Source: a virus. From it: 27,065 nucleotides of DNA. Below, in pieces: positions 1 through 27,065 of this stretch (position 1 is the stretch's first letter; the number at the start of each line of letters is the position of its first letter). Under the pieces are notes generated by a model, which saw only the letters and a program-made list of their open reading frames with translations, had not been told where the DNA came from and made no database searches. The stretch spans positions 1-27,065 of IMG/VR virus record IMGVR_UViG_3300047551_001464. One strand, given 5' to 3'. A program made the position numbers and the translations under genes.

Positions 1-28
1 ATTCCACACTATTCCCCCCTATTCCCCA

Positions 29-46
29 CCCCCGCAAACACGGGGG
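29..46. repeat. GC-rich inverted repeat
   Basis: CCCCCG and CGGGGG flank a 6-nt loop, giving a perfect 6-bp hairpin. No T-tract follows on either strand, so it is a weak intrinsic terminator candidate. It may mark the end of a transcript entering from the left. Three ATTCC copies lie just before it, at 1, 11 and 21, spaced exactly 10 bp. Nothing else is recognisable in positions 1-100. Confidence 0.4.
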
Positions 47-100
47 AACGCCACTCCCCCTCTCATTTTCCCTAACGCCCTCCGTACATCCATTTCCCTC

Positions 101-128
101 TTGACACCCTCTCACCCTCTGATATACT
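101..128 (+). promoter_or_regulatory. sigma-70 promoter, leaderless type
   Basis: TTGACA (101-106), a 16-nt spacer and TATACT (123-128) form a near-consensus host-type promoter. The ATG at 136 starts 8 nt after the -10 box, where transcription itself is expected to begin. There is no room for a ribosome-binding site, so the mRNA is predicted to be leaderless. Confidence 0.8.
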
Positions 129-135
129 CTCCCAT

Positions 136-480
136 ATGACCACCAAGAACACCGTTTACACCCTATGCCGTGGAGAAGAACGCTTCTTTTTCATGCCCAA
201 CTACAGGGCCATATCCATGCACATGGAAGTCGGCTACCGAAGGGGCTATCAGGACGAACCTCATTACTTCCTCCTTGACCTTCCAAGCGAACTCGCCGAT
301 GTCATCTCTGGTGAAGACGCAGGGCAGTATCGGGGCATTCCTCTGAATCCTTGTGTCAGTTGTGGTAGACGCTTTTTTCCTTATCAGTTCACCAACGGCA
401 TCTTCCATCCGTTCTCATTCTCATCGGCCCGTGAGATATGGAATCTTTTGGTCGCACAAGGATTCGTAAGGAAGGATTGA
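136..480 (+). CDS. small phage protein of an ARxxW family
   Basis: This 114-residue protein of unknown function is the first gene of the left early block. Its C-terminus (SSAREIWNLLVAQGF) shares an A-R-x-x-W...L pattern with the ends of the next two genes and of the genes at 2689 and 19275, so it belongs to a divergent paralogous family. It contains one CxxC (CVSCG, about residue 73) and many aromatic residues, with no signal peptide or membrane segment. The ATG at 136 is chosen because it sits at the expected transcription start of the promoter at 101-128. No Shine-Dalgarno sequence is present, so initiation is probably leaderless. The next gene starts 1 nt after its stop codon. No function is proposed. 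Confidence 0.8.
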   Translation: MTTKNTVYTLCRGEERFFFMPNYRAISMHMEVGYRRGYQDEPHYFLLDLPSELADVISGEDAGQYRGIPLNPCVSCGRRFFPYQFTNGIFHPFSFSSAREIWNLLVAQGFVRKD

Positions 481-481
481 A

Positions 482-829
482 ATGACTACCCAGTTTCAAA
501 AGTTTACATTGGAAAGTCCGAAAGGCTCTCGGCACATACACCACTTCAACTTCTTTCTGGATGCCGCATCGGAGGGAGTCGGGGTTCAGTACTTTCCCTC
601 CATCTATAGATGCCCAAACGAACCATCAGACAGGTTGAGATGCCACCATGAAATGTTCCTCCCGTTTGAGACCCTCAAATCACTCCTTTCATATCCCAAT
701 GGAAAAGATTTGATTCGTTTCAATACGGTACGGTTTGAGAGTGATGTTCTTTACTGGCTTAAGAAAGAGGATGGTCGGGCCGTCTGGAACGCTCTGACTT
801 CGCTTGGATGGGAAAAGGTGAACGCATGA
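482..829 (+). CDS. small phage protein of an ARxxW family
   Basis: This is a 115-residue protein of unknown function. The C-terminus (GRAVWNALTSLGWEKV) matches the family pattern of a small residue, R, two residues, W, then L and G-W or G-F. The preceding half is rich in His, Phe and Tyr (HIHHFNFF near residue 20). Its ribosome-binding site AAGGAAGG lies inside the end of the upstream gene, 1 nt away, so the pair is probably translationally coupled. It ends in an ATGA overlap with the next gene. Tandem placement of two or three divergent copies suggests local duplication. The function is unknown; small early phage proteins of this kind often bind host factors, but nothing in the sequence shows that here. 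Confidence 0.8.
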   Translation: MTTQFQKFTLESPKGSRHIHHFNFFLDAASEGVGVQYFPSIYRCPNEPSDRLRCHHEMFLPFETLKSLLSYPNGKDLIRFNTVRFESDVLYWLKKEDGRAVWNALTSLGWEKVNA

Positions 830-1140
830 AAAAGAAGTATAGGAACATGTGGTATGTTCATGACAAAAGTCCTGACCGCCACCCTCACCAAATGTATTTT
901 ACCTTTTGTGAGTGCGATGACCTAGACGATGATTTCTTTCACATCTACTTGGTTGGAAAGAGTCATAATGATTGCGAGTATTCTTACAAGACCGAATGGG
1001 ATATCCGTTCTTTTGTCTCCGACCACCCATTCATCTGCCACCGAGATGTCGCCCGTCAGATATGGCAGGAGTTGATGGAGCGGGATTGGGAGTACCGAGG
1101 ATTGACCTATGGCAGAATTTCGGTGGGGGTTGACACTTGA
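826..1140 (+). CDS. small phage protein of an ARxxW family
   Basis: This is a 104-residue protein of unknown function. The ATG at 826 overlaps the upstream stop (ATGA) and follows AAAAGGTG at the right distance. An in-frame ATG at 808 would add six residues and lacks a good ribosome-binding site. An acidic stretch (ECDDLDDDFF, about residues 26-35) precedes the family C-terminal motif ARQIWQELMERDW, followed here by an extra 15-residue tail. The stop codon TGA lies inside the TTGACA box of the tRNA-Leu promoter, so the end of this gene and the start of the next transcription unit share bases. No membrane segment or signal peptide is seen. Confidence 0.78.
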   Translation: MKKKYRNMWYVHDKSPDRHPHQMYFTFCECDDLDDDFFHIYLVGKSHNDCEYSYKTEWDIRSFVSDHPFICHRDVARQIWQELMERDWEYRGLTYGRISVGVDT

Positions 1141-1165
1141 CAGGCGAATCGGATTGTGCTAATCT
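1137..1165 (+). promoter_or_regulatory. sigma-70 promoter for tRNA-Leu unit
   Basis: TTGACA (1137-1142), a 17-nt spacer and TAATCT (1160-1165) place a transcription start a few bases before the tRNA at 1180. The -35 box overlaps the stop codon of the preceding gene. Readthrough would also transcribe the glycosyltransferase and the tRNAs beyond it. Confidence 0.75.
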
Positions 1166-1179
1166 CTTCGCAATTGCGT

Positions 1180-1252
1180 GAGCGTGTAGCCCAATGGCAG
1201 AGGCAACGGACTTAAAATCCGTCAAGTATGGGTTCAACTCCCATCACGCTTA
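1180..1252 (+). tRNA. tRNA-Leu (anticodon UAA), short variable arm
   Basis: A full cloverleaf can be drawn: a 7-bp acceptor (GAGCGTG with CACGCTT, one G-T pair), a GCC/GGC D-stem, anticodon stem ACGGA/TCCGT with loop CTTAAAA, a five-base variable region CAAGT, T-stem ATGGG/CCCAT with loop TTCAACT, and discriminator A. CCA is not encoded. The anticodon UAA predicts leucine, yet bacterial tRNA-Leu normally carries a long variable arm, which is absent here. The charging identity is therefore less certain than the anticodon. Confidence 0.85.
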
Positions 1253-1265
1253 TTAGGAGTGAAAT

Positions 1266-2162
1266 ATGATTACGAAATATGTCCCTCAAGACCTCAATCC
1301 GATATCTGTAGTGTCAATCGCCCAACGATGTCACACCGTGTTTGCAAGACAGGATCAAAAGCCACGGCTTGACAGCGATCAGCCGCATCAGATCAAGGAC
1401 AATGATACGGTTTATTGTTGGACTAACTTAGTGCCGCAACTCTTCAACTACCTTCGCACGAAAAACATCAAAAACATAACACTCATTACGGGCGACAATG
1501 ATCACCCTTCCAATCCGAACGGAATTTGTGTCGGTTGGCCTCAGGCGATGAAGGACAATCTTCATTGTATGCCGCCATCACCGCCATCGGTTACATCTTG
1601 GCACTCTCAGAATGCCGAGATCGTGAATTCAATCATGAAGCCGTTGCCAATCGGTGTCTGTAAATTTTATTATACCAACGGGTCATGGGACGGAAAGAAA
1701 CACGCCGCAGATTATACGAGAGACAAACTGCTTTACAGCAACTTTACGATTGCAAACAATGTCGTTCAACGATTGTGTGTCGATTCGATCATCAAGGAGT
1801 CATGTCCCAATCACACCAAAGTCTCTCAACCAGTCGATTTCGGACAGTATTGCCGAGATTTACAGGAGCATAAGTTTGTCCTGTGTCCGCCTGGAAACGG
1901 TAAGGATACGCACAGGGCATGGGAAAGTCTTCACATGGGATCGGTTCCGATTGTGGAGGACAGCATGATGAATCGTTACTACTCACAATTTTTTCCGATG
2001 GTTGTGGTGGAAAGTTGGTGGGATGTCACCGAGGACTTCCTGAATCGAAAGTACGAGGAACTGAACAGCAAAACATGGAGAATGGAGTTGCTTGACATCG
2101 ACAACTGGATGAAGGAACACGGCATACGGACAGCGAATCCGTTGAAGAACATTATTTGGTGA
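1266..2162 (+). CDS. exostosin-like (GT47-type) glycosyltransferase
   Basis: This 298-residue protein probably transfers a sugar onto a glycan or glycoprotein. Its C-terminal half carries the motif of the exostosin family nucleotide-sugar binding region: FVLCPPGNG at residues 204-212, then D-x-HR-x-WE at 214-220 and G-x-VPIV-D at 225-232. The N-terminal half is less recognisable. The ribosome-binding site is TAGGAG at 1254-1259, immediately after the tRNA-Leu, so both are likely cotranscribed. No signal peptide or membrane segment is seen, so it should act in the cytoplasm. Acceptor and donor cannot be told from sequence. Together with the methyltransferase-like and family 2 glycosyltransferase genes downstream it suggests glycan decoration of virion parts or host surface. 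Confidence 0.8.
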   Translation: MITKYVPQDLNPISVVSIAQRCHTVFARQDQKPRLDSDQPHQIKDNDTVYCWTNLVPQLFNYLRTKNIKNITLITGDNDHPSNPNGICVGWPQAMKDNLHCMPPSPPSVTSWHSQNAEIVNSIMKPLPIGVCKFYYTNGSWDGKKHAADYTRDKLLYSNFTIANNVVQRLCVDSIIKESCPNHTKVSQPVDFGQYCRDLQEHKFVLCPPGNGKDTHRAWESLHMGSVPIVEDSMMNRYYSQFFPMVVVESWWDVTEDFLNRKYEELNSKTWRMELLDIDNWMKEHGIRTANPLKNIIW

Positions 2163-2169
2163 TTAGATA

Positions 2170-2242
2170 CGACCTGTACCTCAGCGGTTAGAGGGCCTGC
2201 CTTATAAGCGGGTTGTCATGGGTTCGAATCCCATCAGGTCTA
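2170..2242 (+). tRNA. tRNA-Ile (anticodon UAU)
   Basis: D-stem CCTC/GAGG, anticodon stem CCTGC/GCGGG with loop CTTATAA (UAU), variable TTGTC, T-stem ATGGG/CCCAT with loop TTCGAAT, and a 6-bp acceptor (GACCTG/CAGGTC) with a C1-T72 mismatch. It begins 8 nt after the glycosyltransferase stop. It would read the rare AUA codon. CCA is not encoded. Confidence 0.88.
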
Positions 2243-2244
2243 TT

Positions 2245-2318
2245 GGGTTTGTGGCTCAATTGGATAGAGCATCCGCCTTCTAAGCGGAAGGTTGTGGGTT
2301 CAAGTCCCGCCAGACCCG
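2245..2318 (+). tRNA. tRNA-Arg (anticodon UCU)
   Basis: Acceptor GGGTTTG/CAGACCC (one G-T pair), D-stem GCTC/GAGC, anticodon stem TCCGC/GCGGA with loop CTTCTAA (UCU), T-stem GTGGG/CCCGC (one G-T pair), discriminator G. It follows tRNA-Ile by two bases and would read AGA/AGG codons. CCA is not encoded. Confidence 0.92.
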
Positions 2319-2334
2319 TTACGGAGACAAGTGT

Positions 2335-2457
2335 ATGAAACGCAAACGAGACTGGATAGAATGGGTTGAGGAGTTCGCCGATTGGATTCTGTACATCATT
2401 ATCCTTATCGGCTTGTTCTTCGTTATCATAACCGCCCCTAACCCCATCACAAACTGA
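2335..2457 (+). CDS. 40-residue single-pass membrane peptide
   Basis: A short reading frame begins at an ATG preceded by CGGAGA at a normal distance and lies just after tRNA-Arg. The product starts MKRKRDWIEW, has an acidic amphipathic stretch, then a hydrophobic helix of about 17 residues (ILYIIILIGLFFVIIT, from about residue 18), and ends in a short polar tail. The positive N-terminus and the helix predict one membrane pass with the N-terminus inside. The next gene starts 11 nt after its stop. Small membrane peptides of this type are common in T4-like early regions. The function is unknown, and the gene call rests on ribosome-binding site, position and the clear helix. Confidence 0.6.
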   Translation: MKRKRDWIEWVEEFADWILYIIILIGLFFVIITAPNPITN

Positions 2458-2467
2458 AAGGATTGCA

Positions 2468-2692
2468 ATGGCAAAGAAAGTGACCAAGAAGAAGACGAAG
2501 AAGACCAAGGCCGAGAGCGTGACCATGACCGTGGAGGACATGAAGTACATGGAGGAGGCCATCAATCTTCTCGCCCGCATCGCCGCCAACCCGCCCAAGA
2601 ATCAGGCTGATATTGACAATGCACTCAAGGAACTCTCCAACAACGACATCGCAATGGAGGCGTTTCGTATTCAGGTCATGAGGACGGAATGA
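2468..2692 (+). CDS. small lysine-rich hypothetical protein
   Basis: This is a 74-residue protein of unknown function. The first 14 residues are almost all Lys and Thr (KKVTKKKTKKTK), giving a strongly basic tail that could contact nucleic acid or acidic partners. The rest is a predicted helical, mildly acidic domain (VEDMKYMEEAINLLARIAAN, then DIDNALKELS). The start ATG follows AAAGGA. It overlaps the next gene by four bases (ATGA), so the two are probably coupled. The basic tail could be nucleic-acid binding, but no recognised motif supports a specific activity. Confidence 0.75.
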   Translation: MAKKVTKKKTKKTKAESVTMTVEDMKYMEEAINLLARIAANPPKNQADIDNALKELSNNDIAMEAFRIQVMRTE

Positions 2693-3006
2693 AAAAGCGA
2701 TACTCATTGGCCATACCCTTCACGAGCGCAGGGTTCAACACCCCCGCAGGAATCAACACTCCGCACAGGGGATTCGTTCGTTTTGTTATTGAGAACGAGC
2801 ATCACGGAGTTGAGAACGGCGGCCTCTGCCGTGTCTCATACGAATCCTTTGACTACCTCTCCCCGACCATCACGGTCTCATGCGGGAGCGGTGAGGGTGA
2901 GTCCACAATCGTCCTTGACAGGACGGAGCGTATCCTATCTTTACAATACGCCCGAGAAGTGTGGGCGAGTTTGGTCAAGAATTTTCATGCCGTGAGGCTT
3001 GACTAA
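2689..3006 (+). CDS. small phage protein of an ARxxW family
   Basis: This is a 105-residue protein of unknown function. The C-terminal motif LQYAREVWASLVKNFHAVRLD is the family signature also seen at the ends of the genes at 136, 482, 826 and 19275; the tail VRLD resembles the end of the 19275 product (SVRLTD). The body is Gly, Ser and Thr rich and reads as beta-strand. The start overlaps the upstream stop (ATGA). Its last codons (CTT GAC TAA) contain the TTGACT -35 box of the promoter for the next gene, so the two units are packed without spare sequence. Confidence 0.78.
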   Translation: MKKRYSLAIPFTSAGFNTPAGINTPHRGFVRFVIENEHHGVENGGLCRVSYESFDYLSPTITVSCGSGEGESTIVLDRTERILSLQYAREVWASLVKNFHAVRLD

Positions 3007-3026
3007 TCTCTGAAATGGAGTACACT
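2999..3026 (+). promoter_or_regulatory. sigma-70 promoter, leaderless type
   Basis: TTGACT (2999-3004), a 16-nt spacer and TACACT (3021-3026). The ATG at 3034 begins 8 nt after the -10 box, the same geometry as at 101-136. The -35 box overlaps the last codons of the upstream gene. Confidence 0.7.
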
Positions 3027-3033
3027 CATCCCC

Positions 3034-3372
3034 ATGAATGACAACCCGCACATCCCGTTCACATTCGTTGAGGTTGACGAGTCCATGTATAACATGACGC
3101 TTGAACGCATCAAGCAACTCAACGAGGAGAACGAGCAGTTGCACAAGGTCATCCAAGCCACGGAAACCGTAATCGGCAAACTTGACGATGAACTCTCTCA
3201 GTCCGAAGCCGACAGGCTTGTCCTCAGCCGTGAGTTGCGTGCATGGCGTAACTGGTTCGGTGCGGAGAGAGACCTGTTCATTGGCGAGAAGAAATTGTGG
3301 CAGGAAATCGTAGACGCAAGGCAGGCCACGGAAAACAGCGGCTGTCTTGACCGTTTGGAGAATCAATCATGA
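3034..3372 (+). CDS. coiled-coil hypothetical protein
   Basis: This is a 112-residue protein of unknown function. Residues about 20-65 (ERIKQLNEENEQLHKVIQ, then LDDELSQSEADRLVLSREL) have heptad-like spacing of Leu, Ile and Val and should form a coiled coil, so it is probably an oligomer. A Trp-rich segment follows (AWRNWFG, about residues 70-76). The ATG coincides with the expected start of transcription from the promoter at 2999-3026 and has no ribosome-binding site, so leaderless initiation is likely. It ends in an ATGA overlap with the next gene. Nothing ties it to a known phage protein. Confidence 0.75.
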   Translation: MNDNPHIPFTFVEVDESMYNMTLERIKQLNEENEQLHKVIQATETVIGKLDDELSQSEADRLVLSRELRAWRNWFGAERDLFIGEKKLWQEIVDARQATENSGCLDRLENQS

Positions 3373-3668
3373 GCAAGTTCAAGTGGCAGAAACCCAAGGC
3401 CGTATGGCACAAGCATCAGACCAAGGATGACATGATGGAGACCCGCATGGAAGTCGGCAAGCACTTCTATGTCTATGCCGAGGTCTACAAGCCTACCGCC
3501 GAGTTCGGTGATGACTATGTGTGTCGGGTTTCGTTCAACACCTACATCAAGGAATTCGGTACGACCAAGAAGACGATGGAGCAAGGCATGGACTGGGCCG
3601 AGCAAACCATCAACCGTGAACTCAGTCTGTTGCGTGACGCTCTGGAAAGACATCTGGGGCTAATCTAA
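3369..3668 (+). CDS. hypothetical protein
   Basis: This is a 99-residue protein of unknown function. The N-terminus is basic and aromatic (KFKWQKPKAVWHKH). A beta-rich middle (HFYVYAEVYKP, YVCRVSFNTYI) is followed by a long C-terminal helix (MEQGMDWAEQTINRELSLLR). The start overlaps the upstream stop (ATGA), and it should be expressed from the same leaderless transcript as the coiled-coil protein before it. There is no signal peptide or membrane segment. Eleven bases separate it from the next gene. Confidence 0.72.
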   Translation: MSKFKWQKPKAVWHKHQTKDDMMETRMEVGKHFYVYAEVYKPTAEFGDDYVCRVSFNTYIKEFGTTKKTMEQGMDWAEQTINRELSLLRDALERHLGLI

Positions 3669-3679
3669 GGAGAATCGTT

Positions 3680-3883
3680 ATGGACATCATTGAAACTTTC
3701 GCAGTCTGTTCCTCAATCATCGCCTTCACCCTTGGCGGGTACAGTTATTACAAGACGAAACGAATGGGTGCGAACATTCGTGGCCTTGTCACGGATGCTT
3801 ACCACATGGGGTATGATGCGGGCTTCACAAAGGACCAGTCCCGCCGTGAAAACTTTGACAAACTTATTCGGGGGATCAAGTGA
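3680..3883 (+). CDS. small N-terminally membrane-anchored protein
   Basis: This is a 67-residue protein. Residues about 4-23 (IETFAVCSSIIAFTLGGYSY) form a hydrophobic helix followed by YKTKR, predicting a single membrane pass with the C-terminus in the cytoplasm. The soluble tail includes AYHMGYDAGF, a pattern loosely echoed by the 40-residue protein at 8211 (YMGYDIGEDLW). A good ribosome-binding site (AAGGAG) lies 8 nt before the ATG. The stop overlaps a GTG start of the next gene. The function is unknown. Confidence 0.7.
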   Translation: MDIIETFAVCSSIIAFTLGGYSYYKTKRMGANIRGLVTDAYHMGYDAGFTKDQSRRENFDKLIRGIK

Positions 3884-4167
3884 ACATGGAAGACATTACT
3901 GATATCTACCGCCACGCTATTCGTCGCCTTGGTGAAGGGGTTTACTTCGCCTACAACAAGGAGAACGGCAAGACATATCCACTGGATATCCAAGCCGAGA
4001 GATTTTCTGGTCAGTCCGTTCGGTTCTTCATTCAAGACGGGGGCACGAGATATTATCTGGACAGCCCCGAGTTTTACGGATATATAAGTGAGTTGGAACT
4101 CGTAGGCGTGGTGCAACTTGGCATCCCCCACAATAAGCCCAACTACATTCCGCTTAACTTTTCGTAA
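3880..4167 (+). CDS. hypothetical protein
   Basis: This is a 95-residue protein of unknown function. Two starts are possible: GTG at 3880, overlapping the upstream stop and 4 nt after GGGGGA, or ATG at 3886 two codons later; GTG is kept because of the overlap. The sequence looks like a compact beta-rich domain (GVYFAYNKENGKTYPLDI, VRFFIQDGGTRYYLDS). There is no membrane segment. Its stop TAA overlaps an ATG, but the next gene probably starts at a GTG slightly downstream. It lies in a chain of small overlapping genes that must be translated from a common transcript. Confidence 0.7.
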   Translation: MNMEDITDIYRHAIRRLGEGVYFAYNKENGKTYPLDIQAERFSGQSVRFFIQDGGTRYYLDSPEFYGYISELELVGVVQLGIPHNKPNYIPLNFS

Positions 4168-4178
4168 TGGAGGTCGCC

Positions 4179-4442
4179 GTGACACAGCAGGATTTCATCA
4201 CACAACTGAACGATGCTTACAACTCGCTTCTTCGCACCAATCACAACTCAGTGACTGGCACGGGATGTCAGAATGTAGCCGAACTTCGCATGGCGTTTGA
4301 CATTCTGCGTGAGCGTCTTGAACACAAGTACGGCGAGGCATGGGGTCCGAAGAAAATCACACAGGCCGTCAGCGAACGGCTCTATGAAACAACCCGTGCC
4401 TATGACAGCGACCCAGACCAGATGGATCTTTTTCAGGAGTGA
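4179..4442 (+). CDS. hypothetical helical protein
   Basis: This is an 87-residue protein of unknown function. The GTG at 4179 is chosen because a strong GGAGG (4169-4173) sits 5 nt upstream. The in-frame ATG at 4167 overlaps that ribosome-binding site and has none of its own. The sequence is mostly helical and ends with an acidic tail (DSDPDQMDLFQE). The segment ELRMAFDILRERLEHKYGEAWGPKKI suggests a small folded domain. The MDLF tail resembles short linear peptides that bind partner proteins, but that is speculation. Confidence 0.68.
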   Translation: MTQQDFITQLNDAYNSLLRTNHNSVTGTGCQNVAELRMAFDILRERLEHKYGEAWGPKKITQAVSERLYETTRAYDSDPDQMDLFQE

Positions 4443-4445
4443 TCT

Positions 4446-4571
4446 ATGCGTGAGTATGTGATGACCTGTCCCGCAGGCGAGTATCGTTGTAATTCATGGC
4501 TCTCACTTGGGTGGGAGATTTTCAAGCACCGTTGTTGGCATCTCTTTCGTGGTGAAGGGTGGGTGGACTGA
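4446..4571 (+). CDS. 41-residue Cys/Trp-rich small protein
   Basis: A short frame encodes MREYVMTCPAGEYRCNSWLS followed by a Trp, Phe, His and Cys rich second half ending GWVD. It contains three Cys and five Trp, unusual for a random frame. It fills the gap between two genes exactly: it starts 3 nt after one stop and ends in a TGATG overlap with the next start. The upstream ribosome-binding site is weak (CAGGAG in the end of the preceding gene). Codon choice matches neighbouring genes. The function is unknown; the Cys residues could bind metal but no standard zinc-finger spacing is seen. Confidence 0.55.
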   Translation: MREYVMTCPAGEYRCNSWLSLGWEIFKHRCWHLFRGEGWVD

Positions 4572-4765
4572 TGAACAAGCAAACGATTGAACATGACGGA
4601 TTGTTTTTTAACATTGAATTGGACGACACGGCATCAATGATTGACGCTCCCGCCAACAGACTGGAGACGGAAGTGTGGTGCGATGTGCGTATGGCCGAGA
4701 TTGAGTACCACTTCCCCAACCACAACCCCGAGGATTATTCCTACGGCCTGTTCACAGAGAACTGA
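4571..4765 (+). CDS. hypothetical small acidic protein
   Basis: This is a 64-residue acidic protein of unknown function. The ATG at 4571 overlaps the stop of the small gene before it and follows the purine-rich GAAGGGTGGGTGGA. A GTG at 4559 would add four residues but has a poorer context. The middle (ANRLETEVWCDVRMAEIEYHF) has alternating hydrophobic residues typical of beta-strands. It ends two bases before the methyltransferase-like gene. No motif identifies a role. Confidence 0.65.
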   Translation: MNKQTIEHDGLFFNIELDDTASMIDAPANRLETEVWCDVRMAEIEYHFPNHNPEDYSYGLFTEN

Positions 4766-4767
4766 TC

Positions 4768-5412
4768 ATGGACACTATCAAATTCAAACACGAAGAGGAT
4801 TTATACTGCACTCATCAGCCTGTTTTAATGGAAGCCCTAAAACTTTCTACAGGTAATGTTTTGGAACTCGGATGCGGATTCGGTAGTACTGAATTAATTC
4901 ACAGATACTGTAAAAAGCACAACAGAAATGTTTATACGCTTGAGTCGGATCTGAATTGGATGGTTAAATTAAACCAGTACAAAGATAAAAATCACGAATT
5001 TACTTATGTGAATGATTGGAAATCTGCTATAGAAAAAGTAGCGAATATTGAATGGGGCTTGGTTTTTATTGATCAAGGTCCTTGTAGTGTCATGGGATCT
5101 TGGCTTGCGAGGACTCTATCATTTAAGACTTTCAGAGAAAAAGCAGACTACTTGGTTTTGCACGATTGTGACTATTTCCCAGAAAATGACCTCTTGGGAA
5201 AATGTATCAGAGCAAAAGATCCGCAAAAAAGTCTTTATGACACAGGTGAGCGTTGTTGGGATAATGAGATCAAATACTGGAAAGAATACCAACCAAGAAA
5301 AATGCTGTGTTGGACGGGAACCATCTTCACAGGTCCACCCACATTGTTGGCGAGCAACAAACATAAAATTGATACTGAAGTTGATTTCAGTATTATGGAA
5401 GCGTCTTTTTAA
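4768..5412 (+). CDS. class I SAM-dependent methyltransferase-like protein
   Basis: This is a 214-residue protein. VLELGCGFGS at residues 31-40 matches motif I of Rossmann-fold methyltransferases. The acidic YTLESD (56-61) would bind the SAM ribose, and VFIDQGP (99-105) and VLHDCDYF (130-137) occupy the positions of later strands. It therefore probably methylates a small molecule or sugar, using SAM, in the cytoplasm. The gene is visibly richer in A+T and uses AAA, ATT and TTA more than the small genes around it, which suggests separate origin. It is followed, after one small gene, by a family 2 glycosyltransferase with the same composition, so the two may act on one glycan. Substrate unknown. 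Confidence 0.75.
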   Translation: MDTIKFKHEEDLYCTHQPVLMEALKLSTGNVLELGCGFGSTELIHRYCKKHNRNVYTLESDLNWMVKLNQYKDKNHEFTYVNDWKSAIEKVANIEWGLVFIDQGPCSVMGSWLARTLSFKTFREKADYLVLHDCDYFPENDLLGKCIRAKDPQKSLYDTGERCWDNEIKYWKEYQPRKMLCWTGTIFTGPPTLLASNKHKIDTEVDFSIMEASF

Positions 5413-5424
5413 ACGGAGATAGTC

Positions 5425-5655
5425 ATGGACTTTGCGAAACTTGAGAACTTTGACAATGATGATATGTCCTTTGAAGAGGCTGAGAGCGTTCTATCTGGTT
5501 TCACTGACGATGAACTCCTGCAACTGGAAGGGCATGACAAGATGTACGCCGATATGATGACAGCGTACGAGTTCCTCATCAAAAACGAGATTGACGAACA
5601 CCGCATTGAGATTCTTCACGACCTCGTAGCGGGTCTTATCGAAGACAACAAATAA
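5425..5655 (+). CDS. small acidic hypothetical protein
   Basis: This is a 76-residue strongly acidic protein of unknown function, beginning MDFAKLENFDNDDMSFEEAE and continuing with two predicted helices. Acidity and size fit phage proteins that mimic DNA or bind host factors, but nothing specific supports this. The ribosome-binding site CGGAGA lies 7 nt before the ATG. Its base composition matches the small genes of the block rather than the AT-rich methyltransferase-like and glycosyltransferase genes on either side. It therefore interrupts what otherwise looks like one acquired unit. Confidence 0.72.
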   Translation: MDFAKLENFDNDDMSFEEAESVLSGFTDDELLQLEGHDKMYADMMTAYEFLIKNEIDEHRIEILHDLVAGLIEDNK

Positions 5656-5666
5656 TTGGAGCCAGA

Positions 5667-6383
5667 ATGGAAATCAGTTTTATTATTCCGACACGAAAAA
5701 GAACCGAAAAATTAAAAAGACTCTTGGACAGTCTTGAGAGTACCTGTAATAACAAAGACAACTACGAGGTTATTTTGGCGTTTGATTCAGATGACAAAGA
5801 CCACTATGAACAGTTTGCGTCATGGACTAAGAATTACAACCACAAATCCTTTATTATTGATAGGCTTGGTTTTGATCACTTGGAAGTGTACTGCAATAAA
5901 GCCGCAGAGATTTCAAGCGGAAAATGGCTGTGGTGGTGGGCAGACGATTCATATATGACATCCAAAGATTGGGACAGCATCATCAAAGAATACGATGACA
6001 AGTTTGTTTTGTTAAATCCGTGGCACGCTTTGCATGAGTCTTACATACAAGAAGCGACCATGTTTCCCATCGTACCCAGAAAATACTATGAAATTTTGGG
6101 ATATGTTAGTCCATGGAATCATGTTGACACATATGTCGAGAGAATCCTGAAACCATTTGGATTGATGAAAAATGAATTTAGAATCACTCATGATCATGAC
6201 CGTGATGAAAATGACGAAACCCACAAAGAAGTTATTTACCATAGAAGAGGGTTTCCTCTGCAACAATACGCTAATGACATGATTAGAGTTAAAAAATATT
6301 TGGATGATAATAGAATTCCTTACCAATACACTCCCCATTCGTTTCTCGAAAAAGAATTCAAAATTCAACTCAAAATGTGGTAA
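5667..6383 (+). CDS. family 2 glycosyltransferase (GT-A fold)
   Basis: This is a 238-residue protein. The N-terminus ISFIIPTRKRTEKLKRLLDS (3-22) is the classical first strand and helix of family 2 glycosyltransferases. VILAFDSDD (35-43) is the second nucleotide-binding strand, and WWADDSYM (90-97) supplies the acidic DxD-like residues that would bind the metal of the nucleotide sugar. His-rich segments follow (DHDRDENDETHKE, about residues 185-200). There is no membrane segment. The ribosome-binding site TTGGAG precedes the ATG by 7 nt. Like the methyltransferase-like gene upstream it is AT-rich. Donor and acceptor are unknown; likely targets are virion or host-surface glycans. Confidence 0.82.
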   Translation: MEISFIIPTRKRTEKLKRLLDSLESTCNNKDNYEVILAFDSDDKDHYEQFASWTKNYNHKSFIIDRLGFDHLEVYCNKAAEISSGKWLWWWADDSYMTSKDWDSIIKEYDDKFVLLNPWHALHESYIQEATMFPIVPRKYYEILGYVSPWNHVDTYVERILKPFGLMKNEFRITHDHDRDENDETHKEVIYHRRGFPLQQYANDMIRVKKYLDDNRIPYQYTPHSFLEKEFKIQLKMW

Positions 6384-6397
6384 TTTACGGAGGAAAT

Positions 6398-6802
6398 ATG
6401 AGCGCACTTGAAAAGTATATGACCCTGCTCAACACCCGCAACTTCCTGTTGTCGCTTTCGGTCACCGAAGACGGACGGGCTGACAGCAAGTCAATGTCGC
6501 AGTACCTTCTCAAGCATTTCCCGAGCGAAGAGGAAATTGCAATGCTCATCCGTCTTCAGGAAGAGCATTACAACAATATGTGGACTCAGGGCGACAAGGG
6601 CAATCCGATTGAGTATCGCCCCGAGAACGGCGGTTGGATTTTCTGGGATGAGACTTGGACTCACATGAACGGACCCTTCAGCACGCTTGATGAAGCGGGG
6701 AAGGCACTTGATGAGTATTGCCACCAACTGAATGCCGACGAGCGTCCCGAGCAACCCAAGACTCCGTTCGGTTTCTACTACGACAATCAGCAAGGGAAGT
6801 AA
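6398..6802 (+). CDS. hypothetical protein
   Basis: This is a 134-residue protein of unknown function. The ATG at 6398 follows a strong GGAGG (6389-6393); an upstream ATG at 6377 lies before this site and within the previous gene. The middle is aromatic (GGWIFWDETWTHMNGPF, about residues 75-91), followed by a helix (LDEAGKALDEYCHQL) that in outline resembles small domains pairing a WxFxDE strand with an EAxxALxxY helix. The C-terminus is polar and Gln-rich. It is followed after one base by the next gene, which shares its transcript. Confidence 0.7.
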   Translation: MSALEKYMTLLNTRNFLLSLSVTEDGRADSKSMSQYLLKHFPSEEEIAMLIRLQEEHYNNMWTQGDKGNPIEYRPENGGWIFWDETWTHMNGPFSTLDEAGKALDEYCHQLNADERPEQPKTPFGFYYDNQQGK

Positions 6803-6803
6803 G

Positions 6804-7064
6804 ATGCCCCACTCCACCGAGGACAAACTCTTTCAGGAATGCCCCCTGCTCGTCAAGGTATGGCGACTTCGGCATTACCTTGCCATTCCTTATCATGCGT
6901 TTCGTATGTGGGTTCGTGGCGTTGAACTTCACACCTCCAATCCGAACACTCGTATGCCCTACCTGCCTTTCCGAGATTGTTGGGACATCTGTAAGGGCCT
7001 CGCCCAAGTGCGAATGAACTGGCTTCATGAGTGGAAGTCAGACGATCAAGAACAGGAAGAATGA
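6804..7064 (+). CDS. hypothetical protein
   Basis: This is an 86-residue protein of unknown function. The ATG at 6804 follows CAAGGGAAG and begins one base after the upstream stop. The protein is rich in Trp, Arg and His (KVWRLRHYLAIPYHAFRMW, about residues 18-36), and the end is acidic (KSDDQEQEE). It is the last gene of the tightly packed early run; a late-type CTAAATA element lies at its stop codon, so the following gene is probably under separate control. Confidence 0.68.
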   Translation: MPHSTEDKLFQECPLLVKVWRLRHYLAIPYHAFRMWVRGVELHTSNPNTRMPYLPFRDCWDICKGLAQVRMNWLHEWKSDDQEQEE

Positions 7065-7065
7065 T

Positions 7066-7072
7066 CTAAATA
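7066..7072 (+). promoter_or_regulatory. late-type promoter CTAAATA
   Basis: CTAAATA matches six of the last seven bases of the T4 late element TATAAATA. It lies 62 nt before the start of the next gene and just after the stop of the preceding one. The same heptamer occurs before genes on the minus strand in this window. Confidence 0.5.
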
Positions 7073-7088
7073 CTCATCCGTGCCGTGG

Positions 7089-7130
7089 TCTCTTTGTTGT
7101 GGTTTGTCATACACCACATCACAAAGGAGA
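7089..7130 (+). promoter_or_regulatory. leader hairpin covering the ribosome-binding site
   Basis: The left arm 7089-7103 (TCTC, TTTGT, TGTGGT) can pair with the right arm 7113-7130 (ACCACA, TC bulge, ACAAA, G bulge, GAGA), giving about 15 bp around a 9-nt loop. The right arm contains the Shine-Dalgarno sequence AAAGGAG (7123-7129) of the gene at 7134. Folded RNA would hide the ribosome-binding site, so translation is probably controlled by opening this hairpin. No ligand or protein signal is visible. Confidence 0.55.
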
Positions 7131-7133
7131 CAC

Positions 7134-7817
7134 ATGGAAATTAACATCAACAGCCGTTCTCAGTCTGAGGAAGCACCCAAGCAGTCCGAGTGCGAGTCCT
7201 GCAAGAACCTCTGCACAGAGGCCAAAGAACAGGTTAAGGTTCAGGATAAGAAAATCTACAAGATGACCATTGCTCTCGCCGTTGCGCTCACGCTCATCGG
7301 TCAGGAAGCGGCGGACAAGGCGGTTTCCTTATTTGACTCCATTACATCCATCACGGACAAGGCCGAGGGCGTGGCGAGCGGAGACTCAGGCGCAGACTCC
7401 AAGGAAGAGTCCGATAATGACAAGGCCGAACAGGAACCGAAAGAGGCCCCCTCCATCAACATCAGCATTCCGACGAACGCCTTCAACAACAAGTCATCCA
7501 GAAGCACCCCACCCACCCCTACGGACAGCCTTATTCCTTTACCCTCCCCGAGTACCACCCCTCTCACCAGTCTTCCTTATAGCGGCTTTACGCCGACCTA
7601 CAGCCCTTCCACAAATTCCGCTCCCGTTCCGTCCGCTCTCTTCCCCCTGACCTATCCGTTAGTACGCAGTTCGGTAGTCCCACCAATCGCCGAACCATGG
7701 AAGATGCCCTCCTCCACCGCCACAACGGACAGGAATGTCTGCTTTGATGTCGTGCCCCCTCCCGCAACCCTAACGACTCTGGTGGCGGGTTTGTGGATAA
7801 TTAATAGACGGGCTTGA
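7134..7817 (+). CDS. membrane protein with Pro/Ser/Thr-rich region and PEP-CTERM-like tail
   Basis: This is a 227-residue protein. The ATG at 7134 follows AAAGGAG at 4 nt; in-frame starts from 7080 lie in the leader hairpin. The N-terminus has CESCKNLC (residues 20-27), then a short hydrophobic stretch (MTIALAVALTLIG, 44-56). Residues about 85-110 are acidic, and 120-200 are very rich in Pro, Ser and Thr, like an extracellular stalk that could be glycosylated. The end VPPPATLTTLVAGLWIINRR has the PEP-CTERM layout: VP-x-P, hydrophobic helix, Arg pair. This suggests export and exosortase-type anchoring. The stop codon overlaps the -35 box of the next promoter. The role is unknown; surface modification or superinfection exclusion are possible. 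Confidence 0.65.
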   Translation: MEININSRSQSEEAPKQSECESCKNLCTEAKEQVKVQDKKIYKMTIALAVALTLIGQEAADKAVSLFDSITSITDKAEGVASGDSGADSKEESDNDKAEQEPKEAPSINISIPTNAFNNKSSRSTPPTPTDSLIPLPSPSTTPLTSLPYSGFTPTYSPSTNSAPVPSALFPLTYPLVRSSVVPPIAEPWKMPSSTATTDRNVCFDVVPPPATLTTLVAGLWIINRRA

Positions 7818-7842
7818 CAAGGGTATGGGAAGAGCCTAAGAT
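7814..7842 (+). promoter_or_regulatory. sigma-70 promoter, leaderless type
   Basis: TTGACA (7814-7819), a 17-nt spacer and TAAGAT (7837-7842). The ATG at 7851 begins 9 nt after the -10 box. The -35 box includes the stop codon of the upstream gene. Confidence 0.75.
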
Positions 7843-7850
7843 GATTGCGT

Positions 7851-8195
7851 ATGAACAACACCACTCAAACGGCTTCTCCCTCCCGCACTCCCGCCATCGG
7901 CGACATCCTCGCCTCTGAATGGGGCTACGAGCAGACGAATGTTGACTTCTATCTGGTCACAAAAGTCACCAAAGCCTCGGTAGTCCTCGCTCACATGGTC
8001 GCCAGAAAGGTCAGCCAAGGCTACGGCCAAGGAATCACGACTCCGACCTCTGAGTTCGTCGGGCCGAGAATCACTCGCCGATTCAAGACCTACACCAACT
8101 TCAAGGGTGAAGCGACTTACGGCGTGAAAATCAATTCCTACGAATCGGCTCGTCCTTGGAACGGTTCGCCCGTGCGCTACACGGATGGGTACTGA
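7851..8195 (+). CDS. small phage protein with WGYEQTNVDFY motif
   Basis: This is a 114-residue protein. The segment GDILASEWGYEQTNVDFYLV (about residues 18-37) resembles a small domain I associate with hypothetical proteins of phages and mobile elements, with a W-G-Y-x-Q-T-N-V-x-F-Y core; its function is not known to me. The rest is basic and beta-rich, ending in GSPVRYTDGY. The ATG at 7851 is preferred to an in-frame TTG at 7845. It sits at the expected transcription start of the promoter at 7814-7842 and has no ribosome-binding site, so it is probably translated from a leaderless mRNA. Confidence 0.75.
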   Translation: MNNTTQTASPSRTPAIGDILASEWGYEQTNVDFYLVTKVTKASVVLAHMVARKVSQGYGQGITTPTSEFVGPRITRRFKTYTNFKGEATYGVKINSYESARPWNGSPVRYTDGY

Positions 8196-8210
8196 AAAAA
8201 GGGAGACACC

Positions 8211-8333
8211 ATGAACTTTGATGACTTTGACACCCAGATTCAGATAGAGGAAGTTGAACCCTTCTTCCCGACCGAAGCCGACTACATGGGCTACGACATC
8301 GGTGAAGACCTATGGAAGGAAGGGGCGGACTGA
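8211..8333 (+). CDS. 40-residue acidic small protein
   Basis: A short frame encodes a very acidic peptide beginning MNFDDFDTQIQIEEVEPFFP and ending YMGYDIGEDLWKEGAD. The ATG follows AGGGAGA at a good distance, 15 nt after the stop of the gene before. Composition and codon use match the neighbours. No membrane segment is present. The MGYDIG segment loosely resembles MGYDAG in the small membrane protein at 3680. The function is unknown. Confidence 0.62.
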   Translation: MNFDDFDTQIQIEEVEPFFPTEADYMGYDIGEDLWKEGAD

Positions 8334-8342
8334 CCGCCCGTA

Positions 8343-8429
8343 ATGTTTATCGTCGCAACGATTTCAATCACCAGTCTCATCGTCATGCTCGTCCTTGTCA
8401 TGGGCGGGGATGATGATACATTTACATAA
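8343..8429 (+). CDS. 28-residue hydrophobic peptide (possible)
   Basis: A very short frame encodes MFIVATISITSLIVMLVLVM followed by GGDDDTFT: one hydrophobic helix and an acidic tail. It fits the gap between two genes but lacks a convincing ribosome-binding site. Such peptides can be phage membrane toxins or accessory lysis factors, but the frame could also occur by chance. The call rests only on position and on the clear membrane helix. Confidence 0.35.
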   Translation: MFIVATISITSLIVMLVLVMGGDDDTFT

Positions 8430-8440
8430 GGATTTTCGTC

Positions 8441-9082
8441 ATGAATAGTTTCGTGAAGTGTCTTTGTATCATGTCCGCATCCACATCCGCATTCGGCACG
8501 GAGGTTGTTGAGTTCGGAGGTATGCTCAAGTATGACTCGCCACTACCGCCGTCATTGATGTTGGGTGCATTTGAACGCAAAAGCGTTGCCGTAATGTTCC
8601 CAGAGCGGTCACGATTCCTGACGGGCACACAAGAGGTTGACATCAGCCAACCTGGTCTCTACAACCAATCAACCGATTTGACTTTCGGGGCGATTCCTGC
8701 GGGCATGGTTGTCAGGAGTTTCATTGTCCATGCCGACAGCCTTGGAATCTCATCAACGGTGTATGAGGGATGGGTAAGGTTTGACGGCCCCGTTCTTGGA
8801 ATCATCTCGGGGACACCGATGCTCAACACCACGAACCCCCGATTCGGTGGGGAGTTCACCACATACTCAACGATTACCTCACGAGGCGTTGACTTGACAC
8901 CGACTGTGGGTCAGGACTTCATCACACTTTCGCCCGACCGAAAATTGGTCACATTCCGATTGGCCGTAAGCGAAACGATGGATGAGTTCCGTATTCTTAC
9001 AGAGGCTTCTCCCGTTCCCTCTGTTGGAACATCGGTTCTGACTTTGGCGGGACTTCTCACGGCAACCCGTAGAAGGCGTTAA
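8441..9082 (+). CDS. secreted protein with PEP-CTERM-like sorting tail
   Basis: This is a 213-residue protein. The N-terminus (MNSFVKCLCIMSASTSAFG) looks like a short signal peptide. The middle (residues about 70-185) is beta-rich and includes FIVHADSLGI, WVRFDGPVLGIISG and a conserved-looking RGVDL segment. This layout is typical of bacterial PEP-CTERM proteins in which an HxD segment precedes a V-x-F-D-G-x-x-LGII stretch. The C-terminus SPVPSVGTSVLTLAGLLTAT followed by RRRR is a PEP-CTERM-like signal. Such proteins are exported, cut and anchored by a host exosortase. The ribosome-binding site AAGGA precedes the ATG. It was probably acquired from an exosortase-bearing host. The next gene carries a similar tail. 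Confidence 0.78.
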   Translation: MNSFVKCLCIMSASTSAFGTEVVEFGGMLKYDSPLPPSLMLGAFERKSVAVMFPERSRFLTGTQEVDISQPGLYNQSTDLTFGAIPAGMVVRSFIVHADSLGISSTVYEGWVRFDGPVLGIISGTPMLNTTNPRFGGEFTTYSTITSRGVDLTPTVGQDFITLSPDRKLVTFRLAVSETMDEFRILTEASPVPSVGTSVLTLAGLLTATRRRR

Positions 9083-9084
9083 TC

Positions 9085-9303
9085 ATGAACGACTTCAACA
9101 CATCCGATATCCTCGTCCACACATCGTTTGAGACCGTGCGACTCTACAACGCTTACGAGCGCATAGAGCCGTGGAGCGTCAGGCACATCTCGCCCACGCC
9201 CATGTTTGAGAACTATTACGGGTGCGCCGTTCCTGCGCCCTCGGCCTTGGTGGTGTTGGCACTCTCGTTCATGCTCTGTCGCCGTAGACGAAAGTCTACT
9301 TGA
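9085..9303 (+). CDS. short protein with PEP-CTERM-like sorting tail
   Basis: This is a 72-residue protein. Residues 49-72 (VPAPSALVVLALSFMLC, RRRRKST) form a textbook PEP-CTERM-like tail: VP-x-P, an 11-12 residue hydrophobic helix and four arginines. The first 48 residues are polar and show no signal peptide, which is odd for an exosortase substrate. It may be a truncated gene or may insert by its C-terminal helix alone. It starts 2 nt after the upstream gene and is probably coupled to it. Its 3' end overlaps the convergent membrane gene on the other strand by 8 bp, marking the border between the plus and minus blocks. Confidence 0.7.
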   Translation: MNDFNTSDILVHTSFETVRLYNAYERIEPWSVRHISPTPMFENYYGCAVPAPSALVVLALSFMLCRRRRKST

Positions 9304-9628
9304 ACTTGCGCTTTTTGCTCATCGCTTTCTTCAGCGATGGGCATTCTTTCACGAACTTCTTGTAGTGGAACCACGCCGCCCATGACATCAGGGTGGCCAG
9401 TCCCACATTCAGAAGAACCTCACTCGGAGGCGAGTCTGGAAGCGTGAGAGCGGTGTACAACGAACCCGCCGCACACATACTGAGACCCATCTTCAGGGCG
9501 AGAGTGCTGTGCGATTTGAGTGTATAGACTATTGAGTTCTCTCTGCCGAACAGAAATATCATGAACGCTCCGAAAGCACCAGAGAGAACGATATTACTTG
9601 CTAAGTTCATCCACTTGAGATAGTCCAT
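9296..9628 (-). CDS. small multi-pass membrane protein, holin-like
   Basis: This is a 110-residue protein with three likely membrane helices (about 8-27, 43-62 and 69-87) and a strongly basic C-terminus (KKAMSKKRKFK). Size, helix number and charged tail are those of class I phage holins, which form lysis holes in the inner membrane, but no family motif proves it. The start ATG overlaps the stop of the upstream gene (TAATG), so the two membrane proteins are translationally coupled. They could be a holin and antiholin pair. No endolysin is in this window. Confidence 0.6.
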   Translation of the reverse strand: MDYLKWMNLASNIVLSGAFGAFMIFLFGRENSIVYTLKSHSTLALKMGLSMCAAGSLYTALTLPDSPPSEVLLNVGLATLMSWAAWFHYKKFVKECPSLKKAMSKKRKFK

Positions 9629-10023
9629 TACCGCCTCTTTCCTGTAGATGTAGACTTGCGCTTCTTCTTGGGCTTGGAGGACACTCTACGCACTCTACGG
9701 GGAGGTTCGGCCTCTTCTTCACCCACGAAATACTTTTCAATTATGTATTCCAGACCCTTAAGTCCCATGAACCCGAGGACGAATGCCATAGCGTACTTGC
9801 TTCCGCTACGGACAGATTCAGGAATGAGAGCAAGGGCGACTGGTGTTAAGTAGTTCGCACACGCCATGCCTGCCAGAATTGAGGCGATGGTGGTCTTGAG
9901 TTTTTGCGACGATTTCTTGGAAACCAGAAGCAGAGAGCCGAAAAAGCCTGACACCAGAAATCCGATGTCAATGCCATATTTCAGCAGAATAGCCTCTGGC
10001 CCTGTAGGTTGGTCGTCTGTCAT
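9628..10023 (-). CDS. small multi-pass membrane protein, holin-like
   Basis: This is a 131-residue protein with three likely membrane helices (about 18-35, 42-67 and 75-95). Its tail is acidic then very basic (GEEEAEPPRR, then KPKKKRKSTSTGKRR). The arrangement resembles phage holins and other small inner-membrane proteins. A CTAAATA late-type element lies about 55 nt upstream, so it can be made late with the structural genes even though it follows the capsid-type block. It is coupled to the membrane protein downstream by TAATG. Either could be the holin. Confidence 0.6.
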   Translation of the reverse strand: MTDDQPTGPEAILLKYGIDIGFLVSGFFGSLLLVSKKSSQKLKTTIASILAGMACANYLTPVALALIPESVRSGSKYAMAFVLGFMGLKGLEYIIEKYFVGEEEAEPPRRVRRVSSKPKKKRKSTSTGKRR

Positions 10024-10078
10024 GGTGATTCCCTGACTAAAGAATGTAAACCACGAAGACTTCGCTCTTGTGTATGAT

Positions 10079-10085
10079 TATTTAG
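10079..10085 (-). promoter_or_regulatory. late-type promoter CTAAATA
   Basis: The minus strand reads ACTAAATAAT over the stop codon of the upstream gene, 55 nt before the holin-like gene. It matches the other CTAAATA elements of the window and seven of the eight T4 late octamer positions at best. Confidence 0.5.
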
Positions 10086-10768
10086 TTTTCACGGACGATG
10101 AGGAAGTCATCCTCACCGAGCGTCATCACGCCCTCAATGATGACCCATCCGTCTTTCTGGAAGGACTGGATGTCCTTGGCGGGAATCACATCAAGGTCTC
10201 GGTCATCAGCACCCCACATGATGCGTGAACCAGGCATGGAAGCCTTACGCTTACGCAGGTTGCCGAAGTTAGTGATGAAGGACGGGGGCACACGATACTT
10301 ACGGAGCATTTCCGCCGTACGCTTGTTTTGTTCCTCTTTGCCGATGCTCTGGCGTTGATGGGCGACAACCGTGGCGGCGGTTTCGTCCAGTTCGGTCTCT
10401 TCGGCAATCTTCTTGCCCAGAGCCAAAACCTTACCCGCCTTACCCTTACCCAAAGCCGCCTTGAGAGCGTCATCAAACGAGTTGTAATCGCCGATGGCGA
10501 ACGGCTCTTTAGGGTTATACCAGAGGGTCATCTTGCTTGTGCCCTTGCGAGGTGCGATGTAGAACATCTTCTTCGGGCCGACATCGGTCTTGGAGCCGCC
10601 GACATCAAACTCCTGACCTACGGCGGGCTTCAGTTCCTCGGTGATTTGGGAGCCATCCAACAAGTCAACTGGTTCAAGGTTCGCCATGGCCGCTTCGGTG
10701 GAGCCGTTGAGCGGTGGCTTGCTGTACTTCTTGGCTTCTTCAATAATTTGGCGTTGAAAGTGATACAT
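10082..10768 (-). CDS. putative internal head protein with capsid-targeting-like N-terminus
   Basis: This is a 228-residue protein. The first residues MYHFQRQIIEEAKKY match the layout of T4 internal-protein targeting sequences: a short aromatic and amphipathic segment ending in I-E-E before A, a candidate prohead-protease cut after residue 11. Residues 123-129 (EETELDE) repeat an acidic motif found in four proteins of this block and could be a second cut site. The rest includes a small GTSKMTLWYNP domain of unknown fold and a basic segment (LRKRK). The ribosome-binding site TAAGGAACC contains the stop of the upstream gene. The likely role is packaging inside the capsid and delivery with the DNA; the activity is unknown. 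Confidence 0.65.
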   Translation of the reverse strand: MYHFQRQIIEEAKKYSKPPLNGSTEAAMANLEPVDLLDGSQITEELKPAVGQEFDVGGSKTDVGPKKMFYIAPRKGTSKMTLWYNPKEPFAIGDYNSFDDALKAALGKGKAGKVLALGKKIAEETELDETAATVVAHQRQSIGKEEQNKRTAEMLRKYRVPPSFITNFGNLRKRKASMPGSRIMWGADDRDLDVIPAKDIQSFQKDGWVIIEGVMTLGEDDFLIVREN

Positions 10769-10777
10769 CGTGGTTCC

Positions 10778-12412
10778 TTAAAAGCGTTTAGGTTCGGGAT
10801 ACCTCTGGTGCATGGTGAGGTCCAACTTCTTGAGGACTGGTTTTCCATCATCGCCCTTGTCCACGGCGATATAAGCCTCCATGCGCTTGATATTGGCGAA
10901 GCGCACATCACGATGGTCGTTGTACATGGGCTTCATGAAAACCTCATAGTAAAGACCGTTTTTCAAAGCCCAGTCCGAGTCAGGTGTTCCCTTGACAACT
11001 GCACGATACTCAAAGGTTTCGTTCTTATACTTGAACTGGCCAAGAATCGGGTTCTGTTTCGCTTGGGACTTTGCCCAGTTCGGAGTGACCGCCTCGTTGG
11101 TCTGAATCTCCGTGCTTTCGGTGGGGTACTTCCTGTGGCCTGTGATGGGCCACTTCTCGTACACGGGCTTGCCACCTTCGCCCTCGTCCACGGCGACCTG
11201 AACGACCGTGGCCTTGACGATGGCGAAGCGAACATCTCGGTAGTCGTTCCACACGGGACGGAGGAAGATTTCATGCGTCATGCCGTGGCTCAACGCCCAG
11301 TCGGAACCAGGTGAAGCCCCCTTGACGATGGCACGATATTCAAAGGTGTTGCCCTTGTGCTTGAACTGACCGAGAATCGGGTGCTGTTTCCGTTGAGCGT
11401 ATGCCCAGTTCGGAGCATATGCTTCATTGGTCTCGGTCTCTTCCTTGACAATCTGAAGGTCGCCCGCCTTGATTGCCTTGGCGAGGTTCGTGCTGATAAT
11501 CTTACCTGAACGCTTGGCTCCGCTTGTGAGGACATACAACTTGTCGCCACCTGGCAGGGAGGGATTTGCGTGCGCTCCCTGTACGCTCATGTTGTAAGTC
11601 TTGCCTGTTTCCAGATTGGCGAACTTGACGGGCTTCACGACCTTGACCGAACGAACACCGTTGAGAATGTTGGCGGCTTCTTTGCCAGTCATCTCCTCAA
11701 GGTTCTCAACTTCCTCGTTCAACTTCTTGCCTGTAATGATGTCGTTTCTGGCCGTGTTCCAACCCTCGCCAGACTTGCCGCTTGGAACATCCTGCTTGCT
11801 GATGGCTCTGCCACCAACGACAAGGCGAAGGTATCCACGATAACCGACACCCCATTGAGAGTCATGCTTCTTGTCCTTCTTCAGGGCGAGTTTCGTGGAG
11901 ACTTCAAGGTTGTGCTTGGCGATGTCCTGAAAGTCCGACTCGCTGATGGCCTCGGCTTCAACCTCGGCCTCTTCCTGCACCGACTCGTTGAGGGCGATGA
12001 TGATGGCCTGACCCTTGTGGTCTTTCCATGTGCGCTCCGCCTTGTTTCCAAGTTTGATGCCCTTGAAGTCGTATCCATTGAACTCATACTTGCCGATGTC
12101 GGCAATCTTGACAATCTTGATTTCCGACCCCTCGCCAGTAAGACCACCACGGGCCGCACCTGGGCCTGTGGGCTTGGTGATGTCAAGAATCATGGCATGG
12201 CCGCCCAAGCGGTTTCTGAGAACATTCAGGAGTTTGCGGTAGGTTCCGACATCAAGTCCCGAATTGAGGACAAGTTTCTCGGCTCCCTTCATCACATTCA
12301 CGCCCTCCACGATGAAGTCCCGACACTCTTCGGGCAGGTTTTGGGTTTCTTTGGGGGAGAGTTTGCCGTGCTTGGCGGCTTCGTTCAGAAGGCGGCGTTG
12401 ATACTCATACAT
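10778..12412 (-). CDS. putative internal head protein with tandem repeats
   Basis: This is a 544-residue protein. The N-terminus MYEYQRRLLNEAAKHG closely follows the T4 capsid-targeting pattern, with L-N-E before A, giving a predicted cut after residue 11. The C-terminal 217 residues are two copies of a ~108-residue unit (328-437 and 438-544), each starting TNEAxxPNWA and containing P-I-L-G-Q-F and DVRFA. Acidic motifs EEVENLEE, EETETNEA and STEIQTNEA separate the units and could be further protease sites. The middle has NLETGKTYNMSVQGAH and a VLTSGAKRSG segment. A perfect TATAAATA lies upstream (12444-12451). Function after injection is unknown. Confidence 0.65.
   Translation of the reverse strand: MYEYQRRLLNEAAKHGKLSPKETQNLPEECRDFIVEGVNVMKGAEKLVLNSGLDVGTYRKLLNVLRNRLGGHAMILDITKPTGPGAARGGLTGEGSEIKIVKIADIGKYEFNGYDFKGIKLGNKAERTWKDHKGQAIIIALNESVQEEAEVEAEAISESDFQDIAKHNLEVSTKLALKKDKKHDSQWGVGYRGYLRLVVGGRAISKQDVPSGKSGEGWNTARNDIITGKKLNEEVENLEEMTGKEAANILNGVRSVKVVKPVKFANLETGKTYNMSVQGAHANPSLPGGDKLYVLTSGAKRSGKIISTNLAKAIKAGDLQIVKEETETNEAYAPNWAYAQRKQHPILGQFKHKGNTFEYRAIVKGASPGSDWALSHGMTHEIFLRPVWNDYRDVRFAIVKATVVQVAVDEGEGGKPVYEKWPITGHRKYPTESTEIQTNEAVTPNWAKSQAKQNPILGQFKYKNETFEYRAVVKGTPDSDWALKNGLYYEVFMKPMYNDHRDVRFANIKRMEAYIAVDKGDDGKPVLKKLDLTMHQRYPEPKRF
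10781..11431 (-). repeat. two tandem ~108-residue protein repeats
   Basis: Copy 1 is at 11102-11431 and copy 2 at 10781-11101, inside the 544-residue gene. Both encode NEAxxPNWAxxQxKQxPILG, an EYRA(I/V)VKG strand, DWAL, NDxRDVRFA and a VD-x-G-x-GGKP or DDGKP loop. The DNA copies are clearly diverged, so the duplication is old and kept by selection on the protein. Confidence 0.85.
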
Positions 12413-12443
12413 TAGCGGGGACTCCGTAAATTGTTATAAGGCT

Positions 12444-12451
12444 ATTTATAA
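12444..12451 (-). promoter_or_regulatory. T4-type late promoter TATAAATA
   Basis: A perfect TATAAATA octamer on the minus strand, 31 nt before the 544-residue gene, is the T4 late promoter core. Short arms TAAGG and CCTTA flank it. Confidence 0.7.
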
Positions 12452-12458
12452 GAAAACC

Positions 12459-12959
12459 TTACTGGGGAGCGGACAGGTAGGCGTTGAAGATGGACTGGAT
12501 TGCTTCCTTTGCCTTATCCACGGAGGCATCGGGAATCCTCTCGGTGGCGACCTCTTTGGGCGGAATCACGCCGACCGTATAACCGTCATAACCAATACCG
12601 ATGGGGCCTTGGTCGGCCTCGCCATCCTCGCCTTCCTTGAAGTTGGAATGAAACCAGTTGGCGTATTGGGTGCGAGTCTCCTCGGTGGTTCCTTGGGCAA
12701 CCACGGCGTTGGAGATGCAACCCTGACCCTCCACCCAAACACCATCGGCGATGGTCAGGGCCTGAGACATCTCTTCGTCCCACACGACGATGTAGCGGCA
12801 GAGTTCCTTGCCCGCCTCATTCTCGGCGGTCTCGTATAACTCAAACAGGCACTTGCCCTTGTACTTTTGGTTGAGACGAATCTCGTCCTCCTGCGTGGGG
12901 GACGGATTGAAATAGATTGGATTTTCTTCGCTTGTAAGCAAAACAAGACCTTCACTCAT
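12459..12959 (-). CDS. hypothetical late protein
   Basis: This is a 166-residue acidic protein of unknown function. It begins MSEGLVLLTSEENPIYFNPS and continues with beta-strand-like segments (CRYIVVWDEEM, ALTIADGVWVEGQG). It has a Gly-rich GPIGIGYDGYTVGVIPP stretch (about residues 119-135) and a helical end (KAKEAIQSIFNAYL). It lacks the capsid-targeting N-terminus of its neighbours. The ribosome-binding site AGGAGG is strong, and a CATAAATA late-type element lies 19 nt upstream of the start, so it is probably an abundant late or virion product. Confidence 0.72.
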   Translation of the reverse strand: MSEGLVLLTSEENPIYFNPSPTQEDEIRLNQKYKGKCLFELYETAENEAGKELCRYIVVWDEEMSQALTIADGVWVEGQGCISNAVVAQGTTEETRTQYANWFHSNFKEGEDGEADQGPIGIGYDGYTVGVIPPKEVATERIPDASVDKAKEAIQSIFNAYLSAPQ

Positions 12960-12978
12960 AACGAGCCTCCTTTGGCTT

Positions 12979-12986
12979 TATTTATG
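12979..12986 (-). promoter_or_regulatory. late-type promoter CATAAATA
   Basis: The minus strand carries CATAAATA, one mismatch from TATAAATA, between tRNA-Val and the 166-residue gene, with AGGAGG following before the start codon. Confidence 0.6.
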
Positions 12987-13004
12987 AGGGAATGTCTTGG
13001 GTAA

Positions 13005-13077
13005 TACTCCCTGAGGGATTTGAACCCCCGACTTCCACCGTGTAAAGGTGGCACTCTGGCCGCTGAGTTAAGGGAGC
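13005..13077 (-). tRNA. tRNA-Val (anticodon UAC)
   Basis: On the minus strand: acceptor GCTCCCT/AGGGAGT (terminal G-T pair), D-stem ACTC/GAGT, anticodon stem CCACC/GGTGG with loop TTTACAC (UAC), variable AAGTC, T-stem GGGGG/CCCTC with loop TTCAAAT, discriminator A. CCA is not encoded. It follows the small membrane gene on the same strand and is probably cut from its transcript. Confidence 0.9.
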
Positions 13078-13085
13078 GGGTTTGC

Positions 13086-13328
13086 TTATTCGCCGTCAGC
13101 GAGTTTGTTCGCCGACTTCTGAAGGTCAGGGACAGCCTTCAAGAGGGCGACAAATCCCCAGAAAGCACCGATGACCCACGATGTCTGCCAGAACGAGAAC
13201 CCCTGTTGGTTCATCAACCAGTCGGATACCCATAACCAGAAAGCGGATATGAGCATTCCTAATGTGGCTGTGATGCCGAATGCGAGGAGGATGGCCGTGA
13301 CGAACGCTGAGAGTTTGGATATGTTCAT
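13086..13328 (-). CDS. small two-helix membrane protein
   Basis: This is an 80-residue protein. Two hydrophobic helices (about residues 6-30, FVTAILLAFGITATLGMLISAFWLW in outline, and 48-64, SWVIGAFWGFVALL) predict two membrane passes, followed by a short soluble helix (VPDLQKSANKLADGE). The ATG at 13328 is chosen over an in-frame TTG two codons upstream because it sits 7 nt after the -10 box of a strong promoter and there is no ribosome-binding site. This is the minus-strand counterpart of the leaderless genes. tRNA-Val follows 8 nt after the stop. The function is unknown; lysis control or superinfection immunity are possible. Confidence 0.7.
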   Translation of the reverse strand: MNISKLSAFVTAILLAFGITATLGMLISAFWLWVSDWLMNQQGFSFWQTSWVIGAFWGFVALLKAVPDLQKSANKLADGE

Positions 13329-13334
13329 ACCCAA

Positions 13335-13363
13335 AGATTATCACACCTGCCCGCCCGTGTCAA
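13335..13363 (-). promoter_or_regulatory. sigma-70 promoter, leaderless type
   Basis: On the minus strand TTGACA (13363-13358), a 17-nt spacer and TAATCT (13340-13335), the same boxes and spacing as the tRNA-Leu promoter. The start codon at 13328 begins 7 nt after the -10 box. It would transcribe the two-helix membrane protein and tRNA-Val. Confidence 0.75.
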
Positions 13364-13373
13364 GTCCGTTTTT

Positions 13374-14999
13374 TCACAAACCCGTGAAAGCCTGAAGAGA
13401 TTTGTCAAGGGGTTTGTTAGGGTCAAACGGCCCGTTCACACTCAAGAATGACTTCATGAATGACCCGCTGTAAAGGTCAAGGTGGGCGGGATGCGGAACC
13501 TTGATATTGGTCCAAAACATGGATGATTTGAGACTCTTGATATCAGTAGCGGGAATTGAGTGGTAGTTCTTGATGGCGGCATTCCACGCCTGCTTGGAGG
13601 GGAACTTACCCGCCCTGACCTTGGCGATGCCGTCATCATAAATCTTCTTGAGTTCTTCGGCCACGGAGTATATGCGGGTGTAGAACCTCTTGCGGAACTT
13701 CTCGTCTTTCAACATGAAGTCGGTGAAGCCTCCCTTGTTTGACAAGAACAGGTTGAACACATACAGGAACAGCCTGCCGATAAGAGTCTTACCCTGACGC
13801 ACGAAGATGTTAAGCATCCTCTGGGAATCTTCTTTGCGAGGATTGTGCGGACTCTGAGTCCAGTCCGTGTAATATTTGATTTTCTCGGCTGACACATTGT
13901 CCAACAACCGAAAGGTGATGCTCTCAATCTTGTCGGCGATGAGTCCGTTCCATGCGGCTTGATACGGCTTCTTGACGATATACTTTCCACCCACTTCATC
14001 CATCTTGTCCTCCAAAGCGGCGAAGGCCACGCCGTTGTTCGGAATACAGGTCATGAAGTCACGCATGGAGGCTCGGGCCGATTCCGCTATTTCTTGGAAG
14101 TGAGCGTTCCATTCTACATCAGACTTGAAGTATGTGCCGTAGTCCTTATCTTGCTTCCATATCGCTTCTCTACCCGCAATGACATTCTTTGGCTCAACTC
14201 CCGCCATGCGGATGTCATCAAGGAAGTGGGCGTACTCATGAATGTAGACGGACTTTGCGCTTCGGAGATTACCGTTTGCGATGGCGACCCAATTCTTCAC
14301 GGCCTTACGCATGAGGTTTGGCTTGTCCCGATTTTGAACCAAGTATTTGACAAGAGGTAGCACAGCCTCGGGGTCAAAGCAAGTGAAACCGCTCAAATGA
14401 ATTTCGGCGGATGTTGATGTGGCATAGGATGTCTTCGGCGTATAGTACAGCCCAATCGCACTATCCTTTTCCGAATTCGTTTGGGTGTTCATGGACGAGT
14501 GAAGTTTCATGATTATGCCCGGTGGGGAACCAGGCATGAAGATTTTCGCCAGTTGCTTGTTCGTGATGCTCTTTGGAAGCACGATGAGGTCGGTGTTGTG
14601 CTTAAAAACCATAATGCTACGATTGACACCGATGATTTTGGATTGTTGAACCATGATTGAATCATCAAGTTTTTTAGACATCGCATCATTCATCAGTTCT
14701 TTAACATTAAGCCCGAGCAGGCGGTCATCCCAATCGTCCTCTGTGTATCTGCTGTGTGGAATCAGATTTCCACGCCCAGAGTAGATATAGATGTCATTGC
14801 GGAGATTCATTTCGTCATCGGAAAGCCCAGCATCGTTCTTCTGAAGAATCTTGATGAAGTGGTCACCCATCTTCTCAATGGCATCAATCAAAATCTCGCT
14901 GAAGATGGTGTATGACTTCTCGGCGGCTTGACCCATTTCTTGGTCAAACTTACGCTCAAGCAACAGGGCTTCGCTGAACTCACCAAAAGATACGGGCAT
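13374..14999 (-). CDS. putative virion-packaged zinc metalloprotease
   Basis: This is a 541-residue protein. HEYAH at residues 254-258 is a HExxH zinc-protease motif within SVYIHEYAHFLDD, and VEWNAHFQEIAE (295-306) supplies glutamates about 40 residues later, as expected for the third ligand of gluzincin-like enzymes. It therefore probably cuts proteins or peptides using zinc. The N-terminus FGEFSEALLLER resembles capsid-targeting sequences with an E before A at position 10. The gene overlaps no other and begins one base after the upstream gene, in a run of similar N-termini. The rest has no recognised domain. A virion protease delivered into the host, or a protease acting during assembly, are the two main options. 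Confidence 0.68.
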   Translation of the reverse strand: MPVSFGEFSEALLLERKFDQEMGQAAEKSYTIFSEILIDAIEKMGDHFIKILQKNDAGLSDDEMNLRNDIYIYSGRGNLIPHSRYTEDDWDDRLLGLNVKELMNDAMSKKLDDSIMVQQSKIIGVNRSIMVFKHNTDLIVLPKSITNKQLAKIFMPGSPPGIIMKLHSSMNTQTNSEKDSAIGLYYTPKTSYATSTSAEIHLSGFTCFDPEAVLPLVKYLVQNRDKPNLMRKAVKNWVAIANGNLRSAKSVYIHEYAHFLDDIRMAGVEPKNVIAGREAIWKQDKDYGTYFKSDVEWNAHFQEIAESARASMRDFMTCIPNNGVAFAALEDKMDEVGGKYIVKKPYQAAWNGLIADKIESITFRLLDNVSAEKIKYYTDWTQSPHNPRKEDSQRMLNIFVRQGKTLIGRLFLYVFNLFLSNKGGFTDFMLKDEKFRKRFYTRIYSVAEELKKIYDDGIAKVRAGKFPSKQAWNAAIKNYHSIPATDIKSLKSSMFWTNIKVPHPAHLDLYSGSFMKSFLSVNGPFDPNKPLDKSLQAFTGL

Positions 15000-15000
15000 A

Positions 15001-16092
15001 TCAGTCCTTCTTCTTTGCCTTGGGCGCAGGTGCAGGAGCAGGAGCGGAAGAGGCGGCGGGTGGTTTTTCCTTGGTCAGGAACTGCTGACGAATCTTCGCC
15101 ACATTCTCATTCGTGATGAGAGCCAAGAGCATAAGGCGTAATTCATGAACATTCTGCATCGAGAAACTCTCGGTGAGGTTCGTCGTGATGTGACTGATTT
15201 CCTCTTCGGTCAGTTCAAGTCCGAACTCGGTCTCCTCGGTCAGACTGTCCATGTTGAGAATGACAGCGGCCTGAGAGCCGACAGGGACATAACCCGCCGT
15301 AATAGCCTTATCGTTCTTCGCAATCGGAATCACCTTGGCGAAGGTCGCACCCGCCTTGACATTCTTACGGAGCAACGCCGAAAGCGTCTTGGCGAGGTCT
15401 TCGGCCTTGGGCTTGTTCATGAAGCCAAGATAGAAACTCTTGCCCACCTTCTTGATGGGAATGTCTCTGGCGAATCCCAGTTTGACAAGGAGCGTGCGAA
15501 GGCGTTCCTCAAACTGGACGGGGCTGTAGCCACGAATGGGCGCACCCGTCATCATGCCTGACTGAACGGCAACAGCCTCAATAAGCGTGCCCTTCTTCAC
15601 ATCATCTTGTGCCTGCTTCCACCCCATGGAGAACTTCTCCATTGACTTTTGGTCCTTGGCCGAAGGTGGCGTGGCAGGACGGGACTTCTCGTTGGAACTT
15701 CCCGCCATATAGGAAGCGAGGTACGAGCGATAGCCCATGCCCCACATTCCACCATGGTTCAAATTGCCCTTGGACGCAAGGGCTTGCGATTTGTCAAGGT
15801 TCTTTTGAGCCACGCTCTTGTTCTCATCCAAGACTTCCTCGGGAATGGGCTTCAACTTGTACTTGACCAGAAGGTCATTCAACTGCTTGATTAGTCCCTT
15901 CTGCTTGGGCGAAGCGGCCATGGTTCTCATGGACTGAATGAAGAGTTTGTGGGCGAGTCTTCGGTCTTCGGGACTCATGACCTTCCACGGGTCATCAAAC
16001 GCCTCGGTCACCTCCTCATAGAGGTTGAGGTCGGTCGGGGCGTATCCCCACTTCATGGCTTCACGGGCGAGTTTCTTATCCCAGTTGTACAT
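15001..16092 (-). CDS. putative internal head protein with capsid-targeting-like N-terminus
   Basis: This is a 363-residue protein. The N-terminus MYNWDKKLAREAMKWGY matches the pattern of the block, with a candidate cut between E11 and A12. The following GYAPTDLNLYEEV resembles GYKSEEAEFYEQE of the gene just upstream, so the two are related at their ends. It contains a Met-Gly-rich segment (NHGGMWGMGYRSYLA), a motif EETEFGLELTEEE of the acidic type seen across the block, and a C-terminal Pro/Ala linker (PAPAPAPKAKKKD). The ribosome-binding site TAAGGAACC overlaps the upstream stop. The role is likely inside the capsid; biochemical activity is unknown. Confidence 0.65.
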   Translation of the reverse strand: MYNWDKKLAREAMKWGYAPTDLNLYEEVTEAFDDPWKVMSPEDRRLAHKLFIQSMRTMAASPKQKGLIKQLNDLLVKYKLKPIPEEVLDENKSVAQKNLDKSQALASKGNLNHGGMWGMGYRSYLASYMAGSSNEKSRPATPPSAKDQKSMEKFSMGWKQAQDDVKKGTLIEAVAVQSGMMTGAPIRGYSPVQFEERLRTLLVKLGFARDIPIKKVGKSFYLGFMNKPKAEDLAKTLSALLRKNVKAGATFAKVIPIAKNDKAITAGYVPVGSQAAVILNMDSLTEETEFGLELTEEEISHITTNLTESFSMQNVHELRLMLLALITNENVAKIRQQFLTKEKPPAASSAPAPAPAPKAKKKD

Positions 16093-16101
16093 ATCGGTTC
16101 C

Positions 16102-16527
16102 TTAGATTTTGTTCGGGTTCTGGATGAGCCATTGAGCGATGACATCCAATGTCTTGCCTGGAGGGGCGAACAGATTCGGAATGTTGGCGGTGGGGGTGAC
16201 ATGGGGCTTGGCACTCTCAGGCCACACATTGAGGACACGGAGATTGTATCCCCCGTCTTGGGGCTTACTCTTGTCCATAACATACAGGCCAGATGGGGTA
16301 GTCGTGGAGCGAGTCTTGACTCCCGCCTTGACGAATCCAATCATGCCCACATTCGGATAGTGAACCTCCCACCCCTTGAAACTGAAGGTCTTGAAGGGTT
16401 CAAACTTCACGCCCTTAATGGTCTTCGCCTGCTCATCCAACTCCTGCTCATAGAACTCGGCTTCTTCGGACTTGTATCCGAACTTGGCCGCTTCACGGAG
16501 AATCTTGTTTTGCCAGTTTTGCCACAT
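16102..16527 (-). CDS. putative internal head protein with capsid-targeting-like N-terminus
   Basis: This is a 141-residue protein. MWQNWQNKILREAAKFGYK has a candidate cut L-R-E before A (E12/A13), then YEQELDEQA, possibly a second site. The remainder is a small domain with beta-strand character (FKTFSFKGWEVHYPNVGMIG, PSGLYVMDKSK) of unknown fold, ending WLIQNPNKI. The ribosome-binding site AAGGAACCC overlaps the end of the upstream gene. The N-terminal paralogy with the 363-residue protein suggests duplication followed by fusion to different bodies. Confidence 0.65.
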   Translation of the reverse strand: MWQNWQNKILREAAKFGYKSEEAEFYEQELDEQAKTIKGVKFEPFKTFSFKGWEVHYPNVGMIGFVKAGVKTRSTTTPSGLYVMDKSKPQDGGYNLRVLNVWPESAKPHVTPTANIPNLFAPPGKTLDVIAQWLIQNPNKI

Positions 16528-16538
16528 GGTTGGGTTCC

Positions 16539-17288
16539 TTATTTCCTTGTGCCTTCTTCAAAGTCTTCAAACGCCTCACCAATCGCTCCTGGCGTATGCG
16601 TGAGGTAGTCGTGAATCGTCGTGATGTAATCGTCTGCGAGGGTAATCTTGGATTGAACCCATGGCTCCAGTTTAGAGTTGGGCTGAATCATCTTCAGGAG
16701 AGCCGATGCCTTGGCCGCCGTATTCTTGAGTTGGGTCAGGGCCATCTCGCCGTCTGGGTCCGTGGCCTCCACCTGAGCGGGGGCGATTTCCTGAACATTC
16801 TCGGTCTCTTCCTTCTTCATCTTTTTCATACGCTTGTGAGCGTCAAGAGCCAGTTGACGCATCTTGAGGTCGTAACGAGCCATGACCTTGTTGGCGGCAA
16901 TCTTGAGATTTTCGGGATGCTCGCCCTTGAACTTGGACGGCTTGCCACCCATGAGGATATACTGAGCCTCATCCTCTGTCATCTTGGACATCAAATCGCC
17001 GATGGTTCCTTCTTCAAGGTTCTCGGTCTCTTCTCCCATGCCCTTCTTGCCCATCTTCCATGACTGAACCATGAGTTCGTGCATGATTTTGTCGGCGGCT
17101 TTTTCGCCCACCAGTTTCTTGAGAGTGTGATAGCGAGACTCAAGGTCTCCGTTCGGAAGGGGGTGCTTCTTGATGTATGCGTCAAGGTCGGCCATGGTCT
17201 TGATGCCGACCTTCTTCAGTTTGTCAAGGACTGATGCTTCGTCAAGATTGATTCCCTCTGCCAGATTCGCCAGACGATGTGCTTTCAT
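16539..17288 (-). CDS. putative internal head protein with several cleavage-like sites
   Basis: This is a 249-residue mostly helical, charged protein. MKAHRLANLAEGINLDEAS contains two sites in a row that fit the T4 prohead-protease rule (L-A-E before G, L-D-E before A). Two more acidic motifs, EETENLEEGT (about residues 86-95) and EETENVQEIA (about 160-169), divide it into three segments of similar size. The segment between has lysine-rich helices (KRMKKMKKEE). The ribosome-binding site AAGGAT lies at the end of the upstream gene. It could be a scaffold or core-type protein as well as an injected one; T4 core proteins are also cleaved to small peptides. Confidence 0.62.
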   Translation of the reverse strand: MKAHRLANLAEGINLDEASVLDKLKKVGIKTMADLDAYIKKHPLPNGDLESRYHTLKKLVGEKAADKIMHELMVQSWKMGKKGMGEETENLEEGTIGDLMSKMTEDEAQYILMGGKPSKFKGEHPENLKIAANKVMARYDLKMRQLALDAHKRMKKMKKEETENVQEIAPAQVEATDPDGEMALTQLKNTAAKASALLKMIQPNSKLEPWVQSKITLADDYITTIHDYLTHTPGAIGEAFEDFEEGTRK

Positions 17289-17297
17289 TTCGTATCC

Positions 17298-17663
17298 TTA
17301 AAGTTTGGTGTGAAGGCCCGTATTAGCGGTGAACACCGACTGAAGTTGGTCGGCGTAAATCATGCTGAGGTTCTTGACGGTTTTCGCTTGGTTGGCCCTC
17401 AGGCTGATGAACTTCATGGTGTATGTGTCGCCACTATCCAAGGTGATTTCCACATAGTTGATTCCCGATATGGCCTTGGGCAACTTGAAACTGAGGGTCT
17501 TGCCCCCGTTGCTTTTCAACAGGTTCTTTGCGCCAGTCATGACGATGAACCTCTTTCCACCCAGTTGTTGGAGAATGGTTTCGGCGACATCTTCATTCAG
17601 GTTGACATCGGAAATCTGGTTGGCCTGTTCCACCAAGTTCCGAAGGGTGTTGCGGTCAAGCAT
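17298..17663 (-). CDS. small protein, first gene of the late capsid-type operon
   Basis: This is a 121-residue protein. The ATG at 17663 is chosen because it follows GGAGAG, while a longer frame from 17696 would overlap the late promoter at 17681-17688. MLDRNTLRNLVEQA has an E at position 12 preceded by L-V, similar in position to the cut sites of the other members though followed by Q. The body (GGKRFIVMTGAKNLL, SFKLPKAISGINYVEITL, then ADQLQSVFTANTGL) resembles a small domain I associate with phage and plasmid hypothetical proteins. Its function is unknown. Being first behind a perfect late promoter, it should be strongly expressed. Confidence 0.7.
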   Translation of the reverse strand: MLDRNTLRNLVEQANQISDVNLNEDVAETILQQLGGKRFIVMTGAKNLLKSNGGKTLSFKLPKAISGINYVEITLDSGDTYTMKFISLRANQAKTVKNLSMIYADQLQSVFTANTGLHTKL

Positions 17664-17680
17664 GGGACTCTCCAGTATCC

Positions 17681-17688
17681 TATTTATA
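17681..17688 (-). promoter_or_regulatory. T4-type late promoter TATAAATA
   Basis: A perfect TATAAATA on the minus strand lies 18 nt before the ATG at 17663. It overlaps the T-tract of the hsp20 terminator. It should drive the run of genes down to about 13374. Confidence 0.75.
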
Positions 17689-17715
17689 AAAAGCAAAGGG
17701 GGCCTTGCGACCCCC
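17688..17715 (-). terminator. intrinsic terminator of hsp20
   Basis: On the minus strand GGGGGTC, a GCAA loop and GGCCCCC form a 7-bp stem with a GNRA tetraloop, followed by TTTGCTTTTT. This is a strong rho-independent terminator, 25 nt after the hsp20 stop. Its T-run continues directly into the TATAAATA late promoter. Confidence 0.85.
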
Positions 17716-17739
17716 TATGCCGAACCCTATCCACGAAAA

Positions 17740-18204
17740 TCACTTCACAGCGATGGGAACCGAACGCTTCTTTTTAGCCTCGGGAATCAGTCGCTTGAGA
17801 TAGACACGCAGGATGCCGTCCGAAAGTTCGGAACTCTCAACCTCGGTGTCTTCCGACAGCGTGAACATCTTTTGAAAGTCACGGCGGGCAATGCCTCGGT
17901 GAATGAACTCGGCATCTTTCGGAGAGGACTTTCTACCCTCAATCAACAGGATGCCGTTCTGTGTGGTCACGCTGAGTTCTTCGGACTTGAAGCCCGCAAC
18001 GGCCACCTCAATCGCCTGCTTCTCATCCGAGATTCTTAGGATGTCGTATGGGGGGTTGGATGTGGTCTGTTTGGCACAGGACTCCAGAGAGTCCATCAGA
18101 CGAATCAGGTATTCGTCAATGCCTACCCCGTAGGCGTGCTTCTTGGAAAAGGTTTCAAGAAGCGATGGGAAAAGAGCATACCCGAAATGGTTACCAGTTG
18201 TCAT
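17740..18204 (-). CDS. hsp20: small heat shock protein, Hsp20/IbpA type
   Basis: This 154-residue chaperone holds unfolding proteins as an ATP-independent oligomer in the cytoplasm. The alpha-crystallin domain spans about residues 51-140: PPYDILRISD, then AIEVAVAGFKSEELSV, GIARRDFQKMFTL (104-116) and G-x-L-R-V-x-L-x-R. The tail PEAKKKRSVPIAV carries the I/V-x-I/V-type motif that links subunits. The order and the PEAKK sequence match bacterial IbpA and the Hsp20 proteins of T4-like marine phages. A strong AAGGAGG lies upstream, and an intrinsic terminator follows, so it is a single-gene unit. The leader can form structures that may control translation. In T4-like phages its role is unproven; helping virion protein folding is likely. 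Confidence 0.92.
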   Translation of the reverse strand: MTTGNHFGYALFPSLLETFSKKHAYGVGIDEYLIRLMDSLESCAKQTTSNPPYDILRISDEKQAIEVAVAGFKSEELSVTTQNGILLIEGRKSSPKDAEFIHRGIARRDFQKMFTLSEDTEVESSELSDGILRVYLKRLIPEAKKKRSVPIAVK

Positions 18205-18296
18205 GTAGCACCTCCTTTGGTAAAGCGAGACACTTGGCGTAAGGCCCCTTCGGGAGGCGACCTTACACCCGTATATATGCCACGGCCCCGTTTATA
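18205..18296 (-). promoter_or_regulatory. structured leader of hsp20
   Basis: Reading the minus strand, a late-like TATAAACG (18296-18289) is followed by a hairpin with outer stem GTAAGG/CCTTAC and inner CCC/GGG around position 18253. CGCCTCC (18259-18253) can alternatively pair over 7 bp with the ribosome-binding site GGAGGTG (18215-18209). This permits a structure that hides the start of hsp20. The promoter is uncertain. Confidence 0.4.
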
Positions 18297-18322
18297 ATCT
18301 TTTGAATTTGGGGATTTTGGGC

Positions 18323-18350
18323 TTGACAGGGGGCAGGGGTGGGGTATGAT
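18323..18350 (+). promoter_or_regulatory. sigma-70 promoter for tRNA-Lys unit
   Basis: TTGACA (18323-18328), a 16-nt spacer and TATGAT (18345-18350). Transcription should begin near 18357, just before the tRNA at 18365, and continue through the small genes that follow. It diverges from hsp20. Confidence 0.78.
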
Positions 18351-18364
18351 GTAGCCATGTAGAC

Positions 18365-18437
18365 GCTCTCGTAACTCAGTTGGTAGAGTATCGGACTTTT
18401 AATCCGTTAGTCGTGGGTTCAAGTCCCGCCGAGAGCA
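18365..18437 (+). tRNA. tRNA-Lys (anticodon UUU)
   Basis: Acceptor GCTCTCG/CGAGAGC is a perfect 7 bp. D-stem ACTC/GAGT, anticodon stem TCGGA/TCCGT with loop CTTTTAA (UUU), variable TAGTC, T-stem GTGGG/CCCGC with loop TTCAAGT, discriminator A. CCA is not encoded. First element of its transcript. Confidence 0.93.
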
Positions 18438-18456
18438 TATTCAAAGGAGTCTTGCG

Positions 18457-18693
18457 ATGAATGAGTTTGACGATTTCGGTGGCGATGAGATTGACCCCTT
18501 ACACTCATCCGTAGGGTCTGTCATCAGAAGTAACACACTCGAAGACTTGCGATTATCAATCAATAGCATGACTCTGGAAATCATGGCGTTGGAGACCATG
18601 AAGCAGATGTATGTGGATCAGTATAATCAGGCTAAGAAAGAGGTTGAGGAACTGGAGGCGCAGTTCCTTCTGGAGATTCCTAATGGAAAGTAA
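18457..18693 (+). CDS. small coiled-coil protein
   Basis: This is a 78-residue protein of unknown function. The N-terminus is acidic (NEFDDFGGDEIDPLH). Residues about 28-72 form one long helix with heptad-like Leu, Ile and Met spacing (LRLSINSMTLEIMALETM, then YNQAKKEVEELEAQFLLE), so it should form a dimeric coiled coil. The ribosome-binding site AAAGGAG follows tRNA-Lys by a few bases, and the gene must be cotranscribed with the tRNA. Its end overlaps the start of the next gene by 11 bp. Confidence 0.75.
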   Translation: MNEFDDFGGDEIDPLHSSVGSVIRSNTLEDLRLSINSMTLEIMALETMKQMYVDQYNQAKKEVEELEAQFLLEIPNGK

Positions 18694-19147
18694 ACTGATT
18701 GAATTTCACCATTTTCACCGTACTGGCAAGCGGCGGCGTGGAGTCATCCATGTCATCGTGAACCCCTCCTTGCGTAAGATTTATGTCGGGTGGTCGCTCT
18801 GTAATCGTGGGGCGGGAGACTACTTTGACCCGCAGGTCGGCAAGGATATCGCCCGCAAGCGTTGTCTTAAGTTCATGGACAGGGAGGATTCGTGGAGTGA
18901 TGTTTCCCCTATGAACACGAATGCCGTCTATGAGACTGGCAAGGAGACCATCCCCAGTTACGAGTGGCAGTTGTACATGAAGACGGGCATGGGCCAAGGC
19001 GGTGTTCCCGTGTCCATGTACAACACCCTTGACGGGGTGGCGGAGAGAATCTATCGGGTTATCAACTCGGTGGAGAGGAACCGAACCGTCACGAACGAGG
19101 AATCGTTCAAAAATCAAACAGATTCTCAGACCTACACATTCGGATGA
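18683..19147 (+). CDS. hypothetical protein
   Basis: This is a 154-residue protein of unknown function. The ATG at 18683 follows TGGAGATT and lies inside the end of the preceding gene, so the two are coupled; longer versions of the frame start within that gene and lack a site. The N-terminus is basic (HFHRTGKRRRGVIHVIV). A segment SLRKIYVGWSLCNRGAGDYF (about residues 29-48) then D-x-x-x-G-x-x-IARKR looks like a small folded domain. No recognised family. tRNA-Met follows 17 nt after the stop. Confidence 0.72.
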   Translation: MESKLIEFHHFHRTGKRRRGVIHVIVNPSLRKIYVGWSLCNRGAGDYFDPQVGKDIARKRCLKFMDREDSWSDVSPMNTNAVYETGKETIPSYEWQLYMKTGMGQGGVPVSMYNTLDGVAERIYRVINSVERNRTVTNEESFKNQTDSQTYTFG

Positions 19148-19164
19148 ATGGTTAGGTTTTGGTT

Positions 19165-19238
19165 AGGCTCTTACCTCAGCGGTTAGAGGGTCCGACTCAT
19201 AATCGGTTCTGTCGTGGGTTCGAATCCCACAGAGCCTA
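19165..19238 (+). tRNA. tRNA with anticodon CAU (Met, or Ile if modified)
   Basis: Acceptor AGGCTCT/AGAGCCT is perfect, D-stem CCTC/GAGG, anticodon stem TCCGA/TCGGT with loop CTCATAA (CAU), variable TCTGTC, T-stem GTGGG/CCCAC with loop TTCGAAT, discriminator A. The D-arm is identical to that of tRNA-Ile(UAU) at 2170. Elongator Met is the default reading; tRNA-Ile with a modified C34 cannot be excluded. CCA is not encoded. Confidence 0.9.
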
Positions 19239-19267
19239 TTGACTTCCCGTCCTCGTTATGCTATCTT
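19239..19267 (+). promoter_or_regulatory. sigma-70 promoter, leaderless type
   Basis: TTGACT (19239-19244) begins on the base after the tRNA discriminator, followed by a 17-nt spacer and TATCTT (19262-19267). The ATG at 19275 begins 8 nt after the -10 box, and there is no ribosome-binding site. Confidence 0.68.
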
Positions 19268-19274
19268 TAAGTGT

Positions 19275-19487
19275 ATGACAAACCAACCCACCTCAACAAG
19301 CCACCCCAAACTCCACAACTCCGAGACCAAAATCACGCTCATGTTTGAACCGATTGATGCGGACAACATCACGGTCTGGGAGTACGCCAAGAACAAATGG
19401 AGTCAGATAGCGACCCTCAAAAAGGAATTCGCCCGAACCATGTGGAACTACCATGTGGAACACGGGTCGGTCAGATTGACCGATTAA
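19275..19487 (+). CDS. small phage protein of an ARxxW family
   Basis: This is a 70-residue protein of unknown function. The start at 19275 fits the promoter at 19239-19267; upstream in-frame codons would lie before the transcription start. The second half LKKEFARTMWNYHVEHGSVRLTD repeats the family motif of the genes at 136, 482, 826 and 2689, although it lies 16 kb away. Its stop codon overlaps the stop of the convergent lipoprotein gene by 4 bp. Like the genes at 136 and 3034 it is predicted to be leaderless. Confidence 0.72.
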   Translation: MTNQPTSTSHPKLHNSETKITLMFEPIDADNITVWEYAKNKWSQIATLKKEFARTMWNYHVEHGSVRLTD

Positions 19488-20389
19488 GTCCCTGTGGTTC
19501 CTGTGGGGAAGGTTGGCGGGTGGCCGTTGGTCACCTTGACCTTGGAGATAATCTCTTTCGTGATGTCTGAGTGAACGCTCTCTGCGACCCCGCCCGGGCC
19601 GAAGATGCGGTTCTTCTCATCTTCCGTCATCGTCTCCTTGAGAATCTCAATCATGGAAACGATTTCGGCTACAGCCGTATCCGCCTTGCGTTGCTTAATC
19701 ATGGAGCGAATCATGATGACCATGCCCGTGACGATGAGGCCGACAAGCATGAACGCTCCGAACTGGGCGATTTCCTTCATGTAGAACTGCGATGCCGCCG
19801 CAAAGCCAAGCATGATGCCGCCAATCATCATGATGGTGAAGCCCATGGACTTGTTGGCAAAGAAGGCGACAGCCGCTCCACCGATAATCACAAGGAAGCC
19901 AACGACCCAGAACACGACGATGTAGGAATAGAGACGCTTCAGGGATTCGGCCTTCGCCTGCTCCTGCTGTTGCTGAAGTTCAACCGCCTTCTTCTCAAGG
20001 TTCTTGATGTTCTCAGTCACGCCCGACAGAACGGTCAAATCCTTGTCAATCTGCAACGACACATCCGTGATGTAGGTCGCACTATCCTGAATCTTGTTGG
20101 CCTTCACGATGGAGTCCGTCACCAAGTCCTTCTTGGCGGGGTCTTCCACACTCGCCTGAATCTCCCAGAGGTTATTCTCCAGTTCGGTTCCGTTGTTCTT
20201 GATGGTGTCAACTTCGGTGCGAATGTTCGTGGTCTGCTCGTCAATCTTCACGCTGAGATTCTCAATCGTGGGAATCGTGGCGTTGATTTCAACGGCGGGT
20301 GTCGGGGCATCGTCTGTGCCGTGTGAGCGGCAGGAGATAAGACCGAGACCGAGAGTCAATGTGGCGAGGAGTGTATGTAATGTTTTCAT
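19484..20389 (-). CDS. predicted lipoprotein with coiled coil and three membrane helices
   Basis: This is a 301-residue protein. MKTLHTLLATLTLGLGLISC is a lipoprotein signal with Cys at residue 20 as the expected lipid site. An extended polar coiled-coil region follows (about 40-150), then three hydrophobic helices (155-177, 182-202, 209-227) and a cytoplasmic-type tail ending in Pro/Gly/Thr repeats. The ATG at 20389 sits 5 nt after a CATAAATA element and has no ribosome-binding site; upstream frames would cross that element. The layout suggests a protein spanning the envelope, such as a lysis or spanin-like factor, or one blocking other phages. No family is recognised. Confidence 0.65.
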   Translation of the reverse strand: MKTLHTLLATLTLGLGLISCRSHGTDDAPTPAVEINATIPTIENLSVKIDEQTTNIRTEVDTIKNNGTELENNLWEIQASVEDPAKKDLVTDSIVKANKIQDSATYITDVSLQIDKDLTVLSGVTENIKNLEKKAVELQQQQEQAKAESLKRLYSYIVVFWVVGFLVIIGGAAVAFFANKSMGFTIMMIGGIMLGFAAASQFYMKEIAQFGAFMLVGLIVTGMVIMIRSMIKQRKADTAVAEIVSMIEILKETMTEDEKNRIFGPGGVAESVHSDITKEIISKVKVTNGHPPTFPTGTTGT

Positions 20390-20394
20390 ATAGG

Positions 20395-20402
20395 TATTTA
20401 TG
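20395..20402 (-). promoter_or_regulatory. late-type promoter CATAAATA next to ATG
   Basis: CATAAATA on the minus strand ends 5 nt before the start codon of the lipoprotein gene. With a start 6-8 nt downstream of the octamer, the mRNA would be leaderless or begin inside the start codon. No Shine-Dalgarno sequence is present. Confidence 0.5.
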
Positions 20403-20418
20403 GTTTGGGGGGTTGCGG

Positions 20419-20425
20419 CTAAATA
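20419..20425 (+). promoter_or_regulatory. late-type promoter CTAAATA
   Basis: CTAAATA on the plus strand, 17 nt before the ATG at 20442 and directly followed by the ribosome-binding site GGGGGAG. It diverges from the CATAAATA element at 20395-20402. Confidence 0.45.
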
Positions 20426-20441
20426 CGGGGGAGACTTCATC

Positions 20442-20699
20442 ATGCCCGAAGAAATCACACCCGACAACTGGGACAAGGTGTCTAAAGATTACATTGATCG
20501 CTGTGAGGACAGCACACGAAGAATGATGCGGATTCACAATCTTGCAAAGTCCTCGCCCAGTACCCCACCCGAAACACTCACAACCATTCGTAAAATGATC
20601 AGTGACAACCTTGAACTGATAAAAGCCATCAAAACAATTGATACGGAGGTTCAGAATGCCAAGAAGACAGTCGGTGGTTCGCCCGAAACGCCCGTCTAA
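20442..20699 (+). CDS. small hypothetical protein
   Basis: This is an 85-residue protein of unknown function. The ATG follows GGGGGAG at 9 nt. The sequence is polar and helical (EITPDNWDKVSKDYIDRCED, LELIKAIKTIDTEVQNAKK), with no membrane segment. It is an isolated plus-strand unit between two minus-strand transcripts. Its last 44 bases also encode, in another frame, the start of a basic peptide with a strong ribosome-binding site, so both products probably come from one message. Confidence 0.7.
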   Translation: MPEEITPDNWDKVSKDYIDRCEDSTRRMMRIHNLAKSSPSTPPETLTTIRKMISDNLELIKAIKTIDTEVQNAKKTVGGSPETPV

Positions 20700-20784
20700 A
20701 CCAATAAGCCCAACGGACAAGAGAGTGAGTTCCTCACCCAAAAGTCCGATGAAGTCAATGATGCCGACGAAGCCAAAGCCTTAA
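20656..20784 (+). CDS. 42-residue very basic Pro/Ser/Lys-rich peptide
   Basis: A short frame encodes MPRRQSVVRPKRPSKPISPT followed by a second half with SSSPKSPMKSMMPTKPKP. It has 12 Lys or Arg, one Asp and nine or ten Pro. A perfect GGAGG lies 6 nt before the ATG. It overlaps the 85-residue gene by 44 bases in another frame and ends in overlap with the convergent tail gene. The S-P-K and S-P-x-K pieces recall DNA-binding tails of histone H1-like proteins. A DNA- or RNA-binding role, perhaps in DNA condensation, is an inference. Confidence 0.6.
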   Translation: MPRRQSVVRPKRPSKPISPTDKRVSSSPKSPMKSMMPTKPKP

Positions 20785-21326
20785 AGGTTGTCCACCGTAA
20801 ATGTGTCAAATACGAATGTCACCGTAGCGGTCAAGACGGACGGTTCACTTTCTGCATGACTCAAGGAAAATCCAGACAACTGAGTGGGAATCATGTTGCG
20901 GTAAGTGATCCTTTTGAAGGGGTTCTTTTTGTTATTGAGTAACAGCATCACCCCGTCCGATGGCCCAGCAAGATGCTCGGGAACGATTTCCTTGAAGTCA
21001 CGATACGGTGCGCCTGAGCGAAACCATTTGACCATTTCCATGTAGTTCTTGAACTCCTCGTCTATGATGAATCGGATGGACACATCCGTTGATGCCGAAC
21101 CGCCTGGTATTTTCAAAGGTGTGGCGGTAATGTAATCATAACTTATGGGATTGGCCGACGATGAGGGCGTGGTGATGGATGTGCAAAAGTATGTGACATT
21201 CGGAACCTTCTTCAGCAAAAATCTGAAGTTGGTATTCAGAGCGAGATTGGTGTTGATAGGCGTGGCCTTCAACATACCATACTCGTCTAACGAGGGAATG
21301 TAATTTTTCGGATTCGTGCCTGCCAT
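20781..21326 (-). CDS. gp19-like tail tube paralog B
   Basis: This is a 181-residue protein. The pattern NFRFLLKKVPNVTYFCTSIT near residue 32, V-x-I-R-F-I-I-D-E-E-F-x-N-Y-x-E-M-V-x-W (about 83-102) and LLNNKKNPFKRITYRNM (about 129-145) match tail tube proteins of T4-like phages (gp19; usual length about 163). It would form, or start, the inner tube through which DNA passes. It is a diverged paralog of the gene at 26324 and has the same length. It may be the tube and the other the tube initiator, or the reverse. The ribosome-binding site AGGATAAG precedes the ATG. It is last in the tail module. Confidence 0.82.
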   Translation of the reverse strand: MAGTNPKNYIPSLDEYGMLKATPINTNLALNTNFRFLLKKVPNVTYFCTSITTPSSSANPISYDYITATPLKIPGGSASTDVSIRFIIDEEFKNYMEMVKWFRSGAPYRDFKEIVPEHLAGPSDGVMLLLNNKKNPFKRITYRNMIPTQLSGFSLSHAESEPSVLTATVTFVFDTFTVDNL

Positions 21327-21328
21327 AC

Positions 21329-21880
21329 TTATCCTGTGATACCGCCGACCAATCTGGTTCCGTCAACTGACGAGCAGAAACTCGTGAACGATGTCGCACC
21401 CGATGCGTTTCTGAATGTGTACTGATTAACACCGCTTGCGGGTGTCAGGTCAACCTTGCCGTACATGAACGCTGTAAGCATCTCATAAAGTTTGGTCTGA
21501 GTGATATCACCATCGTATGTCGCACCCTTGATGGTATCTCTGATCTGATCAAAAATTCCCGCCGTGAGTCCCACCACAGGCGAGGCATCGCTTGTTTGGA
21601 AAGATACGGGATCGGCCAACCACCATGCGGTCAGACCTGATCCCACGACAAACTGAACATTTCCAGAATCGCAGTCGCTCTCTGCTTGGCTTAGTGTCAA
21701 CTTATAGACACCTTGTCCGATTTCAGTCACGGCATTTGCCGCCGCCGCCGAGACTCCTCCGTCTTTGGAAACAAAACCCTGTAAATCCCCATTCAAAACC
21801 AAGAACTGGTTTCCTCCAGTGTGACTTCTGACCTGAGTGTATATCGTTTGTCCTGCAATATTCTTATAAATGAGCGTCAT
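21329..21880 (-). CDS. phage structural protein, tail fibre-associated
   Basis: This is a 183-residue protein. The segment VSKDGGVSAAAANAVTEIGQGVYKLTLSQAE (about residues 38-67) is a recurring module of phage tail and fibre proteins: K-D-G-G, then Ala/Asn run, T-E-I-G-x-G-x-Y-K-L-x-L-x-x-x-E. The rest is beta-rich and ends SSVDGTRLVGGITG. It lies between the 1473-residue adhesin-like gene and tail tube paralog B with 2-13 nt gaps, so it is a member of the same late transcript. The likely role is attachment of fibres or the tail tip. There is no membrane segment. Confidence 0.72.
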   Translation of the reverse strand: MTLIYKNIAGQTIYTQVRSHTGGNQFLVLNGDLQGFVSKDGGVSAAAANAVTEIGQGVYKLTLSQAESDCDSGNVQFVVGSGLTAWWLADPVSFQTSDASPVVGLTAGIFDQIRDTIKGATYDGDITQTKLYEMLTAFMYGKVDLTPASGVNQYTFRNASGATSFTSFCSSVDGTRLVGGITG

Positions 21881-21893
21881 TTTTATCTCCGAA

Positions 21894-24800
21894 TTAGTAT
21901 GAGAAAAATCTTCTGATAGCCCCTTCGAACGGAGGGGGCGGTGTTATTTCAAGCGTAAACCCATCGGTTATTGTTTGATTCACAGCCGATGATGCGTCCG
22001 TAACAGTAATCGTGTATGTTACGGGTTCGCTGACAACAGTAGGCGTTCCCGATATTTCACCTGTAGATGTATTTAACGACAACCCAGACGGCAAAGACGG
22101 GCTGATGCTATAAACCAACGGAGTCCTACCGCCACTTGCGGTGATCGGTGTAAACGATGTCAGCACTTTATTCACTTCACTTGTGACATTTGAAGTGTTG
22201 ACAGAGTATGTAAGGATCTCATTGACTCTCAGCGTAAAAGACCTATTGGTTCCAGTTTGGGGCGGTGTCAGCGAGTCTTCCACCGAGACGGTGTGCGTGA
22301 CCACCGAATAGGCGGATGTCGGCGTTCCTGTGATTCCTCCCGTAGATGTGTTGAAGAACAATCCGTTCGGGAGAGCGGGGCTTATGCCGTACACCAGATT
22401 TCCTATACCACCAGAACCAGAAACTGGTATGACTGGAGTTATAAGGTTGCCTCTGATATATTCCAATGTCGAACTATCAAGGGATGTTGTGATCGGTGTG
22501 GTGGCCTGAACCACCAGATCGAATGAAGTTACTCCAGTTTGGCCAACTCCATCCGCCGCCTTCACATCAATTTGAAATGTTCCAGTACTTATACTATCGG
22601 AAGGGGTTCCCGACACCACACCGTTCGTAGACGATATGGAAAGGTCGGACGGCAATTGATATGGAGATGTCACCGATATGCTGTAACTGATATCACCTTC
22701 GCCTCCGCTTCCAAGTATCGGTTGAGTCGGAGTCATGGGGACTCTCTTCATAACCGTAACGGTGGATTGAAGAACACTCACACTAACCACGGGATAGGAT
22801 TCGGCCACTTGAAGGTTGAAAGACTTGGATGATGTTCGGCTGATCGCATCCGTAAATGTAACCGTATGCGAAGTCGGTGTCTGAATCGTAGTCGGAGTTC
22901 CTGATATTTTGCCCGTTGAGGTCGAGAAATTCACCCCTGATGGCAGGGCGGGTGATACGCTATAAACCTGAGGAGAGCGACCTCCCGCACCAGTAACGGG
23001 AGCAAATCCGTCAGATGGAGTTATGGCTGTTCCCTGTCTCAAGGACACACTCGGTCTGTTCAGATTTGTCTCAATCGGATTATCCACGGTAACATTCACA
23101 GTGAAAGGCAATTGTGTTGACGGCGATTGGCTGTCTCTTACAAAGAATGTGTATACGGTTGTTGCTTGGGTTTGTGTTGGAATTCCCTGTATGGATATGG
23201 GTTCGGGTACGGATTTGGTTCCCAGACCGTTCACTATCAAACCCGTAGGTAATGTTCCTGACCGTGTTATGGTATAGGGAGGAACTCCATTCGAATAGGT
23301 TGCAATTGTGGTCGGGGATGGAGTTACGACATTGTTTTTTGTCAGGTTGAATGTCGTGTTTGAAATAGAGACGCTGAGGGGCGTTGGGTTTGCTAAGGTT
23401 GCTGTGATAGTTCTATCAATATTTGTAAAAGCGTCTGAAACACGAATAGTCAGTGTTCTTGATGCTACCTGAGATGCGTCATTTGGAGTTCCGCTGATTA
23501 CACCTGTGGATGTGTCTAATGATAATCCTGTGAACAAACTTCCATTCACAAGAGTGTATCTGATAGATCCTTCTCCACCCGATGCAACAATAACTTGGGT
23601 TGGAGTCATTTGCTCCAAAGGTGTCAGTTGTAAATTATTTACTTGAGTAATAGTTAGCGGAGTTGGGGGTGTTGGTTCGACATAACTTGGATCGAAGTAA
23701 CTAAATGGAGGAAATGGTCTTGGCAATTGATAATTACACCGTGGCCAATTATAATATCCTCCAAATAACGAAAAATTTCCATATCGAACCATATCGGATC
23801 TATAAAGTCTGGTATGACTGGTGTGTGCGTGAGATGCATTCAATCCGCCTAATGTTGGTGCGCCAGTATACCAATTGGCTAATGTTTCTGATGCTCTTTC
23901 CAACATTGAATATTTAAAACACCTTGCAAGAAGTTGCGTTGAATAGTAACCAGAATCACTATCAAACCATTTTTTGCTGTCTAAAACATAATTTTTAACA
24001 CCAATTAAGGTCATCGCAAGTGGATCAAATGAGTTCCAAGTATAAAAGTCGTCATTTGGAAATTGATGTGTACTTGGACTCGTGGGTAGAGGAGGGCTTC
24101 CAAAATCGGGGCAGTGTGTGCAATTAAAATTATTCTTAGGTGGGTATAAAGGTGGTTGCGGTTTATGCCAACTTATTACTGAAGTCGGATTTCCTGTATT
24201 CGGTCCAGTCAAGCAAGACTTAATTTTCGAATCATTCATTCTATACGCTATCGCACCATAATTAAAAACCGATCTGGTTACATTTGCTGATAATGATGGA
24301 TTTGTATTAGGAAGTGTCACACCAGGACAACTGACTTCTATATTGACACCTATATTTGATGTTGATGTATTGATGCTACTAACACGGCTTGGTCCATAAG
24401 AACTCAAAGCCGAATTCAATAAACTGGTGGTTGGATAAATAAGATTGGAATAAGATGCGATATTAATTGGTTGATTTACCGATGTGTAAAAATAATTATT
24501 TAAAGTTGGATTAGCATAGTCGTATGAACTGTTGTATACGGAATTTGTTCCGCCCGCACCTGTAGATCCGCCGCAATATTCGTCTTTAGTATGAAGAGTA
24601 ACATATCCTGAAACTTGACCAATAAATGCGGTGCATCCTCCGGGAAGATCCGTCAAACTACTCACACTTCCGCCTTGAGTCGTAAGATAATAATACGAAG
24701 TCGCCCCCGGATAAGGAAAGGGGTGAACGCTTTTTGTGCTACTTAAATTTGGTGCGATATTAGATGAACCCGTAAAATGTCCTGTGATCGAGTTCAGTGA

Positions 24801-26315
24801 TGCGTAACTGTTACTTGTGAGCGATTTGGTCCAGTGGTATGACCAAGGTTTGTTTATATTTTGTTTGGGCGGTAATAAGGCAGGAACTTGAGCATCGGCT
24901 CTAAGATGTCTCTTTGAACTGAACGCCTGAACTGGCCAATATTTCCAGTTTTCATCTGGTTGATAAACTCTGTAATAATAATTCTCCCATCTTCTCGTTC
25001 CTGTCGCATTTTGCTGTGGAATTGGGAACATATGTTCATAATTTCCACAGTATGAGTTATTCGGGAACACCAACTTCACCGCCTCGTACGCCGCCTTGTA
25101 CATGGCGTAGTCGTACATCTTCATGAAATACGGAGCCATGCGACGATGGAATTCACGATTGTGATCGGAGCCATTGTAGAGCATATCATCTTGATAAGGA
25201 AGTCCGCCTGCGTATCCCGCCGCAGTTGACGCTTCGTTGAAAGCGTTCTGCATCGTTTTTCCGATCCAAGTTTGGCTGGCCGTGTCAAACTCCTCGTATA
25301 CGACCTCAGTCGAATATCTGGAATCGGCGACGATGGATCTCCAAACACTTGACTTCCAACATCTTGGTGAAGTCTGATATGTCGATCCCTCGTTTCCAAC
25401 CAGAATGGGAAATCTGAATCGTGAGTCATCATGCTTGAACAAGAAATAGCCAGGGTAAATAAGACCTCTTCTGTCACATTCCTTTTTCATGCTATAAAGC
25501 ACAGCATAGATCCAATCGGCATATGTCCTCAGTTCATAAACTGATCGTCCACCAGATGTAACATCAGTCCTAAATGCGTTATATGTTGGTGTTCCCCGAG
25601 CGTTTGAATTATACCCAACGCTTATTTTTTGTGACGCATTCGGCCCATTTGGTGCGAAATACAGGTAGTAATCGGATGAAGGGCTGAAGTCCGATGTTGT
25701 CAGCACATTGTTCACCTGATCATTTGGATGATCAAAAAGTCCGTAATTTTTGTAAGTTGTCGTAACCCGACCATCCACACTTGAATCGGCGAAGTCCTCA
25801 AATAATACAGCACCGCCGATATTGGTATTCACGCCTCCGACATTACCCTTTCCCGTTGTCAGGGTTTGAAAGTCAAACCAGTCAGCCATTCGCCTACCAG
25901 TATTGATTGCGTTTGTTAATGTGTAGTAGTAGGGGGTTCCACTTGAGTTTGTGTCGATTAGGTAATCAGGCCATGTGTTATTATTCGGGGGCTTATTTCC
26001 CAAGTCTACAGGAGTGTCCGCTCTATTAAAACTATTACCACCAACTCTCGCTATCTTTGATACGGCAGGAATTCTCCACATCGGATGTTGTGTGCTTCTT
26101 GATGGGTCGGTATTTGAAACCCATTGACCAGTATCGGCTGATTGATATGGCGGCCTATCCCAGAGAAAAACATTAGCACAACAATACAACGGATCTTTCA
26201 GTCCAAGTCTATTGCTCGATGCGTAATTATAACTAACCCCGTTATCGGTGTTATTCGGGTCTGAGTCCAAGTATTGAGAAATACTCACATATGAAGCGGT
26301 TGGTGTGGAAGGCAT
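21894..26315 (-). CDS. very large adhesin-like tail protein with six putative Ig domains
   Basis: This is a 1473-residue protein. Residues about 882-1465 hold six putative Ig (He_PIG-type) repeats, each with L-P-x-G-L-x-x-x-x-x-T-G-x-I-x-G-T-P (copies near IPALPSGL-type strings such as SPSLPSGLSL and SPALPNGLFF). Such repeats bind surfaces in phage and bacterial adhesins. The N-terminal ~880 residues are rich in Tyr, Asn, Ser and Trp and match nothing I recognise. One part (residues about 250-420, with LRTYADWIYAVLYSMKKEC and GYFLFKHDD) could be a catalytic barrel. DNA coding for about residues 420-880 is much more AT-rich than the ends, indicating a mosaic. Likely a receptor-binding or tail fibre protein. 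Confidence 0.8.
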   Translation of the reverse strand: MPSTPTASYVSISQYLDSDPNNTDNGVSYNYASSNRLGLKDPLYCCANVFLWDRPPYQSADTGQWVSNTDPSRSTQHPMWRIPAVSKIARVGGNSFNRADTPVDLGNKPPNNNTWPDYLIDTNSSGTPYYYTLTNAINTGRRMADWFDFQTLTTGKGNVGGVNTNIGGAVLFEDFADSSVDGRVTTTYKNYGLFDHPNDQVNNVLTTSDFSPSSDYYLYFAPNGPNASQKISVGYNSNARGTPTYNAFRTDVTSGGRSVYELRTYADWIYAVLYSMKKECDRRGLIYPGYFLFKHDDSRFRFPILVGNEGSTYQTSPRCWKSSVWRSIVADSRYSTEVVYEEFDTASQTWIGKTMQNAFNEASTAAGYAGGLPYQDDMLYNGSDHNREFHRRMAPYFMKMYDYAMYKAAYEAVKLVFPNNSYCGNYEHMFPIPQQNATGTRRWENYYYRVYQPDENWKYWPVQAFSSKRHLRADAQVPALLPPKQNINKPWSYHWTKSLTSNSYASLNSITGHFTGSSNIAPNLSSTKSVHPFPYPGATSYYYLTTQGGSVSSLTDLPGGCTAFIGQVSGYVTLHTKDEYCGGSTGAGGTNSVYNSSYDYANPTLNNYFYTSVNQPINIASYSNLIYPTTSLLNSALSSYGPSRVSSINTSTSNIGVNIEVSCPGVTLPNTNPSLSANVTRSVFNYGAIAYRMNDSKIKSCLTGPNTGNPTSVISWHKPQPPLYPPKNNFNCTHCPDFGSPPLPTSPSTHQFPNDDFYTWNSFDPLAMTLIGVKNYVLDSKKWFDSDSGYYSTQLLARCFKYSMLERASETLANWYTGAPTLGGLNASHAHTSHTRLYRSDMVRYGNFSLFGGYYNWPRCNYQLPRPFPPFSYFDPSYVEPTPPTPLTITQVNNLQLTPLEQMTPTQVIVASGGEGSIRYTLVNGSLFTGLSLDTSTGVISGTPNDASQVASRTLTIRVSDAFTNIDRTITATLANPTPLSVSISNTTFNLTKNNVVTPSPTTIATYSNGVPPYTITRSGTLPTGLIVNGLGTKSVPEPISIQGIPTQTQATTVYTFFVRDSQSPSTQLPFTVNVTVDNPIETNLNRPSVSLRQGTAITPSDGFAPVTGAGGRSPQVYSVSPALPSGVNFSTSTGKISGTPTTIQTPTSHTVTFTDAISRTSSKSFNLQVAESYPVVSVSVLQSTVTVMKRVPMTPTQPILGSGGEGDISYSISVTSPYQLPSDLSISSTNGVVSGTPSDSISTGTFQIDVKAADGVGQTGVTSFDLVVQATTPITTSLDSSTLEYIRGNLITPVIPVSGSGGIGNLVYGISPALPNGLFFNTSTGGITGTPTSAYSVVTHTVSVEDSLTPPQTGTNRSFTLRVNEILTYSVNTSNVTSEVNKVLTSFTPITASGGRTPLVYSISPSLPSGLSLNTSTGEISGTPTVVSEPVTYTITVTDASSAVNQTITDGFTLEITPPPPFEGAIRRFFSY
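21940..23680 (-). repeat. six putative Ig (He_PIG-type) protein repeats
   Basis: Six units of roughly 85-100 residues lie head to tail, each with a TPT or SGGEG segment, L-P-x-(G/D)-L and S-G-T-P. The second unit is the most divergent (QGIPTQ in place of SGTPT). The DNA is not repeated closely, so the copies are old. Confidence 0.85.
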
Positions 26316-26323
26316 ATCTTTCC

Positions 26324-26869
26324 TTACAATGAATCTAAGTCATATGAACTGAACGCAAATGTCGCTGTCGCCGTGGTCGCTGTCGCATCCGTAAGTGCGC
26401 TGTTGTATTCGATACTGGTTATACCCGTAATCATCAGACCGTTGAATCTGAATCGAGCGACTGGGTTTTTCTTGTTTGACAGAATCAGCAGATGTCCCAC
26501 ATTTGACAGCAGGTTGATGCTGGTGTCGATTCCCGTCTTGAAAAAGTCCTCGAAAACCAAGGTTGACTTATACCAATCGACCATTTGTTGGTAGTTGGAA
26601 TAGTCCTCATTGACGATGAACTTGACTGTCATATCACCGTGTGTGATTTTGTGACCGAAAAATTTAAGGGCGGGAGCCATTCTCATGGGCACACGAATCG
26701 GCTCACAAGTCATGTCTGGAAAAGAGACCTCTGTGCAGAAGTAAACCCCCGAACGAACCTTCGGTATCATCAACCGAAAGTTTGATGCGAAGGATGGGTT
26801 CGTGTTTTCGGGGGTGTTTTGTAAAGCACCCGCAACACGATCCTGTGGAATCATTGGTTTCTCTGCCAT
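26324..26869 (-). CDS. gp19-like tail tube paralog A
   Basis: This is a 181-residue protein. NFRLMIPKVRSGVYFCTEVS (about 30-49), MTVKFIVNEDYSNYQQMVDW (about 80-99) and LSNKKNPVARFRFNGLMIT (about 130-148) match T4-like tail tube proteins. It shares FxVNEDYxNY-type, SNKKNP and YFC patterns with the gene at 20781. It is first in the tail transcript. The start codon lies 6 nt after a CTAAATA late-type promoter with no ribosome-binding site, so it is probably made from a leaderless late message, unusual for a structural protein needed in many copies. Confidence 0.82.
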   Translation of the reverse strand: MAEKPMIPQDRVAGALQNTPENTNPSFASNFRLMIPKVRSGVYFCTEVSFPDMTCEPIRVPMRMAPALKFFGHKITHGDMTVKFIVNEDYSNYQQMVDWYKSTLVFEDFFKTGIDTSINLLSNVGHLLILSNKKNPVARFRFNGLMITGITSIEYNSALTDATATTATATFAFSSYDLDSL

Positions 26870-26875
26870 TGACTA

Positions 26876-26882
26876 TATTTAG
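26876..26882 (-). promoter_or_regulatory. late-type promoter CTAAATA next to ATG
   Basis: The minus strand CCTAAATA ends 6 nt before the ATG of tail tube paralog A. There is no Shine-Dalgarno sequence in between. Presumed promoter of the tail module. Confidence 0.6.
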
Positions 26883-26888
26883 GGGAAT

Positions 26889-26918
26889 AACAACGGGCAG
26901 GTTTCCCCGCCCGCTGTT
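26889..26918 (-). terminator. hairpin terminator after partial gene
   Basis: On the minus strand AACAGCGGGC, a 10-nt loop and GCCCGTTGTT form a 10-bp stem (one G-T pair), followed by ATT. The T-tract is weak, so termination may be partial. It lies between the window-edge gene and the tail promoter. Confidence 0.55.
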
Positions 26919-26928
26919 TAGTATCTTA

Positions 26929-27065
26929 TCAAACCTCTTCCACAGCCGCCGTGGAAACAGGCTTCACTTCGGTCAGGGTCATCGTCGCAGGGGCTTGATT
27001 GGCCTTAATCCAATCATGAAGTTTGCCCATCAACTCATGCGAGTTCTTCAGCAAATCGGCTGACC
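26929..27065 (-). CDS. C-terminal end of a gene, cut by the window edge
   Basis: A frame open to the window edge encodes SADLLKNSHELMGKLHDWIK followed by ANQAPATMTLTEVKPVSTAAVEEV and a TGA stop. The first part is helical; the tail is Ala/Thr/Val-rich and unstructured, as in many structural proteins. A terminator-like hairpin follows. Its start lies outside the window and no function can be assigned. Confidence 0.6.
   Translation of the reverse strand, partial: SADLLKNSHELMGKLHDWIKANQAPATMTLTEVKPVSTAAVEEV

Follow-up and report, generated by a model that had tools for sequence, protein, structure and literature searches.

The window analyzed here (27,065 nucleotides) derives from an uncultured, probably aquatic T4-like phage, and a gp19-family tail tube gene places it among the T4-like myoviruses. 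At positions 10082–17663 we identified a late-gene block on the minus strand that encodes eight proteins, seven of which have N-termini resembling the capsid-targeting sequences (CTSs) of T4 (Table 1). The nearest relative of the window, G001, has a homologous and syntenic block. With the window proteins as queries, this was the one relative of the block found among viral contigs, and none was found among genome contigs; the wider phage group was reached through a gp23 search, not through the block proteins. In the cultured relative HTVC008M, of which 50 kb was read, the genes checked showed no CTS-led cluster.

Table 1. Features of the block and its surroundings. Positions refer to the window unless G001 is named; a slash marks a candidate cut site.
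Feature	Position	Strand	Remarks
228-aa protein	10082..10768	-	Leader MYHFQRQIIEE/A, codons 10768-10736
544-aa modular protein	10778..12412	-	Leader MYEYQRRLLNE/A, codons 12412-12380
T4-type late promoter core TATAAATA	12443..12450	-	30 nt ahead of 544-aa gene
166-aa protein	12459..12959	-	Block member without CTS-like start
Late-promoter core CATAAATA	12986-12979	-	Belongs to 166-aa gene
541-aa protein	13374..14999	-	Leader MPVSFGEFSE/A, codons 14999-14970
363-aa modular protein	15001..16092	-	Leader MYNWDKKLARE/A, codons 16092-16060
141-aa protein	16102..16527	-	Leader MWQNWQNKILRE/A, codons 16527-16492
249-aa protein	16539..17288	-	Leader MKAHRLANLAEGINLDE/A, codons 17288-17238
121-aa protein	17298..17663	-	24-residue leader MLDRNTLRNLVEQANQISDVNLNE/D, then phrog_9437 domain
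T4-type late promoter core TATAAATA	17681..17688	-	17 nt ahead of 121-aa gene
Hsp20 gene	17740..18204	-	Adjoins block, also in G001; no CTS-like start
gp19-family tail tube protein	26324..26869	-	Basis for placement among T4-like myoviruses
ADP-ribosyltransferase-like protein	G001 17641-18408		Absent from window
Three leader sequences			MYEYQRRLLNEA, MWQNWQNKILREA, MKAHRLANLAEGINLDEA

The initial annotation described a glutamate at residue 10–12 of the seven N-termini, directly followed by alanine or glycine in six. The glutamate is at this place in all seven, and Ala or Gly follows in 6/7, the 121-aa protein having Gln. The cut sites proposed there stand for most proteins and are probably to be moved inward in two: the 249-aa protein is probably cut at INLDE/A, beyond the MKAHRLANLAE/G site first named, and the 121-aa protein probably at VNLNE/D, beyond MLDRNTLRNLVE/Q. 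In the 121-aa protein the residue after the cut is thus Q at the first-named and D at the preferred site. In T4, CTSs follow the rule L/I-x-E, with propeptides of 7–65 residues (PMC9026906). The leaders of the block measure 10–24 residues, and some proteins have a second site near residue 30–36, such as the candidate ELDE32/Q of the 141-aa protein. Position P3 is Leu or Ile at the first-named site of five of the seven proteins, with FSE and ARE looser; ARE/A and FSE/A deviate from strict L/I-x-E, and LNE/D deviates from A/G/S at P1'. In the T4 record, the LFDE of Alt also precedes Asp, a putative cut site read from the sequence only. A TTG at 17696 was rejected as start of the 121-aa protein, since the late promoter stands downstream of it; the start is the ATG at 17663.

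The block contains 14 copies of the motif [IL]xE/[AGS], against 5.0 expected from composition shuffles (0/1000 shuffles reach 14), and the density is approximately three times that of the remaining window. The block of G001 has 13 occurrences (4.6 expected). Within residues 4–18, [ILVMFA]xE/[AG] is found in 6/28 window proteins (1.0 in shuffles), and all six are encoded by block genes. We also constructed a 9-column CTS profile, trained exclusively on leaders of T4 and other relatives, with the window left out. Applied to the window proteins, it places block genes at ranks 1–4 and 6, and their mean score is reached by 0/5000 shuffles; the leaders of the 363-aa and 121-aa proteins score poorly. 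Across 107 leader codons, the window and G001 show 34 synonymous and 12 non-synonymous differences, which indicates that the leaders are conserved at the protein level.

Promoter motifs support late expression of the block together with the head genes. The core TATAAATA has just two copies in the window, both before block genes. The core NATAAATA, which corresponds to the late promoter published for S-PM2 (PMC2984593), lies 17–30 nt ahead of block genes in three of its five copies in the window. In G001, 8/9 copies precede gene starts; four of these belong to block genes, the others to gp18, gp22, gp23 and a lipoprotein-like gene. About 4% is expected.

The search for a gp21-like protease, called for in the initial annotation, succeeded in the relatives, G001 included. 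The 27-kb window, which ends short of that region, contains no prohead protease. All 16 relatives tested encode the gp21-type protease PF03420 (E below 1e-34). In G001 it is encoded on one contig with the homologous block; there, gp21/gp22 precede gp23, which lies directly upstream of the gp19-family tail tube gene. A conserved LKE, followed by S or A, lies in the N-terminal region of the group's gp23, where T4 gp23 has FLTE/A, and gp21 itself has ITE/A close to its N-terminus. Textbook CTSs are present in other group members (MKSFIAFISE/A, MVNFKSYISE/A, MQSFRQHILE/A).

The likeness of the N-termini could have another origin, namely paralogy: the late proteins would not be packaged, but would use an amphipathic helix for docking to one another or to some other target within the infected cell. 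In the four proteins starting MWQ, MYN, MYE and MYH the similarity runs past the first cut site and its Glu-Ala (EAxKxG), so that the leader may exceed T4 CTSs in length or be due in part to paralogy. Moreover, the bare short motif is weakly enriched at the N-termini of the whole 177-kb relative G012 (12 vs 6.6), and by itself is therefore insufficient to identify a CTS. However, one body, marked by DPWxVMSPEDRR, stands behind EVTE/A in the window and behind two unrelated leaders of canonical T4-like CTS type elsewhere, MQSFRQHILE/A in G012 and MKCFSAYIRE/G in G014. Likewise, phrog_9437 is a free-standing gene of ~100 aa in other phages; where the genes of phiM12 and RcSpartan begin (MTD/MTN), the window has 24 residues ending in LNE, so that a free-standing gene family was given a leader here. 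As the late-promoter motifs common to block and capsid genes also speak against it, we regard paralogy without packaging as quite improbable.

The bodies behind the leaders, described in the initial annotation as unrelated to each other, are mostly so; the 544-aa and 363-aa proteins have a common module (E about 1e-7). Several block proteins, and an 824-aa relative in G012, look like modular polyproteins. In the 544-aa protein the leader is followed by the sites FIVE36/G, NLEE240/M, TNE330/A and TNE440/A, the last two each standing before one copy of a phrog_23785 module. The second site of the 363-aa protein, EVTE30/A, immediately precedes the DPWxVMSPEDRR module, and LIE172/A and LTE308/S precede further modules. 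The modules of the 249-aa protein are separated by the linkers ETENLEE93/G and ETENVQE167/I, and a protein of S-H9-1 with its C-terminal module starts with MKTFKQLREE, a possible CTS. The C-terminal module of the 228-aa protein recurs within polyproteins of other phages (the 824-aa protein of G012, L034, L047), and the G012 homologue of the 541-aa protein has the N-terminus MKTFEEMME/A.

Modules look to be gained, lost or, in cultured phages, free-standing at xxE/A joints, and the pieces behind the tags appear to have been swapped between phages at the predicted cut sites. In alignment, the initiator Met of phiM12_312 falls on the P1 Glu of TNE/AYAP. In a 76-aa homologue from G001, the middle part of the 363-aa protein is missing, and the joint has LDE/S vs LTE/S. 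Internal alignment starts fall ≤5 aa from a site in 37% of cases (18% by chance). A strict linker pattern was set aside, with only 18 matches across all ORFs vs 3 in one shuffle. The domain families phrog_9437 and phrog_23785 are found in phiM12, KVP40, RcSpartan and others at about 35–50% identity; there they are free-standing and without leader, whereas in the block they are leader-led or mid-protein.

The many internal sites of the 544-aa, 228-aa and 824-aa proteins could alternatively mean that the block encodes prohead core (scaffold-type) proteins replacing gp67/gp68-like ones, shredded by the protease into peptides that leave the head, so that nothing functional is injected. In T4, core proteins including gp22 are fragmented (PMC9026906), and gp67/gp68 are missing from cyanomyoviruses (PMC2984593). 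Yet the sites tend towards domain joints, the 541-aa, 141-aa and 121-aa proteins have few sites past the leader, the modules belong to domain families found as separate genes in other phages, and the HExxH and ADP-ribosyltransferase-like bodies described below hardly make sense in a scaffold. This explanation has, in our judgement, a small chance of being right.

For most bodies, no family emerged from profile searches of Pfam, PHROGs and PDB sequences, and no Pfam match exceeded the cut-off in the block proteins or in the CTS-led proteins of relatives. No more than two catalytic suggestions can be made, both from motifs. A possible zinc metallopeptidase is the 541-aa protein, in which HEYAH and EWNAHFQ occur: HExxH is retained in four homologues and one downstream Glu is invariant. 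It had no match in Pfam or PDB, and its fold model, from a 4-row alignment, was of low confidence (pLDDT 59) and without PDB match. The protein of G001 absent from the window (Table 1) can be suggested to be ADP-ribosyltransferase-like. Such proteins, with CTS-like leaders, were found in G001, G012 and G013, one leader being long and ipI-like, and the motifs YRG, QSW[ST] and ExE, candidates for an R-S-E active-site signature, are retained in four homologues. The G001 protein gave no match in Pfam, PDB sequences or folds, its family profile gave no meaningful alignment with T4 Alt, and a fold model from a 4-row alignment was again of low confidence (pLDDT 62, no PDB match). An arsenal of effectors, as first proposed for the block, is plausible.

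Since most bodies lack a recognizable enzymatic family, and T4 IPIII affects head assembly (PMC9026906), the proteins might instead be packaged and cleaved to serve within the head, in DNA organization or in filling a vertex or portal, and not be delivered. We consider this unlikely, given that bodies are gained and lost between the window and G001, that homologues sit amid non-structural genes in other phages and that the HExxH and ADP-ribosyltransferase-like motifs are present.

The reading as T4-like internal proteins, put forward in the initial annotation, is supported by the leaders, the protease of the relatives, the late-promoter motifs and the body found behind differing CTSs. The block likely codes for proteins that a T4-like phage makes late and carries inside its head, and that are cleaved and enter the host; from these features we infer that they are packaged, cut and injected and that they function in the new host. 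The leaders would act as CTSs that bring the proteins into the core of the prohead, where a gp21-type protease would cut behind hydrophobic-x-Glu, as a rule ahead of Ala, Gly or Ser. The cut bodies would remain in the head beside the DNA and enter the host along with it. Several of the precursors would be small exchangeable modules strung together by acidic linkers, with a cut site at the end of the linker, one precursor thus yielding several payload domains. It is possible, if slightly less than an even prospect, that environmental T4-like phages fill their heads with polyproteins of modular build, that head maturation itself frees a mixed injected set and that free-standing genes become payloads by fusion at the sites.

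CTS-type leaders offer a simple sequence handle on proteins carried into cells ahead of gene expression. If the reading is true, injected counter-defence and take-over proteins could be predicted from environmental phage genomes via leaders, sites and module interchange, and the polyprotein form would be a new way of packing many payloads beneath one targeting tag. Term searches of two papers on marine T4-like phages, one of them PMC2984593, returned no mention of such proteins.

Like T4 IPI, IPII, IPIII and Alt, which are cut by gp21, the block proteins have a short leader ending in hydrophobic-x-Glu, usually followed by Ala, Gly or Ser. The bodies are diverse in both cases and the genes have late promoters; the group encodes a gp21-family protease, and a relative has an ADP-ribosyltransferase-like member. 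Unlike the T4 internal proteins, the block lies at another genome position, its bodies have no sequence match to them and their packaging is predicted. It also contains larger precursors that comprise several modules and have sites at the joints between them, and a second leader type, LANxxxxxLxE/A.

Polyvalent proteins of phages and plasmids, such as P1 DarA/DdrB, carry several counter-host domains per polypeptide (Iyer et al., 2017, PMC5512222), and those of P1 are head-packaged and sometimes cleaved (PMC5512222). In contrast to these, the block has small modules connected through repeated acidic linkers that bear gp21-like sites, and no known polyvalent domain was found by Pfam over the cut-off in the block or in the CTS-led proteins of relatives. 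The head ejection proteins of phiKZ and SPN3US, which a prohead protease (gp175 and gp245, respectively) cuts at short x-x-Glu motifs and which are ejected with the DNA, resemble the proposed system, but their propeptides are mostly >100 residues with the motif S/A-x-E, in a different phage lineage. SPN3US gp53/gp54 start with MANFVKSKLARE, which is close to KLARE in the leader of the 363-aa protein (PMC5694885).

The initial annotation had proposed that seven proteins of the minus-strand block carry T4-like capsid-targeting sequences (CTSs), and their N-termini were found as written in seven of the eight genes. Sites of the form [IL]xE|[AGS] (the bar marks the predicted cut by a gp21-type prohead protease) number 14 in the block versus 5.0 in composition shuffles, with 0 of 1000 shuffles reaching 14, and their density in the rest of the window is one third of that in the block. 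The block of the nearest relative, G001, has 13 such sites versus 4.6 in shuffles. A leader profile was trained on the leaders of T4 and of other relatives, leaving out those of the window. Block genes took ranks 1-4 and 6 among the window genes, and none of 5000 residue shuffles reached the block mean. Two leaders, those of the 363-aa and 121-aa proteins, scored poorly in this profile. Leader codons of the window and G001 show 34 synonymous versus 12 non-synonymous differences. Two of the proposed cut sites probably lie elsewhere: for the 249-aa protein, relatives favour a second site (INLDE17|A in the window, NSMNE|A in G001 and ITNLTE|A in the relative G012, where the first Glu is absent), and the position of the domain border in the 121-aa protein favours LNE24|D instead of LVE|Q.

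The propeptides of T4 internal proteins comprise 10-19 residues and are cleaved after L/I-x-E (PMC9026906). Canonical CTSs are present in G012 (177 kb): MKSFIAFISE|A, MVNFKSYISE|A, MRRFRSFVSE|G, MQSFRQHILE|A and MKTFEEMME|A. A further relative, G014, has MNHYQRSILSE|AVKYGG, midway between T4-type CTSs and MYEYQRRLLNE|AAKHGK of the window. ADP-ribosyltransferase-like proteins, with YRG, QSW[ST] and ExE in common, follow the leaders MRSFLEHLTE|A in G001 and MRSFYDFSKSVPVTPVTPVNLKLDE|A in G012, the latter resembling T4 ipI (MKTFKEFTSTTTPVSTITE|A). In both G012 and G013, a late-promoter core stands upstream of the gene for a P-loop protein (VVFMAGGAGSGKGYAISN) that is led by a possible CTS (MKDFSSFKQDLQE) and is possibly another packaged enzyme.

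A search with gp23 as the bait yielded 48 related loci. The gp21-like protease, for which a search had been suggested, was detected in relatives: Peptidase_S77 (PF03420) scored above the cut-off in 16/16 related records searched, and in G001 lies approximately 8.5 kb from the block copy. LKE|S/A is retained in the N-terminal part of the gp23 proteins of the group, the region that carries FLTE|A in T4 gp23. As the window ends at the tail tube, short of the place where G001 has gp23, gp22 and gp21, we infer from the relatives that the phage encodes its own gp21-type protease.

The published late promoter of S-PM2 is NATAAATA (PMC2984593). In G001, 8/9 copies precede gene starts (~4% expected by chance), namely those of gp18, gp22, gp23, one lipoprotein-like gene and four block genes. 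The window contains two copies of TATAAATA, and one CATAAATA core precedes a block gene. Since these elements are common to block and head genes, the block is predicted to be made together with the head.

Positions of features in the window and in related records
Feature	Record	Position	Strand
Block of eight genes	window	17663 to 10082	-
TATAAATA late-promoter core	window	17 nt before 121-aa gene	-
TATAAATA late-promoter core	window	30 nt before 544-aa gene	-
CATAAATA late-promoter core	window	19 nt before 166-aa gene	
Stand-alone phrog_37844 gene	window	7845-8195	
Protein ending in Arg-rich tail (VPSVGTSVLTLAGLLTATRRRR)	window	8441-9082	+
Protein ending in Arg-rich tail (APSALVVLALSFMLCRRRRKST)	window	9085-9303	+
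gp19-family gene	window	20781-21326	-
1473-aa protein	window	21894-26315	-
gp19-family gene, tail tube (phrog_45)	window	26324-26869	-
824-aa protein	L059 = G012	1718-4189 = 81715-84189	-
P-loop protein	G012	86051-87112	
P-loop protein	G013	28046-29143	
Prepilin-like protein	L001	14361-14918	-

The bodies had been described as unrelated, which mostly holds, but the 544-aa and 363-aa proteins have one module in common. A DPWxVMSPEDRR body follows EVTE|A (363 aa), MQSFRQHILE|A (G012) and MKCFSAYIRE|G (G014). The 121-aa protein consists of a 24-residue leader ending in VNLNE|D and a phrog_9437 domain, which is free-standing in phiM12, KVP40, RcSpartan and others and lies inside a CTS-led protein in G014. 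In the 544-aa protein, the phrog_23785 module comes after TNE|AYAP and TNE|AVTP, and in the G012 824-aa protein after EEVDE|AYA; the phiM12 gene is free-standing (MSFAPF...), its start Met aligned to the Glu before the cut. The phrog_37844 gene equals the last module of a G014 protein, behind ESVEVTE|A. Between the window and G001, proteins change from 363 to 76 aa (joint LTE|S / LDE|S), 249 to 107 aa (NVQE|I / SMNE|A) and 228 to 146 aa (LDE|T / QQEE|A), and from 544 to 559 aa with the last module swapped near TNE|A / DLAE|G. When all pairs are taken together, an internal alignment start falls ≤5 residues from a site in 37% of cases versus 18% by chance; as the alignments are non-independent, this serves as an indication rather than a rigorous test. 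The 824-aa protein, which starts without a canonical CTS, has several small modules with KKEEVEVxE-type linkers between them.

Most likely, the block proteins would be synthesised late, brought into the prohead core by the leader, trimmed by gp21 and stored in the head with the DNA, and would then enter the host; several precursors would additionally be cut between modules. This would be the working mode of the T4 internal-protein system, whose sequence-testable defining features the block shows, with the protease predicted from relatives. No account of modular precursors turned up in the literature searched, although one may exist. In the 541-aa protein, HEYAH and an invariant Glu further downstream are motifs compatible with a metallopeptidase. 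By analogy with T4 IPI and Alt, the other bodies may have counter-defence or take-over roles once injected.

The tail tube of this 27 kb virus fragment has ~27% identity to T4-like cyanophage tail tubes, and the G001 major capsid protein ~60% to Pelagibacter phages Mosig and HTVC008M and to cyanophages. An Hsp20 gene lies directly upstream of the block in the window and in G001. The two gp19-family paralogues flank genes for a 183-aa and a 1473-aa protein, in the latter of which GLSxNTSTGxISGTP segments recur as putative Ig-like repeats; a far shorter protein occupies the place of the 1473-aa protein in G001. Six tRNA genes (Leu, Ile, Arg, Val, Lys, Met) are spread along the window, on both strands. 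The C-termini of two window proteins have a short hydrophobic stretch followed by an Arg-rich tail, resembling PEP-CTERM sorting signals, a possible hint of a host from the Planctomycetota or Verrucomicrobiota. On L001, a relative's contig, a protein with MARRAFSLVEILIGVFVLALALVAVATVF has a prepilin-like N-terminus.
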